This document shows positions 1-64,000 of a DNA stretch of 64,000 nucleotides, in pieces (the stretch's first letter is position 1; every line of letters begins with the position of its first letter). This stretch comes from Pseudolabrys sp. GTDB taxonomy: Bacteria; Pseudomonadota; Alphaproteobacteria; Rhizobiales; Xanthobacteraceae. Under the pieces are notes generated by a model. It was not told the DNA's origin, did not search any database, and saw only the letters and a program-made list of their open reading frames with translations. The translations under genes and the position numbers were made by a program. The DNA is taken from positions 38,186-102,185 of the forward strand of contig JAFIGS010000033.1 of assembly GCA_017849615.1 (NCBI GenBank), read 5' to 3'.

Positions 1-1
1 C

Positions 2-2716
2 GCGTCATCCCTCGAACTCAATCAACGCCGCTTCGAGCCGGACCATCCGGCGGCGGCACAGATCAAACGCCTCGCCGGCACCCTGCCCGGCGGCGGCACC
101 AAGCGTCTCGAGCGCCTGCGCGGCTTTGGCGCGCCGCTGGGCAGTGCGCTGACCTGCTTCTGCGCGCGCGTCACCCTGCCCGACCATGCGACCGGCATTC
201 TCGTCGTCTCGACCGAACGCGTGGCCCGGGACTTCTCCTTGCCGGAGCGCGCGCACCGCCTGATCGCCGATGTCGAACGGCCGGCCGCGGTGTTCTCCGC
301 CGATGGCGAATTGATCGACGCCAATGGCCCGGCGCGACAGCGCCTCGGCGACAAGCGCGACATTGCCGCGCTCGGCCTCGACAAACTCGCGCGCGAAGCG
401 AGCCGCAACGGCCGCGCCGAAGGCGACTTCGCGCTCGGCTATGCCATCATGCGCAAGCTCGGCGCCGGGCAGACCATCGCGCTGCTGCTGCAATTCACCG
501 AGCCCAAGCCTGTCCAGCAAGCCCCCATACCGTATGACGTCGTGTCGATGGCGCCGACGAAACTGAAGTCAGTCTCGGACGCGCCGCGGCCGCAGGCCTA
601 TCGCTTCGTCTGGCAGATGGATGCCGCGACGCATTTCACGCAAGGCATGGAGAACTTCGCGCGTCTGCTCGGACCTGAAACGGCGTCGGTGCTGGTGCGC
701 TCGTGGCCCGACATCGCGCACGCGCTCAACATCGACAATGACGGCCGCGTCGCCCGTGCGCTGGCGGCGCGCGAGACCTGGAGCGGCATCGTCATCGAAT
801 GGCCGATCGACGGATCGCATGAGCGCGTCGCCATCGAGATGTCCGGCCTGCCCACCTACGACCGCGAACGCCGCTTCACCGGCTTCCGCGGCTTCGGTAT
901 CTGCCGCGCCGGCTTGCGCGACTACGATGCTGTTGCCGTTGTGCCCGCGCCTCAGCCGGCAGCACCCGTCCAGCAGCCGCCCGCCAAGGTGCTGGCGTTC
1001 AGACCCGCCCCCGAGCCGCAGCCGCCGGCGCCGCCGATCGTGCCGGTCAGCGAGCCAGCACCGCCCGTCGCGGAGAAGCCTTCACTTACGGCCAGCGAGC
1101 ACAGCAATTTCGAGGAACTGGCGCGCGAGCTCAACGCTCGGCTCAAGAGCGGCGGCACGCCGCAGCCGCTCGCCTTGGATGATGCGCCAGATTTCGACAG
1201 CGAACCGCTGATCGTGCCGCAGCCGGAGACGCCGCGCGTTGCCGCCACCGACGACGGCCGCGCCATTCTCGAGCGCCTGCCGCTCGGCGTTCTGGTCTAT
1301 CGGCTGAACAATCTGCTCTACGCCAACCGCGCCTTCCTCGACTGGACCGGTTACGACAGCCTCGCCACGCTCAACGAGGCCGGCGGCCTCGACAGCCTGT
1401 TCATCGAGCCGGCCAATGGCGAGCCCAATGGCAATGGCGGCGGCAAAACGCTCAACATCGCCACCGTCAACGGTCAGCAGAAGCCGGTGAAGGGCCGCCT
1501 GCTCAGCGTGCCGTGGGGTCAGGAGCCGGCGCTGGTGCTGATGATCGAGACCGGCGATGGCACGGCGGAAGCCAGGCCGAACGACGCGGCGCTGCGCCGG
1601 CTCGAAGCCGAAGCCAGCGAACTGCGCGCCGTGCTCGACACCGCGACCGACGGCGTGCTGCTGCTCGACCGCGCCGGCCGCGTCCTTACCGCGAACCGCA
1701 GCGCGCAGGCGCTGTTCGGCTATGACGCCGCGGACTTTACCGAATTGTCCATCGACGACCTGTTTGCGCCGGAAAGCCGCCGCACCATGATCGACTACCT
1801 CGATCGTGTGTCCGGCGACCGCGGCATGCTGCCCGATGCGGGCCGCGAGGCCATCGGCCGCTTCAAGCGCGGCGGGCTGGTGCCGCTCTACGTCACCATG
1901 GGGCGCATCGAAGGCGGCGACCGCTATTGCGCGCTGTTGCGCGACCTCACGGCCTGGAAGCGCACCGAGGAAGACCTCATCAATGCGCGGCGCGAGGCCG
2001 AGCGCGCCTCGACCGCAAAATCCGAATTCCTCGCCAAGATCAGCCACGAGATCCGCACGCCGCTCAGCGCCATTCTCGGCTTCTCCGAAGTGATGATCGA
2101 CGAGCGTTTCGGCGCCGTCGGCAACGAGCGCTACAAGGAATACCTCAAGGACATCCACGCTGCCGGCGGACACGTCATTTCGTTGCTCAACGACCTGCTC
2201 GATCTGTCCAAGATCGAAGCCGGCAAGCTCGATCTCACTTTCGTCAGCGTCAGCCTCAACGACATCGTTCAGGAATGCGTGGCGATGCTGCAACAGGAAG
2301 CCAATCGTCAGCGCGTCATCATTCGCACCTCGCTGGCGCCTCATCTGCCACCGATCGTGGCGGACGCGCGCTCGGTGCGGCAGATCGCGCTCAACATCCT
2401 GTCGAACTCGATCAAGTTCACCGGCGCGGGCGGCCAGGTGATCGTTTCGACGACGGTCAACGATGACAACGAGGCCAGCCTGCGCGTTCGCGATACAGGC
2501 GCAGGCATGAGCGAACAGGAACTGCAGATCGCGCTGGAGCCGTTCCGTCAGCTCGCGACCACCTCGCGCTGGGGCGCCAGCGGCACCGGCCTCGGTTTGC
2601 CCATCACGAAGGCCCTGGCGGAGGCCAATCACGCCCGGTTCCGCATATCCAGCCGCCCCGAGGACGGAACTCTGGTCGAGGTCGCCTTTCCGGCAACCCG
2701 CGTGCTGGCGGAATGA
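2..2716 (+). CDS. PAS-domain sensor histidine kinase (5' end outside window)
   Basis: The frame is open from the first bases of the window, so the start codon lies upstream; a GTG at 221 is only an internal codon. The visible 904 residues hold at least three PAS-like stretches (near bases 260-360, 1250-1370 and 1620-1780), a Pro/Ala/Gln-rich linker around 950-1080, and a HisKA-HATPase_c core. The phosphoacceptor His is in KISHEIRTPL (codon 2045-2047). The N box (NILSNSIKF, about 2390), G1 box (DTGAGM, about 2490) and G2 box (GTGLGLP, about 2583) are intact. No membrane segment or receiver domain is visible, so it is probably a cytosolic kinase that signals to a separate regulator. Its input and partner cannot be told from the sequence. 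The family is certain; the role is unknown. Confidence 0.93.
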   Translation, partial: ASSLELNQRRFEPDHPAAAQIKRLAGTLPGGGTKRLERLRGFGAPLGSALTCFCARVTLPDHATGILVVSTERVARDFSLPERAHRLIADVERPAAVFSADGELIDANGPARQRLGDKRDIAALGLDKLAREASRNGRAEGDFALGYAIMRKLGAGQTIALLLQFTEPKPVQQAPIPYDVVSMAPTKLKSVSDAPRPQAYRFVWQMDAATHFTQGMENFARLLGPETASVLVRSWPDIAHALNIDNDGRVARALAARETWSGIVIEWPIDGSHERVAIEMSGLPTYDRERRFTGFRGFGICRAGLRDYDAVAVVPAPQPAAPVQQPPAKVLAFRPAPEPQPPAPPIVPVSEPAPPVAEKPSLTASEHSNFEELARELNARLKSGGTPQPLALDDAPDFDSEPLIVPQPETPRVAATDDGRAILERLPLGVLVYRLNNLLYANRAFLDWTGYDSLATLNEAGGLDSLFIEPANGEPNGNGGGKTLNIATVNGQQKPVKGRLLSVPWGQEPALVLMIETGDGTAEARPNDAALRRLEAEASELRAVLDTATDGVLLLDRAGRVLTANRSAQALFGYDAADFTELSIDDLFAPESRRTMIDYLDRVSGDRGMLPDAGREAIGRFKRGGLVPLYVTMGRIEGGDRYCALLRDLTAWKRTEEDLINARREAERASTAKSEFLAKISHEIRTPLSAILGFSEVMIDERFGAVGNERYKEYLKDIHAAGGHVISLLNDLLDLSKIEAGKLDLTFVSVSLNDIVQECVAMLQQEANRQRVIIRTSLAPHLPPIVADARSVRQIALNILSNSIKFTGAGGQVIVSTTVNDDNEASLRVRDTGAGMSEQELQIALEPFRQLATTSRWGASGTGLGLPITKALAEANHARFRISSRPEDGTLVEVAFPATRVLAE

Positions 2717-2775
2717 GATTAGCCTGATAAGCTTGCCTTTCGATCCGTCGCTCGAGGCGGCGGGGAAAGGTGCTC

Positions 2776-3528
2776 ATGAGCCGCCTGTTCCGTTGCGCGC
2801 TGCTGTTGATCGCCGCATTCGCATCTTCAAATCTGACATCCCCTGCGCGTGCCGCCGATAAAGTCGATCTGCTGCTGGTGCTGGCCGCCGATGTGTCGCG
2901 CAGCGTCACCGCCGACAAATTCAAGCTGCAACGCGAAGGCTACGCCGCGGCGGTCGCCAATCCGAAAGTGCTCGAGGCCATCAAGGGCGGCCGCAACGGC
3001 CGCATTGCCGTGATGTTCGTCGAATGGTCCGGCGCCGCCAACCAGAAGGTCGTCATCGACTGGACCGTGATCGACAGCCAGCAATCCGCGCACGCCTTCG
3101 GCACCCGGATGCTCGAGGAGCCGCGCGCTTTCGCCGACCGCACCTCGATCAGCGGCGGCGTCGATCTGGCGATGACCGAACTCGCCAAGGCGCCCTATTT
3201 TTCCGAACGTCAAACCATCGACGTCTCCGGCGACGGCACCAATAATTCCGGCCGCGACATCCGGCTGGCGCGCGACGAGGCGGTTGCCAAAGGCATAGTC
3301 ATCAACGGCCTCGTCATTCTCAGCGACCAGCCGATGCCGTGGAATCCCGACCACACCCATCCGCCCGGCGGACTGGCGAAATATTACCGCGACAATGTTA
3401 CCGGCGGCCCGGGCAGCTTCGTCATGGAGGCGACGGGTTTCGATTCATTCGGCGACGCCATTCTCAAGAAGATGATCGCCGAGATCGCCGACGCCTCGCG
3501 GGAGCTCGGGGCGCCGCTGGCGCGCTAA
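2776..3528 (+). CDS. DUF1194 (von Willebrand factor A-like) exported protein
   Basis: A 250-residue protein with a cleavable signal peptide (hydrophobic CALLLIAAF, cleavage near ARAADK). It then has a von Willebrand A-type start with a MIDAS-like Asp-x-Ser-x-Ser (LAADVSRSV) and VSGDGTNNSGRD further on, as in the DUF1194 family. It probably acts in the periplasm as a metal-dependent binding domain; no enzymatic role is known to me. A GTG lies at 2770, but GGGGAAAGG at 2762-2770 sits correctly for the ATG at 2776, so I choose the ATG. It follows the kinase gene after 59 bp on the same strand and could be read from the same transcript. Confidence 0.85.
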   Translation: MSRLFRCALLLIAAFASSNLTSPARAADKVDLLLVLAADVSRSVTADKFKLQREGYAAAVANPKVLEAIKGGRNGRIAVMFVEWSGAANQKVVIDWTVIDSQQSAHAFGTRMLEEPRAFADRTSISGGVDLAMTELAKAPYFSERQTIDVSGDGTNNSGRDIRLARDEAVAKGIVINGLVILSDQPMPWNPDHTHPPGGLAKYYRDNVTGGPGSFVMEATGFDSFGDAILKKMIAEIADASRELGAPLAR

Positions 3529-3582
3529 AATATACCGGCGGGTTGGCCGACGACGACAGATTGTCGCACAAGAGGTGCTTTC

Positions 3583-3599
3583 TTTTAAACGGTTCTAAC
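3583..3599. promoter_or_regulatory. Iron-control-element-like (Irr-type) box
   Basis: TTTTAAACGGTTCTAAC matches 11 of the 14 specified bases of the rhizobial iron control element TTTAGAA-N3-TTCTAAA (consensus from memory). A second, perfect half site TTCTAAA is at 3668-3674. Both lie in the 256-bp gap upstream of a ferric-iron binding-protein gene, where such control is expected. Inference only. Confidence 0.4.
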
Positions 3600-3686
3600 C
3601 GGCTCCATTCCTGCTGGTTGGCCAAGTCCTTCCCTCTGCCATGACGGCATGAGCCACCCTGTAATTGTTCTAAACTATTGTTTTCG

Positions 3687-3703
3687 CAACAGAAACTCTG
3701 TTG
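3687..3703. promoter_or_regulatory. Inverted repeat CAACAG-N5-CTGTTG
   Basis: Perfect 6-bp arms with a 5-nt spacer, 82 bp upstream of the ferric-iron binding-protein start. It could be an operator or a small leader hairpin. There is no T-run after it, so it is not an intrinsic terminator. Confidence 0.3.
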
Positions 3704-3784
3704 ACCGGCATCTCCCGAACCGCCACATAAGCGCACCGCGATCCGCCGCCACACAGCGCCGCCCGGATCCCTCGGAGGATATCT

Positions 3785-4801
3785 ATGTTCAAGCCCCTTC
3801 ATGCCGTCTCGCTCGCTGCCGCGCTGGTTGCCGGCGCCGTGTCTCCCGCGCTCGCCCAAGGCGAGGTCAATGTCTACAGCTATCGCGAGACCAAGCTGAT
3901 CCAGCCGCTGTTCGACGCCTTCACCAAGGACACCGGCATCAAGGTCAACGTCATTTCGGCGAGCTCCGGCCTCGAGCAGCGCATCAAGACCGAGGGCGAG
4001 AACAGCCCCGCCGACATCCTCCTCACCGTCGATATCGGCCGCATCGAGGAAGCGGTGAAGGCCGGTATTACCCAGCCGATCGTTTCGGGCGAATTGGACA
4101 AGGTTGTGCCGCCGCAGCTCCGCGATCCGGAAGGCCACTGGTACGCGATCTCGATGCGTGCCCGCGTCGTCTATGCCTCGAAGGAGCGCGTGCAGCAGAC
4201 GGCCCTCACGTATGAAGAGCTCGCCGACCCGAAGTGGAAGGGCAAGATCTGCATCCGCTCCGGCCAGCACATGTATAACAACGCGTTGATTGCCGCTTAT
4301 ATCGCGCATCACGGCGAAGCCAAGGCCGAGGAATGGCTCAAGGGCGTGAAGGCCAATCTGGCGCAGAAGCCGTCAGGCGGCGATCGCGAAACCGCGCGCG
4401 ACGTTGCCGCCGGCAAGTGCGATCTCGGCATCGGCAACACCTATTACTACGGCCTGATGCAGGCGAACCCGCAGCAGAAGCCGTGGGCCGACGCCACCAA
4501 GGTGATCCTGCCGACCTTCGCGGGCGGCGGCACGCATGTGAACGTCTCGGCTGTCGTCCTCGCCAAGCACGCTCCGCACAAGGCGGAAGCGCTGAAGCTC
4601 ATCGAATGGCTGGCCGGCGAGAAGGCGCAGCACATGTATGCCGACGTCAATTATGAATATCCGCTGCGCTCGGGCATCGATATCAATCCGGCGATCGCGG
4701 CCTTCGGCACCCTGAAGGCCGACCAGTTACCGCTGTCCAGGGTCGCCAATGAAAAGAAGGCGGCCGCGGCATTGGTTGATAAGGTCGGCTTCGATAACTG
4801 A
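3785..4801 (+). CDS. Ferric-iron ABC transporter substrate-binding protein (FbpA-like)
   Basis: 338 residues with a signal peptide (cleavage near ALAQGE) and the fold markers of the FbpA/AfuA class of periplasmic Fe(III)-binding proteins: NVYSYRET at the mature N-terminus, SSGLEQRIKTEG, and a Tyr cluster NTYYYGLM that matches the iron-ligating adjacent tyrosines of the family. It delivers ferric iron to an inner-membrane permease. GGAGGATATCT (3775-3783) is a good ribosome site for the ATG. The permease gene follows after 26 bp. Iron-responsive control is suggested by the Irr-like sites upstream. Close relatives bind other metals or organic phosphates, but the Tyr cluster argues for iron. Confidence 0.9.
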   Translation: MFKPLHAVSLAAALVAGAVSPALAQGEVNVYSYRETKLIQPLFDAFTKDTGIKVNVISASSGLEQRIKTEGENSPADILLTVDIGRIEEAVKAGITQPIVSGELDKVVPPQLRDPEGHWYAISMRARVVYASKERVQQTALTYEELADPKWKGKICIRSGQHMYNNALIAAYIAHHGEAKAEEWLKGVKANLAQKPSGGDRETARDVAAGKCDLGIGNTYYYGLMQANPQQKPWADATKVILPTFAGGGTHVNVSAVVLAKHAPHKAEALKLIEWLAGEKAQHMYADVNYEYPLRSGIDINPAIAAFGTLKADQLPLSRVANEKKAAAALVDKVGFDN

Positions 4802-4827
4802 ATTCGATTTCGAGGCCCCTGACCATT

Positions 4828-6516
4828 ATGCATTCCGCCACCGGCGGCCCCGCCTTGCGCGGGGCCGCTGTCCGTTTACCGGCCGACAAGATCGCGAGCC
4901 TGACCATTGCGCTCGCCGCCGCCGCGCTGATCGCGCTGCCGCTGGCGAGTCTGATGCGTCTCGCCGTGGCCGGCGACACCGACCTGTGGCCGCACCTGAT
5001 GGCCTACGTCCTGCCGCACGCCGTTGCGCAGACCGTGCTGCTCCTGGCCGGTGTGGCTGTCGTGGCTGTCCTGGCTGGAATCGCACCCGCCTTTCTGGTG
5101 GCCAGCTTCGAGTTTCCCGGCCGCAAGGTGCTGGAATGGCTGCTGCCTCTGCCGCTCGCCATTCCGACCTATATCGCAGCTTACGTATATGCCGACATCC
5201 TCGATGCAGCGGGGCCGGTGCAGACCGCGCTCCGTGACGTCTTCGGTTTCAAAACCGGCGCCGAGTACTGGTTTCCGCCGGTGCGATCATTGGGCGGCGC
5301 CGCCCTGATCGTCGGTTTGGTCGTGTATCCCTACGTCTATCTGACGGCCCGCGCGCTCTTCAAAACCCAGAGCGCCAGCTTCGCCGAAGCGGCGCAAACG
5401 ATGGGCGCGAGCTTGTGGCAAACGTTCCGCTACGTCTCGTTCCCGCTGGCCCGGCCGGCCATCGTAGTCGGCCTGGCGCTGGCCCTGCTCGAGACGCTCA
5501 ACGATATCGGCGCCGCCGAATATCTCGGCGTGCAGACGCTGACCTTGTCGATCTTCACCACCTGGCTCAACCGCGGCAGCCTGGGCGGCGCCGCGCAGAT
5601 CGCACTGGCGTTGTTGGCGGTGGTGACGTTGCTGATCGCACTGGAGCGCAGCGGCCGGCGCGGCCAGTCGGTCGAGGGCGACGTGCAGGATGGCACGGTG
5701 ACCCGGCGATTGCCGCTCGGCGGCGGCGCCGCCGCGCTCGCGGTGCTGGTCTGTGCCGTGCCGGTGGCATTCGGCTTCGTCATTCCGGGCGGCTATCTCC
5801 TGCGCGAGGCGATCCGGCGCGGGCTGATTTCCGGCATCGAGCCGTCGTTGCTGACCGCGCTGGCGACCACCGTGGCGCTGGCCGCGGTCGCGACGGCAGT
5901 CGTGCTCGCGGTCGGGATCGCCGCAGCCATTCCGCTGCGGCTGGCGCCGGTCAGGACAGGGCGGCCGCTGCTCGCCATCGCGAGCATGGGCTATGCGGTG
6001 CCGGGCACGGTGCTGGCTCTGGGGCTGCTGTCGCCGCTCGTATCCGTAGACGAGATTCTCAATGCGCTCGCGCGCGGCCTGACCGGCGTCAATGTCGGCC
6101 TGGTGCTGGCCGGCTCCAGCGCCGCGCTGATCATCGCCTATACGGCACGGTTTTCCTCGATCGCCATCGGCGTGGTGCAGGCAGGCCTCACGCAGACGCC
6201 GCGCGAATTCGACGAGAGCGCGCGGCTGGAAGGCGCTGGCGTCTGGCCGATACTGCGCCAGATTCACCTGCCGCTGCTGACACCGGCCTTGACCGGCGCG
6301 GCGCTGCTCGTCTTCGTCGACTGCCTCAAGGAACTGCCGATGACGCTGCTGATGCGGCCGCTCAATGTCGAGACGCTGGCGACCTCGATCTACCAGTTCG
6401 CGACCCGCGGCAGTTTCGAGGACGGCGCCCTCGCGGCACTGCTGATCGTGCTCGCCGGCATCCCCCCGGTGATCCTGCTGATGCGGCTGCCCGACGTCCG
6501 CGAAAAGCGGCGTTAA
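4828..6516 (+). CDS. Ferric-iron ABC transporter permease (FbpB-like, fused)
   Basis: 562 residues of almost continuous hydrophobic helices in two homologous halves, as in FbpB/SfuB where two permease domains are fused. Each half carries an EAA-type coupling loop: EAAQTMGASLWQTFRYVSFP in the first and ESARLEGAGVWPILRQIHLP in the second. It forms the membrane channel for the iron-binding protein encoded just upstream, presumably in the same transcript. The length is normal for the family. The ATPase that usually follows is missing: the next gene is an unrelated AsmA-like protein, so the pump must borrow a nucleotide-binding subunit encoded elsewhere. Confidence 0.9.
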   Translation: MHSATGGPALRGAAVRLPADKIASLTIALAAAALIALPLASLMRLAVAGDTDLWPHLMAYVLPHAVAQTVLLLAGVAVVAVLAGIAPAFLVASFEFPGRKVLEWLLPLPLAIPTYIAAYVYADILDAAGPVQTALRDVFGFKTGAEYWFPPVRSLGGAALIVGLVVYPYVYLTARALFKTQSASFAEAAQTMGASLWQTFRYVSFPLARPAIVVGLALALLETLNDIGAAEYLGVQTLTLSIFTTWLNRGSLGGAAQIALALLAVVTLLIALERSGRRGQSVEGDVQDGTVTRRLPLGGGAAALAVLVCAVPVAFGFVIPGGYLLREAIRRGLISGIEPSLLTALATTVALAAVATAVVLAVGIAAAIPLRLAPVRTGRPLLAIASMGYAVPGTVLALGLLSPLVSVDEILNALARGLTGVNVGLVLAGSSAALIIAYTARFSSIAIGVVQAGLTQTPREFDESARLEGAGVWPILRQIHLPLLTPALTGAALLVFVDCLKELPMTLLMRPLNVETLATSIYQFATRGSFEDGALAALLIVLAGIPPVILLMRLPDVREKRR

Positions 6517-6592
6517 CGGTCATGGGAATACCCTTGGCGCCGGCGACGGCCGGCCGGCAATGGCCATGAAAGCGTCACACGGCCCGCCCAGA

Positions 6593-6620
6593 TTGGCGTC
6601 AATCGCGCCGATGGTATATT
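6593..6620 (+). promoter_or_regulatory. Possible sigma-70-type promoter
   Basis: TTGGCG (6593-6598), a 16-nt spacer and TATATT (6615-6620), in the 156-bp gap between the iron permease and the AsmA-like gene. Such elements are weakly conserved in this group, so this is only a candidate. Confidence 0.3.
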
Positions 6621-6672
6621 CCCCTGGCCTCCACCGGGGCCAACCGGCTCGACCCACTCGGATTTACCCACT

Positions 6673-8622
6673 TTGACGGCTTTCGCTGGCATTCGGCGCT
6701 TGGGTTTCGTGCTGCTGGCCGTCGGCGGGGTGACGGCCGGCGTTCTCACGACCGCGGGCTACCTGATTTCCCCCGACACCGTGCGCAGCGAAGTTCTGAG
6801 CCGCATCCGTGATGCGACCGGACTCGACCCCAAGCTCGGCGGCAAAGTCAGCGTCAGCCTGTTTCCGAAAGGCAGCGTCACCTTCTCCGACGTTGTGCTG
6901 GGCGATCCCCGGCGCCCGGCGCTGACCGCCGAGCGGCTGACGGCGCGGCTGCGCTTCTTCCCGTTGCTCATCGGCAAGGTCGAAATCGGCGACGTGTCGC
7001 TGGAAAAGCCGACCATCGCCATCGATCTTGATCGCGACGGCGGCTCCAACTGGTCGGCGCTGATCGAGGCTCTGGCGCAGGCGCAGAAACCGCGCGCCAA
7101 TCAGGTCGTGGCCGGTTTCTCGGAAATGCGCATCGACGATGGCACCGTGTTGCTGCGCAAGGACGATGGCCGGACCGTCGAAACGCTCTACGAGGTCGAT
7201 CTGTCGCTGGCCTGGCCGTCAATCGCCAGGAGCTTCGTCGCCACCGGCCACTTCGTCTGGCACGGCGAAAAAGTCGATGCCAGCGTGACGCTGGCGGACT
7301 TCGCCGCTGCGCTCGCCGGCAACCGCAGCGGCGTCAAGCTGCGCCTCGCCGGCGCGCCGCTCAAGGCCGCATTCGAAGGCGCGTTCAGCACCAGGCCGAC
7401 CATCAAAGTCGAAGGCACGCTGGCGGCCGACGCCGTGTCCTTGCGCCGCGTCATGGCGTGGACCGGCCATGAGCCCCTGCCCGGCGGCGGCTTCGGCCGC
7501 TTCGCCATCAAGGCGCAGACCAGCGTGGTCGGCGACTCGATCAGCCTGTCCGGCGTCAATGTCGAACTCGACGGCAACAGCGCCGAGGGCGTGCTCGCGT
7601 TCTCGAGCGAAGGCCGCCAGACATTGCAGGGCACCCTGGCCTCGGACACGCTCGATCTCACGCCCTACATTTCCACCATCCGGCTCTCGACCGCGAACCA
7701 GCGCGCCTGGAACGACACGCAGCTTACGCCGGATGGCCTCAATGGCCTCGACTTTGATCTGCGGCTCTCGGCAGCCAACGTCATCATGGGCAGCGCCAAG
7801 TTCGGCCGCACCGCGATCGGCGCCAATCTGCGCGCGGGCAAGCTGTCGGTATCGATCGGCGAAGCGCTCGCCTATGGCGGCATCATCAAGGGCTCGCTGG
7901 CGCTGACCAATTCCGCGAGCGGCATCGATGTCAGATCGCAGTTGCAGTTCGCCGACGTCGATCTCGAAGCCTGCCTCGGCCAACTGTTAGGCCTGAAACG
8001 GCTCGAGGGCCGAGGCACGATGTCCATGGCTCTCGAAGGCAGCGGCAGCAGTATTCTGGCGATGACACGTACGCTCGCCGGCACGGCGACTTTGACCGGA
8101 CGCGATGGCGCCATCGCCGGACTCAATGTCGAGCAGTTGCTCAAGCGCCTCGAGCGGCGGCCTTTATCCGGCGGCGGTGAATTCCGCACCGGCCGTACCC
8201 CCTTCGACAAGATCGAGATGACATTGCGGGTCGCGCAAGGCACCGTCGACGTGCAGGAACTGAAGGTCGAAAGCACCGCCGTGCGTCTCGCGCTCGCCGG
8301 CTCCGCCTCAATTCCGGATCGTGAACTCGATCTGAAAGGAACCGCCGCGCTGGCGGTGGCGAGCCGCGCCAACACCCCGCCCTTCGGTTTGCCATTTGTG
8401 GTGCAAGGCTCTTGGGACGACCCCATCATGCTGCCCGACGCCGAGGCACTCATCCGCCGCTCCGGCGCCGCGGCGCCGCTGCTCGATGGGACGCGCGAAC
8501 GCAACGCGCGCGACACCGTCCGCTCGGCTATCGAACGGCTGACAGGCGGAGGCAACGGCAATGGCAATGGCAATGGCGCGCAGCCGGCGGCCGAAAGTGT
8601 CCCGGCCGAGCCGAGACCCTGA
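6673..8622 (+). CDS. AsmA-family protein
   Basis: 649 residues. One N-terminal transmembrane anchor (FVLLAVGGVTAG) is followed by a long beta-rich periplasmic region, and the C-terminal half shows the AsmA pattern (GSASIPDRELDLKGTAAL, then a PFVVQGSWDDP-type strand). AsmA proteins affect outer-membrane biogenesis and lipid transport between the membranes. The C-terminus ends in a Gly-Asn low-complexity tail. The start is uncertain: TTG at 6673 is the only candidate upstream of the membrane anchor, and no clear ribosome site precedes it. It stands alone between the iron importer and the convergent glpK. Confidence 0.8.
   Translation: MTAFAGIRRLGFVLLAVGGVTAGVLTTAGYLISPDTVRSEVLSRIRDATGLDPKLGGKVSVSLFPKGSVTFSDVVLGDPRRPALTAERLTARLRFFPLLIGKVEIGDVSLEKPTIAIDLDRDGGSNWSALIEALAQAQKPRANQVVAGFSEMRIDDGTVLLRKDDGRTVETLYEVDLSLAWPSIARSFVATGHFVWHGEKVDASVTLADFAAALAGNRSGVKLRLAGAPLKAAFEGAFSTRPTIKVEGTLAADAVSLRRVMAWTGHEPLPGGGFGRFAIKAQTSVVGDSISLSGVNVELDGNSAEGVLAFSSEGRQTLQGTLASDTLDLTPYISTIRLSTANQRAWNDTQLTPDGLNGLDFDLRLSAANVIMGSAKFGRTAIGANLRAGKLSVSIGEALAYGGIIKGSLALTNSASGIDVRSQLQFADVDLEACLGQLLGLKRLEGRGTMSMALEGSGSSILAMTRTLAGTATLTGRDGAIAGLNVEQLLKRLERRPLSGGGEFRTGRTPFDKIEMTLRVAQGTVDVQELKVESTAVRLALAGSASIPDRELDLKGTAALAVASRANTPPFGLPFVVQGSWDDPIMLPDAEALIRRSGAAAPLLDGTRERNARDTVRSAIERLTGGGNGNGNGNGAQPAAESVPAEPRP
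8551..8577 (+). repeat. GGCAAY hexanucleotide tandem repeat
   Basis: Four consecutive GGCAAC/GGCAAT units near the 3' end of the AsmA-like gene encode an alternating Gly-Asn stretch. In-frame hexamer copy changes would alter the tail length without a frameshift. Confidence 0.6.
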
Positions 8623-8640
8623 TCCCGCCGACCGGCAAGC

Positions 8641-10134
8641 TCACCCCGACGTCAAGGTCCGGCGCACTGCGTCCTTCCAGCCGGAATACTTCATCTCGCG
8701 CATCGCTGCATCCATATGCGGCGTGAAGCGCTTGTCGCGTTGCCATTGCGCGGCGAAGCCATCGAGATCGGGGCACAGGCCGGCCGCGCGGCCGGCGAGA
8801 TAGGCGGCGCCCAGCGCCGTCGTTTCCATCACGACCGGACGATCGACCGGCGCGGCGAGAATATCGGCGAGAAATTGCATGCAGGGATCGCTTGACGTCA
8901 TGCCGCCATCGACCCGCAGCACCGTTGCTGCCTCGCGTGAGGCGGGCCAGTCGGCATGCATGGCCTCGATCAAATCGCGCGTCTGATAGCCAACGGCATC
9001 GAGAGCGGCGCGCGCGATCTCGGCGCCGCCGGAATTGCGTGTCAGCCCGAAGATGGCGCCCCGCGCCTGTGCATCCCAATAAGGCGCGCCGAGACCCGTG
9101 AAGGCCGGCACCAGATAAACTTCCTCCGCCGGGTCGGCCTTGGCGGCCAGCGCGCCGACATCGGACGATCTGGCGATGAGCTTCAATCCGTCGCGCAGCC
9201 ACTGCACGGCTGCGCCGGCAACGAAAATGGCGCCCTCCAGTGCGTAAGTACGCTTGCCGTCGAATTGATAGGCGATCGTCGAGAGCAGGCGGTTGCGCGA
9301 CGTGACACGTTCGGAGCCGGTGTTCAGCAGCATGAAGCAGCCGGTGCCGTAGGTCGATTTCATCATGCCGGGCGTGAAACAGCCCTGCCCCAGAGTTGCG
9401 GCCTGCTGATCGCCGGCCATGCCGAGGATCGCAATGGCGCCGCCGAACAGATCCGGCGCGGTAACGCCGAACGAGCCGGCGCAGTCGCGCACCTGCGGCA
9501 GGATCGCCAGCGGCACGCCGAACAGGCGGCAAAGCCCTTCGTCCCACTCGCCGGTCGCAATATCGAGCAGACTGGTGCGCGCGGCGTTGCTGGCATCGGT
9601 GGCGTGAACCTTGCCGCCGGTCAATCGCCACAGCAAAAAGCTGTCCACGGTGCCGAAGGCGAGCGCACCGTCCTCCGCCATCTGCCGCGCGCCGTCGACG
9701 TGCTCGAGCAGCCAGGCGATCTTGCTGGCGGAAAAATACGGATCGACGATAAGGCCGGTTTTTGCGGTGATCTCCGCTTCATGACCACCGGTTCGCAGAC
9801 GCTCGCAATAGGCCGCCGTGCGTCGGTCCTGCCATACGATGGCGTTGTGGATCGGGCGACCGGTGGCGCGGTCCCAGATCAAGGTGGTTTCACGCTGATT
9901 GGTGATGCCGAGGCCGGCGACGTCTTTCGCGGCAAGGCCGGCCCTGGCCATGGCGTCGCGAACCACGGCGATGGTCGCGGCCCAGATCTCCTCCGGGTCG
10001 TGCTCGACAAGACCGGGCGCCGGAAATATCTGAGGCAGTTCGCGCTGCGCCAGCGCACGCGGCTTCAGCGCCGCATCGAAAACGATGGCGCGTGTCGATG
10101 TCGTACCTTGATCGATGGCGATGAGATGTGACAC
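8641..10134 (-). CDS. glpK: Glycerol kinase
   Basis: 497 residues, the normal length. It phosphorylates glycerol to sn-glycerol 3-phosphate with ATP, the entry step of glycerol catabolism in the cytosol. The N-terminal ATP phosphate loop [14 protein letters not shown], the family stretches GITNQRET and [10 protein letters not shown], and the FGGY-type C-terminal domain ([19 protein letters not shown]) are all present. Translation probably begins at a GTG (10132-10134), with GGGGA just upstream. It is on the same strand as, and downstream of, a receiver-protein gene and glpD, whose product oxidises the glycerol 3-phosphate. No glycerol facilitator gene is in the window. Confidence 0.96.
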
Positions 10135-10197
10135 CGGCGTCCCCGTCGCACCAGGACGCCGAGGCTAAGGCCTCGCAGCCTGATTGGGAAGACCGGT

Positions 10198-10716
10198 CTA
10201 GTGCAGGTAGATAAGCGACTTCCTGTCATCGTCGTCGCGATGGATGTCGACAAGCTTGCGCGGCGCCGGCCCGTAATAGCTGCCATTGCTGATGTTCGGG
10301 CGCGGATTGAGCAACACCGCGGCCATGCGGTCGCGCAGAGCCTTGGTCGAGACGGGCTTGAGCAGGAACTCGTTGACGCCGATCTCCACGGCCTCGATCA
10401 CCTTGGCGCGTTCACCATGGCCGGTGAGCATGATGATCGGGATATCCGGCATCGGGAACGTTTGCGGCGAACGAACCATGCGCACGAAAGCCGGACCGTC
10501 GAGTCCGGGCATGCTCCAGTCGAGAATGACGACATTCGGCTGCTCGCGGCGGATGGCGTCCAGCCCCTGCATACCGTCCTGCGCCTCGACGATGTTGCGC
10601 ACCCCCATGCCGGTGAGCAGGGTGCGCACGACCTTGCGCATGAAGGGCTCGTCATCGACGACAAGCACCTTCAGCTTTTCGAGACGGCGATCAAGTTCCC
10701 TCGAATCGTACTGCAT
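10198..10716 (-). CDS. Stand-alone CheY-like response regulator
   Basis: 172 residues from the ATG at 10716 (a longer frame would begin at GTG 10758). A single receiver domain has all key residues: acidic pair D21-D22, phosphoacceptor D66 in VILDWSMPG, T98 and K120. It is followed by about 45 residues without a recognisable output domain (RDDDDRKSL near the end). It therefore signals by protein-protein contact rather than by binding DNA. It lies between glpD and glpK on the same strand, 103 bp after the former and 63 bp before the latter. A perfect TTAA-N7-TTAAC box is about 100 bp upstream, so CtrA or cell-cycle control is possible. Its cognate kinase is unknown. Confidence 0.92.
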   Translation of the reverse strand: MQYDSRELDRRLEKLKVLVVDDEPFMRKVVRTLLTGMGVRNIVEAQDGMQGLDAIRREQPNVVILDWSMPGLDGPAFVRMVRSPQTFPMPDIPIIMLTGHGERAKVIEAVEIGVNEFLLKPVSTKALRDRMAAVLLNPRPNISNGSYYGPAPRKLVDIHRDDDDRKSLIYLH

Positions 10717-10808
10717 ATGGCTGACCCGTTGAGGCAACGTCGGGTTGCAGTACAACACGGCCGCGTCGATACGAGGTAAACGATGCTAACCCCATTGCGA
10801 TGAAGCGG

Positions 10809-10824
10809 TTAACCCCCGGTTAAC
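10809..10824. promoter_or_regulatory. CtrA-type box TTAA-N7-TTAAC
   Basis: TTAA at 10809-10812, seven bases, then TTAAC at 10820-10824: an exact match to the alphaproteobacterial CtrA consensus. The site overlaps the glpD stop codon and lies 93-108 bp upstream of the receiver-gene start. The same bases read as two CGGTTAAC copies 11 bp apart (10806 and 10817). Confidence 0.5.
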
Positions 10825-12349
10825 GCTCCTCGGCCGGCCGGCGCAGCGCCGCGATCAGGTGGTCGATGGCTTGTATTTCTTCCGCGGTGGCCGTGAGGCC
10901 AAACTTGCCGCGCCGCCAGAGAATATCCTCGGCGGTCTCGGCCCATTCGTTTTCGACCAGATAACGAATTTCGGCCGCGGTGAGATCGCCCGTCAGCACG
11001 GGGCCCAGGGCCGCCAAACTGTCGGCCTCGCCGAGCAGCTTTTCCGCACGCAGACCATACGCCCGCAGCATGCGGCGCGCCGTCGTTTCGGGCAGGAACG
11101 GCCAGCGTATCTGCATTTCCGCCAGCACCTCTTTCCAGTTGCCCCAATCGAATTCGCCACCGGGCAGCTTGGCATTCGCCGTCCATGGCGCGCGGCCGGG
11201 AAATATACGGCCGAGCTTGCCCATCGCGCTTTCGGCGAGACGGCGATAGGTCGTGATCTTGCCGCCGTAAATGGTGAGCAGCGGCGCTTCGTTGCGTGGC
11301 GTCTCGAGTTCGAGATGATAGTCACGCGTGACGTCTTCCGGCTTGCCTTTGCCGTCGTCGTAGAGCGCGCGCACGCCCGAAAAGGACCACACCAGTTCGT
11401 CGGGCGACACGGGGTGGCGGAAGTAGCGATTGACCACATCGCAAAGGTAGAGAATTTCGTCGGCGCTTGGCGCCGGCGAATTAAGATCGCCGACGAAGTT
11501 TTCGTCCGTGGTTCCCACCAGCGTGAATTCGCCGGCGAACGGCAGCGCGAAGACGACGCGCTTGTCGGGCGCCTCGAAAATGTAACCGCTGTCGTGCTCG
11601 AACAGCTTGCGCACCACGATATGGCTGCCCTTGATCAGGCGCAGACGCGAGGTGAGCTTTTTGCGCAGCACGTTCTCGGCGACCTCGCCGATCCACGGGC
11701 CGGCGGCATTGACCAGCACCTTCGCGCTCGCAGTGTCGCGGCGACCGTGATCGTGTAGCACCAGGTCCCAGACGCCGTCCCGCCGGTCGGCCCGGACGCA
11801 GCGCGTCCGGGTCCGGATCGAGGCGCCGCGCTCCGCGGCGTCGCGGGCGTTCAACAGGACCAGACGACTGTCGTCCACCCAGCAATCGGAATACTCGAAA
11901 GCATATCGGTACGCCCGCTTCAGCGGCTGCCCCACCGCGTGGTGCGTCAAGTCGATGGTCGTTGCCTTGGGCAGCAATTTGCGCGCGCCGAGCATGTCAT
12001 AAAGCCAGAGACCGAAACGCAGCAGCAGCGGCGCACGCTGGCCCGCGGCCGGCGGCAGCACGAAGCGCATCGGGCGCACCACATGCGGCGCGATATCGAG
12101 CAGCACTTCGCGCTCCGACAAAGCTTCGCGGACGAGCCGGAAAGCGCCATGCTCCAGATAGCGCAGACCGCCATGGACGAGCTTGGACGACGCCGACGAC
12201 GTGCCGGCGGCCAGGTCGTTCATTTCGACCAGCAGGACCTTGAGGCCGCGGCCGGCGGCGTCGCGAGCCAGCCCCGCACCGTTGATGCCGCCGCCGATGA
12301 TCGCAAGGTCGTAGTCGGCCGTTTCCGGCCCGGCTGGGGATTTACCCAT
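10820..12349 (-). CDS. glpD: Glycerol-3-phosphate dehydrogenase (FAD, respiratory type)
   Basis: 509 residues from the ATG at 12349, which has GGAAGAG just upstream; an in-frame ATG at 12394 has no such site. It oxidises glycerol 3-phosphate to dihydroxyacetone phosphate and passes electrons to quinone at the inner membrane. The FAD dinucleotide fold LAIIGGGINGAGLARDAAGR is at the N-terminus, followed by the family signature TSSASSKLVHGGLRYLE. The C-terminal domain (EMQIRWPFLPETTARRMLRA, NEWAETAEDILWRR) is the usual GlpD cap. Together with glpK it forms a complete glycerol-to-triose-phosphate route. A TTAAC-N4-GTTAA dyad lies about 80 bp upstream. Confidence 0.96.
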   Translation of the reverse strand: MGKSPAGPETADYDLAIIGGGINGAGLARDAAGRGLKVLLVEMNDLAAGTSSASSKLVHGGLRYLEHGAFRLVREALSEREVLLDIAPHVVRPMRFVLPPAAGQRAPLLLRFGLWLYDMLGARKLLPKATTIDLTHHAVGQPLKRAYRYAFEYSDCWVDDSRLVLLNARDAAERGASIRTRTRCVRADRRDGVWDLVLHDHGRRDTASAKVLVNAAGPWIGEVAENVLRKKLTSRLRLIKGSHIVVRKLFEHDSGYIFEAPDKRVVFALPFAGEFTLVGTTDENFVGDLNSPAPSADEILYLCDVVNRYFRHPVSPDELVWSFSGVRALYDDGKGKPEDVTRDYHLELETPRNEAPLLTIYGGKITTYRRLAESAMGKLGRIFPGRAPWTANAKLPGGEFDWGNWKEVLAEMQIRWPFLPETTARRMLRAYGLRAEKLLGEADSLAALGPVLTGDLTAAEIRYLVENEWAETAEDILWRRGKFGLTATAEEIQAIDHLIAALRRPAEER

Positions 12350-12429
12350 GGTTCTCTTCCGGTTCGGAGGCCGGTCCTGGAGCCGTCGCCCCACAGTGGT
12401 TGGCCCGGCGCCAATCTAGGCGGCTGGCC

Positions 12430-12443
12430 TTAACGTCAGTTAA
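12430..12443. promoter_or_regulatory. Inverted repeat TTAAC-GTCA-GTTAA
   Basis: Perfect 5-bp arms in the divergent gap between glpD and the amidotransferase gene, 81-94 bp upstream of the glpD start. It could be an operator. It is not a CtrA box, because the TTAA copies are six rather than seven bases apart. Confidence 0.3.
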
Positions 12444-12556
12444 AACCTCAAAAAAGCCGTTCAGGGGCGCTGAAATGCCTTTGCCAGCGCCTTGGGTTCG
12501 ACATATCAGTGCTGCTGGTAAGGTTTGACGTCTCGTCCCCGCCGATCAAGGTCACT

Positions 12557-13423
12557 ATGCCTACCCCCCGCCTCCTCGTTATCGAAGGCAATAACCCCGC
12601 CACCATGGCCGAGCATGTCTCGTTCGGCGGCACCGAAGCCAGCAAGGGCTATGCCGGCCTGCTGCGCGAATTGCTGCCGGTCGCCGACGTGGACATCTGC
12701 TATCCTGCCGATGTTGCGGCCCAACTGCCCTCCGGTCAGTCGCTCGAAGGTTATGACGGTATCGCGATCACCGGTTCCGGCCTGCACGTTTATAATGGCG
12801 GCCCCGAGGTCACCCGGCAGATCGATCTGGTCCGCCAGGCCATGACCACCGGAACGCCGGTGTTCGGCTCGTGCTGGGGGCTGCAGATCATCACGACCGC
12901 GGCGGGAGGCGTCGTCCGCAAGAATCCCAACGGCCGCGAGATCGGTTTCGGCCGCGGCATCCGCCTTACCGAAGACGGCCGCAAGCATCCGATGTATGCG
13001 GGCAAGATGGACGTATTCAATGCGCCCACCGTGCACCTCGACGAGGTCGTCACCTTGCCCGATGGCGCCGTCGTGCTGGCGAGCAATGCCGTTTCCAAGG
13101 TCCAGGCCGTTGAGATCCGCACACCCGGCTCGACCGCCTGGGGGGTGCAGTATCATCCCGAGTACCCGCTCAAGGAACTCGCCGTCATCGTGCGCCGTAT
13201 CGGCACGCGGCTGATCGGCGAGGGCTTCTTTGCCGGCGAGGCCGATCTTTCCGAATTCGCTCACGACCTCGACGCGCTGCATCTCGACCCCGGCTGCAAG
13301 CGGCTGGCCTGGCGCCACGGCATCAGCCTGAACGTCCTCGACAAGAAGCGCCGCATCAGCGAAATCGCCAACTGGCTCGAGTATCAGGTGCTGCCGATGC
13401 GCGTGAAGCGCGGGCGGGGCTGA
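12557..13423 (+). CDS. Class I glutamine amidotransferase-like protein
   Basis: 288 residues from the ATG at 12557 (upstream in-frame start at 12509 rejected because the homologous part begins at PTPRLLVIEGN). The triad of class I amidotransferases is intact: Cys106 in FGSCWGLQ, His200 and Glu202 in GVQYHPEYP. It should release ammonia from glutamine or cleave a gamma-glutamyl bond; no synthetase domain is attached. The closest general match is the GMP-synthase-type glutaminase domain used as a stand-alone protein, as in gamma-glutamyl hydrolases of polyamine catabolism. The substrate is unknown. The next same-strand gene begins 140 bp on, across a palindromic repeat. Confidence 0.85.
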   Translation: MPTPRLLVIEGNNPATMAEHVSFGGTEASKGYAGLLRELLPVADVDICYPADVAAQLPSGQSLEGYDGIAITGSGLHVYNGGPEVTRQIDLVRQAMTTGTPVFGSCWGLQIITTAAGGVVRKNPNGREIGFGRGIRLTEDGRKHPMYAGKMDVFNAPTVHLDEVVTLPDGAVVLASNAVSKVQAVEIRTPGSTAWGVQYHPEYPLKELAVIVRRIGTRLIGEGFFAGEADLSEFAHDLDALHLDPGCKRLAWRHGISLNVLDKKRRISEIANWLEYQVLPMRVKRGRG

Positions 13424-13450
13424 GCTTCCAGTTGCCGTGCAGCCCGATCG

Positions 13451-13548
13451 GCCTCATGCTGAGGAGCGCACCGTAAGGTGCGCGTCTCGAAGCATGTGGC
13501 CGCCCATCCTTCGAGACGAGCGCTAACGCGCTCTCCTCAGGATGAGGC
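13451..13548. repeat. Palindromic extragenic repeat, family A (GCCTCATGCTGAGGAG)
   Basis: Left half starts GCCTCATGCTGAGGAG and right half ends CTCCTCAGGATGAGGC. CTCGAAG and CTTCGAG pair between the halves, and each half has its own small hairpin (GCGCACC/GGTGCGC and GAGCGC/GCGCTC). The whole 98-bp unit can fold as a cloverleaf. This type is dispersed in Bradyrhizobium-like genomes (from memory). It lies between two same-strand genes. Confidence 0.75.
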
Positions 13549-13563
13549 GGAGGAAGACCGCGC

Positions 13564-14262
13564 ATGCCCTTCACCGACAAACTCGTCCTCGTTACCGGCG
13601 GCACCGGCGCGCTCGGCGTCGCCGTGGTCGGCGCGCTGCTCGAGCAAGGTGCGCAATGCGTCGTGCCCTATCGTGACGAAGACGACGCGCAGCGCTTCGC
13701 CCATCGCGACAACGACCGCGTCAAGCTGGTCGCGGCCGGCGATCTCGCCGACGAGGCCGTCGTGGACGGGCTCTATGCCGGTCTCGCACTGTGGGCCTCG
13801 ATCCATATCGCCGGCGGCTTCGCCGCGGGCGCGGTCGAGGACACCGACAAGGCCGCGCTGATGAAACAGATCGACGGCAACCTCGTCTCCTGTTTCCTGT
13901 GCTGCCGCGCGGCGGTGAAGGCCATCAAGGCGGCAGGCGGCGGCGGCCGCATCGTCAATGTCGCGGCGCGACCGGCGCTGGAGCCGCGTTCGGGCTCCGG
14001 CATGAGCGCCTACACCATCGCCAAATCCGGTGTCGCCACATTATCGGTCGCTCTGGCGGAAGAAGTGGCCAAAGACGGCATCCTCGTGAACGCCGTGGCG
14101 CCGTCGATCATGGATACGCCGGCCAATCGCAAGGGCATGCCGAAGGCGAATTTCGACAAATGGCCGAAGGTCGAGGAGGTCGCGGCGACGATCGTGTTCC
14201 TCGCCTCGCCGGACAACGCCGTCACACGCGGCGGCGTCGTGCCGGTTTACGGCCGCTCCTAA
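13564..14262 (+). CDS. SDR oxidoreductase, dihydropteridine-reductase-like
   Basis: 232 residues with an SDR nucleotide fold (LVTGGTGALG, residues 9-18) and the catalytic Tyr150-x-x-x-Lys154 (YTIAK). Two usual SDR hallmarks are changed. The NNAG motif reads IAGG (82-85), and the NVSS serine motif reads N132-V-A-A135, so no catalytic Ser is present. Both changes are typical of quinonoid dihydropteridine reductase, which works without the Ser (from memory). It is therefore likely an NAD(P)H-dependent reductase of a pterin or quinonoid compound, though this is inference. Its stop codon overlaps that of the convergent malonyl-CoA decarboxylase gene by 4 bp. Confidence 0.8.
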   Translation: MPFTDKLVLVTGGTGALGVAVVGALLEQGAQCVVPYRDEDDAQRFAHRDNDRVKLVAAGDLADEAVVDGLYAGLALWASIHIAGGFAAGAVEDTDKAALMKQIDGNLVSCFLCCRAAVKAIKAAGGGGRIVNVAARPALEPRSGSGMSAYTIAKSGVATLSVALAEEVAKDGILVNAVAPSIMDTPANRKGMPKANFDKWPKVEEVAATIVFLASPDNAVTRGGVVPVYGRS

Positions 14263-15617
14263 CCCGTTATCTGCACCAGCTCGAGCGACGGACGCACGTA
14301 GCGCTGCACGGCTGAAGACGCGACCACGGTGCGCTGCTCGGCGAAGGCCTCGTGGTTCTTCTCGATGTGCTCGACATCGTAGAGATAGTTGACCATCAGG
14401 CCGAAAGACTGGGCGATGCCCTTGTCCGAGAGGTCGGCGAGCCAGTCGATACGCTCCAGCCGCGCGCCATTGCCGAGGTGGAAGCGCGCCACCGGATCGA
14501 CCGGCAGCCCGCGCGGCGTCTTGGCGCGAAGATAGTAGTAGGCCGCCGCGCGCAACATCGGCTCGCGCAACTGCGCGGCCTTGTCCGGCTCGCGCCACCA
14601 GCCCGCCTCGTCGAGCGCGGCGAGCGCCTGCTTGTCGGCGTCGTTGATGGCGGACGAGGTCTCCTGCGCGCGCTCGCGCTTGAGCCATTTGGCGAAGGTC
14701 GGCGCCGGCGACAACGTCACGAGCGTCGTGAGCTTCGGCAATTCGCGGCAGACTTCCTCGACCACCTGCTTGATCAGGAAGTTGCCGAAGGACACGCCGG
14801 CGAGACCGCGCTGGCAGTTCGAGATCGAATAGAACACCGCGGTGCGCGCCTTCTCCGGCTCGACCGCCTCGCGTTCGGACGCCAGAATCGGAGCGATGGC
14901 TTCGGGGATGTCGCGGGTGAGCGCGACCTCGACGAAGATCAACGGATCATCGACCATCGCCGGATGGAAGAAGGCGTAGCAGCGGCGATCCTGCGGATCG
15001 ATGCGGCGCCGCAAGTCGTCCCAATCGCTGATCTCGTGCACGGCCTCATAACGAATGATCTTTTCCAGGATGTTCGCCGGCGTCGACCAGTCGATATGGC
15101 GCAGCACCAGGAAGCCGCGGTTGAACCATGACGTGAACAGGTGAACGAAATCCTCGTCGACCGGCTGCAGGTCCGGACGGTTCGCCAGCACGTCGATGAG
15201 ATTTTCGCGCATGCGCACCAGCGCGGCGGTGCCGCCGGGCGCGAGATTGAGGCGGCGGAACAGCTCCTGCCGGCGCGGCTCGGACGCAGCGTGAAGTCTC
15301 GCCGCGGTATCGTCGTTCGGACTGGCCTGCCAGGCGGCGATCGCTTCGGCCATCCGCTCGGGCTGCACGCCGAAGCGGGTCGCCAGCGCCTCGAAGAAGG
15401 CGATGCGCGGGCCGATCGTCAGTTCGGAATAGCGGGACAGGATGTCGCGGGCGCGGGCCACGCCGGAGGCCTCGCCGCGTCCCGACAGCAGATCTTCGCA
15501 GAGCTCGACGAAACTCTCCGACCGCGCCGCCGTGTCGCCGCGGCGGCCGCGATCGAGCAGAGCCCGGCCGCGGTCCGAAATCGTTTGCAGGAGATCGCCG
15601 AAAAACGAGGTATTCAT
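14259..15617 (-). CDS. Malonyl-CoA decarboxylase
   Basis: 452 residues, the usual length for the MCD family. It decarboxylates malonyl-CoA to acetyl-CoA. Family stretches are seen throughout: FTSWFNRGFLVLRHIDW, the central SISNCQRGLAGVSFGNFLIK, TLSPAPTF near the catalytic Ser, and VARFHLGNGARLERI with the catalytic His. I choose the ATG at 15617 (MNTSFFGDL); another ATG lies 21 bp upstream at 15638. It is divergent from a peptide-type ABC importer and a CoA-transferase, which could supply a malonate-like acid as its CoA thioester. Confidence 0.93.
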   Translation of the reverse strand: MNTSFFGDLLQTISDRGRALLDRGRRGDTAARSESFVELCEDLLSGRGEASGVARARDILSRYSELTIGPRIAFFEALATRFGVQPERMAEAIAAWQASPNDDTAARLHAASEPRRQELFRRLNLAPGGTAALVRMRENLIDVLANRPDLQPVDEDFVHLFTSWFNRGFLVLRHIDWSTPANILEKIIRYEAVHEISDWDDLRRRIDPQDRRCYAFFHPAMVDDPLIFVEVALTRDIPEAIAPILASEREAVEPEKARTAVFYSISNCQRGLAGVSFGNFLIKQVVEEVCRELPKLTTLVTLSPAPTFAKWLKRERAQETSSAINDADKQALAALDEAGWWREPDKAAQLREPMLRAAAYYYLRAKTPRGLPVDPVARFHLGNGARLERIDWLADLSDKGIAQSFGLMVNYLYDVEHIEKNHEAFAEQRTVVASSAVQRYVRPSLELVQITG

Positions 15618-15958
15618 GACCTGTCGAGCCTTGCCCATTCAAACCCGAGCTAACTTGCCCGGCGAATTATCGTTCATCCGCCCTGTGGCGATTTCGCGAA
15701 AGATCAGAAACATTACCATCATTAGTGCCGGCTCAACCCGAAATTCGCGGTCAAGTCATGACCGAAGGGAATGGCGCGAACTGCCTTTCCGTGCTGCGGA
15801 ATCGCGCCGTGGGGCGGACGACGCCCACATAACGGGCTTGCGCCGTCGCGCCCCGGCAAGCATTGTGCTGGCCAAGGGAGGGAACGGGGCGCCCAAGCGG
15901 CGCCACGCGCCCAGAACAAAAAACAAGACTAAAGTCTAGAAGTTCAAGAGGGGTCGTT
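15618..15958. other. Divergent intergenic region (341 bp)
   Basis: Separates malonyl-CoA decarboxylase from the ABC importer operon and must hold both promoters. The only clear element is AGACT-AA-AGTCT (15926-15937), 21 bp upstream of the importer start and close to a purine-rich ribosome site (AAGAGGGG, 15946-15953). I see no coding sequence. Confidence 0.5.
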
Positions 15959-18016
<2,058 letters not shown>

Positions 18017-18061
18017 TGCAAACCTAAAACAACAAAAAATACGATCACATAGGAGGAAACG

Positions 18062-19675
18062 ATGAAAATCACGAGACGAACGGCTTTGCAGGGAACGGCC
18101 GGCGCATTCGCCCTCGGCCTCAGCGGCTTCAACTTCGATTTCACCAAGGCGGAAGCGCAGGCTCCGAACGTAAAGCGCGGCGGCACGCTGAATTTCGCCA
18201 TCAGCGCCGAAGCGCCGCACTACGATCCGCACGGCAGCGATACGTATGCCACCTTGCATTTTGCCGCGCCGTTCTATTCGACGCTGCTGCGCTTCAACCT
18301 CTCGAAGTTCCCGCAGGTCGAAGGCGACCTCGCCGAATCGTGGACGGTTGCCCCGGATCTGATGACCTACACCTTCAAGCTCCATCCCGGCGTCAAATTT
18401 GCCGACGGCAAGGAACTGACGTCGGAAGACGTCAAGGCAACCTATGACCGCATGCGCAATCCGCCGCAGGGCGTCGTCTCGACTCGTCAGCCCACCTTTG
18501 CCGATATCGGCGAAATCCAGACACCCGACGCCACGACAGTCGTCTTCAAGATGAAGGCGGTCAACGCGGCGATGCTCGAGCACTTCGCCTCGCCGTGGAA
18601 CGTCATCTATTCCGCCAAGGATCTCGCCGACAATCCTGCCGGCCCGCGCACCAAGATCAACGGCACCGGTCCGTTCGTTTTCGTCGAGCACGTCAAGGGC
18701 AGCCACGTCGCCGGCAAGAAGAACGACAATTACTTCAAGAAGGGCATGCCCTATCTCGACGGTTTCAAGGGCATCTTCACGCTTCAGGCCGCGGCGATGC
18801 TCAACGCCGTGCAGGGCGGCCAGGTGCTCGGCGAGTTCCGCGGCATTTCGCCGGCGGAGCGCGATCGCCTGGTGCAGGCCATGGGCGACAAGATCCGCAT
18901 CGAAGAGGATAGCTGGACGCTCAACCTGCTGGTCTGCTTCAACACCACGAAGAAGCCGTTCGACGACGTGCGCGTGCGCAAGGCGCTGCTGATGGCGATC
19001 GACCGTTGGGGCGGCAGCGTCGGTCTGTCGAAGATCTCGACCCTGCGCGCCGTCGGTGGCGTGCTGCGCCCGGGATCGCCCTACGCGACGCCGGAAGCCG
19101 AGCTGGTCAAGCTGCCGGGCTTCTCCAAGGACATCAAGGCGTCCCGCGAGGAGGCCAAGAAGCTGCTCAAGGAAGCCGGCCAGGAGAACCTGAAGTTCGT
19201 GCTCTGGAACCGCAACCTGGCGATGCCATACACGCCCGCCGGCGTATTCCTCGTCGATCAGTGGCGCCAGATCGGCGTCGAGGTCGAGCACAAGCAGTCC
19301 GACACCGGCCCCTATCTCGCGACCATGAACGCCGGCAATCACGACGTCGCCATCGACTTCTCCAACCTGTTCATGGACGACTCGAGTCTCGCGCTCTCCA
19401 AGTATCTGTCGCTGTCGCGCGCACCGGAAAACCGCTCGCGCTCGACCGATCCGGAGCTCGACAAGCTCTATGACGACCACATCCGCGAACGCGATCCGGA
19501 AAAGCGCAAGGCGCTGATCCGCGCTTTCGAAAAGCGGGTGTTCGAGCAGGGCTATCAGCAGCCGATCCTGTGGTGGCACCGCATCGTGCCGACGCACAAG
19601 ACTCTGATGGGCTGGAAGATGTCGCCGAGCCACAACCTCGGTCAGCAGCTCGAAGACGTCTGGATCAATACGTAA
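18062..19675 (+). CDS. Peptide-type ABC transporter substrate-binding protein (SBP_bac_5)
   Basis: 537 residues with a Tat-type signal (TRRTALQ, hydrophobic stretch, cleavage near AEAQAPN), so it is probably exported folded. The mature part is a family 5 solute-binding protein: KRGGTLNFAI, then VEGDLAESWTVAPDLMTYTF and FKLHPGVKFADGKELTSEDV. Members bind peptides, opines, nickel or sugars; the ligand is not evident here. AGGAGGAAAC (18051-18060) is a strong ribosome site. The gene begins 45 bp after the ATPase gene, and a palindromic repeat separates it from the permeases. Confidence 0.93.
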   Translation: MKITRRTALQGTAGAFALGLSGFNFDFTKAEAQAPNVKRGGTLNFAISAEAPHYDPHGSDTYATLHFAAPFYSTLLRFNLSKFPQVEGDLAESWTVAPDLMTYTFKLHPGVKFADGKELTSEDVKATYDRMRNPPQGVVSTRQPTFADIGEIQTPDATTVVFKMKAVNAAMLEHFASPWNVIYSAKDLADNPAGPRTKINGTGPFVFVEHVKGSHVAGKKNDNYFKKGMPYLDGFKGIFTLQAAAMLNAVQGGQVLGEFRGISPAERDRLVQAMGDKIRIEEDSWTLNLLVCFNTTKKPFDDVRVRKALLMAIDRWGGSVGLSKISTLRAVGGVLRPGSPYATPEAELVKLPGFSKDIKASREEAKKLLKEAGQENLKFVLWNRNLAMPYTPAGVFLVDQWRQIGVEVEHKQSDTGPYLATMNAGNHDVAIDFSNLFMDDSSLALSKYLSLSRAPENRSRSTDPELDKLYDDHIRERDPEKRKALIRAFEKRVFEQGYQQPILWWHRIVPTHKTLMGWKMSPSHNLGQQLEDVWINT

Positions 19676-19678
19676 GAA

Positions 19679-19799
19679 CCTGTCCCGGACGCGGTGCAGC
19701 GCGACAGCGCTGCTCCGCAGATCCGGGACCGTTACGCCACGTGACTTAACGATCCCGGGTCAGCAGCGCATCACTTCATGCTGCGCTGCGCCCGGGACA
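19679..19799. repeat. Palindromic extragenic repeat, family C (CCTGTCCCGGA)
   Basis: Begins CCTGTCCCGGACGCGG and ends TGCGCCCGGGACA, with inner complementary parts GATCCGGGA/GATCCCGGG and GCAGCGC-type hairpins. The 121-bp unit fills the gap between the binding-protein stop and the first permease gene of one importer operon. Confidence 0.7.
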
Positions 19800-19810
19800 A
19801 GGAAGCGACT

Positions 19811-20767
19811 ATGCTCCGCTACACGATCAACCGCGTTCTGCTTGCCATCCCGACCCTGTTCGGCGTCGCCGTGCTGGTATTTTTCCTGCTGCGCGTGGTG
19901 CCGGGTGACATCGTCGAGATCAAGCTGCGCGGCGACGGCGGCAGCGTGACGCAGGAGACCATCGAGCTCGAGCGCAAGCGACTCGGCCTCGACCGGCCGC
20001 TGGCCGTGCAATTCGGCGAGTGGATGGTCAATATGGCGAAATTCGATTTCGGCACGTCGATGTGGACCGAGCGTCCCGTGATTACCGAGATCGCCATCCG
20101 TCTCGAATTGTCGCTGCAGGTCGCCATCATGGCGACGATCATCGCCGTGTTGCTCGCCATACCGATGGGGACCATGGCGGCGTTATTCAGGGATACGTGG
20201 ATAGACTATCTGGTCCGCGTTTTAACGATCGGCGGCCTGTCCATCCCGTCGTTCTGGTTCGGCATGCTGATCATGCTGGCGCTGTTGTCGTTCTTCAACT
20301 GGCTGCCGCCGATCACCTTCACGCCGATCTATGTCGATCCCATCGCCAATCTGCAGCAACTGATCTGGCCCGCGCTCGCGGTCGGCTATCGTTATTGCGC
20401 GGTGGTGGCCCGCATGATCCGCTCGTCCCTGCTCGAGGTCCTCAACGAAGACTACATCCGCACCGCGCGCGCCAAGGGCGTTTACGAGCGACTGGTGATT
20501 TCGCGCCATGCGCTGCGCAACGCCCTGCTGCCGGCGATCACCGTCATCGGCCTTGAGTTCACCTTCCTGATCGGCGGCCTCGTCGTCACCGAGCAGGTTT
20601 TCAACCTCAACGGCATCGGTCAGCTCTTCGTGCAGAGCGTGTCGCGCAACGACTTCACGCTGATCCAGGGCATGGTGATGCTGATCGCCGCCTTCTACGT
20701 TTTCGTCAATCTTGCGATCGACCTGCTCTACGCCGTGTTCGATCCGCGCATCAGGTACGGTAAATGA
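19811..20767 (+). CDS. Peptide-type ABC transporter permease (DppB-like)
   Basis: 318 residues with six predicted transmembrane helices. The N-terminus MLRYTINRVLLAIPTLFGV is typical of DppB, and the coupling loop reads YIRTARAKGVYERLVISRHA. The chosen ATG at 19811 follows AAGGAAG; an in-frame ATG at 19778 lies inside the repeat. The stop overlaps the start of the second permease by 4 bp (ATGA), so the two subunits are translationally coupled and form the heterodimeric channel. Confidence 0.94.
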   Translation: MLRYTINRVLLAIPTLFGVAVLVFFLLRVVPGDIVEIKLRGDGGSVTQETIELERKRLGLDRPLAVQFGEWMVNMAKFDFGTSMWTERPVITEIAIRLELSLQVAIMATIIAVLLAIPMGTMAALFRDTWIDYLVRVLTIGGLSIPSFWFGMLIMLALLSFFNWLPPITFTPIYVDPIANLQQLIWPALAVGYRYCAVVARMIRSSLLEVLNEDYIRTARAKGVYERLVISRHALRNALLPAITVIGLEFTFLIGGLVVTEQVFNLNGIGQLFVQSVSRNDFTLIQGMVMLIAAFYVFVNLAIDLLYAVFDPRIRYGK

Positions 20768-21669
20768 CGCTCGCATCCCCCACCCTGCCCGTCGAAACCC
20801 CGGCCGCCAAACCGCGCCGTTCGAACGTCGTGATCGACTTCTGCCGCCAGCAGCCGCTTGGCGCCGTGAGCTTCGTCGTCATTTTCGCGATGATGTTCGC
20901 CGGCATCTTCTCGCCCTGGGTGGCGCCTTACGATCCGCTGAGCATCGATTTTGCCTCGCTGCTGGCGCCGCCTTCGGCGGAGCACTGGTGCGGCACCGAC
21001 GCCTTCGGCCGCGACATCTGCTCGCGCCTGATCTACGGCTCGCGAACCGCGCTGGTGATCGGCTTCACATCGTCCTTCGTCGGCTCGACGCTTGGCGCCA
21101 TTCTCGGCGTGGCCTCGGCCTATTTCGGAGGCCGCATCGACAACTGGATTCAACGTTTCGTCGATATCCTGCTGGCCTTCCCGCTTATCGTGCTGGCCCT
21201 GGTCGTGGTCGCCGCGTTCCGCAAGTTCACCGTGGCCGGCGTTGACGTCAACCTGATCGTCGCGATCGCCATCCCGATCATTCCGCGCGTGGCGCGCGTG
21301 GTGCGCTCGGCGGCCCTGTCGGTGCGGGTGATGCCCTATGTCGATGCCGCCCGCGCCGCCGGCTACTCGCATAGCCGCATCATCTTCCGGCACATGGCGC
21401 CGAACGTGGTCGCGCCCTATCTCATCATGCTCACGGCCTTCATCGCGCAGGCGATCCTGGCCGAGGCTTCGCTGTCGTTCCTCGGTCTCGGCGTCACGGA
21501 ACCCACCGCCGCCTGGGGCCTGATGCTGTCCGGCAATGCCGCCGACTTCTACAAGCAGGCGCCCTGGATGATCCTGTTTCCGGGATTGGCCATCAGCCTT
21601 GCGGTTTTTGCATTCAACCTGGTCGGCGACAGCCTGCGGGACTTCCTCGACCCCCGCTTCAAGGTATAA
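20764..21669 (+). CDS. Peptide-type ABC transporter permease (DppC-like)
   Basis: 301 residues with an N-terminal cytoplasmic segment, then membrane helices and the DppC signature GTDAFGRDICSRLIYGSRT. The coupling loop is YVDAARAAGYSHSRIIFRHM. It pairs with the DppB-like subunit just upstream. The C-terminus GDSLRDFLDPRFKV is the usual end of this family, so the gene is complete. Confidence 0.94.
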   Translation: MTLASPTLPVETPAAKPRRSNVVIDFCRQQPLGAVSFVVIFAMMFAGIFSPWVAPYDPLSIDFASLLAPPSAEHWCGTDAFGRDICSRLIYGSRTALVIGFTSSFVGSTLGAILGVASAYFGGRIDNWIQRFVDILLAFPLIVLALVVVAAFRKFTVAGVDVNLIVAIAIPIIPRVARVVRSAALSVRVMPYVDAARAAGYSHSRIIFRHMAPNVVAPYLIMLTAFIAQAILAEASLSFLGLGVTEPTAAWGLMLSGNAADFYKQAPWMILFPGLAISLAVFAFNLVGDSLRDFLDPRFKV

Positions 21670-21746
21670 GGGCGGCCGAACCGGCCCCCTTTGCACGCGC
21701 GAGGGGCAGCCTCAGGATTCTGCAAAGAACGCTGCAAGGAATACCC

Positions 21747-22919
21747 ATGTCCAAACCGCTTCAAGGCGTCCGCGTCCTCGAACTGGCCCGCATTCTCGCG
21801 GGCCCCTGGGCCGGACAGACGCTGGCCGATCTCGGCGCCGACGTCATCAAGGTGGAGCGCAAGGGCGCGGGCGACGATACCCGCCAGTGGGGGCCTCCCT
21901 TCGTCGAGAGCAAGGAAGGCGATCATCTCGGCGCCGCCTATTTCCACGCCGCCAACCGCGGCAAGCGCTCGATCGAGCTCGATTTCGAGGACCCGGAAGG
22001 CCAGCGCATCGTGCGCAAGCTGGCGGCGAAGTCGGACATTCTCATCGAGAATTTCAAGGTCGGCGGTCTGGCCAAGTTCAAGCTCGATTATGCGAGCATG
22101 AAGGAGGAATTCCCGCATTTGATCTATTGCTCGGTCACCGGCTTCGGTCAGGACGGCCCCTACGCCAAGCGCGCCGGCTACGACCTGATGGCGCAGGGCA
22201 TGGGCGGCGTCATGGACCTCACCGGCATGGCCGGTGGCGAGCCGACGCGGATCGGCATTCCGATGTCGGATATTTTCACCGGGGTCTATTCGGTGGTCGG
22301 CATTCTTGCTGCGCTGCACCAGCGCCAGGCCACCGGCAAGGGCTGCTACGTGGACACCGCGCTCGTGGACTCGACCGTCGGGGTGCTGTCCAATCAGGCA
22401 CTGAACTATCTGGTGTCGGGCAATGTCCCCAAGCGGATCGGCAACGCCCACGCTAACATCGTGCCCTATCAGGTTTTTCCGGTCGCGGACGGGCACGTCA
22501 TCATCGCCACCGGCAACACCGGCCAGTACGTCAAGCTGTGCAATATCCTCGGCGCACCAGAACTGGGCACTGATCCAGCCTATGCGAACAACACCGACCG
22601 CCTGACGCGGCGCGATGAACTCATCGGCAAGCTGTCGGCGCTGACCTCGAAGATGAAGCGCGACGATCTGCTCAAGCAGCTCGAGGCGCAGGGCGTGCCC
22701 GCCGGGCCGATCAACAATGTCGAGCAGGTGTTCGAGGACCCGCAGGTCATTCATCGCGGCATGAAGCTCGAATATCCCAGCGCCGACGCAAAGTCGGGCA
22801 AGATCCCCGGCGTGCGCACGCCGATCGTGATGGACGGCTGGCGCGCCGCCAGCGACCGCCCCTCGCCCAAGCTCGGCGAGCACACGGCGGAGATATTGAA
22901 AGAAATCGGCGAAGGCTGA
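21747..22919 (+). CDS. CaiB/BaiF (family III) CoA-transferase
   Basis: 390 residues. Family III enzymes move CoA from a donor thioester to a carboxylic acid through an aspartyl-CoA intermediate. The N-terminus GVRVLELARILAGPWAGQ is typical. The catalytic Asp is D146 in AGYDLMAQ, followed by the Gly-rich MGGVMDLTG. The gene starts 77 bp after the importer's last gene on the same strand, with AAGGA before the ATG, so the imported compound is probably an acid that this enzyme activates. The exact acid and CoA donor are unknown; with malonyl-CoA decarboxylase divergent upstream, malonate or a short dicarboxylate is one option. Confidence 0.92.
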   Translation: MSKPLQGVRVLELARILAGPWAGQTLADLGADVIKVERKGAGDDTRQWGPPFVESKEGDHLGAAYFHAANRGKRSIELDFEDPEGQRIVRKLAAKSDILIENFKVGGLAKFKLDYASMKEEFPHLIYCSVTGFGQDGPYAKRAGYDLMAQGMGGVMDLTGMAGGEPTRIGIPMSDIFTGVYSVVGILAALHQRQATGKGCYVDTALVDSTVGVLSNQALNYLVSGNVPKRIGNAHANIVPYQVFPVADGHVIIATGNTGQYVKLCNILGAPELGTDPAYANNTDRLTRRDELIGKLSALTSKMKRDDLLKQLEAQGVPAGPINNVEQVFEDPQVIHRGMKLEYPSADAKSGKIPGVRTPIVMDGWRAASDRPSPKLGEHTAEILKEIGEG

Positions 22920-22925
22920 GGCGGT

Positions 22926-24104
22926 TCAGGCCTCGCTGCGCTGGCGCAGCGACAGCCACTCCCAGAGCGCGACAACGATCAGGATCGCGGTGGTGATGGC
23001 CGACAAGGCAAGCGGCGTCAGCAAGAACGACGCCGGTACCGAGAGCGCCAGCAAACCGAGCCCGGCCAGATGCGAAAGCGGCAGGTTCGGCGCCGACAGT
23101 CGTTTGAAAAGCGCGTTGCCGATCAGATAAAGCGCCGGGCCGCCGACCAGCGCGCATAACGCCGGTAATTCGACATGACCGCCGGGATGTTGCACCACCA
23201 GTTCGTCTCCCACCGCGACGACGATGATGCCGGCGACGATGGGGATATGCATGAAGGTGTAGCCGGCGCGGGCCAGCCGGCCCGGATCGCTCGACTTTTC
23301 TATTTGATGGCTCGCGCGCTCCGCGCCAATGTTGAAATACACCGCCCACAAACCGACGCTTCCCATGAAGGCCACGAGAAAGGCCCCGATCGCAGGAGCG
23401 GTCCAGTCGAGCGATGCGAAGGTCGCGCCGGTAATCAGGATCGACTCGCCCAGCGCGATGATGATGAACAGCCCGCAGCGCTCCGCCATATGGGCACCGG
23501 CAACGGCCCAGTCGGCGGTCACCGAGCGGCCGAGCCGCGGCACCCGGTAGCCGAGCAGCGGCGCCGCCGTCTCGATCGCCACCGCAAGGGCCCAAAATTC
23601 AAGGCGCCATGCCTCGCCGTAACATCCCGCCAGCCAGAACGGCGCTGCCGCCAGATGCCAGAGCGATATGCGTACGAAGTTGAGAAAGTTGGTCTTGTCG
23701 TGGCGATAGAGCGCCCACAGCATCACGCCATCGCGGATCATATGCATGGCGACATAGCCGGCCGCCACCGCCCCGCCGCGGTCGTCGAAGGCTTTCGGCA
23801 AGGCCGCTGAGAAAACGAGGCCAGCCAGCATCAGCGCGAACAGCATGACACGGACCACTGGCCGCGCCGGGTCCAGCCAGTTCGTAACCCAGGCGGCGTT
23901 GATCCAGGCCCACCACATCGCGATGAGCAGCACCGCTGTTTGAGCAAGTCCGGTCAGGCTGAGGTGCGCCAGCAGGCCGTGCGACAACTGGGTCACCGCG
24001 AATACAAAGACCAGATCGAAGAACAATTCGACATAGGTGACGCGGCTACTCTCGTGACCGCCACGGACGCGCAGTTGACTGGAGCTGGCGGCAAAGAGGC
24101 TCAT
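22926..24104 (-). CDS. LtrA-like (low temperature requirement A) membrane protein
   Basis: 392 residues with about ten hydrophobic helices. The N-terminal TYVELFFDLVFVFAVTQL, central HMAERCGLFIIIALGESI and HIPIVAGIIVVAVG are the hallmarks of the LtrA family. Named from a Listeria cold-growth mutant, the family has no established biochemical activity. It converges with the CoA-transferase gene, with only 6 bp between the stops, and shows no operon partner. Confidence 0.88.
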   Translation of the reverse strand: MSLFAASSSQLRVRGGHESSRVTYVELFFDLVFVFAVTQLSHGLLAHLSLTGLAQTAVLLIAMWWAWINAAWVTNWLDPARPVVRVMLFALMLAGLVFSAALPKAFDDRGGAVAAGYVAMHMIRDGVMLWALYRHDKTNFLNFVRISLWHLAAAPFWLAGCYGEAWRLEFWALAVAIETAAPLLGYRVPRLGRSVTADWAVAGAHMAERCGLFIIIALGESILITGATFASLDWTAPAIGAFLVAFMGSVGLWAVYFNIGAERASHQIEKSSDPGRLARAGYTFMHIPIVAGIIVVAVGDELVVQHPGGHVELPALCALVGGPALYLIGNALFKRLSAPNLPLSHLAGLGLLALSVPASFLLTPLALSAITTAILIVVALWEWLSLRQRSEA

Positions 24105-24203
24105 GGCGGATACCGGTCTGGATAGGCCGGGATGTTTTAACTGTCCTGCGATATGTTCGCCAGCCAGGGAGCCATTCGGCAGCCGGCGCGTTATGCTGGC
24201 CTC

Positions 24204-24524
24204 ATGGCCCGCAAGAAGACCACGACCGGGAAAGCAAAGGACCGCGCGACATCGGGCGGCTCGTCCGTTGAAGACGACCTCGTCGGCAAACGGATCAGGA
24301 TCGAGCGCGCCACCTTCGACGCCATCTCCCTGATGATGCGCGAGCAGATGAAGGACCTCGACGAAATCACCGAGGAGGCTTTCCGCGACCTGCTCAGGAA
24401 AAACGGCCGCACCGCCGATTTCCGCGAGGCGCTCAAGATGAGCGCGAGGCAGGCCGGGGGCAAGGAGGAAGCCAAACCGACGGGTAAGCCATCCACCCGC
24501 CGGAAACGCGGCCGGGCGCGCTGA
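24204..24524 (+). CDS. Small basic protein, unknown function
   Basis: 106 residues from the ATG at 24204 (the longer frame from 24153 is less likely). A Lys/Thr/Ser-rich N-terminus and a Lys/Arg-rich C-terminus (STRRKRGRAR) flank a helical core, IRIERATFDAISLMMREQ with ITEEAFRDLLRKNGR. The beta-helix-helix order recalls ribbon-helix-helix DNA binders, but I do not recognise a named family. It is close to an MgtC-like gene on the same strand (53 bp) and may be cotranscribed with it. Confidence 0.6.
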   Translation: MARKKTTTGKAKDRATSGGSSVEDDLVGKRIRIERATFDAISLMMREQMKDLDEITEEAFRDLLRKNGRTADFREALKMSARQAGGKEEAKPTGKPSTRRKRGRAR

Positions 24525-24577
24525 CCGGTCTCAGGCCGACGATGGAACTTTGCCGGTCCGGCCCCGTTCTAGGCGCC

Positions 24578-25039
24578 ATGGACAGTAACGCCCTTGACGA
24601 GATTTTCCGCCTGCTCGCCGCGGCGGGTGCCGGCATCGCCATCGGCGTCAACCGCGAGATGCAGGGCAAACCGCTCGGTATGCGGACCCTGGCGCTGGTC
24701 GCGCTGGGCTCGGCCATTGCCGCTCTTACCGCCGTCGACTACCGGGGCCTCGATCACGACCCGGACGCGCTCAGCCGGGTCGTGCAGGGTGTCTTGCAGG
24801 GCGTGCTGACCGGCATCGGCTTCATCGGCGCGGGCGTCGTGCTGCGCAACAAGGACTCCGGGACGATCGAGGGACTGACCACGGCGGCGTCCGTCTGGGT
24901 GACCGCCGCCATCGGCATCGCCTGTGCGCTGGCGGCCTGGCATCTCGTCGTCATCGGCGTGGTGTTGACGCTTGTCGTGCTGGCCGGCCTCGGCTGGGTC
25001 GAGTACAAATTCTTCCCCGAGACCAGGCGCAAGGACTAG
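24578..25039 (+). CDS. MgtC/SapB-family membrane protein
   Basis: 153 residues with four to five hydrophobic helices and the MgtC signature: AGAGIAIGVNREMQGKPLG, MRTLALVALGSA, and GIGFIGAGVVLRNKDSGTIE with GLTTAASVW. It has only the membrane domain, as in short MgtC/SapB proteins, without the C-terminal ACT-like domain of Salmonella MgtC. The family acts in low-magnesium or acid adaptation through the F1Fo ATPase or Mg2+ homeostasis; its role here is unknown. I place the start at 24578; an ATG at 24542 is possible. The 3' end overlaps the convergent MFS gene by 4 bp. Confidence 0.85.
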   Translation: MDSNALDEIFRLLAAAGAGIAIGVNREMQGKPLGMRTLALVALGSAIAALTAVDYRGLDHDPDALSRVVQGVLQGVLTGIGFIGAGVVLRNKDSGTIEGLTTAASVWVTAAIGIACALAAWHLVVIGVVLTLVVLAGLGWVEYKFFPETRRKD

Positions 25040-26469
25040 TCGATAAAGGTCAGCGGCCGCGCCACCGCTTCCAGCGGCTTGCGCTCGGCGGCAACGCCCC
25101 AGCGCCACGCGACGAGACCTGCAACGACCATCAACACCGCGCCCAGAAGATAACCGCCGAACACGCTGGCGCGGGAGCCGGTGTCGATCAGCGCGCTGAA
25201 CAGCCAGGGCCCGGCAATGCCGCCGACGCCGGTGCCGAACGCGTAGAACAGCGCGATCGCCAGCGCGCGCAGCTCCAGCGGGAAGGTTTCGCTGACGGTG
25301 AGATAGGCCGAGCTCGCCGCGGCCGAGGCGAAGAAAAAGATCGCCATCCAGCACAAGGTCTGGGTTTCGGCGCTGATGACCTCATGCATGAAAAGATAGC
25401 CGGTCGCGGCGAGCAGCACGCCGGACATGGTGTAGGTGAAAGCGATCATCACGCGCCGCCCGATCGTGTCGAAGAAGCGGCCGATCAGGACCGGCCCGAA
25501 AAAGTTACCGGCCGCGAAGGGCAGGATGTACCAACCGACATGGTCGGCTGACACGCCGTAGAAATCGGTGAGAATTAAGCCGTAAGTGAAGAAGATGGCG
25601 TTGTAGAAGAATGCCTGCGCCGCCATCAGACTGAGTCCGACCAAAGTACGCTGGCGATATTGCATCAGCAAGGTGTGCGCGACCTCCATGAGCGGCGTCG
25701 AGCGGCGCATGCGCAACCACACGCGCGGCAGGTCGGCTGCCGGCGGCAAGTTCGTAAAGCGGGCTTCGATCGACGCCACCACACGGTTCGCCTCGTCGAT
25801 GCGCCCATGGGTCATCAGCCAGCGTGGGCTTTCCGGCAGCCACATCCGCATGAAGAAGATGACAAGCGACAACAGCGCGCCGATCAGGAAGGCGGCGCGC
25901 CAGCCATGCTCCGGATCGATCACCGCAGGATCGAGCAACATGATGGAGGAAGCCGCGCCGAGCGCGGCGCCGACCCAGAAGCTGCCGTTGATGACGAGAT
26001 CGGTCCAGCCGCGCACGCGCGCCGGGATCAGCTCCTGGATCGTCGAGTTGATGGCCGCGTACTCGCCGCCGATGCCGGCGCCAGTGACGAAGCGGCACAG
26101 CGCGAAGGTGGCGAGATTCCACGAGAACGCGGTTGCCGCCGTGGCCGTCAGGTAGACGGCGAGCGTGACGAAAAACAGCTTCTTGCGGCCGAGCCGATCG
26201 GTCAGCCAGCCGAAGAACAGGGCGCCGAGCACGGCGCCGCCGAGATAGGCGCTGGCGGCGATGCCGACATCGGTATTTGAGAATTGCAGCACCGGGCTCG
26301 CCTTGAGCGCGCCGGCGAGGCTGCCGGCCAAGGTGACCTCGAGGCCGTCGAGGATCCAGGTGATGCCGAGCGCCGCGACCACCAAGGTGTGGAAGCGCCC
26401 CCACGGCAGGCGGTCGAGCCGCGCCGGAATGTCAGTTTCGACGATGTACCCGGTCCGGTCCTCGGACAT
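25036..26469 (-). CDS. MFS transporter
   Basis: 477 residues with 12 predicted helices in two halves and the MFS loop motif GWLTDRLGRKKLF after helix 2. RFVTGAGIGGEYAAINSTI and LPESPRWLMTHGR are typical of the sugar or aromatic-acid porter branch. It is an inner-membrane symporter for a sugar or organic acid; the substrate cannot be told. AGGAGGTGAG just upstream of the ATG is one of the best ribosome sites in the window. It is transcribed divergently from a small membrane-protein gene. Confidence 0.9.
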   Translation of the reverse strand: MSEDRTGYIVETDIPARLDRLPWGRFHTLVVAALGITWILDGLEVTLAGSLAGALKASPVLQFSNTDVGIAASAYLGGAVLGALFFGWLTDRLGRKKLFFVTLAVYLTATAATAFSWNLATFALCRFVTGAGIGGEYAAINSTIQELIPARVRGWTDLVINGSFWVGAALGAASSIMLLDPAVIDPEHGWRAAFLIGALLSLVIFFMRMWLPESPRWLMTHGRIDEANRVVASIEARFTNLPPAADLPRVWLRMRRSTPLMEVAHTLLMQYRQRTLVGLSLMAAQAFFYNAIFFTYGLILTDFYGVSADHVGWYILPFAAGNFFGPVLIGRFFDTIGRRVMIAFTYTMSGVLLAATGYLFMHEVISAETQTLCWMAIFFFASAAASSAYLTVSETFPLELRALAIALFYAFGTGVGGIAGPWLFSALIDTGSRASVFGGYLLGAVLMVVAGLVAWRWGVAAERKPLEAVARPLTFID

Positions 26470-26690
26470 GGGCTCACCTCCTGCGCGTGGCTGGGGCTAA
26501 CCACTTGACGGGGCTTCGGGTTCAGCCAGTCCGACAGCGCCCTCCTTGCAGACCGAATCCGCCCCGCTCTGGCCGAGACGGCGCTTCCGGAATGAGGCGC
26601 GTCTAGGCTGCTTCGGCTCGGCCGGCCGTTGCGCTAGTCTGGATGACGGCCTAAAGCCATCCGCCACCGCCACGGTCCGAAGCAAGCCTC

Positions 26691-27134
26691 ATGGATAGCG
26701 ACATCCTCCGCAGACTGCATTACGCCGCGGCGATCGGGTGCGGCGCCTTCGCCGCCTTGGGCGTGCACATTGTGCTCACGGTGTTCGGGGTGGGCATCGA
26801 CGCGGTGCTGCGCGAGGCCAATCCCGGCAACGCCAGGGAGATGGCGTCCGCCCTCGCCTGGTGGGCGATCGCCGGCGCCGGCTTCGTCGGCGGCTGGGGC
26901 GCCGGCGCCTACCTCATCGCCGCGGCGCGCGGCCGCGACTTCATGGCCCGGCTGGCGCAGCGCTTCCTTGTCGCCGTGGTCTTCGCCATGGCCACCGCCG
27001 GCGGCGTCATGAGCAAGAGCGGCAATCTCGGCGGCACCGTCGACGTCATCGCCGGCCTGACCGCGCTCGGCCTCGGCGTGTTCTGCGCCTTCTGCGGCGC
27101 GCGCCTCGCCTACCTCAACGCCGAGCAGGTCTGA
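26691..27134 (+). CDS. Small integral membrane protein, unknown function
   Basis: 147 residues with four hydrophobic segments (AAIGCGAFAALGVHIVL, ALAWWAIAGAGFVGGWG, FLVAVVFAMATAGGVM, GLTALGLGVFCAFCGA). No motif or family is recognised. It starts at the ATG at 26691 and ends one base before the convergent GMC oxidoreductase stop codon. Codon use looks like its neighbours, so it is probably real. Confidence 0.7.
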   Translation: MDSDILRRLHYAAAIGCGAFAALGVHIVLTVFGVGIDAVLREANPGNAREMASALAWWAIAGAGFVGGWGAGAYLIAAARGRDFMARLAQRFLVAVVFAMATAGGVMSKSGNLGGTVDVIAGLTALGLGVFCAFCGARLAYLNAEQV

Positions 27135-27135
27135 C

Positions 27136-28785
27136 CTACGCCGCCACCGCCGGCCGCCGCACCGCGTCCTGCAGCATCATGTCCGCGCATTTCTCGCCGA
27201 TCATGACGATCGCCGCATTGGTATTGCCCGACACCAAAGTCGGCATGATCGAGCCGTCGGCGACGCGCAGGCCCTCAAGGCCGCGCACGCGCAGCCGCTC
27301 GTCGACCACGGAATTGACATCCGGCCCCATGCGGCAGGTGCTGACCGGGTGGAACACCGTCGTGCCCTTGTCGCGCGCGAAGTCGAGCAAGGCCGCATCG
27401 CTCTTCGTCTGCGGGCCGGGCGTGATCTCCTCAGCGACGTAGCGCGCGATCGCAGGCTGGCTCATGATGTTCCGCGTCAGCTTCATGCCGGCGACCATCA
27501 CATCGCGATCGAAAGCCGCCGACATGTAGTTCGCCTGGATGGCGGGCGCCTCGGCCGGATCGGCCGACTTGATGTGCACGGTGCCCCGGCTGTGCGGACG
27601 CAACTGGCAGACCGACGCGAGGAAGCCGGAATGGGTGTGCAGCTTCTGTCCGACGCTGTCGGCGCTGAACAGGATGAAATGGATCTGCACGTCGGGCGAC
27701 GCCAGCGACGGATCGGTCTTGAAGAAGCCGCCGGCATAGCCGGCGCCGATGGTCAGCGGGCCCTTGCGATAGATGGCGTAGTCGAGCGCCGCGCCGACCC
27801 GGCGCGCAAAGCTGGCCATCGTGTCGTTGACGGTGATCTTTTCCGTGCAGCGATACTGGAATCGCGCCTGGAAGTGATCCTGCAGGTCGGCGCCGACGCC
27901 GCGCATCTCGTGCCGCACCTCGATGCCGTGCGAACGCAGCAAGTCACCCGGCCCGACGCCGGACAATTGCAGCAGCTGCGGTGAATTGAAGGCGCCGCCT
28001 GACAGCACCACTTCGGCCGCGGCGCGCGCCTGAAAGAACTGGCCGTGCTGCCGGTATTCGACGCCAACGGCGCGCTTGCCCTCGAACAGGACACGCGTCG
28101 CCAGCGCCTGCGACACCACCTTCAGATTGGCGCGCTTCAGCGCCGGCTTGAGATAACCCTTCGCCGTCGAGCAGCGCCGGCCGTTGCGCGCCGTGAGCTG
28201 ATAGTAACCGGCGCCTTCCTGGCTCGGTCCATTGAAATCGTCATTGCGCGGATGCCCCGCCTGCTCGGACGCTTCGATAAAGGCTTCGCACAGCGGATGC
28301 GTCTCGACATCGGAGACGCAGAGCGGTCCGCCCTGCCCGTGCAGATCGTCGGCGCCGCGTTCCTGATCTTCCGATTTGCGGAAATACGGCAGCACATCGT
28401 CGAACCCCCAGCCGGCATTGCCGAGTTGGCGCCACTGGTCGAAGTCCTCGCGCTGGCCGCGGACGTAAAGCAGTCCGTTGATCGAACTCGAACCGCCCAG
28501 CACCTTGCCCCGCGGCTGGATGACGCGGCGGCCGTTCAATTCCGGCTCCGGCTCCGTCTGATAGAGCCAGTTGACCCGGGCGTCGGTGAACAATTTGCCG
28601 TAGCCGAGCGGAATGTGGATCCAGATGTTGCGATCGCGCCCGCCGGCTTCGAGGAGCAGCACGCTGTGCCTGCCCGATGCCGAGAGGCGCTCCGCCAATA
28701 CGCATCCGGCGCTGCCCGCGCCGACGACGATGTAATCGAACGAACCTGCATCCTGCAAAGGCAATTCCCCCGGGCGATTTGTCAT
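27136..28785 (-). CDS. GMC-family oxidoreductase (choline/alcohol dehydrogenase type)
   Basis: 549 residues, the usual length. The FAD fold YIVVGAGSAGCVLAERL is at the N-terminus, then the GMC signatures GKVLGGSSSINGLLYVRG and GGAFNSPQLLQLSGVGP. The active-site His region is TVFHPVSTCRMG, and NTNAAIVMIGEKCAD is near the end. It oxidises an alcohol to an aldehyde using FAD in the cytoplasm. Betaine-type choline dehydrogenase and polyol or aliphatic alcohol dehydrogenases all look alike at this level, and no betaine aldehyde dehydrogenase is adjacent, so I do not name a substrate. Confidence 0.92.
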   Translation of the reverse strand: MTNRPGELPLQDAGSFDYIVVGAGSAGCVLAERLSASGRHSVLLLEAGGRDRNIWIHIPLGYGKLFTDARVNWLYQTEPEPELNGRRVIQPRGKVLGGSSSINGLLYVRGQREDFDQWRQLGNAGWGFDDVLPYFRKSEDQERGADDLHGQGGPLCVSDVETHPLCEAFIEASEQAGHPRNDDFNGPSQEGAGYYQLTARNGRRCSTAKGYLKPALKRANLKVVSQALATRVLFEGKRAVGVEYRQHGQFFQARAAAEVVLSGGAFNSPQLLQLSGVGPGDLLRSHGIEVRHEMRGVGADLQDHFQARFQYRCTEKITVNDTMASFARRVGAALDYAIYRKGPLTIGAGYAGGFFKTDPSLASPDVQIHFILFSADSVGQKLHTHSGFLASVCQLRPHSRGTVHIKSADPAEAPAIQANYMSAAFDRDVMVAGMKLTRNIMSQPAIARYVAEEITPGPQTKSDAALLDFARDKGTTVFHPVSTCRMGPDVNSVVDERLRVRGLEGLRVADGSIMPTLVSGNTNAAIVMIGEKCADMMLQDAVRRPAVAA

Positions 28786-28830
28786 TTGCCCGGGAGTGTA
28801 GCCAAAATTCGTGAGGCGTGAAGACCGGCT

Positions 28831-29862
28831 TCAGCCGCCCGAATAGCCCCCGATGATCGGCAGGACTTCGCCGGTGATGTAGCTGGAACAGCTCGGGGCC
28901 GCGAGGAAGACGAAAGCCGGCGCAATCTCCTCCGGCTGCGCCGGCCGCTTCGTCGGCACGCTGCCGACGAATTTGGTGAGCGCTTCGGCACTGCGGTCGG
29001 CCGGATTGAGCGGCGTCCAGACCGGGCCCGGCGCGACGGCGTTGACGCGGATGCCCTTCGGCACGAGATGCGTCGCCAGCGACCGCACGAAGGCGTGGAT
29101 GCCGCCCTTGGTCATCGAATAGTCGAGCAGTTGGGCATTGCCCATGAGGCCCGTCACCGATCCCGTCATGACAATGGCGCTGCCCGGCTTCAGGTGCGGC
29201 ACTGACGCTTTCGCCATGTGGAAGTAGCCATAGAGATTGGTCTTCAGCGTGCGATCGAAATGCTGTTCGGTGAGATCCTCGAAATCCTGCACGTGCTCCT
29301 GGAATGCGGCATTGTTGACCAGGACGTCGAGGCGGCCGAACTCCTCGAGCGTGCGCGCGACGACGGCGCGGCAGAATTCCGGATCGGACACGTCGCCGGC
29401 AATGGCGAGACAGCGGCGGCCTTCCTTCTCGACGAGGCGCTGCGTCTCGCGCGCGTCCTCGTGTTCGTTGAGATAGACAATGACGACGTCGGCGCCTTCG
29501 CGCGCATAGAGCACGGCCACGCCGCGCCCGATGCCGGAATCGCCGCCGGTGATGATCGCCACCTTGTCCTTGAGCTTTTCCGAGCCGAGATAATGCGGCG
29601 CATCGACCATCGGGGCGAGCTCAAGGTCGGCCTCGATGCCGGGTTTCTTGAAATGCTGCTTCGGCATCGGCAACTCGGGATAGTCGCGCGCGCCGGCCTG
29701 CATCGCCTTTTCCTTCGCGCCTTCCTTGGCGCCGCTCTCGCCGCCGTTCTTTTTGGCGGCGCTTTTTTCCTTGGCGTCGATATTCGCCTGGATCTCGCGG
29801 TGAACGGCCGCTGTCTTCTCTGCGGCCTTGGCGAAACGTTCGAGGTCGGCGGTCGATGCCAT
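28831..29862 (-). CDS. SDR oxidoreductase with charged N-terminal extension (YghA-like)
   Basis: 343 residues. A charged, Lys/Ala/Glu-rich extension (about residues 1-60) precedes PELPMPKQHFKKPG, then a classical SDR domain: TGGDSGIGRG cofactor loop, NNAA, MTGSVTG with the catalytic Ser, and YSMTK with Tyr and Lys. PGPVWTPLNP and GEVLPIIGG are typical of the YghA/glucose-dehydrogenase-like group found in stress-associated clusters. The substrate is unknown. It begins 5 bp after the small gene upstream on the same strand, so the two form an operon. Confidence 0.9.
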   Translation of the reverse strand: MASTADLERFAKAAEKTAAVHREIQANIDAKEKSAAKKNGGESGAKEGAKEKAMQAGARDYPELPMPKQHFKKPGIEADLELAPMVDAPHYLGSEKLKDKVAIITGGDSGIGRGVAVLYAREGADVVIVYLNEHEDARETQRLVEKEGRRCLAIAGDVSDPEFCRAVVARTLEEFGRLDVLVNNAAFQEHVQDFEDLTEQHFDRTLKTNLYGYFHMAKASVPHLKPGSAIVMTGSVTGLMGNAQLLDYSMTKGGIHAFVRSLATHLVPKGIRVNAVAPGPVWTPLNPADRSAEALTKFVGSVPTKRPAQPEEIAPAFVFLAAPSCSSYITGEVLPIIGGYSGG

Positions 29863-29867
29863 TGGAT

Positions 29868-30077
29868 TTACCCCTTCGTTCCGAGAACACTTTCACCCGG
29901 TGCGGGCGCCGGAACCGTAATTGTCACGCCCGCGCCGTCACGAATGGAATTGGAGGCCGCGCCGACGATGGCCTCGAAGGCCGCCTCCTTGCTGGCGTAT
30001 TCGCCGCCAACATCGCCGTCGTGGTCGACCGTCCAGGAGGAACTATCTTTGCGAATGACAGAATAATGCGTGTCCAT
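29868..30077 (-). CDS. Small protein, DUF2188-like
   Basis: 69 residues starting at the ATG 30075-30077 (MDTHYSVIRKD), with GGAG 9 bases upstream. It has the short-strand, helix, strand order of the DUF2188 type: SSSWTVDHDG, then YASKEAAFEAIVGAA and a final beta strand GAGVTITVPA. The gene is easily missed because the same frame stays open for 1.9 kb opposite the aldehyde dehydrogenase gene. It precedes the YghA-like SDR by 5 bp. Function unknown. Confidence 0.7.
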   Translation of the reverse strand: MDTHYSVIRKDSSSWTVDHDGDVGGEYASKEAAFEAIVGAASNSIRDGAGVTITVPAPAPGESVLGTKG

Positions 30078-30166
30078 GGTTGAGCGTCTCCATATTGCTG
30101 ACGGAGAACAGGCGGGCCCGCCGCTTCGTTCCCTGCCTCGCCCGAACGGATGCGGTCTTGAAGTCA

Positions 30167-30183
30167 CTGGCGCACCTCGCCAG
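30167..30183. promoter_or_regulatory. Inverted repeat CTGGCG-N5-CGCCAG
   Basis: Perfect 6-bp arms in the 207-bp divergent region, 102-118 bp upstream of the aldehyde dehydrogenase start. Possible operator; nothing else distinctive is seen in this gap. Confidence 0.25.
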
Positions 30184-30284
30184 ATCGACAACCTGAGGGA
30201 AGTGTGCGAACAAACGGCCGCCGACGCCGCCGGCAGCCCCGCCAGGCGTCTTTGTATTTTTTTGCAGCGCAGCGAGAGTAGAAA

Positions 30285-31730
30285 ATGACCACGCCGCAGT
30301 ATCTTTCCAAGCTGGACCATTACATCAACGGCGTCTGGACGCAGCCGACCTCCGGCAAGAGCCAGGACGTCGTCAACCCTGCGACCAATCAGCCGATCGG
30401 CAAGCTCGGGCATGCATCGAAGGCCGATCTCGAGGCCGCGGTGAAAGCGGCGGAAGCCGGCTTCAAGACGTGGCGCAAGGTGTCGTCTTTCGAGCGCGCC
30501 AAGCTGCTGCGCAAGACCGCCGATCTGGTCCGCAGCCGCGCCGAGCAGATCGCCACGGCGCTGACCTTCGAGCAGGGCAAGGTTTTCGCCGAGGCCAAGA
30601 TCGAGGTCATGGGCGCGGCCGATATTCTGGAATGGTTCGCCGACGAAGGCCGCCGTGCCTATGGCCGCATCATCCCGGCGCGCGCCGACGGCGTGCGCAA
30701 CATGGTGATCATGGAGCCGGTGGGCCCGGTCGCCGGTTTCTCGCCGTGGAATTTCCCGGTCACGCAGGCCGCCCGCAAGATCGCGGCCGCGCTCGCCGCC
30801 GGTTGCTCGATCATCGTCAAGTGCCCGGAAGAAACGCCCGGCTCGCCGATCGAGTTCGTCAAATGCTTCGAGGATGCGGGCGTGCCGGCCGGCGTCATCA
30901 ATCTCCTGTACGGCGTGCCGTCTGAGATCTCCGAATACCTCATCGCGCACCCGACCATTCGCAAGATCTCCTTCACGGGCTCGGTGCCGGTCGGCAAGCA
31001 ACTCGCCTCGCTCGCCGGCCTGCACATGAAGCGCGCCACCATGGAGCTCGGCGGCCATGCGCCGGTGATGGTGTTCGACGATGCCGACGCCGACGGCGCG
31101 GCGACGTTGATGGCGGCGATGAAGTATCGCAACGCCGGCCAGGTCTGCGTGTCGCCGACCCGCTTCTTCGTGCAGGAGAAGGCCTACGACCGGTTCGTGT
31201 CGAAATTCATCGATCTCGCCAAGGCGGTGAAGGTCGGCGACGGCTTCGACCCGGCCAGCAAGATGGGCCCGCTCGCCAATCCGCGCCGCGTCAACGCGAT
31301 GGAAAGCATCATTCTCGACGCCAAGGAAAAGGGTGCCAAGATCGAGACCGGCGGCGAGCGCATCGGCAATGCCGGCAACTTCTTCGAGCCGACGGTGCTG
31401 ACGGGCGTGCCGCAGAGCGCGCGCATCATGAGCGAAGAGCCGTTCGGGCCGGTCGCCGTGATGATGCCGTTCAAGGACACGGATGCGATGCTGGAGCAGG
31501 CTAACAGCCTGCCCTTCGGCCTCGCCAGCTATGCCTTCACCACGAACGCCAAGACCGCGGCCAAGCTGACCGATTCCATCGATGCCGGCATGCTGAGCAT
31601 CAACCACTTCGGCATCGCGCTGCCGGAGACGCCGTTCGGCGGCATCAAGGATTCCGGCTACGGCCACGAAGGCGGTATCGAAGGCCTCAACGCCTACCTG
31701 CAGACCAAGTTCGTCAGCCATCTGGCCTGA
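30285..31730 (+). CDS. NAD(P)-dependent aldehyde dehydrogenase (succinate-semialdehyde type)
   Basis: 481 residues, full ALDH length. The cofactor stretch GPVAGFSPWNFPVTQAARK, the general-base Glu in TMELGGHAPVMVF and the catalytic Cys in NAGQVCVSPTRF are intact, and the C-terminus has GYGHEGGIEGL. The SPWNFPV and CVSPTR variants fit the succinate-semialdehyde or 2-oxoglutarate-semialdehyde dehydrogenase branch. It turns a short aldehyde acid into the acid. It is a single-gene unit, but a nearby organic-acid symporter (32.1 kb) and a sugar-acid-like catabolic cluster (from 33.5 kb) make an oxo-acid semialdehyde substrate plausible. Confidence 0.92.
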   Translation: MTTPQYLSKLDHYINGVWTQPTSGKSQDVVNPATNQPIGKLGHASKADLEAAVKAAEAGFKTWRKVSSFERAKLLRKTADLVRSRAEQIATALTFEQGKVFAEAKIEVMGAADILEWFADEGRRAYGRIIPARADGVRNMVIMEPVGPVAGFSPWNFPVTQAARKIAAALAAGCSIIVKCPEETPGSPIEFVKCFEDAGVPAGVINLLYGVPSEISEYLIAHPTIRKISFTGSVPVGKQLASLAGLHMKRATMELGGHAPVMVFDDADADGAATLMAAMKYRNAGQVCVSPTRFFVQEKAYDRFVSKFIDLAKAVKVGDGFDPASKMGPLANPRRVNAMESIILDAKEKGAKIETGGERIGNAGNFFEPTVLTGVPQSARIMSEEPFGPVAVMMPFKDTDAMLEQANSLPFGLASYAFTTNAKTAAKLTDSIDAGMLSINHFGIALPETPFGGIKDSGYGHEGGIEGLNAYLQTKFVSHLA

Positions 31731-31758
31731 CGACAGCGACGACCTGCTCGACGATCCA

Positions 31759-31791
31759 GGTGGCGCCATTCCGCAAGGGGTGGCGCCATTC
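31759..31791. repeat. Direct repeat GGTGGCGCCATTC x2
   Basis: Two perfect 13-bp copies (31759-31771 and 31779-31791) with a 20-bp period, just beyond the 3' end of the tRNA gene and after the aldehyde dehydrogenase stop. TGGCGC is also in the tRNA 3' end. It may be a local duplication or attachment-site remnant. Confidence 0.5.
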
Positions 31792-31838
31792 GTTTGAGAT
31801 CGACTCCTGGAAGACCAGGGCCGCCGTTGCGCGGCAAT

Positions 31839-31915
31839 TGGCGCGCCCGGAGAGATTCGAACTCCCGACCCTCAGATTCGAAGTCTGATGCTCTATCCAG
31901 CTGAGCTACGGGCGC
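31839..31915 (-). tRNA. tRNA-Arg (anticodon TCG)
   Basis: 77 nt including an encoded CCA. The minus strand reads GCGCCCG (acceptor), TA, GCTC...GAGC (D arm), TCAGA-CTTCGAA-TCTGA (anticodon arm, TCG, reads CGA), GGGTC variable, GGGAG-TTCGAAT-CTCTC (T arm), CGGGCGC-G-CCA. All four stems pair perfectly. A weak AAGACA-N17-TACAAG lies 9 bp upstream of the 5' end and may be its promoter. Confidence 0.97.
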
Positions 31916-32086
31916 TTGCCGGCGCTTGTAGCCGGTTCGCGCAGAGCTGTCTTGGCGTCGGTCCGCTGCAACGCAAAAAGATTGTCAACGTGACGAAGTG
32001 GCGCACCCTCGTCCTTTCGCGGTAGGGCTCTCCCGGCCGGCTGATCCCGCTGCCGGGCCCGTCGCCACGACAAGGACCTCATTCTC

Positions 32087-33400
32087 ATGAGCGCAATCGA
32101 CACATCGAACGATTTCACGTCCGCGGACGTGCGAAAACGCGTCAGGATGATCTTCATCGGCTCGGCCGGCAATCTCGTCGAGTGGTACGACTTCTACGCC
32201 TACACCGCATTTGCGCTCTATTTTGCCCCTGCCTTCTTCCCGAAGAGCGATCCGGTCGCTCAACAGCTCGATGCCGCGGTTCTCTTCGCCGCAACATTCC
32301 TGATGCGCCCGCTCGGCGGCTGGCTGTTCGGCTATCTGGCCGATCGCTATGGCCGCAAATTCTCGCTGACGCTGTCCGTCGTCTGCATGTGCGCGGGGTC
32401 GCTGATCATCGCGGTGACGCCGACCTATGCGACCATCGGAGCGGCCGCCCCGATCATTCTCGCCATCGCCCGCGTCATCGAAGGCCTCAGCCTCGGCGGC
32501 GAATACGGCAGCAGCGCCACCTATCTCACCGAAGTCGCCGGCGAGAAGCATCGCGGCTTCTACTCGAGCTTCCAGTACGTCACGCTGATCGGCGGGCAGC
32601 TCACCGCGATCCTCGTCCTTCTGATCCTGCAATACGTCGTGCTGACGGAAGCCCAGCTCAAGGACTGGGGCTGGCGCATCCCGTTCTTCATCGGCGCAGG
32701 CCTGGCGGTCTTCGTCGCCTTCATGCGGCGGGAGCTGCACGAGACCGACGCCTTCCTCGCCGCCCAGAAGGCCGGCGTGACGCGCGGCACCATTCGCGAG
32801 CTGCTGAAGTTTCCGCGCGAGCTTCTCCTCGTCGTCGGCCTGACCGCCGGCGGCACCGCGGCGTTCTACACCTTCACTACCTACATGCAGACCTTCGTGC
32901 GCCTTTCCACGGGATTGAGCCCAACGGAAACCACGCTGGTGATCTTCGGCACTTTGATTTTCGCGACGCTGCTTCAACCCCTGTACGGCGCCATCTCGGA
33001 CCGGGTCGGCCGCAAGCCGGTGCTCATGTTTTTCGGCATCGTCGGCACGCTGGCCACGGTGCCGATCCTGATGACCCTGCGCGCCGCCGGCTCGCCGCTG
33101 GTCGCGTTTGTGCTGATCTGCGCCGCCTGGGTCTTCACCGCCGGCTATACATCCATCAATGCGGTGGTGAAGGCCGAACTATTTCCCACCAATGTGCGCG
33201 CTCTCGGCGTCGGCATTCCCTACGCCCTGACGGTGTCCATCTTCGGCGGCACGGCGCCGGCGATCGCACACGCCTTCAAGAGTGCCGGGCATGAGGACTG
33301 GTTCTTCTATTATCTCGCCGGCATCATCTTCCTGTCGTTCGTCGTGTACATGACCATGCGCGACACCAAGCACGCCTCGGCGATGCACAGGCACGCCTGA
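32087..33400 (+). CDS. MHS-family MFS organic-acid symporter (KgtP-like)
   Basis: 437 residues with 12 helices. GNLVEWYDFYAYTA at helix 1 is the signature of metabolite:H+ symporters (2-oxoglutarate, citrate, shikimate, proline). FGYLADRYGRKFSL after helix 2 and RVIEGLSLGGEYGSSATYL in helix 4 agree. It imports a small organic acid, most like 2-oxoglutarate permease by overall pattern. It starts with an ATG after AAGGA and ends at a strong terminator. It is flanked by the tRNA gene and the sugar-isomerase operon, so it is probably its own transcript. Confidence 0.92.
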   Translation: MSAIDTSNDFTSADVRKRVRMIFIGSAGNLVEWYDFYAYTAFALYFAPAFFPKSDPVAQQLDAAVLFAATFLMRPLGGWLFGYLADRYGRKFSLTLSVVCMCAGSLIIAVTPTYATIGAAAPIILAIARVIEGLSLGGEYGSSATYLTEVAGEKHRGFYSSFQYVTLIGGQLTAILVLLILQYVVLTEAQLKDWGWRIPFFIGAGLAVFVAFMRRELHETDAFLAAQKAGVTRGTIRELLKFPRELLLVVGLTAGGTAAFYTFTTYMQTFVRLSTGLSPTETTLVIFGTLIFATLLQPLYGAISDRVGRKPVLMFFGIVGTLATVPILMTLRAAGSPLVAFVLICAAWVFTAGYTSINAVVKAELFPTNVRALGVGIPYALTVSIFGGTAPAIAHAFKSAGHEDWFFYYLAGIIFLSFVVYMTMRDTKHASAMHRHA

Positions 33401-33424
33401 TCCCACCATTAAGAAAAAATGAAA

Positions 33425-33458
33425 GCGGCGGCGAGCAGCGCTCGCCGCCGCTTTTTTT
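33425..33458. terminator. Strong bidirectional intrinsic terminator
   Basis: Perfect 12-bp stem GCGGCGGCGAGC / GCTCGCCGCCGC with an AGC loop, followed by TTTTTTT (33452-33458). A-rich sequence (TTAAGAAAAAATGAAA) on the other side gives a U-rich tail on the minus strand too. It lies between the converging symporter and isomerase genes and serves both. Confidence 0.93.
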
Positions 33459-33475
33459 ATCGCGGGCCGCCAGCC

Positions 33476-34303
33476 TCAGGCGAACGTGGCGCTGTAGCGC
33501 TCGATACAGGTCTTCAGCACTTCCTCGCCGGGCCTCGTCCACCAGTCCTGGGCCGAGAAGATCTCGATCTCGGTCGGGCCCTGGTAGCCGGCGGCCTCGA
33601 TCAACTTGCGGAACCGCGGCAGGTCGATGACGCCGTCGCCGGGCATGCCGCGGTCGAGCAGCAGGTCCTTGGTCGGCACCAGCCAGTCGCAAATGTGGTA
33701 GCCAAGAATGCGCTTCTCCCGGCCGGCGCGGGCGATCTGCGTCTCGATCTCCGGATCCCACCAGACGTGATAGACGTCGATGGCAACGCCGACGTCGTCG
33801 CCCAGTTGCCCGGCCATATCGAGCGCCTGCTTGAGCGTGTTCACGCAGGCGCGGTCGCCGGCATACATGGGGTGCAAGGGCTCGATGGCCAGCGGCACGC
33901 CGACCGCGCGCGCATGCGGCAGGATCGCGGCGAGGCCGTCCTGCACCATCTGCCGCGCCGCGCCGATATCGCGCGTCCCGGCCGGCAGTCCGCCGACCAC
34001 CAGCACCAGACATTCGGCGCCCAGCGCGGCCGCCTCATCGAGCGCGCGCTTGTTGTCGTCGATCGCCGCCTGACGTCCGGCGGCATCCGCCGCGGGAAAC
34101 ATGCCACCGCGGCAGTAGCCGGAAACCTTGAGGCCGTTGTCCCTGATCGCCTTGGCGGCGGTGTCGAGGCCGACGGCCGCGACCTGGTCGCGCCACGGAT
34201 CGACATAGGGAATGCCGAGCTTGGCGCAGGCTGCCACCGCTTCGGGCAGTTTCCATTGCTGGCGCACAGTGGCGAGATTGATCGAAAGGCCTTCGGTCTT
34301 CAT
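33476..34303 (-). CDS. Sugar phosphate isomerase/epimerase-like TIM-barrel protein
   Basis: 275 residues from the ATG 34301-34303, preceded by AGGGAAG. The frame stays open much further upstream, but that part is the shadow of the next gene. It has the xylose-isomerase-like AP-endonuclease family 2 pattern: LAIEPLHPMYAGD (metal Glu), VAIDVYHVWWDP (Asp-His), LGYHICDWLVP (His) and PTEIEIFSAQDWW (last Glu). It should isomerise or epimerise a sugar or hydroxy-keto acid with a divalent metal. It is the last gene of a three-gene operon with an enolase-superfamily enzyme and a second TIM-barrel protein. Confidence 0.87.
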   Translation of the reverse strand: MKTEGLSINLATVRQQWKLPEAVAACAKLGIPYVDPWRDQVAAVGLDTAAKAIRDNGLKVSGYCRGGMFPAADAAGRQAAIDDNKRALDEAAALGAECLVLVVGGLPAGTRDIGAARQMVQDGLAAILPHARAVGVPLAIEPLHPMYAGDRACVNTLKQALDMAGQLGDDVGVAIDVYHVWWDPEIETQIARAGREKRILGYHICDWLVPTKDLLLDRGMPGDGVIDLPRFRKLIEAAGYQGPTEIEIFSAQDWWTRPGEEVLKTCIERYSATFA

Positions 34304-34326
34304 CGTTTCTTCCCTTGAATTTTGAT

Positions 34327-35760
34327 TTATGCGCCGGCGAGCGCGGCGCTCGGCCGCATCGCCGACCAGTCCGGCTGCAAGGCCGTTCCCAGACCATGCG
34401 CGCGGGCGATCGAGCCCAACGCGATATCCCCATCCTTGATCGACAGCCGCACGCGACCATTGGCGGCGCGGGCATAAAGATCGCCATGCGCGGCAAGGAA
34501 TGCGTCCTGCTCCGCTTGCGGCGCGCCGGCCATGCCGTCGACATAATGGTGGCCATTGCGTTCGACATGCGTGGCACCGACCAGCGAAGCCAGCGTCAAA
34601 TCCTGTTGAACGGCGACGCCGCCCTGCGTGGTGAGATCTTCCGCCGACATCACGTAATGCCCGCCGTCGGCGCCGTAATGCGCGACGCGGGCGCTGTTGA
34701 GCAGCGCGCGGTAAAAGCCCTTGCAGGACTTCGACGAGATACCGGTGTAGCCGAGCGCGCGGGCGCGCGGGAACACGTCGAAGTCGCTGTCGGATTCGTC
34801 GATCTCGACGGCGATATCCCTGGCCAGCGGGTGCACCGGCTTGCTGAGCGCCTCGGCACGGGTGATCGGCTGCTCGATCAGCAGCAGCGAGGCCTTGAGC
34901 TTCCCGAGGCGGGCGTCCTCGCCCATGCGCCGCCACAACGTCATGACGGCATCGACGTTCTCGTATTGCTCGTTGCCGTCGAGTGTCGCCTTGTAGGCTC
35001 CGGCGTCGCGGTCGAGCACGGCGGCAATGGCTGCCAGCCGCTCGATGTCCTCTTCTATCTCGCCGCCGACCTTGAGCTTGAAATAGCGATGGCCGTAGGC
35101 GGCGATGACTTCCTCAAGGCTCTCCGGCAAGCCGTCGTCGAGCCGCTTGCCCACTGTCTCCGCGCGCGTAATGGCATCGACAAGGCCGACGGTATGGCGC
35201 GCGGCGATGCTCGCAGCCACCTTGCGGGTCGCCAGAAACCTGTCGAGAGCGAAGCCGTCGAGATCCGGCGTCAGGGCCGAGGTAATCCCGAGACGATTGG
35301 CACGCACGAGTTCACCGACAGGCACGCCCTCAAGCCGGCCGAGCGCGTCGATGATGGCGCGCTCGATCAAGGCCTGACCGAAAGACGCCACCAATCCGTT
35401 CAGCCCCGCCTTGGCGCAGAGCGCGCGATGGCCGGCATTGGCGGCCGCGGTGATGCCGAAGGCGGTGTCATCGCCGACGGCGATGGCATGGCGCTGCGCA
35501 CTGGCCAGCGAGCGGCGCAACTGATCGAAATTGTCGTCATTCGACAGGCCTGGGGATTTGTCGAACCACTTCGGCACCAGGAGCTCGGCGGCGATGCCTT
35601 CTCCTTCCCGGCCTTCCGCCGTGCGGACGCGCGCGCGCACGAACAGTTGCGGCGCCTCGCGCAAGGTGACGACGCCGAAGCGGAACGGCAGTCGCAAGGT
35701 CACGGGGCGCTCATAGGCGCGCACGTCGATCAGTCTCAGGCGGATGGCGTCCGGCGTCAT
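34327..35760 (-). CDS. Enolase-superfamily (mandelate racemase/muconate-lactonising-like) enzyme
   Basis: 477 residues from the ATG 35758-35760, longer than the usual 370-400. Residues expected of the superfamily are visible: K228-x-K230 in YFKLKVGG, metal-ligand regions D261-G-N263, E296 in LLIEQP and D321-E322 in IDESD, and lysines K344/K347 in ISSKSCKG. The Lys-x-Lys plus a later Lys fits the muconate-lactonising subgroup (dehydratase, racemase or cycloisomerase). It abstracts a proton next to a carboxylate; the substrate is unknown. Its start overlaps the stop of the upstream isomerase gene by 4 bp, so translation is coupled. Confidence 0.82.
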   Translation of the reverse strand: MTPDAIRLRLIDVRAYERPVTLRLPFRFGVVTLREAPQLFVRARVRTAEGREGEGIAAELLVPKWFDKSPGLSNDDNFDQLRRSLASAQRHAIAVGDDTAFGITAAANAGHRALCAKAGLNGLVASFGQALIERAIIDALGRLEGVPVGELVRANRLGITSALTPDLDGFALDRFLATRKVAASIAARHTVGLVDAITRAETVGKRLDDGLPESLEEVIAAYGHRYFKLKVGGEIEEDIERLAAIAAVLDRDAGAYKATLDGNEQYENVDAVMTLWRRMGEDARLGKLKASLLLIEQPITRAEALSKPVHPLARDIAVEIDESDSDFDVFPRARALGYTGISSKSCKGFYRALLNSARVAHYGADGGHYVMSAEDLTTQGGVAVQQDLTLASLVGATHVERNGHHYVDGMAGAPQAEQDAFLAAHGDLYARAANGRVRLSIKDGDIALGSIARAHGLGTALQPDWSAMRPSAALAGA

Positions 35761-36599
35761 TGCAAGGATGTCTCCAGTAGACCGCGCACATATCCGATGG
35801 AGCGGGCGGCGCAAGTCGGGCCGTCAGGTTCGTAGACGAAAGGTTCGATGCCGATATCGGCGGCGTAGTTCTGCTCGCGCAGCGCCGCAACGATGGGCGC
35901 GAAGGCCAGTTCGCCCTGCCCCGGCCCGCGCCTGTTCGGATCGTTGAAATGGACATGCCCGATCATGCCGGTTGGCAGCCAGCGCCGAAGGACACCGGCA
36001 ATCGATGCCGACTCGGTCTGCGATGCGGACGCGCAATCGATCATGGTGCGTAACGCCGGATTGCCGACCTCGCTAACAATCGCGGCGGCTTCCTCGACGG
36101 TATTGATGTGGTTGGTCTGTTTACCGAGCGGCTCGATGCAGTAGACGACGCCGGCGGCGGCCGCGGCGTCCGCAGCCGCGGCAAAGCATTCGACGGCGTG
36201 GCGGCGGTTCTCGTTCTCGAAGCCCGGTTCGAGCAACCGGTTGGCCGCGGAGCCATGCACAAGCGCCTTGCCGCCGAGATCTGCGCAGAGGTTGCACAGA
36301 TCGCGCATGAAATCCTTGGTCCGCTCGCGCTGCGCGCGGTCGCGGGAGGTGATCGAGAGGCCGGCCGGTGTCTGCAGGAGCCAGTGCAGCCCTGTGACGG
36401 CGATGCCGGCGTCCGCGGCAGTTTGGCGCAGCACACGGCGGTCGGCTACGGGCAGACGATGCGGCTCGGCAGCAAGGGTGAAGGGCGCTACCTCCAGACC
36501 ATCGTAACCGAGGCGCGCGGCGATATCGCATTGCTCTGCAAAGGTCCGGTTTCCCAGGACCTCATTGCAAAGGCCGATTCTCGGCGCCGCCTGCCTCAT
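35757..36599 (-). CDS. Sugar phosphate isomerase/epimerase-like TIM-barrel protein (second copy)
   Basis: 280 residues from the ATG 36597-36599, with GGAGG 7 bases upstream; the longer frame from 36665 lacks a site. Motifs of the xylose-isomerase-like family are GYDGLEVAPF, VYCIEPLG, RTMIDCASAS, IGHVHFND and IGIEPFVYEP. It differs clearly from the first copy (33476-34303), so the two probably act on successive or different intermediates. It is the first gene of the operon; its promoter region, shared with the ABC importer, holds a predicted TetR operator 74-91 bp upstream. Confidence 0.88.
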   Translation of the reverse strand: MRQAAPRIGLCNEVLGNRTFAEQCDIAARLGYDGLEVAPFTLAAEPHRLPVADRRVLRQTAADAGIAVTGLHWLLQTPAGLSITSRDRAQRERTKDFMRDLCNLCADLGGKALVHGSAANRLLEPGFENENRRHAVECFAAAADAAAAAGVVYCIEPLGKQTNHINTVEEAAAIVSEVGNPALRTMIDCASASQTESASIAGVLRRWLPTGMIGHVHFNDPNRRGPGQGELAFAPIVAALREQNYAADIGIEPFVYEPDGPTCAARSIGYVRGLLETSLQ

Positions 36600-36672
36600 T
36601 TGTTTCCTCCGGCACCGTTGGCGCCTATTGGCCCACGTCCCGAGACTTGACCCGGGCGCGCGCACCTCCTTA

Positions 36673-36690
36673 AATAACTAAATGGTTACA
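36673..36690. promoter_or_regulatory. Predicted TetR operator, copy 1
   Basis: AATAACTAAATGGTTACA, a dyad with TAAC/GTTA arms, in the divergent promoter between the isomerase operon and the ABC importer operon. It matches the site at 41903-41920 at 14 of 18 positions (16 of 20 with the flanking TA). Such sharing between two promoters next to a TetR gene suggests one regulator. Confidence 0.6.
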
Positions 36691-36733
36691 TCTGGCATAG
36701 GCGCGCTGCAAGACGCCGGCCTGGAGGAAGCAA

Positions 36734-37537
36734 ATGTCCGGATCGAGTTCGGGAATTATCCGCCTGCTCCAGGCTAGCTGGCTTAGGCCGCTGATTTTCT
36801 TGGTGTTTTTGACCGTCCTCTGGGATCTGTCGATCCGCCTTTTCAATATTCCCGCCTATCAGGTGCCCAAACCGGCCGATGTCATCCACACGCTGTGGAG
36901 CGACTGGCCCAGCCTGCTGGCCAATTCCGTGCCGACGACGATCGCCACGGTCCAGGGTTTCGTCCTGTCGGCCCTGTTCGGCATCCCGATGGCGATGCTG
37001 ATCGTCGGTTCCCGCACCATCGAAAGCTACGTCTATCCGCTGCTGGTGTTTTCGCAGTCGATTCCGAAAATCGCGATCGCGCCGCTGTTTGTCGTCTGGT
37101 TCGGCTTCGGCATGCTGCCGAAGGTGCTGTCCGCATTCCTGCTCGGCTTTTTCCCCGTCGTGGTTTCGGCAGTCCAGGGCTTCAAATCGGTCGAGCCCGA
37201 CATGGTCGATCTCGCGCGCGCCATGGAAGCCAGCCGCTTTCAGACTTTCCGCATGGTAAGGTTGCCTCATGCCCTGCCCGCGATTTTCTCGGGGCTGAAA
37301 GTGTCGATCACGCTGGCCGTCGTCGGCGCGGTGGTCGGCGAATTCGTCGGCTCCAATTCGGGGCTGGGCTTCGTGTTGCAGCGATCGATCGGCAATTTCG
37401 AACTGCCGACGATGTTCGCGGCGCTGGTGCTGCTGTCGCTGATCGGCGTGATCCTGTTCTGGATCCTCGATCTGATCGAGCGCGTGTGCATCCCCTGGCA
37501 TGCCAGCCAGCGCCAGGATCTAGTTCTTGCGGCCTGA
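36734..37537 (+). CDS. NitT/TauT-type ABC transporter permease
   Basis: 267 residues with about six helices and the coupling loop DLARAMEASRFQTFRMVRLP. FSQSIPKIAIAPLFVVWFG is typical of the nitrate/taurine/hydroxymethylpyrimidine permease family. GGAGGAAG precedes the ATG. It is the first gene of a permease, binding-protein, ATPase operon that is divergent from the isomerase/enolase operon, so the imported compound is most likely the substrate of those enzymes. Confidence 0.93.
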   Translation: MSGSSSGIIRLLQASWLRPLIFLVFLTVLWDLSIRLFNIPAYQVPKPADVIHTLWSDWPSLLANSVPTTIATVQGFVLSALFGIPMAMLIVGSRTIESYVYPLLVFSQSIPKIAIAPLFVVWFGFGMLPKVLSAFLLGFFPVVVSAVQGFKSVEPDMVDLARAMEASRFQTFRMVRLPHALPAIFSGLKVSITLAVVGAVVGEFVGSNSGLGFVLQRSIGNFELPTMFAALVLLSLIGVILFWILDLIERVCIPWHASQRQDLVLAA

Positions 37538-37565
37538 CAATAAATAAAACCCGAGGGAGAGAAGC

Positions 37566-38552
37566 ATGCTGAAGAAAACGATGATTGCGCTGACAGCGGT
37601 CATGCTCGCCGGCCCGGCCTTTGCGGCCGACAAGGTGACCCTGATGCTGAACTGGTACGTCTACGGCGAGCACGCGCCGTTCTACTACGGCAAGGAAAAA
37701 GGTTACTTCAAGGATCAGGGCATCGACCTCGAGATCCAGGAAGGCCGCGGTTCCGGCACGGTGACGCAAGTCGTCGCCGCCAAGACCGTCGAGTTCGGTT
37801 ATGTCGACGTCCCGACCATGATGCGCGCGGCGGTCAAGGGCGCTCCGGTCGTTGCGGTCGGCGTCGCGCTGCAGACCAACCCGATGTCGGCGATGGGCTT
37901 CACCGACAAGAACATCAAGAAGGCCGAAGATATCAAGGGCAAGACGGTCGCCACGACGCCGGGCGATTCGATGTCGCAGATCTGGCCGCTGTTCCTCAAG
38001 AAGACCGGTCTGAAAGAGACCGACTTCAAAACCGTGTCGGGTGACGCGACCACCAAGCTCAACGCCGTGATCAACGGCCAGGCGGATCTCCTGCTCGGCT
38101 ATGTCATGGATCAGTCGATGAAGATCAAGGATGCCACCGGCAAGGACGTGACTCCGATCAAGTTCTCCGACTACGGCATCAATCTGGTGTCGTCGGGCAT
38201 CATCACCAATACCGAATATCTCAAAGCGAACCAGGATCTGGTGAAGCGCTTCCTCGCCGCCTCGGTGAAGTCGATCACCGAAGCGTCGAAGGATCCGAAG
38301 GGCGCGGCGCAGGCCATCCTCAACGCCAACCCGAAGGGCGGCCAGATCGCGACGCTCACGCAGGGCTTCGAACTGACGATCCCGCTCTACAAGGATCCGG
38401 CCGGCAAGTCGAAGCAGCCGCTGCGCGTTTCCGACGACAACATGAAGGATACGGTGGACGTGATGGTCGAGTACGGCGGCCTCGATGCCAAGGCCAAGAC
38501 CGACTACAAGACCTACTACACCGACGCCTATCTGCCCGCAGCCACCAACTAA
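37566..38552 (+). CDS. NMT1/THI5-like ABC transporter substrate-binding protein
   Basis: 328 residues with a signal peptide (MLKKTMIALTAVMLAGPAFA, cleavage before ADKV). The mature part begins VTLMLNWYVYGEHAPFYYGK, typical of the NMT1/THI5-like family (pyrimidine, riboflavin-precursor, sulfonate and aromatic-acid binders). YGKEKGYFKDQGIDLEIQEG follows. The ligand cannot be deduced. GGGAGAGAAGC gives a good ribosome site, 28 bp after the permease gene. Confidence 0.92.
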   Translation: MLKKTMIALTAVMLAGPAFAADKVTLMLNWYVYGEHAPFYYGKEKGYFKDQGIDLEIQEGRGSGTVTQVVAAKTVEFGYVDVPTMMRAAVKGAPVVAVGVALQTNPMSAMGFTDKNIKKAEDIKGKTVATTPGDSMSQIWPLFLKKTGLKETDFKTVSGDATTKLNAVINGQADLLLGYVMDQSMKIKDATGKDVTPIKFSDYGINLVSSGIITNTEYLKANQDLVKRFLAASVKSITEASKDPKGAAQAILNANPKGGQIATLTQGFELTIPLYKDPAGKSKQPLRVSDDNMKDTVDVMVEYGGLDAKAKTDYKTYYTDAYLPAATN

Positions 38553-38568
38553 GAACACAGAAGGTCAC

Positions 38569-39396
38569 GTGAGCAACGTCACCCCCCTGAAACGCGAACA
38601 CCGCGCCGCCTCCATGGAGGCGGCGCGGCCCGTCAGCATCGAGATCAAGGGCGTCTCGAAGACCTACAAGACGCAGGACGGCGACGTGCCGTCGCTGCGG
38701 CCGATCGATTTCGACATCTTCGACGGCGAATTCGTCGTAATCGTCGGGCCGTCCGGCTGCGGCAAGACCACGCTGCTCAAGATGGTCGCCGGCCTGATGC
38801 CGCCGACCGCCGGCGAAATCCGCGTCGGCGACAAGATCATTACCAAGCCGCACAGCGGCGTCGGTATCGTCTTCCAGTCGGCCATGCTGTTGCCGTGGCG
38901 CAACGTGCTGCGCAACGTCATGATGCCGGTCGAGGTCAAGCGCCTGCCCGAGGCGGAATACCGGCAGCGCGCCATGGCGCTGCTCAAGATGGTCGGTCTC
39001 GAAGGCTTCGAGAAGAAGTATCCGTGGCAGTTGTCCGGCGGCATGCAGCAGCGCGCCTCGATCTGCCGCGCGCTGGTGCACGATCCCAGGATCGTGCTCA
39101 TGGACGAGCCGTTCGGCGCGCTCGACGCGATGACGCGCGAGCGCATGAATGTCGAGCTGCAGCGCATCCAGCGCGAAACCAAGAAAACGGTGCTGTTGAT
39201 CACCCACTCGATTCCCGAGGCGGTGTTCCTCGCCGACCGCGTGCTGGTGATGAGCGAACGCCCCGGCACGATCGCCGCAGTCTATGACATCGATCTGCCG
39301 AAGCCGCGCACCCTCGATATCCTGTCCGACCAGCGCTTCGTCGAGATGACCAAGGTCATCCGCAAGCACTTCAACGCGCAGACGGACGGGGCCTAG
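38569..39396 (+). CDS. NitT/TauT-type ABC transporter ATPase
   Basis: 275 residues from a GTG at 38569, which has AGAAGG 5 bases upstream; the longer frame from 38485 runs inside the previous gene. Walker A is GPSGCGKTT, the Q-loop region is VFQSAMLLPW, the signature is LSGGMQQR, Walker B is IVLMDEPFGALD and the H-loop is LLITHSIPEA. It energises the importer encoded upstream. It ends 7 bp before a palindromic repeat that separates it from the convergent DUF993 gene. Confidence 0.94.
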   Translation: MSNVTPLKREHRAASMEAARPVSIEIKGVSKTYKTQDGDVPSLRPIDFDIFDGEFVVIVGPSGCGKTTLLKMVAGLMPPTAGEIRVGDKIITKPHSGVGIVFQSAMLLPWRNVLRNVMMPVEVKRLPEAEYRQRAMALLKMVGLEGFEKKYPWQLSGGMQQRASICRALVHDPRIVLMDEPFGALDAMTRERMNVELQRIQRETKKTVLLITHSIPEAVFLADRVLVMSERPGTIAAVYDIDLPKPRTLDILSDQRFVEMTKVIRKHFNAQTDGA

Positions 39397-39402
39397 GTTG
39401 CC

Positions 39403-39507
39403 GTCATTCCGGGACGCCGTGAAACGGCGGACCCGGAATCCAGACAATTGGCACTGAGTTTGATGGCCGAATTCCGGGTTCGCGCTTTCAGCGCGCCCCG
39501 GAATGAC
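39403..39507. repeat. Palindromic extragenic repeat, family B, copy 1
   Basis: Starts GTCATTCCGGGACGC and ends CGCCCCGGAATGAC. The middle has CCCGGAATCCAG and AATTCCGGGTTCGC, so each half also pairs internally. 105 bp, between two convergent genes. Confidence 0.8.
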
Positions 39508-39510
39508 AGC

Positions 39511-40677
39511 TTACGCCATCCCCTGCACGGCGAGAAACTTGCCCATGCGCGATGCGGCGAGGTCCGGGTCGTGCAGCACGCGGGCCTTGTCGGCGAGCCG
39601 GAACAGTTCGGCGAAATGCAGCACCGAGCGCGCGCTCTGCTGGCCGCCGATCATCGAGAAATGATCCTGCAGGCCGTTGAGCCAGGCCAGGAACACGACG
39701 CCGGTTTTGTAGAACCGGGTCGGCGCCTTGAAGATATGCCGCGAGAGAGGCACCGTCGGCTCCAGGATGCCATGGAAGCCTTGCAGATCGTTGTTGGCGA
39801 GTCTGGCTAGGCCGGCCGAGGCGGCCGGCGCGATGGCATCGAAGATGCCGAGCAGCGCGTCGGAATGGCCCTGCTCGTCGCCGGCGATCAGTTCGGCGTA
39901 GTTGAAGTCGTCGCCGGTATACATGCGCACGCCCTGAGGCAGCCGGCGACGCATGGCGATCTCCTTCTCCTTGGACAGGAGCGAGATCTTGATGCCGTCG
40001 ATCTTCTCGGCGTTGTCGGCCATGATGGCAAGGCACGTTTCCATCGCCGCCATGTGATCGGCTGAGCCCCAATAACCCGCCAGCGCCGGATCGAACATCT
40101 CGCCGAGCCAATGGATGATCACGGGCTGCTTCACCTGACGCAGGATGCGGCCATAGACCTTTCCGTAGTCGGCCGGCGACTTGGCGGCGCGGGCGAGCGC
40201 GCGCGACGCCATGAGGATGATCTGGCCGCCTTCGGCTTCGATGAACTCGATCTGCTCCTCATAGGCGCGGATGATGTCGTCGAGCGTGACGCGGTCATTG
40301 GCCTCGAGGTGGTCGGTGCCGCAGCCGAACCCGATCTTGGCGCCGGGACGCGTTTTGGCTTCGTCCTGCGCATGCTTAATCAGCTGCTTGGCGCCGTTCC
40401 AGTCGAGTCCGCCGCCGCGCTGCGCGGTGTCCATGGCTTCGGCGACGCCGAGGCCGAGGTCCCACAGGTAATGGCGGAACGCCATCGTCTTGTCCCAGTC
40501 GATGTTGACGTCGAGCCACGGGTCGTTGTCGGCCAGCGGGTCGGCAACGACATGCGCCGCCGCGTAGGCGACGCGGTTGAACTTCGCGGTCTCTTCTTTC
40601 GACGGAAACCGGATCGGTTCGCCGGTGGTGTAGTCCGAAAACTTGCGATCGGCGTTGGGCAGCGAAATGGTCGCCAT
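39511..40677 (-). CDS. DUF993, dihydrodipicolinate-synthase-like protein
   Basis: 388 residues from the ATG 40675-40677, preceded by AGGAG. The protein matches my memory of the DUF993 family, a divergent branch of class I aldolase-type TIM barrels (DHDPS/NAL superfamily): GFGCGTDHLEAND, VKQPVIIHWLGEMFDP, KIDGIKISLLSKEKE with a Lys in the position expected for the Schiff base, and MYTGDDFNYAELI. It is probably an aldolase or lyase on a keto-acid-like intermediate. It follows the Gfo/Idh gene by 20 bp, so the two are one operon. Substrate unknown. Confidence 0.82.
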   Translation of the reverse strand: MATISLPNADRKFSDYTTGEPIRFPSKEETAKFNRVAYAAAHVVADPLADNDPWLDVNIDWDKTMAFRHYLWDLGLGVAEAMDTAQRGGGLDWNGAKQLIKHAQDEAKTRPGAKIGFGCGTDHLEANDRVTLDDIIRAYEEQIEFIEAEGGQIILMASRALARAAKSPADYGKVYGRILRQVKQPVIIHWLGEMFDPALAGYWGSADHMAAMETCLAIMADNAEKIDGIKISLLSKEKEIAMRRRLPQGVRMYTGDDFNYAELIAGDEQGHSDALLGIFDAIAPAASAGLARLANNDLQGFHGILEPTVPLSRHIFKAPTRFYKTGVVFLAWLNGLQDHFSMIGGQQSARSVLHFAELFRLADKARVLHDPDLAASRMGKFLAVQGMA

Positions 40678-40697
40678 GCGGCTGCTCCTGTCGTCCC

Positions 40698-41852
40698 TCA
40701 GATCTTGATTTCGGGAACGTCGAGCCAGCGACGCTCCTTCCAGCTCTTGAGGCCCAGTTCGGCGAGCTGCACGCCCTTGATGCCTTCGACCAGGTCGTGC
40801 TTCCACGGCGTATCGGCGACGACGTGGCGAATGAAATCTTCCCACTGAATCTTGAAGCCGTTGTCATAGACCATGTTGTCCGGCACCTCTTCCCACTGCG
40901 AGGCGAACTTCATGGTCTGCGGCACGTCCGGATTCCAGACCGGGCGCGGCGTGTTGACGCGAGACTGGGTCACGCATTTGGTGAGGCCGGCGACGGCCGA
41001 GCCATGCGTTCCGTCGACCTGGAAGGTGACGAGATCGTCGCGCTGCACGCGCACGCACCACGATGAGTTCATGTGGGCGATGACGCCGCCGGCGAGCTGG
41101 AACGTGGCGTAGGCCGCGTCGTCGGCATCGGCCTTGTAGGTTTTGCCGTTTTCATCGACCCGAGTCGGGATATGCGTCGCGCCAAGGCAGCTCACCGCCT
41201 CGACATTGCCGAACAGGTTGTCGAGCACGTAGCGCCAGTGGCAAAGCATATCGAGGATGATGCCGCCGCCTTCGTTCAGCTTGTAGTTCCAGCTCGGGCG
41301 CTGTGCCGGCTGGCCCCAGTCGCCTTCGAATACCCAGTAGCCGAATTCGCCGCGGACCGAGAGGATCTTCCCGAAGAAGCCGGCATCGTTCAGCAGCTTG
41401 ATCTTGCGCAGGCCGGGCAGGAACAGCTTGTCCTGCACCACGCCGTTCTTGATGCCTTTGGCCTTGGCGGCCTTGGCGGCGGCAATCGCCTTTTCCATCG
41501 TGTCGGCGATCGGCTTTTCGCAATAGACGTGTTTGCCGGCGGCGATCGCCTGCATCAGCAGATCGGCGCGCATCTGCGTGGTGGCCGCGTCGAAGAACAC
41601 TTCGTCGTTCTTGTCGTTCACGGCCTTGTCGAGATCGGTGGTGTGGCGCTCGATGCCGTATTGCTTGGCCAGCGCGGCGACCTTCTCGGCGTTGCGGCCG
41701 ACCAGGATCGGATCGGGCATCACCTTGTCGCCGTTCGGCAGCACGACGCCACCCTGCTGACGGATGGCCACGATCGAGCGAACCAGATGCTGGTTCAGTC
41801 CCATGCGTCCGGTGACGCCGTTCATCACAATGCCGAGCCTGCGGGTCGCCAC
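40698..41852 (-). CDS. Gfo/Idh/MocA-family oxidoreductase
   Basis: 384 residues starting with GTG (41850-41852), with GGAGGAACGCGC before it. N-terminal Rossmann region GIVMNGVTGRMGLNQ, the family motif GKHVYCEKPIADT, and a C-terminal substrate domain with NEGGGIILDMLCHWRYVLD containing Asp and His of the usual catalytic set. It should oxidise or reduce a hydroxyl of a sugar, inositol or related compound with NAD(P). It is the first gene of the operon with DUF993; a predicted TetR operator lies 51-68 bp upstream. Confidence 0.9.
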   Translation of the reverse strand: MATRRLGIVMNGVTGRMGLNQHLVRSIVAIRQQGGVVLPNGDKVMPDPILVGRNAEKVAALAKQYGIERHTTDLDKAVNDKNDEVFFDAATTQMRADLLMQAIAAGKHVYCEKPIADTMEKAIAAAKAAKAKGIKNGVVQDKLFLPGLRKIKLLNDAGFFGKILSVRGEFGYWVFEGDWGQPAQRPSWNYKLNEGGGIILDMLCHWRYVLDNLFGNVEAVSCLGATHIPTRVDENGKTYKADADDAAYATFQLAGGVIAHMNSSWCVRVQRDDLVTFQVDGTHGSAVAGLTKCVTQSRVNTPRPVWNPDVPQTMKFASQWEEVPDNMVYDNGFKIQWEDFIRHVVADTPWKHDLVEGIKGVQLAELGLKSWKERRWLDVPEIKI

Positions 41853-41902
41853 GCGCGTTCCTCCACTTTTTTTGTTGCAGCGAACGCCGGGCGCGCCCGC
41901 TA

Positions 41903-41920
41903 AGTAACTAGACGGTTACT
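41903..41920. promoter_or_regulatory. Predicted TetR operator, copy 2
   Basis: AGTAACTAGACGGTTACT: perfect 6-bp arms AGTAAC/GTTACT around 6 bases. It lies upstream of the Gfo/Idh-DUF993 operon and just beyond the 3' end of the TetR gene. It is the better copy of the motif at 36673-36690. Confidence 0.65.
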
Positions 41921-41960
41921 ATTGAGCCGAGGCGGGCCCGCCGTCAAGAGCCTCGAAAAA

Positions 41961-42635
41961 CTATTTGTTTTCAGAGGGTTTCAGGTAGGCGAGGACGACC
42001 TCGACGATGTGCTCGCCGCGCTTGTCGAGCCGCTTGGGGGCGCTCAGGTCCTCGCCGAAAATCACCGACAAAGTGTGCCGGTTCTGCATGTAGAAAAAGC
42101 CGAGGCCGGCGATCGAGATGTACAGTTCGACCGGGTCGACACCCTTGCGGAATAGTCCCTGTTTCACGCCGCGCTGCAGCAGCACGTCGATCATGCCGGT
42201 CAGCGGCTGATGCAAGGGGCGGATGCTCTGCGACTTTTTCAGGTAGGCCGCCCGGTTCATATTCTCGGTGGCGAGCAGGCTGAGAAACTCGGGATGGTCG
42301 ATGAAGTACTGCCACGTGAACAGCACCAGTTTCCGCATGCCGGCGGCCGGGTCGAGCTCCGTCAGATTCAGCCCGATTTCAGCGTGGCGGATCGCCGAAT
42401 AGGTCTCCTCGAGCACGGCGACATACAGCCCCTGCTTGTCGCCGAAGTAGTGGTAAAGCATGCGCTTGTTGACGCCGGCGCGTTCCGCAATGGCATCGAC
42501 CCGGGCACCCGTCAGGCCCTTGGCGGTTATCTCCTCGGTGGCGGCGCGGAGGATGGCAGCGCGCGTGCGCTCGGGATCGCGCGTCACGCCGCTCGCGCGC
42601 AAGGCAGCCCGGCTTTTCGGTGTCGAGCCTTCCAT
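41961..42635 (-). CDS. TetR/AcrR-family transcriptional regulator
   Basis: 224 residues from the ATG 42633-42635 (GAGGG upstream). The N-terminal helix-turn-helix reads TRAAILRAATEEITAKGLTG, then VDAIAERAGVNKRMLYHYFG with DKQGLYVAVLEE. The rest is an all-helical ligand domain (TWQYFIDHPEFLSLLATEN). It is expected to repress until an inducer binds. The shared dyad at two nearby promoters points to control of the flanking isomerase/enolase, ABC importer and Gfo/Idh-DUF993 operons. Its own upstream region shows no copy of the dyad. Confidence 0.92.
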   Translation of the reverse strand: MEGSTPKSRAALRASGVTRDPERTRAAILRAATEEITAKGLTGARVDAIAERAGVNKRMLYHYFGDKQGLYVAVLEETYSAIRHAEIGLNLTELDPAAGMRKLVLFTWQYFIDHPEFLSLLATENMNRAAYLKKSQSIRPLHQPLTGMIDVLLQRGVKQGLFRKGVDPVELYISIAGLGFFYMQNRHTLSVIFGEDLSAPKRLDKRGEHIVEVVLAYLKPSENK

Positions 42636-42707
42636 CGTTTCCCTCGGCCGCGGTAGCGGCCACCTTGTGTAGCGCAAGGAGCGGGGAAGTCCTAGCGCCG
42701 GCTCAAC

Positions 42708-43700
42708 TCAGCGAAAACGCCAGCTCCAGCCGAGGATATCGGCCAATCCTCCCGACAGCGACAGAGCCTGAATGACCGTGACAGCGTCCACGGTCAACAC
42801 GACAGCACCGGCCAGGGAAACCAGGGTGCCGACCACCAGCCCGCCACCGAATATTTCGTGGTCGCGATTGAGCACGGCCGAAAGATGAACGCGGAAAACG
42901 AGGTGCAATTGCAGAATCGCCGTCGCCACCGCGATCGGCGCCAGCGCGAAGGCCATATACCGGAACATCTGCGACAGGCTGACCGAGACGCCGGAGACGA
43001 CGAACCACCGGGTCGCCCGCCAGTCCATGAACCTCAATCCGGGCCATTGCGACGGCATCAACATGGCGAGCACCACGACAGCGGTCGCGGCGAGATGCGA
43101 GATGAACCCCGCGGCGACACCGTTGGCCAAGGTCTTGGCCGGCAGCGCCATGCCGATGAGAATCGGGCTGATGCCATAACCCAAGGCGCAAAGGCTCGCG
43201 TAAAAATAGCCTTCGCGGTAATTGGGCGTGAACGCAGGCACCGCAGCTTCAGGGGCCGATTGCGCCGCCGCTCCCCGGGCGGCGCGGCGCGCCATCAACG
43301 GCCCCACCACGATCATGATGACACCGACGATCCGCAGCACCGTAACGGCTTCGCCGAGCCACAGCACCGCCAAAACGAGGGTTATGACAAGACTATAGTT
43401 CTGAACAGGTCCGACGAGGTTGGCGCCCATCGCCTTGACCGCGCGGTAGTTGGCGTAGCGCGCTGCGGCGAAGTGAATGACGCCGGCCATGGCCAGCAGC
43501 AACACCGACCGGCTGTCAAAGGCCCGCAGCGTCTCGCCAATGCCGAAAGGCGCCAGCGCAACGAGAAACAGCGGCAGCGCAAGAAAGCAGCTGATGGCCA
43601 CCGCCTGCAACACGGAGCCCGTGAGCACGCCACGCCGCGCCGTCGCGTTTGCGAAGGCAAAGGTGACCGCAGAGAGGAGCGCAAGAAGGCCGCCGATCAT
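42708..43700 (-). CDS. EamA/DMT-family transporter
   Basis: 330 residues with ten predicted helices in two repeated halves, as in drug/metabolite transporters: LLALLSAVTFAFANATARRG at the start, GANLVGPVQNYSLVITLVLA and LCALGYGISPILIG in the repeats. It likely exports or exchanges a small metabolite. It is on the same strand as the TetR gene, 72 bp upstream of it, and 55 bp downstream of the oxoprolinase-type operon, so cotranscription with either is possible. Confidence 0.85.
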   Translation of the reverse strand: MIGGLLALLSAVTFAFANATARRGVLTGSVLQAVAISCFLALPLFLVALAPFGIGETLRAFDSRSVLLLAMAGVIHFAAARYANYRAVKAMGANLVGPVQNYSLVITLVLAVLWLGEAVTVLRIVGVIMIVVGPLMARRAARGAAAQSAPEAAVPAFTPNYREGYFYASLCALGYGISPILIGMALPAKTLANGVAAGFISHLAATAVVVLAMLMPSQWPGLRFMDWRATRWFVVSGVSVSLSQMFRYMAFALAPIAVATAILQLHLVFRVHLSAVLNRDHEIFGGGLVVGTLVSLAGAVVLTVDAVTVIQALSLSGGLADILGWSWRFR

Positions 43701-43755
43701 GACGGCCTTCTCTTAGGGCATGACGCCGGGGCGGGCACGCGAAAACGTCACCGCC

Positions 43756-45663
43756 TCACGAGCAACACCGACAGTTCATCGCAAACACCATGCGTTCTTC
43801 TTCTGTCAGCTTTTCCGGAATCTCATTGCGCTGCGGCTGTTCGTAGACCGTATTCGTCTTGAACACCGGTGTCGGCGCAATCGGCTCGTCGATCGGCAGG
43901 CCCGCTTTCTTCATTTCAGCGCGCCGCTTGTCGGTGGCCTTGATGTCGATCGAGCCGTCCGCTTTGAACACCACGCCGTAGCTCGTCTCCGCCTGCTCGG
44001 GCGAGATGTAGCCACAACGCACGTCGCGCTCCAGGCCCTCGATATCGCGTTCCAGCGGCGAGCCGTAGCCGCCGCCGCCGCCCGAGCGCAGGATGTAGGC
44101 ATCGCCCGACTTCAGCACCTGGTTGATCGCCTTGCCGTTCGGGAACAGCGTTTCCTCCGTCGCGCCGCCGCGATGAATGGCGACCGAATTGCCGAAGCCG
44201 GACAGACCGCCGAACACACCCCAGGGCTTGCAGACGACGCGGTCCATCTGCGACGAGAAGTTGATCTGGTTGATGGCCTGCATGACCTGTTCGGTGCCGA
44301 GACCGCCGCGGAATTTTCCGGCGCCGCCGGAATCCGGCCGCAGGCAGTAACGCTCGACCAGCAGCGGATACTTGGCCTCCACCTGCTCCGACGGGCCATT
44401 GTGGGTGTCGCCGTCATTCATGGCGATGGTGGCATTCATGCCATCGCTGTTGTACTTCGCGCCCCAGCCGCCGCCAATCAAGCCGCCGAGATAGATGTAG
44501 AACGAATTATCCGACGCCTTGCGGCCATTGACGCGGCCGACCACGAGATCGGCGTGATGGCCGGCGGCAACCTGCTCCGGCATCGCCGGCGCCACCGCCT
44601 TGAAGATCGTGTCGACGACGGTCATGGGATAGGTCATCCACATGCGCATCGCGGCCGGTTTCACCGCCGAAACGACGCTGCCCGCCGGCAGGATGATGTC
44701 GAGGGCGCGGAACTGACCTTCGTTGATCGGCATGTCGAGCGCCGACGTCAGGCACTTGAACGCCACCTGGCAGCACGACATGCCCGCCGTGGCGCCCGAG
44801 TTGTAGAAGCCGCCGACCTGCTTCGACACCTCCGACAGATCGACCGACATGCGGTCGCCCCTGATCTCGACCTTGACGCGGATCGGCACCCGCACGCCGA
44901 CTGAGACGCCGTCGTCGTCCATGAACGATTCGGCCTCGTAAACACCATCCGGCATGGCCGCGACGCGCTCGCGCGCGATACGCTCGCTCTGGTCCATGAT
45001 GGCGTCGATGGCGCCGAGTACGTCATCGCGGCCGTACTTGCGCAGCATCTCGAGGAAGCGCTTCTCGCCGGTCTTCACCGCGGCGATCTGCGCGCGGAAA
45101 TCGCCCATGGCGCGGTCGGCCAGACGCACATTGGTCTTGATGATCGAGACAAGCTCTTCGTTGATCACGCCCTTGCGGTAGATCTTGACGATCGGCATCT
45201 GCAGGCCTTCGGAATAGATATCCGTCGTCGAGCCCGACAGCGTGCCACCGACATCCGGCCAGTGCGCCATGCAGCAGGAGAAGCCCACCAGGTCGCCGTC
45301 GTGGAAGATCGGCACCGTGAAGGTCATGTGGTTGAGATGCGAGCCGGTGATGTAGGCGTCGTTGGTGAGCAGGATGTCGCCCGGATCGATATCGCCCTTG
45401 AAATGCGCGATCTTGGCCTTCACCGTCTCGCTCATGCCGCGGATGAACATCGGCAGGCCGAGGCCGATCGACACCGTATTGCCCTCGGCATCGAACAGGC
45501 CGACCGTGAAGTCGAGCGCCTCGTATATGATCATGTTGTAGGCTGTGCGCATCAGATTGGTCTTCATCTCCTCCGTCGCGGCGATGAGACCGTTGCGCAC
45601 GATTTCGGTGACGACCGGATCGATCGCGGTCCGGGACGAGCCCTGCTTGTTGATGGCGTCCAT
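43756..45663 (-). CDS. Hydantoinase B/oxoprolinase-family protein (HyuB-like)
   Basis: 635 residues. The family couples ATP hydrolysis to opening of hydantoin, 5-oxoproline or caprolactam rings, or to carboxylation of ketones, as an A-B complex. Typical stretches are IVRNGLIAATEEMKTNLMRT, GDILLTNDAYITGSHLNHM, MAHWPDVGG, and the Gly-rich RPDSGGAGKFRGGLGTEQ and LRSGGGGGYGSPLERD. The C-terminus ends in an unusual Cys cluster (MNCRCCS). Only 2 bp separate it from the A subunit upstream, so the two are coupled. Which reaction it performs is not determined by sequence alone. Confidence 0.9.
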   Translation of the reverse strand: MDAINKQGSSRTAIDPVVTEIVRNGLIAATEEMKTNLMRTAYNMIIYEALDFTVGLFDAEGNTVSIGLGLPMFIRGMSETVKAKIAHFKGDIDPGDILLTNDAYITGSHLNHMTFTVPIFHDGDLVGFSCCMAHWPDVGGTLSGSTTDIYSEGLQMPIVKIYRKGVINEELVSIIKTNVRLADRAMGDFRAQIAAVKTGEKRFLEMLRKYGRDDVLGAIDAIMDQSERIARERVAAMPDGVYEAESFMDDDGVSVGVRVPIRVKVEIRGDRMSVDLSEVSKQVGGFYNSGATAGMSCCQVAFKCLTSALDMPINEGQFRALDIILPAGSVVSAVKPAAMRMWMTYPMTVVDTIFKAVAPAMPEQVAAGHHADLVVGRVNGRKASDNSFYIYLGGLIGGGWGAKYNSDGMNATIAMNDGDTHNGPSEQVEAKYPLLVERYCLRPDSGGAGKFRGGLGTEQVMQAINQINFSSQMDRVVCKPWGVFGGLSGFGNSVAIHRGGATEETLFPNGKAINQVLKSGDAYILRSGGGGGYGSPLERDIEGLERDVRCGYISPEQAETSYGVVFKADGSIDIKATDKRRAEMKKAGLPIDEPIAPTPVFKTNTVYEQPQRNEIPEKLTEEERMVFAMNCRCCS

Positions 45664-45665
45664 GA

Positions 45666-47741
45666 TCAGGCCCTTCCGATTTCGATATGCAGATTGCCGA
45701 AGGCGTCGACTTCAACCTTGTCCTGCGGGAACACCACGGTGGTCGAGGCATGCTCTTCGATCAGCGCCGGACCGTTGATGCGGTTGCCGGCCGCGAGCCT
45801 GGTGCGATCGTAGGTCGGCGTATCGACGCTGCCGACACCGGAGAAATAGACCTTCCGGCTGCCGCGGAAGGCGGCTTCGGCCGAAGCACCGCCGCCGGGC
45901 AGCTTCTCACGGTCCGGCTTCTTCATCGTGCCGACGGTCGCGGAGCGGAGCGACACGATCTCGGCCTTTTCATCGGGGTTATGGTAGCCGTAGCGGGTTT
46001 CATGCACGGCATCGAACATCTTTTTGATGCCGTCGCGGTCCTTGTTCCGGAACAGCTCCATCGGAATATCGACCGTGACGGCGTGCTCCTGACCGACATA
46101 GCGCATGTCGGCGCCGCGCAGCGAAACCGTATCCACCGTCATATCGCGGCTGCGCGCCAGGTCCTCGGCGCCGGCCTTCTCCATCGCCTGATAGAGCGCT
46201 TCCATCTCGTCAAATGACACGTCGGCAAACGGCTTGAACCAGGTGTTTACCAGGTCGCGTCGCAGATCGGCGAACAGCATGCCGTAGGCCGAAAAGTGCC
46301 CCGGCGCGAACGGAATGATGAGTTCTCCGATACGCAGCTCGCGCGCGATCATCGTAGCGTGCAGCGGCCCGGCGCCGCCATAGGCGATCATGGCGAAGTC
46401 GGCGGCATCGAGGCCGCGCTCCGTCGTGACCCAGCGCACCATATGCGCCATCTTGGTGACGGCAACGCGCAGAATGCCATCGGCCGCCTCCAGCGTGCCG
46501 AGATCGAGCGGCTTGCCAATCTTCGATTCGATCGCCTTTGTCGCGCCGTCGAGATCGAGCTTCATCTCGCCGCCGAGGAAGCGGTCCGGCGCGAGGCGGC
46601 CGAGCGCGAGGTTGCAATCCGTCACGGTCGGCTCGGTACCGCCGAGGCCGTAGCACACCGGACCGGGCGACGAGCCGGCGCTTTCCGGACCGACGCGCAG
46701 AGCGCCGGATTCGATCCGCGCGATCGAGCCGCCGCCGGTGCCGACTTCCTGAATGTCGATCATGGGAATTTGCAATGGCAGACCCGAGGCATAGCCACCC
46801 ACGATCTGGCCACCGGTCATCAACACGTCGCCCTGGTAAATAACACCGGCCTTGGCGGTGGTGCCGCCCATGTCGAAGGCGATGGCGTTCTTCAGGCCGA
46901 TCTGGTCGCACAGCACCTTGGAGCCGATGACGCCGGCGGCCGGCCCCGACTCCAGCATCCGGATGCAGGATTGCTGCGCTTCCTCGATGTCGAACAGGCC
47001 GCCGGTCGACTGCACCACCAGGAAGTTGCCGGTGAAGCCGGTTTCCGCGAGATGCTCATCCATCTCGCCGAGATAGCGGCGCACGCGCGGTCCGACATAG
47101 GCGTTCGCCGCCGTCGTCGAGGTGCGCTCGTATTCGCGATACTCCTGCGACAGCTCGTGCGACGCCGTGACGAAGAGGTCGGGGAACGCCTTCTCGACGA
47201 TCTCCTTGGCGCGCTTCTCGTGCGTCGGGTTCCGGTAGGAGTGCAGGAACAGGATGGCGATGGCCTTGACGCCCTTCTTCACCGCCTCGGCGACGGTATC
47301 GAGCACCTGTTGCTCGTCGAGCGGGATGAGCACGCGGCCCTGGGCGTCGCAGCGCTCGCGGATGTCGAAACGCATGTCGCGGTCGATCAGCGGCTTGTGC
47401 TTCTGGAAGAACAGATTGTAGGCCTCCGGCCGGTTGACGCGGCCGATCTCGTAGATGTCGCGGAAGCCCTGCGTCGTCAGCAGCGCACACGGCGCGCCGG
47501 TGCGTTCCAGGATGGTGTTGATCGCCACCGTGGTGCCGTGCAGGAACAACTGCGCCTGCGGAAACGAGGCGCCGGCCTTCTCGACGCCGGTCTCGATGCC
47601 GGTCACCAGCCGCTGATGTGTGGTCAGCGTCTTGCCGAGCATCAGCTTGCCGGTTGGCTCGTCGAAGGCAGCCACATCGGTGAAGGTGCCGCCGACGTCG
47701 GCGGACAGGCGCAGACGTCCCTGAACTAGTTTCGCATCCAC
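45666..47741 (-). CDS. Hydantoinase A/oxoprolinase-family protein (HyuA-like)
   Basis: 691 residues, the ATP-binding partner of the B subunit. The sugar-kinase/Hsp70-like phosphate loops are visible: SADVGGTFTDVAAFD at the N-terminus and NAIAFDMGGTTAKAGVI in the middle. LFLHGTTVAINTILERTGA and QEVGTGGGSIARIESGAL with GPESAGSSPGPVCYG are hallmarks of hydantoinase A, 5-oxoprolinase and acetone carboxylase subunits. The context (DUF1445 protein and ABC importer upstream) favours a lactam or imide rather than a ketone. A palindromic repeat fills the gap to the DUF1445 gene upstream. Confidence 0.92.
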   Translation of the reverse strand: MDAKLVQGRLRLSADVGGTFTDVAAFDEPTGKLMLGKTLTTHQRLVTGIETGVEKAGASFPQAQLFLHGTTVAINTILERTGAPCALLTTQGFRDIYEIGRVNRPEAYNLFFQKHKPLIDRDMRFDIRERCDAQGRVLIPLDEQQVLDTVAEAVKKGVKAIAILFLHSYRNPTHEKRAKEIVEKAFPDLFVTASHELSQEYREYERTSTTAANAYVGPRVRRYLGEMDEHLAETGFTGNFLVVQSTGGLFDIEEAQQSCIRMLESGPAAGVIGSKVLCDQIGLKNAIAFDMGGTTAKAGVIYQGDVLMTGGQIVGGYASGLPLQIPMIDIQEVGTGGGSIARIESGALRVGPESAGSSPGPVCYGLGGTEPTVTDCNLALGRLAPDRFLGGEMKLDLDGATKAIESKIGKPLDLGTLEAADGILRVAVTKMAHMVRWVTTERGLDAADFAMIAYGGAGPLHATMIARELRIGELIIPFAPGHFSAYGMLFADLRRDLVNTWFKPFADVSFDEMEALYQAMEKAGAEDLARSRDMTVDTVSLRGADMRYVGQEHAVTVDIPMELFRNKDRDGIKKMFDAVHETRYGYHNPDEKAEIVSLRSATVGTMKKPDREKLPGGGASAEAAFRGSRKVYFSGVGSVDTPTYDRTRLAAGNRINGPALIEEHASTTVVFPQDKVEVDAFGNLHIEIGRA

Positions 47742-47768
47742 TTTCCGTTACTCCTCGTTCGTCCTTCA

Positions 47769-47899
47769 GTCATTCCGGGGCGCGAGCGCAGCTCGCTTAA
47801 CCCGGAATCCAGCTTTTCAGTTTCGATCTGGATTCCGGATCGCCGCCATAGCGCGTCGAAGACGCGCGTAAACGCGCTAATGGCGGCGTCCGGAATGAC
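47769..47899. repeat. Palindromic extragenic repeat, family B, copy 2
   Basis: Starts GTCATTCCGGGGCGC and ends CGTCCGGAATGAC, with CCCGGAATCCAG and CTGGATTCCGGATCGC in the middle. The right half is longer than in the other copies (an extra hairpin CGCCGCCAT...ATGGCGGCG). It lies inside the HyuA operon. Confidence 0.8.
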
Positions 47900-47909
47900 G
47901 GCATGATCC

Positions 47910-48686
47910 TCATGGTGTCATCAGGCTTGTCGCCCGAAGATCGGTGATGAAACTGTGCGCGGCGGCATGCACGATGAAGAGCGGCAGCTTCGCCGCCTCC
48001 GCCGCCGATTGCGGCGTCACGCCGCAAGCCCAGAACAGCGCGGTCTTGTCTTTCGGCACCCGGCCGACCGGGCCGCCGAAAACGGGATTGTCGATGTCCG
48101 CGCCGATGCCGGCGGGATCGCCGATATGGATCGGCGCGCCGTGATTGAACGGAAAACGCGCCGAGACCTGCGTGGCGACGATGGCCTGCTGCGGCGTCAG
48201 CCAGCGCATGGTGACGAACAGGTCGCCCTTGAACGGCCCGGCCGGCTCGGTCGGCGTCGTGGTGCGCAGCACCCAGCGGTCCTTGTCCGTGGGCACGCCG
48301 GCACGCTCGAAAGCATCGTCGAAGGTGATGCCGGAGCCGATCAGGAACGACACCAGGTCGTCCCGCCACAGGTCGGAGATATCGGTGCGATCGTCCTGGC
48401 GCTCGCCGTCGACGAAGACAGTGTAGCGGGCAAGATCGGTGCGCAGGTCCGCGGTCGGCGCCAGCTTGCGCGGCACCGGATCGCCGGCCTCGAGCACTTC
48501 CAGCACTGGACAAGCGTGCTGGTTGCGCTGGCAATACAGCATGAAGTCGAAGGCATAGGCCTTCGGCATGATGGCCAGATTGCACTGCACGAAGCCGTGC
48601 GCCTTGCCCCGGCTCGAACCGGTGTAACGGCCGGCGCGAATATCAGCGCGCACGCGCTGGCTCTCGAGAAGCGCATCGCTTTTCAC
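47910..48686 (-). CDS. DUF1445 protein, putative hydro-lyase (D-glutamate cyclase-like)
   Basis: 258 residues from a GTG (48684-48686) that overlaps the stop of the upstream gene (GTGA). Family marks include RYTGSSRGKAHGFVQCNLAI, AYAFDFMLYCQRNQHACPVL, GPFKGDLFVTMRWL and FWACGVTPQ. DUF1445 forms the N-terminal part of mammalian D-glutamate cyclase, and its Bacillus member YcsI sits with the 5-oxoprolinase genes (both from memory). Here it is again next to an oxoprolinase-type A-B pair, which supports a role on D-glutamate, 5-oxo-D-proline or an analogue. Direct evidence for its reaction is lacking. Confidence 0.87.
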   Translation of the reverse strand: MKSDALLESQRVRADIRAGRYTGSSRGKAHGFVQCNLAIMPKAYAFDFMLYCQRNQHACPVLEVLEAGDPVPRKLAPTADLRTDLARYTVFVDGERQDDRTDISDLWRDDLVSFLIGSGITFDDAFERAGVPTDKDRWVLRTTTPTEPAGPFKGDLFVTMRWLTPQQAIVATQVSARFPFNHGAPIHIGDPAGIGADIDNPVFGGPVGRVPKDKTALFWACGVTPQSAAEAAKLPLFIVHAAAHSFITDLRATSLMTP

Positions 48687-49804
48687 GCCGCGCCTCCCTC
48701 GATCTCGACTTCGTACAGTTGAGCAAAACCGGTCTTGTCGGAGGTAAAGACGACGCGCGTGCCGTCCGGCGAAAAGCGCGGATGCGGATGGGTGTGCTGA
48801 CGCGCCTCCACCGCGACCGGGCCGTCGTTGTACGGGAACGGATGGGCCCAGTGCGCGCCCTCGGACGTCGCCTCGCTGGCGCAAAGAAACTGAGGCTCGC
48901 CGCCGCCAAGGCCATCGAGCGGCAGGATGTGCAGGCCCTTGTCGGGAAAGTTGGTGTCGCAGACAAAGCGTGTCCCTGTCGCGTCCGGCGCGGCGTGCCA
49001 GGCCGGGAAGCGGTTGAGCCATTCGGCTTTGCCGGTCGCAAGGTCAATCACGCGCATGCCACGCGGCCAGTCGATGAAGGCGATCGCCTTGCGGCCTGGC
49101 AGCCAGACCTCGTGGGTCACCCACTGCATCTTGTCTTCGCGCTCGTAGACGCGCTTGTTGACGCCCTCGCGCGTCACGGTCCAGACGCGGTCGGTCAGCG
49201 GGCCGGCATAGAGAATAAGGTTGTCGTCGTCCGGGCAGAACTGCGGGTGACCGATGGTGTCGCGCTCGAGAATGACGCGGCTGGTGGCGGCCTTGGTGTC
49301 GATCAGCACGAAACGCGACACCTTGCCGGATTTCACCGGGATGGCCCACCAGCGGCCGTTCGCCGACAGCGTGGTGGTGCCCATGGCGGCGCCGACCATG
49401 CCCTTCTCGCGCATTTCGACCGCGCCGAAATCGGCGAGTTGCGTCTCGCTGAAGTCCGTCAGGTCGATCCGCCACGCGCCCGTGCCGGCAACGTAATAGA
49501 CGGCGCGTCCGTCCGGCGCCGGATAGATCGACCATTCGGCCAGATCGCCCCGATCGGTGACCTGCACGATCTCGCCCGCCACGCGGTCCTCGTAATAGAT
49601 CTGCGGCCGGCCGGTGCGATGCGACACGAAGAACAGCTTGGCGCCCGTCCGGTCATAGGCCGGCACGAAGAAGAACGGATGATGGTGAATGCTGGCGTGA
49701 TCGGTGACTTGCCGCACCTGCCGTCCCGATCCCGGGTCGGTGAACGCGCGGGACTCCGCCGCAAAGCGGGCCCCGCGCGTTGTTTTTGTGGCTGTCCGAA
49801 GCAT
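48683..49804 (-). CDS. Oligogalacturonate-lyase-like beta-propeller protein
   Basis: 373 residues of short WD/TolB-like beta repeats (QVTDRGDLAEWSIYPAPDGR, RFSPDGTRVVFTSDKTG) and no signal peptide, so cytosolic. Q336, H339 and H341 (RQHTHPHPRF), with H270 (PAWHAAPD) about 66 residues before, mirror the Gln-x2-His-x-His and distant His manganese ligands of oligogalacturonate lyase (from memory). It could therefore be a metal-dependent lyase on an uronate-like or other acid. Its place between an ABC importer and DUF1445/HyuAB genes is unusual for pectin breakdown, so its substrate may be different. An ordinary TolB-like propeller is the alternative. Confidence 0.7.
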   Translation of the reverse strand: MLRTATKTTRGARFAAESRAFTDPGSGRQVRQVTDHASIHHHPFFFVPAYDRTGAKLFFVSHRTGRPQIYYEDRVAGEIVQVTDRGDLAEWSIYPAPDGRAVYYVAGTGAWRIDLTDFSETQLADFGAVEMREKGMVGAAMGTTTLSANGRWWAIPVKSGKVSRFVLIDTKAATSRVILERDTIGHPQFCPDDDNLILYAGPLTDRVWTVTREGVNKRVYEREDKMQWVTHEVWLPGRKAIAFIDWPRGMRVIDLATGKAEWLNRFPAWHAAPDATGTRFVCDTNFPDKGLHILPLDGLGGGEPQFLCASEATSEGAHWAHPFPYNDGPVAVEARQHTHPHPRFSPDGTRVVFTSDKTGFAQLYEVEIEGGAA

Positions 49805-49814
49805 CGCCGTCCTG

Positions 49815-50885
49815 TCAGGCCTTGTAGTTCTTGGCCTGCTCGATGATCTTGGCGCGGTCGAAATCGTTGATCTCGTCGATCAGCTCGTTCGACATCAGCG
49901 GCTTCACATCCTTGATATCGAGGCCGAGGAACTGCGCGTCGCGCTGCAACTCGTCCTCGCGGATGAAGCCCATCTTGGTGTTCTCGTAAGGCGGGCGGAA
50001 CAGCGGAATGCGGCGCTGCGCCGCGAACAGCACGGACTTGACGGCGTCCGCCTCGGAAGCGCCGCGCGGCGCGGTTTCCGGATAGAGCTTGAGGAAGACG
50101 CGGGCGCCCGCCTCGGGATTGGCCAGTAGGAACTCCGACGATTTCGCCACCGCGCGGGCAAAGCCGACGCAAGTCTTGCGATCGGACTGCAGCGTTTTCG
50201 CCATCGTCGAGATGAACAGGCCGCCAATCAGCGGCACGTCCTTGGGACGCGGCAGCATGCGAATCGGAATGCTGGCCGCTTCGATCTGACCGAAGCCGGT
50301 GTCGAAATAGGCGAGCGCGTCGATCACGCCGCGCTGCAGGGCGACGCCCGCGGTGACGCCGGCGCCGACCGCGACCCAGGTAACATCCTTGTCTGGGTCA
50401 ATGCCGATGTTCTTGAGCACGGCGCGGGTCACCGGATAGTCGGTGGTCGCCAGATCAGAGACGCCGATCTTCTTGCCCTTGAGCTCGTTGTAGGACTTGA
50501 GGCCCGAGCTCTCGAGCACGGCCACGTCCCACTTATAGGGATAGGTGTATTCGTAGTAGTTCACGATCGGCGGCAGCTCGCCCTTGGCGAACAGCGGCAT
50601 CTGGAAACTTGGCGTGCCGACGGCGAACTGCGTCTCACCCTTGTCGAGCGCGATCTGCGCATTCGAATTGCCGCCGAGCGGGCGCGCGGTGAAGTCGAGG
50701 CCCTCTTCCTTGTAGTAGCCCAGGCCACTGCCGATCAGGATGTTGATGATGATAGGGTTGATCGACTTGATGCCGAAGCCCATCGAAACCTTCTTCAACT
50801 CCTGCGCGCGCAGGATGGACGGCGCGGCAACCCCGGCCAGCGCGACCGCGCCGATGCCTTTGACGACTGTACGACGTGTGGTCAT
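49815..50885 (-). CDS. NitT/TauT-type ABC transporter substrate-binding protein
   Basis: 356 residues from the ATG 50883-50885 (GGAGGAAACA upstream); the longer frame is a shadow of the permease gene. A Tat signal (TTRRTVVKGIGAVALAGVAA, cleavage near LRAQEL) is followed by the SsuA/NMT1-like domain: GSGLGYYKEEGLDFTARPLG and LKGKKIGVSDLATTDYPVTR. It binds a small acidic or sulfonate-like compound in the periplasm. It lies 22 bp after the permease gene and 10 bp before the lyase-like gene, all in one operon. Confidence 0.92.
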   Translation of the reverse strand: MTTRRTVVKGIGAVALAGVAAPSILRAQELKKVSMGFGIKSINPIIINILIGSGLGYYKEEGLDFTARPLGGNSNAQIALDKGETQFAVGTPSFQMPLFAKGELPPIVNYYEYTYPYKWDVAVLESSGLKSYNELKGKKIGVSDLATTDYPVTRAVLKNIGIDPDKDVTWVAVGAGVTAGVALQRGVIDALAYFDTGFGQIEAASIPIRMLPRPKDVPLIGGLFISTMAKTLQSDRKTCVGFARAVAKSSEFLLANPEAGARVFLKLYPETAPRGASEADAVKSVLFAAQRRIPLFRPPYENTKMGFIREDELQRDAQFLGLDIKDVKPLMSNELIDEINDFDRAKIIEQAKNYKA

Positions 50886-50907
50886 TGTTTCCTCCGTGCT
50901 TGTTTTT

Positions 50908-51765
50908 TTAACGTTTTCCACGATCCGCCCAGTGAATGAGCGACCGCTCGACCCGGCGCACGATGAGGTGCAACAGGATTCCTGTGATGCCGAGCACGAC
51001 GAGCGCCGCGAAAACGCCGGCGACGTCGGTAACGGCCTGAGCCTTGGTGATGGCGACGCCCATGCCTTCCTGGGCGCCAAGGAATTCGGCGACGATGGTG
51101 CCGAGCAGCGCGTAGACAATGCCCATGTCGAGGCCGGCGAAGATATACGGCGCAGCCGACGGCAGCTTGACCAGACGGTAGGTCTCGAGGCGCGAAGCCG
51201 AGAGCACCTTCATCAGCTCGATGCGCTCGACCTCGGCGGCGCGCATGCCGGCAAAGGTGTTCACCATCATCGGAAAGAAGGCGAGCAACGCGGCCATTGC
51301 GATCTTGGAGCCGTCGCCGAAGCCGCACCAGATGACGATCAGCGGCGCAATGGCGACCTTCGGCAGGCTCTGCAACGCGAAGGCATACGGCATCAGCGCG
51401 GTCTCGACCGCGCGGAATTCGGCCATCAGCGAGCCGAAGAACAGGCCGAGCAGCGCGCCGATGAGAAAGCCGGCCAGCGCATTGGACATGGTGCTCCACA
51501 ACGGCAGGTACCAGCCGAGCGGGCTGCTGACCGGAACGGCAATGCCGCTCCACAACGCGACCACCACCTGCTCCGGCGCCGGCAGGATGTAGGACGGCAC
51601 GTTCAGCAGGTTCACCGACAGCTTCCACACCAGGATGAGCGTCAGGAAGCCCGCGAAGCCGATTCCGATGTTGCGAAAGCGTACGTTGCGGCGGCGGTTC
51701 TTTTCCGCCGCCGACGAAATCGCGATCATCTCCATCGCATTCGATTCCGTGCGAATGTCGGTCAT
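50908..51765 (-). CDS. NitT/TauT-type ABC transporter permease
   Basis: 285 residues with six helices and the coupling loop IELMKVLSASRLETYRLVKL. LPKVAIAPLIVIWCGFGDGS is typical of the SsuC/TauC family. It starts 5 bp after the ATPase stop and is followed by the binding-protein gene. It is only distantly like the permease at 36.7 kb, so the two importers are not a recent duplication. Confidence 0.92.
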   Translation of the reverse strand: MTDIRTESNAMEMIAISSAAEKNRRRNVRFRNIGIGFAGFLTLILVWKLSVNLLNVPSYILPAPEQVVVALWSGIAVPVSSPLGWYLPLWSTMSNALAGFLIGALLGLFFGSLMAEFRAVETALMPYAFALQSLPKVAIAPLIVIWCGFGDGSKIAMAALLAFFPMMVNTFAGMRAAEVERIELMKVLSASRLETYRLVKLPSAAPYIFAGLDMGIVYALLGTIVAEFLGAQEGMGVAITKAQAVTDVAGVFAALVVLGITGILLHLIVRRVERSLIHWADRGKR

Positions 51766-51770
51766 GGCGA

Positions 51771-52604
51771 TTACTCCAGCAGCATGCGGATTTCGCGCGC
51801 GAGCGCGGTGTGGGTCTCGTTGCCCAGCATCTCGGTGGCGACGCGCGGGCGCGGCAGATCGACCTTGAGCTCGCGGACGATGCGGCCCGGCCGCGGCGAC
51901 ATCACGATGATGCGATCGCCGAGGAAGATCGCTTCGTCGATCGAATGGGTGATGAGCACCACGGTCTTGCCGCTCGCCATCCAGATGCGCTGCAATTCGG
52001 CATTCATGCGTTCCCGCGTCAGCGCGTCGAGGGCGCCGAACGGTTCGTCCATGAGAAGAAGTTGCGGGTCGCGCGCCAGCGCGCGCACGATGGCGGCGCG
52101 CTGCTGCATGCCGCCCGACAATTCGTAGGGGTACTTGTTCTCGAAGCCCTCGAGACCCGCGACCTTGAGCAGCGCCTTGATCTGGTCGATCAGTTGCTCG
52201 GTCTTCCTGGCGCCGCCGACCCTGAGCGGCAGGAGAACGTTCTCCATCACGGTGAACCAGGGCAACAGATTGGCCTGCTGGAACACGACCCCGACCTCTT
52301 CCGACGGGCCGTTCAGCGCCTTGCCGGCGAGCGACGATGTGCCGTGATCCGAGGTATCGAGGCCGGCCAGCAGACGCAGCAACGTCGTCTTGCCGCAGCC
52401 CGACGGGCCAACGAGACAGACGAACTCGCCTTCGCCGACATTCAGGTTGACGTGATCAAGCGCGAGGACCGCCTCGCCGGCGACCGTCGGATAAATCTTG
52501 ACGACATCCTTCACCGCGATGAGCGGTGAACGCGCGGTCTGCATTTTTGCACCGGCCGCGGCGCCGATCCCGGCAGCAGTCGGTGCATCGACAGCAAAAG
52601 TCAT
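51771..52604 (-). CDS. NitT/TauT-type ABC transporter ATPase
   Basis: 277 residues from the ATG 52602-52604 (GGAAGG upstream). Walker A GPSGCGKTT, Q-loop VVFQQANLLPW, signature LSGGMQQR, Walker B LLLMDEPFGALD and H-loop VLITHSIDEA are intact. An Ala/Gly-rich N-terminal segment of about 25 residues precedes the domain. It is the first transport gene of the operon, 95 bp after the IclR gene. Confidence 0.94.
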   Translation of the reverse strand: MTFAVDAPTAAGIGAAAGAKMQTARSPLIAVKDVVKIYPTVAGEAVLALDHVNLNVGEGEFVCLVGPSGCGKTTLLRLLAGLDTSDHGTSSLAGKALNGPSEEVGVVFQQANLLPWFTVMENVLLPLRVGGARKTEQLIDQIKALLKVAGLEGFENKYPYELSGGMQQRAAIVRALARDPQLLLMDEPFGALDALTRERMNAELQRIWMASGKTVVLITHSIDEAIFLGDRIIVMSPRPGRIVRELKVDLPRPRVATEMLGNETHTALAREIRMLLE

Positions 52605-52699
52605 TGTCCAGCCTTCCACCTTGACGTTTCGTTTCCATCCGAATGGCTTTGGCGCCATCTCATGTTGTTGGAAAAAACCCGCGGTTCTCTGAACTCTCC

Positions 52700-53614
52700 T
52701 CACACGGCAACCGAGACCGAGCCGCTCGCCTGAATGGCGCGGGCAATGTCCGCGGCGGCGCGCTGCACGGCGCCGAGCGCATGCTCGCGGAATTCTTTCG
52801 ACGACATCTGGATTTGCGGAACGGCCACGCTGACCGAGGCGAGCGGGTAGTTGTCGACATCGAGCACCGGCATGGCGAGAACGCGCAAACCGCTGCCGAA
52901 ATAGGAATCGCGCAGCGAATAGCCGCATTCGCGCACGTTGCGCAGACTGTCGTCGATTTCGTCGCGCTTCATCGGCTTGTGCGGGAATGAGCCAGGGCGC
53001 GGCTTGAGGGCCAGCACGCGTTCGAGTTCGGCCGGAGGCAGAAAGGCGAGCATCGCCTCGCCGATCGTGCTCCAGAATGCGGGAATCGTGGTGCCGATGC
53101 GAATATCGACGCCGATACGCGTCAGGCCGGCGCGGACGCGTTCGACATAGAGAATGTCGGCGCCGTCGAGCACGCCGAGCGACGCCGCCTCGTTCACCTC
53201 GCCAACCAGCGAACGCAGGATCGGCCGCGCCAGTTCGCGCAGATCGGCGCGGGCAATGGCGTGGAAGCCGAGATCGGTAACCTTCAAGGTAAGACGAAAG
53301 CGCTTGCTGTCCGGCACGCGCGCGATGTAACCGGCCATCACCAGCGTGTTGAGCATGCGGAAGGCCGTGCCGGGATCGATCTTCGCGAGACCCGCGACTT
53401 CGCTGAGCGTCAGTTCGGGACGCTCGGCGGTGAAGGCTTCGAGAACGCGCAATCCCTTGGCGAGGGAGTTGACGAGATTGCGGGAATCCTCTTCCGCCTC
53501 GGGCCGTCCGATCGCCGCGCTGGCGCTCGTCGGCGCGCCGGCTGCCAAATGGCTGCCCGCACCACGGCCGACAACGCCTTGCCGTACGGCTTTGACGCGC
53601 TTCTCTCCCGGCAT
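52700..53614 (-). CDS. IclR-family transcriptional regulator
   Basis: 304 residues from the ATG 53612-53614 (MPGEKRVKAV); the longer frame to 53854 is not supported. After a variable N-terminus, the winged helix reads LAKGLRVLEAFTAERPELTL and then SEVAGLAKIDPGTAFRMLNTL. The ligand domain has ERVRAGLTRIGVDIRIGTTI and GEAMLAFLPPAELERVLAL. It heads the operon of ABC importer, lyase-like, DUF1445 and HyuAB genes and is its likely regulator. A TTTTCG-N5-CGAAAA dyad 28 bp upstream could be its operator. Confidence 0.92.
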   Translation of the reverse strand: MPGEKRVKAVRQGVVGRGAGSHLAAGAPTSASAAIGRPEAEEDSRNLVNSLAKGLRVLEAFTAERPELTLSEVAGLAKIDPGTAFRMLNTLVMAGYIARVPDSKRFRLTLKVTDLGFHAIARADLRELARPILRSLVGEVNEAASLGVLDGADILYVERVRAGLTRIGVDIRIGTTIPAFWSTIGEAMLAFLPPAELERVLALKPRPGSFPHKPMKRDEIDDSLRNVRECGYSLRDSYFGSGLRVLAMPVLDVDNYPLASVSVAVPQIQMSSKEFREHALGAVQRAAADIARAIQASGSVSVAV

Positions 53615-53641
53615 GTCCTGCCTTTTTGAACACCGCTTCCT

Positions 53642-53658
53642 TTTTCGGAATGCGAAAA
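53642..53658. promoter_or_regulatory. Inverted repeat TTTTCG-GAATG-CGAAAA (candidate IclR operator)
   Basis: Perfect 6-bp arms with a 5-nt spacer. IclR-type regulators often bind dyads of this size at their own promoter. It lies 28-44 bp upstream of the IclR start, which suits autoregulation. Confidence 0.4.
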
Positions 53659-53890
53659 TTATTTGCAGAAATATTAGACGACTTTCGCCGCATACCGTCA
53701 ATCGCGCATGACGCGAGACGCTGCGTTGATTCGCGTTCGACGACGGGTAAACGAATGGCCGATGGGAAAAAAGGCCGGTGGATGAAGGAGCGCCCGGCCG
53801 CTCGACAAGCTGCCCGCGCTCAAATTGCCGGCGCAAAGCCGCCTCGGCGCACAATCAAGTTCGGAACATGACAGCGGTGTGAATAGTTAT

Positions 53891-53923
53891 TGCAATGCAC
53901 CGATATTGATGCTGCAATGCACC
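53891..53923. repeat. Direct repeat TGCAATGCACC x2, 22-bp period
   Basis: Perfect 11-bp copies at 53891-53901 and 53913-53923. The period is about two helical turns, so a dimeric regulator could bind both on one face. They end 27 bp upstream of the start of the 65-residue gene. Confidence 0.5.
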
Positions 53924-53950
53924 AGACCCGAATAGTCGGAGGGATCGACT

Positions 53951-54148
53951 ATGAAGATCGCAAAACGTCTGCAACGCCAGGCGGATACCTGTGCCCACCT
54001 CGCCGCTGCGACCTATGACGAGGAGAGCCGCGAACGCTATTTGCGGCTTGAACAGCTCTATCGGGACATGCTGCTCGGCGACCGCGAGGCCGAAAATCGT
54101 TTCGCCGGCGTCCTGAACCCTGAACTTCCGATACAACGGCTGAGCTGA
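53951..54148 (+). CDS. Small soluble protein, unknown function
   Basis: 65 residues, almost all helical and charged (YDEESRERYLRLEQLYRDML). A strong ribosome site GGAGGG lies 8 bases before the ATG, which together with ordinary codon use makes it a likely real gene. Small proteins of this look (a CAHLAAATYDEESRERY helix pair) are common in Bradyrhizobium-type genomes, without known function. It is a single gene converging with the RidA gene. Confidence 0.7.
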   Translation: MKIAKRLQRQADTCAHLAAATYDEESRERYLRLEQLYRDMLLGDREAENRFAGVLNPELPIQRLS

Positions 54149-54161
54149 CCCGCGCGTGACC

Positions 54162-54563
54162 TCAGCGCGGCGGGATCACCGCCGTCGCCTCGATCTCGAC
54201 CTTGGCGCGATCCTCGATCAGCGCCATCACCACGAATGCGGACATCGCCGGAAAATTCTTCCCGATGACGCGGCGATAGGCCTCGCCAAGCTCCTTCGGC
54301 CGCGACAAATATTCGCGCTTGTCGGTCAGGTACCAGGTGAGGCGCACGAGATGCTCGGGCCCGCCGCCCGCTTCCTTCAGCACCGCGACGATGTTCTTCA
54401 GCGCCTGCTCCACCTGCGCGATGAAGTCGTCGCTGACGAGCTCGCACTTTTCGTTCCAGCCGATCTGTCCGGCGATGAAGACCTGCCGGCCTTCAGCCGC
54501 CACGCCATTGGCATAGCCCTTCGCCGGCGCCCAGCCCTGCGGTTGAAGAATGTCGATGCTCAT
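54162..54563 (-). CDS. RidA-family (YjgF/UK114) enamine/imine deaminase
   Basis: 133 residues from the ATG 54561-54563, overlapping the stop of the CoA-ligase gene by 4 bp (ATGA). It has the family pattern [33 protein letters not shown] and [25 protein letters not shown]. RidA proteins hydrolyse reactive enamines or imines to ketones and ammonia. At the end of a 2-aminobenzoyl-CoA operon this makes chemical sense: the dearomatised product is an enamine, and this protein may release its nitrogen. That specific role is inference. Confidence 0.92.
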
Positions 54564-56197
54564 GCCTGCTCTCGCAATCTGAAACGTTGGATCTTGCCGG
54601 TCTGCGTCTTCGGCAAGGCCTCGACGAAATTGACCGCACGTGGATACTTGAAAGGCGCGATGGTCGCCTTGACGTGGTCCTGCAACTTCTTGCGGCACAC
54701 CTCGTCGGCCTCGACATTCGCCTTGAGCACGACATAGGCGGCGACGATCTCGCCGCGCTCCTCGTCGCGTTTGCCGATCACGGCGCACTCGGCGACATCC
54801 GGGTGCGACAGCAGCGCCGCCTCGACCTCCGGCCCGGCGATGTTGTAGCCGGCGGAGACGATCATGTCGTCGGCGCGGGCGACGAAATGGAAGTAGCCAT
54901 CCTCGTCCTGCACGAAAGTGTCGCCGGTGATATTCCAGCCGTCGCGCACATAGCTGGTCTGGCGTTTGTCGGCAAGATAACGGCAGCCGGTCGGCCCTCG
55001 CACCGCCAGACGACCGATCTCGCCGCGCGGCACCTCATTCATCTGCTCGTCAACAACCCTGGCGACGTAGCCGGTCACAGGCTTTCCGGTCGCCCCCGGA
55101 CGCGCTTCGCCCGTGCGGTTGGTAATGAAGATATGGAGCATCTCGGTCGAGCCGATGCCGTCGAGGATCGGCTTGCCGGTCTTCGACGTCCACTGCTCGA
55201 ACACCGGGCCCGGCAAGGTCTCGCCCGCCGACACCGCAATGCGCAGCGACGACAAATCCGCGCCCTTGTCCATCGCCGCCATCATGGCGCGATAGGCGGT
55301 CGGCGCGGTGAAGCAGATCGTCGCCTTGTAGGTTTCGATGATCTGGATCATGTTCGGCGGCGTCGCGTTTTCCAGCAGCGTCGCGGCGGCGCCGAAGCGC
55401 AGCGGGAAGATGGCCAGACCGCCGAGGCCGAAAGTGAAGGCGAGCGGCGGAGAGCCGACGAACACATCCTCCGGCGTCACTTTCAGAACTTCGCGCGCAT
55501 AGCCATCCGCGATCGTCAGTATATCGCGATGGAAGTGCATGGTCGCCTTCGGCTCGCCGGTCGTGCCCGACGTGAAGCCGAGCAGCGCAACGTCGTCGCG
55601 GCCGGTTTTCACCGCGTCGAACTTGACTGGCTTGTCGAGTGCAATGCGATCGAGCTCGGCATCGTGGTTCTGGGTGCCGTCGAACGACACGACCTGCTTG
55701 AGGAATTTGCTGGTCTTGGCGCAGGCGATAAGTTCATCGGCAATACGGCTGTCGCACAAAGCGAGAGCGACTTCGGCCTTGTCGACGATCTTGGTGAGCT
55801 CGCCGGCGCGCAGCATCGGCATGGTGTTGACGACAACCGCGCCGGCCTTGGTCGCGGCGAGCCACGCGGCGACCAGCGCCGGATTGTTGCCGGAGCGGAT
55901 CAGCACGCGGTTGCCCGGCTTGACGCCGTAGTTCTCGACCAGCGCGTGGGCGAGCCGGTTCGACCAGTCGGTGAGTTCCTTGTAGGTGCGGCGGCGGCCA
56001 TTGCCGATCAGCGCGATATTGTCGCCGAGGCCGCGCTCGACCATCCGGTCGGTCAATTCGACGGCGGCGTTGAGATACTCCGGATATTGGAATTCCGGGC
56101 GATCGAGCAGGATCTCCGGCCACAGATCAAACGGCGGAAGATTGTCGCGCGCAAACGTGTCGACATGCGCCGTGGGGCCGAGTTTGATCTGGGGCAT
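54560..56197 (-). CDS. 2-aminobenzoate-CoA ligase-like acyl-CoA synthetase
   Basis: 545 residues, benzoate-CoA-ligase branch of the AMP-forming synthetases. The ATP loop is [17 protein letters not shown], then [19 protein letters not shown] and the C-terminal catalytic Lys in [10 protein letters not shown]. It activates an aromatic acid with ATP and CoA in the cytosol. The neighbouring two-domain monooxygenase/reductase makes 2-aminobenzoate (anthranilate) the best substrate guess; benzoate or salicylate cannot be excluded. It starts 2 bp after the acyl-CoA dehydrogenase stop. Confidence 0.9.
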
Positions 56198-56199
56198 TC

Positions 56200-57357
56200 T
56201 TAGCGCTCCGCCATCGAGGTGGTTGCCCGGCTGATGATGATCTTTTGCACGTCCGACGCGCCTTCGTAGATGCGCAGCGCACGAATTTCGCGGTACAGCG
56301 TTTCGACCGGATGGCCGGAACGCACGCCGTCGCCGCCATGGATCTGCACGGCGGCGTCGATGACGCGCTGCGCGGATTCGGTGGCGTAAAGCTTGGCCAT
56401 GGCGGCTTCGCGCGACACGCGCGCGGCGCCCATATCCTTGGTCCAGGCGGCGCGATAGACCAGCAGCGCCGCGGCATCGATATCGAGCGCCATGTCGGCG
56501 ATATGGCCCTGCACCATCTGCAATTCGCCGAGCGGCGCGCCGAACAGGTGTCGCGCGCCGGCGCGGCTCACCGTTTCATCGAGCGCGCGGCGGGCAAATC
56601 CCAAAGCCGCGGCGCCGACCGTGGTGCGGAAAACGTCGAGCGTTGCCATGGCGATCTTGAAGCCGTCGCCCGGCTTGCCGATCAGAGCCGAGGCCGGCAC
56701 ACAACAGTTCTTGAAGCCGATGCGGGCCAAAGGATGCGGCGCGATGACTTCGAGTCGCTCCGTGATCGAGAGCCCCGGATTGGAGCCTTCGACGATGAAG
56801 GCTGACAGGCCCTTGGCGCCGGGCGCTTCGCCGGTGCGGGCGAAAACGACGTAAAGGTCGGCGATGCCGCCGTTGGAAATCCAGGTCTTCTCGCCGTCGA
56901 TGACCCATGTGTCACCGTCGCGCTTCGCGCTGGTCGTGATGTTGGCGACATCGGAGCCGGAAGCCGCTTCCGACAGCGCGAAGGCGGCGATCGCCTCGCC
57001 GGCGCGCGTTTTCGGCAGCCACGCGACGCGCTGCCCGGACGTGCCGAACAGCGAGATCGGCCCGGCGCCAAGGCCCTGCATGGCGAAGGCGAAATCGGCA
57101 AGGCCCGAATGCCGCGCCAGAGTTTCGCGCGACAGCGCCAGCGTGCGCACATCGAGCTTGTCGCTTTCGCTCGCCGGCGCGGTGTGCATCAGGAAGCCAC
57201 CCTGCCCGAGCGCTTTCACCAGCTTGCGGCAGGCAGCGTCGACGTCGTGATGATCGACCGACTGCAGGTTGGCCTGCGCCCAGGCGTCGATCTTCGCCGC
57301 GTAGTCGCGGTGCATGTCGGCGAAGAACGGCCAGGTGAGGAAGGATTTATCGGGCAT
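56200..57357 (-). CDS. Acyl-CoA dehydrogenase
   Basis: 385 residues with the FAD-binding middle domain ([39 protein letters not shown]) and the C-terminal helices containing [18 protein letters not shown], where the Glu of IYEG is the usual catalytic base. It introduces a double bond into an acyl-CoA using FAD and electron-transfer flavoprotein. In this operon it probably acts in the beta-oxidation of the ring-cleavage product of 2-aminobenzoyl-CoA. A palindromic repeat separates it from the hydratase gene upstream. Confidence 0.93.
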
Positions 57358-57374
57358 CGAGCTGGTCCTCAGTC

Positions 57375-57476
57375 GTCATTCCGGGACGCACGCAAAGCGC
57401 GCGGACCCGGAATCCAGCCCTGCGGTTCGACGCTGGATTCCGGGTTCGCGGGCTAAAGCCCGCGCCCCGGAATGAC
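57375..57476. repeat. Palindromic extragenic repeat, family B, copy 3
   Basis: Starts GTCATTCCGGGACGC and ends CGCCCCGGAATGAC, with CCCGGAATCCAG and CTGGATTCCGGGTTCGC between. 102 bp, inside the 2-aminobenzoate operon between the hydratase and acyl-CoA dehydrogenase genes. Confidence 0.85.
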
Positions 57477-57504
57477 TGGGACTTTGTGAGACAGCGCATC
57501 GCCA

Positions 57505-58314
57505 TCAATCCCCCGCGAAGACCGGCTTGCCCTTGGCGACGAAGGCGTCGTAGGCGCGGCGGAAGTCGCGCGTCTGCATGCAGATTGCCTGGGCCTGCGC
57601 CTCGGCCTCGATCGCCATCGGCAGCGACATCGACCACTCCTGCGCCAGCATGGTCTTGGTCATCATGTGCGCGAAGGTCGGCCCGGCGGCGAGTTGCTGC
57701 GCCAGCTTGATCGCGTCGGCTTCGAGCTGTGCGGCATCGGTCAGTCTGTTGAAGAAACCCCAGCGCTCGCCTTCCTCCGCCGCCATCACGCGGCCGGTGT
57801 AGAGCAATTCGGCGGCGCGGCCCTGGCCGATGACGCGCGGCAGCATGGCGCAGGCGCCCATGTCGCAGCCGGCAAGACCGACGCGGGTGAACAGGAAGGC
57901 GGTCTTCGCCGCCGCCGTGCCGATGCGCATATCGGAGAACAGCGCGATCATGGCGCCGGCGCCGACGCAGACGCCGTCGACGGCTGAAATGATCGGCTGC
58001 GGCGCCTCATTCATCGCCTTGACCAGATCGCCGGTCATGCGCGTGAACTCCAGCAGCTGCTTCATGTCCTTGTCGAGCAGCGGGCCGATGATGTCGTGCA
58101 CATCGCCGCCCGAGCAGAAGTTTCCGCCGTTCGAGGCGATCACCACCGCCTTGATATCGTCGGCATAAGCGAGCTTGCGGAAGGTGTCGCGCATTTCGGC
58201 GTAGGATTCGAACGTGATCGGATTCTTGCGCTCCGGACGGTTGAGCGACATCACCGCAACCTTGCCCTCGACGCGCCAGTTGAAATGCTGCGGCTTGTAA
58301 TCGCTCATGCTCAT
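57505..58314 (-). CDS. Enoyl-CoA hydratase/isomerase family protein
   Basis: 269 residues from the ATG 58312-58314, which overlaps the MarR stop (ATGA); another ATG is two codons on. Crotonase-fold marks: [20 protein letters not shown], the oxyanion-hole pair [14 protein letters not shown] and [17 protein letters not shown], and [17 protein letters not shown] with the position of the second acid. It hydrates or otherwise transforms a cyclic or linear enoyl-CoA made in the 2-aminobenzoyl-CoA pathway. Confidence 0.92.
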
Positions 58315-58790
58315 TGTTGTGCTCCTCCGTGACGGCCCGTCGAAAGGCCGCCGAAAATATCGATCAAGCTTTCCGTCTGCGCCGCGTCGAAGCTGGCGAG
58401 GAGTTCCTCGACCCATCCCTCATGCGCACGGGCGACGACGGCGAACTGCGCGGCGCCTTTGGGCGTCAGGCGCACGATGAAGGAGCGCCGGTCGTTGGCC
58501 GGCGCTTGCCGCAGAACCAGTTTCTCGGCGGCAAGCCGGTCGATGATGCCGGTGACGTTGCCGTTCGACACCATCAGCATGCGCGACAGCTCGGTCATGG
58601 TCATGCCGTCTTCCTTGCGCGCCAGCGCTGCCATGACGTCGAACTGCGGCAGCGTGATCGCGAACTCCTTGCGCAGCCGCTCGCGCAATTCCGATTCGAT
58701 GAGCCGCGTGGCGCGCAACAGGCGCAGCCACAGTCGCAGGCGTTGCTTGCTGAGCGGGCGCGCTGGCGCCTTCAGCCTCGCATTCGTCAT
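58311..58790 (-). CDS. MarR-family transcriptional regulator
   Basis: 159 residues from the ATG 58788-58790 (GGGAGG upstream; overlaps the SDR stop). The winged helix reads [20 protein letters not shown], then [20 protein letters not shown] and a wing with [14 protein letters not shown]. MarR proteins in aromatic-CoA operons usually repress until an aryl-CoA binds. It lies inside the operon it probably controls, so it would be autoregulated through the near-palindrome at 61926-61949. Confidence 0.93.
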
Positions 58791-59563
58791 ACTGGACCTC
58801 CCGTGACCGCGATGGCCTGACCGTTGACCGAACCGGACGATGGCGCGCACAGATAAAGCACAGTTTGCGCCACTTCGTCCGGCGTGATGAGCCGGCCATG
58901 CGGATTGTCCTTCGCCAGCTCGGCGCGCGAGGCATCGGCATCGCGCCCGGTCTTCGACACGATGGTGCCGACCGCGCCGGCGAGCAGCGGTGTATCCGTG
59001 AAGCCGGGGCACACGGCATTGACCGTCGTGCCCCTGGCGGCCAGTTCGACGCTGAGCGCACGCATCAGGCCTACGACGCCGTGCTTGGCCGCGACGTAGG
59101 CCGCGACATAGGGGTAACCCTTGAGCCCGGCGGTCGAGGCGACGAAAACAATGCGGCCGCCCGGCACCCGAGTTACGTCGGCGAGCGCGGCCTGCACGGT
59201 GTTGAAGGCGCCGGTGAGATTGACGCCGATCATCTGCTGCCAGTGCGCGGCGTCGATCTTGTGCGCCGGCGCGCTCGCCGCCATGCCAGCATTGGCGATG
59301 ACGATGTCGATCGGCCCATGCGCGGCTTGCGCCGCTTTGGCCATCGCCGCGCATTCGGTACCGCTGGTGATGTCGGCCACGATCGCGACCGCCTTCGGCA
59401 ATTCCTTCGCCATCGCCTCGAGCGGCGCCGCCCGGCGGCCGACCAGCGACAAGGCCGTGCCCTCGGCGGCGAGCGCGCGCGCGATGGCGGCGCCGATGCC
59501 GGAGCCGCCACCCGTCACCAGCGCATGCTTGCCCGAAAGGAGCCTGCCGGCGAGCAAAGCCAT
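58787..59563 (-). CDS. SDR oxidoreductase (3-hydroxyacyl-CoA dehydrogenase-like)
   Basis: 258 residues from the ATG 59561-59563 (AGGGAAGG upstream), whose first base is the last of the previous stop codon. Cofactor loop TGGGSGIGAA, NAG, FVASTAG with the Ser, and YVAAK with Tyr and Lys are all canonical. PGFTDTPLLAGAV is typical of the hydroxyacyl-CoA or beta-ketoacyl branch. In this operon it probably oxidises a hydroxyacyl-CoA intermediate. Confidence 0.91.
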   Translation of the reverse strand: MALLAGRLLSGKHALVTGGGSGIGAAIARALAAEGTALSLVGRRAAPLEAMAKELPKAVAIVADITSGTECAAMAKAAQAAHGPIDIVIANAGMAASAPAHKIDAAHWQQMIGVNLTGAFNTVQAALADVTRVPGGRIVFVASTAGLKGYPYVAAYVAAKHGVVGLMRALSVELAARGTTVNAVCPGFTDTPLLAGAVGTIVSKTGRDADASRAELAKDNPHGRLITPDEVAQTVLYLCAPSSGSVNGQAIAVTGGPV

Positions 59564-61866
59564 CACACCTTCCCTGTCATCACGTCGGGACGCGACTTGA
59601 GACGATACATCTGGTCGCGGCCGGGCCAATAGGGCTTCGGCCAGCTGACGCCGCGCTCATTGGCGTCCGCCGCCGCGTGCAGCGTCCAATAGGGATCGGC
59701 CAGATGCGGGCGCGCAAGACACACGAGATCGGCGCGGCCGGCCATCAGGATCGAGTTGACATGGTCCGGCTCGTAGATGTTGCCGACCGCCAGGGTGGCG
59801 ACGCCGGCCTCGTTGCGGATGCGATCGGAGAACGGCGTCTGGAACATGCGGCCATAGACCGGCTTGCCCTCGCGCGAGGTCTGCCCGGCCGACACATCGA
59901 CCATGTCGACGCCCGCCTCGTGCAGGATGCGCGCGATCTCGACCGCGCCCTGCGGCGTGATGCCCTTGTCGCCGACCCAGTCGTTGGCGGAGATACGCAC
60001 CGAGATCGGCTTGTGGTCGGGCCACACCTTCCGCACCGCATGGAAGACCTCGAGCGGGAAGCGCAGCCGGTTTTCGAGGCTGCCGCCATATTCGTCGGTG
60101 CGCGTATTGGTGACCGGCGTGATGAAGGCCGACATCAGGTAGCCGTGGGCGTAATGCAGTTCGAGCCAGTCGAACCCGGCGCGATCGCCCATCTGCGCGG
60201 CGCGGACGAAATCGTCGCGGATCCGGTCCATGTCGGCGCGCGTGACCGCGCGCGGCGTCTGGTTCTGCGGCGTCCACGGCACGGCTGAGGCGGAGACGAT
60301 CGGCCAGTTGCCGGATTTGAGCGGCGCGTCGCTCTCTTCCCAGCCGAGCTGGGTCGAAGCCTTGGGTCCGGCATGGCCGAGCTGCAGCGCGATCTTGGCG
60401 TCCGATTCCACATGCACGAAATTGACGATGCGCTTCCAGGCCGCTTCATGCTCCGGCGCATACATGCCGGTGCAACCCGGCGTGATGCGGCCCTCCGGCG
60501 AGACGCAGGTCATCTCGGTGAAGACAAGCCCGGCGCCGCCTTTGGCGCGCTCGGCGTAATGCACCAGATGCCAGTCGGTCGGCGTGCCATCGACCGCGCG
60601 ATACTGCGCCATCGGCGACACCACGACGCGATTCTTGAGCTCCACGCCGCGCACCTTGAGCGGTACGAACATCGGCCGGTGCGCTTCTTTCGGCTCGGCG
60701 CCGGTCGCCTGCCGCTCGAACCACTTTTCGGCGCCGGCCAGCCATTGGCCGTCGCGGGCGCGCAGGTTCTCGTGGCTGATGCGCTGCGAGCGGGTGAGCA
60801 GCGAATAATTGAACTGCACCGGATCGAGATGCAGATAGCGCTCGACCTCCTCGAACCATTCGATCGAGTTGCGCGCCGCGCTTTGCAGCCGCAGCACTTC
60901 GGTGCGGCGCTCGTCCTCGTAGCGCGCGAAGGCTGCAGCCATGTCCGGCTCGCTGTCGATGTAGTTGGCGAGCGCGATGGCGCTTTCCATCGCGAGCTTG
61001 GAGCCGGAGCCGATCGAGAAATGCGCGGTCGCGGCGGCGTCGCCAAGCAGCACGACATTGCCGGTCGACCAGCGCTCGCACAAGACGCGGTTGAAGTTGA
61101 GCCAGGCCGAGCCGCGCAGATGGCGCGCGTTCGACATCAGCGCATTGCCGTTGAGATACTTGGCGAAGATCTTCTCGCAGGCGGCGATGGTCTCGTCGGT
61201 CGACATTTTGTCGAAGCCGGATTTCCGCCACGTCTCCTCCGAGCATTCGACGATGAACGTCGCGGTGTCGGCATTGAACTGGTAGGCGTGCACCCAGACC
61301 CAGCCGTGCTCGGTCTCTTCGAAAATGAAGGTGAAGGCGTCGTCGAACTTCTGGTGCGTGCCGAGCCAGATATATTTGCAGGCGCGCACGTCGATGTTCG
61401 GCTTGAACACGTCGGCATAGGCCTCGCGCACGCGGGAATTCACGCCGTCGGAGCCGACGATGAGGTCGTAATCCTTGTAGGCCTCGACCGGCTGCGCCTC
61501 GGTCTCGAAGCGGATATCGACGCCGAGTTCGCGGGCGCGATCCTGCAGGATGTTGAGCAGCCGCATGCGGCCGATGCCGGAGAAACCGTGGCCGCTCGAG
61601 CGCATCACCGCGCCGCGATAGTGCACGGCGATGTCGTCCCAGTAGACGAAGCTGTCGCGGATGGCCCGGGCGCTCTTGGCGTCGTTGACGTCGAGATTGT
61701 CGAGCGTATCCGCCGACAGCACCACGCCCCAGCCGAAGGTGTCGTCGGGCTTGTTGCGCTCGACCACCACGACTTCGTGCGCGGGGTTGCGCAATTTCAT
61801 CGAGATGGCGAGATAGAGACCGCCCGGGCCGCCGCCCAGAATGACGGTACGCATGGCCGCACGCAT
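59563..61866 (-). CDS. Two-domain 2-aminobenzoyl-CoA monooxygenase/reductase (salicylyl-CoA 5-hydroxylase/oxidoreductase type)
   Basis: 767 residues. The N-terminal half is a class A flavin monooxygenase: FAD loop [29 protein letters not shown] and [16 protein letters not shown]. The C-terminal half (from about residue 400) is an Old-Yellow-Enzyme-type flavin reductase: [45 protein letters not shown] and [17 protein letters not shown]. This fusion is known from the aerobic 2-aminobenzoate pathway of Azoarcus evansii, where it hydroxylates and reduces the ring of 2-aminobenzoyl-CoA. GGAG 8 bases before the ATG at 61866 favours that start; ATG 61854 is the alternative. First gene of the operon. 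Confidence 0.93.
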
Positions 61867-61895
61867 CGGTCCGCTCCGTGGCTGGTTTCCGGCAG

Positions 61896-61913
61896 TCTGC
61901 GAAAGTCCGCAGA
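61896..61913. promoter_or_regulatory. Inverted repeat TCTGCG-N6-CGCAGA
   Basis: Perfect 6-bp arms, 30-47 bp upstream of the monooxygenase/reductase start, in its probable leader. It could be a second operator or a leader hairpin; there is no T-run after it. Confidence 0.35.
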
Positions 61914-61925
61914 TAGATGCAACCT

Positions 61926-61949
61926 AAATATTTTATATGTAAAGTATTT
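61926..61949. promoter_or_regulatory. Candidate MarR operator (24-bp near-palindrome)
   Basis: AAATATTTTATATGTAAAGTATTT matches its own reverse complement at 20 of 24 positions. It is a sharply AT-rich island in GC-rich DNA, 60-83 bp upstream of the operon and 141-164 bp upstream of the divergent flavin monooxygenase. Size and symmetry fit MarR-type operators. Confidence 0.6.
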
Positions 61950-62089
61950 CGGCGAGGGGTGGGTCGGGCTAGCCTGCCGCCGGGCCGCAAAACCCTCCGG
62001 TTCACCCTGTTGCGAAGTCCGGGTTGCCGGATAAGCCTCTGGGTGCAATGAATTAAAGCCGGAAGTACACGAACAGCAGAGTGTGCGTG

Positions 62090-63331
62090 ATGAAGGCGAT
62101 CATTATCGGCGGCGGCGTCGGCGGACTGACCACGGCCCTGATGTGCCAGGCCCGCGGCATCGACTGCGAGATTTACGAGCAGTCCGACACCATCCGCGAA
62201 CTCGGCGTCGGCATCAACACCCTGCCCCACGCGATCAAGGAACTGAAGGATCTCGGCCTGCTCGAGCGGCTCGATGCGGTGGCGATCCGCACGTATGAGC
62301 TGTTCTACGCCAACCGCTTCGGCCAGACGGTGTGGCACGAATTGCGCGGCACCGACGCCGGCTTCGAAGTGCCGCAATTCTCGATTCATCGCGGCCGCCT
62401 GCAGGGCGTGCTGTACCAGGCCGCCCGCGCCCGCCTCGGCGAAGGCAAGATTCACGTCGGCCACCGCCTCGGCCATTTCATGCAGGACGAGTCCGGCGTG
62501 TCGGCCTACTTCTTCGACCGCCAGGGCAGCCACATCCGGACCGCGCGCGGCGACGTGCTGATCGGCGCCGACGGCATCCACTCCTTCGTGCGCGCCAGGC
62601 TGTTCCCGCAGGAGAGCCCCGCGATCTGGAACGGCACGATTCTGTGGCGCGGCGCGGTGGACTGGCCGCAGTTCATGACCGGCCGCTCGATGATCATCGC
62701 CGGCGGCATGGAGGCGAAGTTCGTGCTGTACCCGATCGCCGAGGGCTCCGCGCCGGACCGCCGCCTCACCAACTGGGCGGTGATGGCCAAGGTCGCGCCG
62801 GGCGGCACCACGCCGCGCAAGGAGGACTGGTCGCGGCAAGGCCGCTGGGACGACCTGCGGCCCTATGTGCAGAAGTTCAATCTGCCCTTCCTCGACGTTT
62901 CGCATCTGATCGAGGCCAGCGGCGAGTTCTGGGAATACCCGCTGTGCGACCGCGAGCCGCTGCCGCGCTGGTCGCATGGCCGCGTCACCTTGCTCGGCGA
63001 TGCCGCCCACCCGATGTACCCGGTCGGCTCGAACGGCGCCTCGCAGGCGATCCTCGATGCGCGCTGCCTCGCCGACAAACTGGTCTCGGCGGACAACGCC
63101 ATGCATGCGCTGTGGCAGTACGATCAGGAACGCCTGCCGATGACGACGCAGATCGTGCTCATGAACCGCAAGGGCGGGCCGGAAGGCGTCATCGACGCCA
63201 TCGAAGCCCGCGCGCCGGACGGTTTCGGCAATATCGACGACGTCATGTCCTATGAGGACCGCAAGGCGATCGTGCGCGGCTACGCCTCGACCGCCGGTTT
63301 TGCGAAGACGCAGGTCAACAAGGCGGCCTGA
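62090..63331 (+). CDS. FAD-dependent monooxygenase (PF01494 type)
   Basis: 413 residues from the ATG at 62090; GTG at 62081 and 62087 are possible. Class A flavin hydroxylase marks: GGGVGGLTTALMCQARG, SIHRGRLQGVLY with the Arg, VLIGADGIHSFVRA (DG motif) and VTLLGDAAHPMYPVGSNGAS (GD motif). Such enzymes hydroxylate phenolic or heteroaromatic rings with NAD(P)H and O2. It is divergent from the 2-aminobenzoyl-CoA operon and shares its promoter region, so it may act on a related compound (salicylate-like or a feeder aromatic). Substrate unknown. Confidence 0.9.
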   Translation: MKAIIIGGGVGGLTTALMCQARGIDCEIYEQSDTIRELGVGINTLPHAIKELKDLGLLERLDAVAIRTYELFYANRFGQTVWHELRGTDAGFEVPQFSIHRGRLQGVLYQAARARLGEGKIHVGHRLGHFMQDESGVSAYFFDRQGSHIRTARGDVLIGADGIHSFVRARLFPQESPAIWNGTILWRGAVDWPQFMTGRSMIIAGGMEAKFVLYPIAEGSAPDRRLTNWAVMAKVAPGGTTPRKEDWSRQGRWDDLRPYVQKFNLPFLDVSHLIEASGEFWEYPLCDREPLPRWSHGRVTLLGDAAHPMYPVGSNGASQAILDARCLADKLVSADNAMHALWQYDQERLPMTTQIVLMNRKGGPEGVIDAIEARAPDGFGNIDDVMSYEDRKAIVRGYASTAGFAKTQVNKAA

Positions 63332-63518
63332 GGGCGCGTGGCGCGCGGTTGCGCGCGATCAGCTTCGGCGCGTCGCGGACGGCGCGCCGTGCGGTCACAT
63401 GCAGCGCCTCGCCGGCGAGCGCCGCCGCATGAACTTCGCGCACGCGGAACGCGCGATGCAACGCCACGAAGGCTGCGGCGAGCAGCACTATTTCAAACGC
63501 GAGAACCAGTTTCACCAC
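63315..63518 (-). CDS. Possible small membrane protein
   Basis: 67 residues starting with GTG-GTG, with GGGG just upstream. A single N-terminal hydrophobic helix (LVLAFEIVLLAAAFVALH) is followed by a basic, Ala-rich tail. The 3' end overlaps the monooxygenase gene by 17 bp. No family is recognised, and in DNA this GC-rich such a frame can occur by chance. Confidence 0.35.
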   Translation of the reverse strand: MVKLVLAFEIVLLAAAFVALHRAFRVREVHAAALAGEALHVTARRAVRDAPKLIARNRAPRALRPPC

Positions 63519-64000
63519 TTACCCCGTGTGCGCAGGGCAATGCCGCGGGCAACATGTGGTTCGGGTTGCGTGGCGCGCATGGTGAATGGCCTTGCTCGAT
63601 AACCACTCGATTTTTTCGGAGTTTGCGAAGGCCATGACGGGCCGCTGAATGTCAGGCCGCACGTCGCGAAGGCTCGGCCGAACGACTTTTGTTCCGGATT
63701 CAATTGTCAAACAGCCAACGCTCCGCTGGCCCTGTTCTTTACGGCGCGGGTCACGCCGGCTTCCCTTTCCACCCCGGCGACATGCCGAGGGAATGGAGCG
63801 CCGCGAGGCGCCCAACAGATGCACCTTGCGGTGCCGGCCCCTCCTTGCGATCGGAGGAAGCCTGCGCCCCGCGGCGCTCCATGGTGGCGATTTCTGTCCG
63901 CGGGGCCGTAACTTCCGGCGGCCGGTCAGCGATCGAGCCTCCTTGTGAGAGGACATCGACCTCCGGCAGGCTTTCGCCCGCCTTCACCGAACCCCCGTCC
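63519..64000. other. Non-coding or repeat-like region at window end
   Basis: No frame here looks like a convincing gene. A minus-strand frame is open from the window edge to 63751 (ending HSLGMSPGWKGKPA) and could be the end of a gene lying beyond the window. Other minus-strand translations (RHRKVHLLGASRRSIP, KIEWLSSKAIHHARHATRT) resemble, from memory, peptides that recur in automated translations of Bradyrhizobium-type genomes. That hints at a dispersed repeat rather than a protein. Inverted segments GGAGCGCCGCG / CGCGGCGCTCC (63794-63804 and 63855-63865) could form a large hairpin. Confidence 0.35.

Follow-up and report, generated by a model that had tools for sequence, protein, structure and literature searches.

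Organization of the operon

Within the window, the 64,000-nucleotide stretch of soil-bacterium DNA analysed here, eight operon genes (8/8 at the coordinates claimed beforehand) lie on the minus strand between positions 43756 and 53614, and the family calls of their proteins exceed the Pfam cut-offs:

52700..53614, minus strand: IclR-family regulator, first operon gene (IclR_C and HTH_IclR over cut-off)
51771..52604, minus strand: NitT/TauT-type ABC ATPase (ABC_tran)
50908..51765, minus strand: ABC permease (BPD_transp_1)
49815..50885, minus strand: NMT1-type substrate-binding protein (NMT1 over cut-off)
48683..49804, minus strand: PL22-type beta-propeller, oligogalacturonate-lyase-like, PL22/TolB-like (PF14583, 83.8 bits, cut-off 30)
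47910..48686, minus strand: DUF1445/PF07286 protein of a distinct clade (114.3 bits; starts with GTG and overlaps the propeller gene by 4 bp)
47742..47909, unstranded: intergenic palindromic repeat, an apparent insertion between DUF1445 and HyuA (genome matches)
45666..47741, minus strand: HyuA, ATP-binding subunit (Hydant_A_N, Hydantoinase_A and Hydant_A_C over cut-off)
43756..45663, minus strand: HyuB, metal subunit (Hydantoinase_B)

We confirmed that this is a genuine operon with the gene order IclR, NitT/TauT importer, propeller, DUF1445, HyuA and HyuB; both the coordinates and the Pfam matches bear out the single minus-strand run that an earlier note on this DNA had claimed. The short gaps or overlaps described there for most of the run were also found, with intergenic distances of 95, 5, 22, 10, -4, 168 and 2 bp from IclR to HyuB, that is, -4 to 95 bp except for the 168 bp between DUF1445 and HyuA. 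Positions 47770-47900 in this gap have 49 matches across the genome, marking an interspersed palindromic repeat, and in a related locus (L134) the same spacing is only 21 bp. Three features of the locus are absent from the earlier note, namely the PL22 residues kept in the propeller, the changed metal site of HyuB and the inverted repeat at the IclR promoter.

Conservation of the operon in relatives

Propeller loci were collected from other genomes of the family (19 loci, L134-L152), leaving out one further genome with a propeller match (G395). Lack of conservation of the neighbourhood in other genomes had been named beforehand as a refuting outcome; it is conserved, with HyuA in 16/19 propeller loci and DUF1445 and IclR in 15 each, counts in which genes missing from L140, L141, L142 and L145 are no evidence of absence, as these loci stop at contig ends. 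This conservation exceeds chance expectation. Genes in the relatives' loci were called with a codon-statistics script that over-called several starts, missed genes were recovered by tblastn, and some genome searches scored only the best three or six candidates per genome. L150 gave no IclR or importer match, and L153 no propeller or importer match.

The importer varies: five of the 19 propeller loci carry a NitT type, 13 a TAXI/DctM type and one none, the NitT-ABC and TAXI-TRAP systems being exchanged in place among relatives. When mapped on the HyuB tree (15 labelled rows), the importer label changes four times, and three of these changes are forced by well-supported branches. In the window, the nearest NCBIfam models of the ATPase (taurine ATPase, SaoA) and of the permease (SaoP, TauC, SsuC) are all below cut-off. 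The importer classes are insufficient to fix the substrate.

The regulatory region

Two predicted elements precede the IclR gene:

53643..53657, minus strand: putative IclR operator, TTTCGCATTCCGAAA, a conserved 15-bp inverted repeat with arms TTTCG/CGAAA
53673..53701, minus strand: putative sigma-70-type promoter (-35 TTGACG at 53701-53696, 17-bp spacer, -10 TCTAAT at 53678-53673)

The putative promoter agrees with the consensus at 10/12 positions, and the operator starts 15 bp downstream of its -10 element. The operator has a single exact match in the 4.4-Mb genome and two further matches with one mismatch (a reversed-pattern control gave 1), and within the window a search allowing up to two mismatches retrieves only the IclR site itself, on both strands. 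Among relatives, the inverted repeat (up to two mismatches) was found where the IclR gene begins in 19/20 IclR-bearing loci, the exception being L149, and in none of those 19 does any background window equal the operator match; the 19 sites are non-independent, their source loci being partly close kin, and their positions (-57 to +78) are counted from an IclR start that was projected from the protein of the window, the N-terminus being variable. A promoter-like pair (score at least 9) lies upstream of 14/20 operator sites, compared with 11/2000 random 75-mers. IclR domains together with a conserved inverted repeat at the gene's own promoter are the anatomy expected of IclR-type autoregulation, which we predict here from sequence. 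The nearest NCBIfam models of the regulator (PcaR/PcaU, BhcR and KdgR) all fall below cut-off.

The operator is present also in L006 and L010, which carry DUF1445, TAXI-TRAP and DHDPS genes without HyuAB. A common operator would tie HyuAB-bearing and HyuAB-lacking versions of the system, from different phyla, to one regulator type, so an inducer found in one version would inform the others.

The propeller protein retains the PL22 residue set

The AF2 model of the propeller (pLDDT 81) has as its top PDB match 3pe7, an oligogalacturonate lyase with manganese (TM 0.78). Six of its residues, R206, H231, H270, Q336, H339 and H341, align with R217, H242, H287, Q350, H353 and H355 of 3pe7, are identical to them and are invariant in 22/22 sequences. 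We take Arg217 and His242 of 3pe7 to be catalytic, and His287, Gln350, His353 and His355 to be the metal ligands of oligogalacturonate lyase. This fold and residue set lend support to the lyase-like step proposed previously and suggest that the propeller is probably a metal-dependent lyase. It resembles the PL22 oligogalacturonate lyases (3pe7, 3c5m) in these two respects and differs from them in its low identity (22%) and in its neighbours, which are HyuAB, DUF1445 and importers; no pectin-pathway genes were found among the ORFs scanned in 39511-53614. A plasmid search with the propeller returned one weak match (25.9%, Rahnella).

A distinct DUF1445 clade argues against 5-oxo-D-proline

The DUF1445 protein is homologous over nearly its whole length to 3db9 (Atu3911; E 7.1e-58), 2pif (PSPTO_5379) and vertebrate D-glutamate cyclase, and scores 278.8 bits with the 'putative hydro-lyase' equivalog, whose cut-off is 324. 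Unlike the UPF0317/D-glutamate cyclase proteins, it falls in a clade of its own (29 rows, SH-aLRT 100). At 22 positions with >90% conservation in 64 other DUF1445 sequences, the majority residue of this clade is a different one; 21 residues are invariant across 94/94 rows. The substitutions include S118 for Cys, Y51 for Phe, W162 for Pro and S245 for Met, all present in all or nearly all of the clade's 18 family rows. The DUF1445 loci named here are the best 80 among the matches listed, and L003, L004 and L016, which we treated as duplicates of the L138, L141 and L152 contigs, were omitted from the clade counts. The gene is missing from 4/19 propeller loci, three of which retain HyuAB, and is a dispensable part of this operon type. 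A plasmid search with it gave no match at E 1e-70.

The earlier note had linked DUF1445 to D-glutamate cyclisation and, in Bacillus, to 5-oxoprolinase genes, and had proposed uptake and ATP-driven opening of 5-oxo-D-proline, in which DUF1445 would be a D-glutamate cyclase-type enzyme. Consistent with this, the Pfam name of PF07286 is D-glutamate cyclase, HyuAB falls within the 5-oxoprolinase/hydantoinase superfamily, and genes for PxpABC adjoin other DUF1445 genes: among the matches listed, 65 other DUF1445 loci hold PxpA in 19, PxpB in 22, PxpC in 22 and DUF4392 in 13. However, none of these four was matched in the 36 loci of the present operon type (8/36 lacking DUF1445, several being short contigs), nor in window stretch 36001-60000. 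The D-glutamate cyclisation link itself comes from a two-domain mouse protein in which PF07286 is joined to DUF4392, and in the accessible part of that paper it is the latter, other domain that the authors discuss (PMC5339696), which calls for caution in reading DUF1445 as a D-glutamate cyclase. Together with the separate clade and the dispensability of the gene, these results led us to drop 5-oxo-D-proline as the leading reading, and we now regard it as very improbable. What holds of the proposal is a conserved uptake and catabolism operon with an ATP-binding HyuAB, and a neighbourhood with 5-oxoprolinase genes that applies to other DUF1445 genes only.

OPLAH is a HyuA-HyuB fusion, unlike the separate chains found here. 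A weaker point against 5-oxoproline is that the genome also encodes a separate fused HyuA-HyuB protein and a PxpA-type gene.

HyuB has a predicted altered metal site, paired with a Lys in HyuA

Most members of the large hydantoinase/oxoprolinase superfamily have yet to be characterised. Both subunits score far over the superfamily's domain cut-offs (Hydantoinase_A, 311.5 bits, cut-off 22.9; Hydantoinase_B, 521.6 bits, cut-off 26.8), and HyuA keeps the ATP-site motifs DxGGTxTD (D15, T19, D22), DxGGT (D290, T294) and GxxPGP (G356, P359, P361). The best-scoring solved relatives are the N-methylhydantoinase 7hk5 (E 5.4e-133 for HyuA, 3.3e-97 for HyuB) and 6yra, which we took as the caprolactamase CapAB of Pseudomonas jessenii from its chain lengths (696/581) and residue numbering; both open amide rings. 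Like CapAB (as described in the accessible part of PMC8453981), the window pair has two subunits, the phosphate and adenosine motifs and three of the metal ligands (Asp, His, His).

The remaining ligand, third in order, differs. The expected HyuB ligands are D51-H109-H112-H134 (HLNH), so that, as judged by alignment, the Asp/Glu-His-Asp-His tetrad is replaced. His112 aligns with CapB Asp102 and occurs in 24/24 rows of the HyuB clade and 0/9 other rows, groups that were labelled by residue 112 itself with the site kept in the tree; the partial HyuB of L141, outside the tree, also has His. The AF2 model of HyuB is poor (pLDDT 64), and this reading of the metal site is independent of it. In the accessible part of PMC8453981, the metal site from which HyuB departs is reported as conserved in oxoprolinases, hydantoinases and carboxylases, which makes this departure a further point against 5-oxo-D-proline, and Asp102 as a conserved residue whose Ala variant is inactive. 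In HyuA, Lys297 of the DMGGTTAK motif aligns with CapA Asp302, the counterpart of which is Lys281 in the alpha-prime subunit of acetophenone carboxylase according to the same text. New here are this HyuB clade (24 sampled sequences) with His at caprolactamase's essential Asp102 and a paired HyuA Lys, and the propeller residue set. An essential metal ligand is replaced in every clade member sampled, whereas characterised members are described with one metal site, as far as the accessible text goes (PMC8453981).

We considered caprolactamase itself and rejected it, as the two subunits, at 510.5 and 302.8 bits, stay below the equivalog cut-offs (1000 each) and the vicinal pair Cys410-Cys411 is absent. 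His370 also stands at the pocket position of CapAB Ala365, and Glu48 and Tyr391 differ from CapB too but are common in other HyuB. For the CapA 'Lys40' named in the accessible text of PMC8453981, position 40 of the 6yra chain in our alignment is Gly. 7hk5, for its part, is a single fused chain with Asp at the HyuB ligand position and Asp in its DIGGTSAD motif.

Another cyclic amide (a lactam, imide or hydantoin, possibly with a sugar-acid-like part), opened by HyuAB as an ATP-dependent amide-ring hydrolase akin to caprolactamase and N-methylhydantoinase, would fit the best-scoring solved relatives, the kept motifs and the three of four metal ligands retained. In L149 and L005, moreover, where HyuAB is absent, an Amidohydro_2-type gene follows the propeller, suggesting a hydrolytic step at that point. 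This argument is weakened by L151, where HyuAB coexists with a homologue of the gene (41%) that lies divergent to IclR. Given the clade-wide loss of Asp102, the missing Cys pair and the scores far under the equivalog cut-offs, we consider this reading rather unlikely.

A carboxylase of the acetone/acetophenone type, acting with ATP on a ketone or enol from the upstream lyase, would account for Lys297, and a beta-keto or diketo acid product would suit the FAA-hydrolase-family neighbours of relatives; four relatives also have a small Cys-containing ORF after HyuB. The large subunits are homologous to those of 5m45, 5svb and 5l9w, but HyuA and HyuB score higher with amide-ring hydrolases, no further carboxylase subunit was found among the ORFs scanned (39511-53614), the small ORFs (3 of 4 tested) are without a Pfam carboxylase-subunit match, and the Lys occurs too in more distant HyuA (L157, L174, L175). 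Such a carboxylase thus appears improbable.

Neighbouring genes and a possible sugar-acid theme

Downstream of HyuB lie four genes that may form an associated unit:

42708..43700, minus strand: EamA transporter, possible associated unit (L002, L134-L137 and L139 have a homologue following HyuB)
41961..42677, minus strand: TetR regulator, possible associated unit (profile match)
40698..41852, minus strand: GFO/IDH/MocA oxidoreductase, possible associated unit (in L147 it directly adjoins the propeller operon)
39511..40845, minus strand: DUF993 protein, possible associated unit (PF06187, 624 bits; L147); ORF as listed, the actual start being probably internal

Since the window has no operator match (up to two mismatches) besides the IclR site, we call them only associated. 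The best NCBIfam match of the oxidoreductase is levoglucosan dehydrogenase (83.9 bits, cut-off 650). In L147, GFO, DUF993 and AP_endonuc_2 genes are contiguous with the operon; AP_endonuc_2 is found in L149 as well, and DHDPS in L006-L010 and L147. Outside the family, HLNH HyuAB adjoins FAA hydrolases in 6/7 loci (the contig of L164 begins just before HyuA) and has DHDPS near in 3/7. Four FAA hydrolases tested have 2,4-didehydro-3-deoxy-L-rhamnonate hydrolase as their nearest NCBIfam model, below cut-off, as is every nearest NCBIfam match of the sugar-type enzymes. The DHDPS and FAA neighbours belong to relatives' loci, outside the window, and the sugar-acid type of the relatives' neighbours is a theme, not an assignment. 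Among openly licensed PMC papers, we found none with both oligogalacturonate lyase and hydantoinase and none with DUF993.

Proposed pathway

Taken from sequence and models, our preferred reading, to which we give a probability of roughly 45%, is that the IclR operon lets the cell import and degrade a small, polar compound bearing a carboxylate; this substrate would most probably resemble a uronate or sugar acid, and would not be 5-oxoproline. The conserved anatomy suggests that, as long as inducer is lacking, IclR would bind TTTCG-N5-CGAAA immediately downstream of the promoter and prevent transcription. The substrate would enter through the NitT-type ABC importer, whose place is taken in most relatives by a TAXI-TRAP importer, and the PL22-type propeller, which keeps the expected metal and catalytic residues, may then catalyse beta-elimination next to the carboxylate. 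The dispensable DUF1445 protein could act on the propeller product or a variant of it. HyuA, whose ATP site is predicted from its motifs, would spend ATP to activate a cyclic or carbonyl intermediate, and HyuB, with its unusual D-H-H-H metal site, would complete ring opening. The end product would pass to keto-acid metabolism, for which relatives have DHDPS-type, FAA-hydrolase-type, GFO/IDH and sugar-isomerase-like enzymes nearby.

More tentatively, and at less than even odds, the HLNH/TTAK HyuAB clade may be a functionally new ATP-dependent enzyme class, in which the D-H-H-H site and the HyuA Lys would support ATP-driven opening or carboxylation of a non-lactam intermediate derived from a sugar acid, which in this operon would come from a PL22-type lyase acting on a monomeric acid and not on pectin. 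If so, the HyuAB and DUF1445 clades would form a catabolic pathway of which we found no description in the literature searched. The operon is compact and combines a conserved operator and a recognisable lyase with an importer that has a screenable binding protein. Members of the HLNH HyuAB clade occur in several families of proteobacteria and also on a Streptomyces plasmid.

Organization and conservation of the operon

The minus-strand gene run described in an earlier note was borne out, both in its coordinates and in family assignments exceeding the Pfam cut-offs. It comprises eight genes, from IclR to HyuB, separated in operon order by 95, 5, 22, 10, -4, 168 and 2 bp.

43756-53614, minus strand, the eight-gene run
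47742-47909, palindromic interspersed repeat (49 matches in the genome), in the 168-bp gap between DUF1445 and HyuA

In the family locus L134 this gap is 21 bp. GFO/IDH and DUF993 genes lie immediately downstream of the operon in the window, and likewise in L002, L134-L137 and L139. The closest named relative among the matches listed is L002, a Pseudolabrys MAG (Xanthobacteraceae) with a 95% identical DUF1445.

The propeller gene proved scarce in the class, being found in 1 of 385 sampled genomes, the window's own; within the family it was present in 20 of 296, own genome counted. We compared 19 propeller loci from 18 family genomes (L134-L152), alongside one DUF1445-HyuAB locus lacking the propeller (L153). 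HyuA accompanied the propeller in 16/19, DUF1445 in 15/19 and IclR in 15/19, with four loci (L140, L141, L142 and L145) running into contig ends. Four loci lacked DUF1445. For L135, L139 and L149, a search of the whole genome gave zero DUF1445 matches at E 1e-10, and for L150 the sole match was a 46% paralogue located elsewhere. A NitT-ABC importer was present in five loci (L134, L138, L140, L149 and L151) and a TAXI-TRAP importer in 13, the L142 contig holding the DctM part only; no importer was found in L150. On the HyuB tree, the importer label required four changes (three forced by starred branches) and DUF1445 three. By these counts and changes, DUF1445 is dispensable and one importer class can stand in for the other, and the usual core is the propeller with HyuAB.

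Several loci depart from this core. In L149 and in L005 (Burkholderiales), both without HyuAB, an Amidohydro_2-type gene (called by Pfam in L149 and by a 49% tblastn match in L005) comes after the propeller; L149 additionally holds an AP_endonuc_2 (sugar-isomerase-like) gene. A simple either-or between HyuAB and Amidohydro_2 is argued against by L151, which has both, its Amidohydro_2 homologue (41%) being divergent from IclR. L147 carries a same-strand run of GFO/IDH, DUF993, AP_endonuc_2, IclR, DHDPS, TAXI binding protein, DctM, propeller and DUF1445, in which HyuAB was not found. DUF1445 is accompanied by TAXI-TRAP and DHDPS in L006, L007, L008 and L010, and by DHDPS in L009; in L006 (a Rhodospirillales genome) a UbiD-type decarboxylase gene (8421-10001) ends directly at the DUF1445 gene.

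Two further gene sets were observed in the window. In the stretches 36734-39396 (plus strand) and 35757-36665 (minus strand), a further NitT-type set of ATPase, permease and binding protein genes, convergent with the DUF993 gene, adjoins an AP_endonuc_2 gene that is 50% identical over 189 residues to that of the L149 propeller operon. Upstream on the operon's strand (54162-59354, minus), a RidA-like ORF, AMP-binding enzyme, acyl-CoA dehydrogenase, enoyl-CoA hydratase and MarR regulator look like a separate CoA-dependent degradation cluster.

A putative operator at the IclR gene

The IclR promoter carries the inverted repeat TTTCGCAWTCCGAAA (53643-53657), which occurs exactly once in the 4.4-Mb genome, at this site, and twice with one mismatch (reversed-pattern control, 1). 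Of 20 IclR-bearing loci, 19 have it close to the start of IclR with at most two mismatches, and in those 19 loci 0 of 186-198 background windows per locus equalled the operator site; in the exception, L149, 27/192 background windows matched equally well. The 19 include two loci lacking HyuAB, L006 (two mismatches) and L010 (Acidobacteria, one mismatch), the latter having an additional, exact copy; its two copies lie near the IclR gene, at about 5270 and 5130. A sigma-70-like pair scoring at least 9/12 lies upstream of 14/20 operator sites (19 loci), the remaining six scoring 7 or 8, and 11/2000 random 75-mers reached 9; the L010 score means little, since the repeat there matches on the strand opposite the IclR gene. 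The promoter spacer is 17 bp at 14/20 sites, and at eight of the 20, the window's among them, exactly 15 bp separate the -10 element from the operator. IclR would repress the operon from this putative operator.

The propeller is probably a metal-dependent lyase

The propeller scores 83.8 bits with PF14583 (cut-off 30), and its AF2 model (pLDDT 81, nine sequences) best matched 3pe7, an oligogalacturonate lyase with manganese (TM 0.78). We take R217, H242, H287, Q350, H353 and H355 to be the catalytic and metal positions of 3pe7, and the residue types at these numbers agreed. They align with R206, H231, H270, Q336, H339 and H341 of the propeller, which thus keeps all six at 22% overall identity, and these residues are invariant in 22/22 propellers. 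The protein that the earlier note called lyase-like is thus, judging by its retained residues and the 3pe7 match, probably an active, metal-dependent lyase.

HyuB has an altered predicted metal site

The ATP motifs of HyuA are intact. In excerpts of PMC8453981, hydantoinases, oxoprolinases and carboxylases are described as conserving an Asp-His-Asp-His ligand set, with Glu replacing the first Asp in one, and Ala variants of the CapB ligands as inactive. In HyuB this set reads D51-H109-H112-H134, with His in third place. His112 is present in 24/24 rows of one clade (SH-aLRT 99, in a tree with long branches) and in 0/9 other rows (Asp in eight, Asn in one). The clade consists of 17 family rows (window and L002 included), two pairs of genomes, L163/L164 (at about 60%) and L165/L166 (at 69%), and three plasmids, from Microvirga, a Comamonadaceae strain and Streptomyces. 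At E 1e-130, two large samples yielded only three genomes each, 3/398 of the phylum and 3/199 of the order, the window's own included. HyuA differs from CapA as well, Lys297 (in DMGGTTAK) replacing Asp302; this Lys is found in every clade HyuA covering the site and also farther away, in L157, L174 and L175.

Outside the family, FAA hydrolases adjoin the clade's HyuAB in 6/7 loci (divergent in L173), with DHDPS nearby in L165, L166 and L171, and CobW-type GTPases in L163, L164 and L172. A small Cys-containing ORF lies near HyuAB in L163, L164, L171 and L172, in three of them directly 3' of HyuB:

L163, 8628-8996, minus strand, small Cys-containing ORF
L171, 10817-11236, small Cys-containing ORF
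L172, 7860-8231, small Cys-containing ORF

The CobW-type GTPase comes next in L163 and L172, and the three ORFs scanned of the four had no significant Pfam match. The C-terminal tail of the window's HyuB is itself Cys-rich (CRCC). ORFs, GTPases and tail possibly serve metal handling for the altered site.

Among other HyuAB loci, that of L175 (Parageobacillus plasmid pGEOTH01) has the normal Asp ligand, with genes for an Xaa-Pro peptidase, proline dehydrogenase, pruA and an Asp/Glu racemase close by; it is a different cluster, perhaps one for a proline-derived compound. HyuB of L174 (Neorhizobium galegae pNgVX) is annotated as two adjacent CDS, and one tblastn match in the related strain L176 spans the split part; the split is a break or sequencing error. 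The window's own genome also encodes, elsewhere, a fused HyuA-HyuB protein of 1258 aa (C22; L179, 1338-5114).

Substrate of the operon and the role of DUF1445

The gene order and its conservation, the residues described and the inverted repeat are read directly from the sequence; most likely, the operon serves the uptake and degradation of a single compound, controlled by a single regulator. In the proposed route the propeller would perform a beta-elimination and HyuAB would open a ring in an ATP-dependent step. The neighbours in relatives and the PL22 active site point to a sugar-acid-like compound, though all NCBIfam matches of the sugar-type neighbours (DHDPS, GFO/IDH, AP_endonuc_2 and FAA hydrolase) fall under their cut-offs. 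A nitrogenous ring in the substrate is possible, since amide rings are the substrates of HyuAB's best solved relatives.

The earlier note had suggested 5-oxo-D-proline or a relative, yet 5-oxoproline itself is an unlikely substrate: PxpA, PxpB, PxpC and DUF4392 were found in 0/36 loci of the operon's type (8 of these without DUF1445, and several being short contigs), while the other DUF1445 loci among the matches listed had PxpA in 19/65, PxpB in 22/65, PxpC in 22/65 and DUF4392 in 13/65. In a quick tree search, the window's DUF1445 fell into a clade (SH-aLRT 100) of 29 rows, made up of the window, 17 same-family rows and 11 from other families and phyla; the rows associated with PxpABC or DUF4392 all lie outside it. 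The majority residue of the 18 family rows differs at 22 positions whose conservation among 64 other rows exceeds 90%.

Excerpts of PMC5339696 report D-glutamate cyclase activity for a mouse protein of two domains, with DUF4392 discussed as the racemase-like one, and those of PMC5132392 describe a fusion of DUF1445 and DUF4392 domains; therefore, as far as these excerpts go, DUF1445 by itself is weakly linked to D-glutamate.

A PxpA-type gene lies elsewhere in the window's own genome (C17; L178, 4503-5285), with no PxpB or PxpC match within the 10 kb fetched around it. In ten other loci (L020, L022, L029, L039, L046, L052, L055, L060, L065 and L080) a DUF4392-type gene, its identity resting on a Pfam run on one representative, shares the strand of DUF1445 and is no more than 4 kb away from it, so that the two halves of the vertebrate D-glutamate cyclase apparently occur there as separate bacterial genes.
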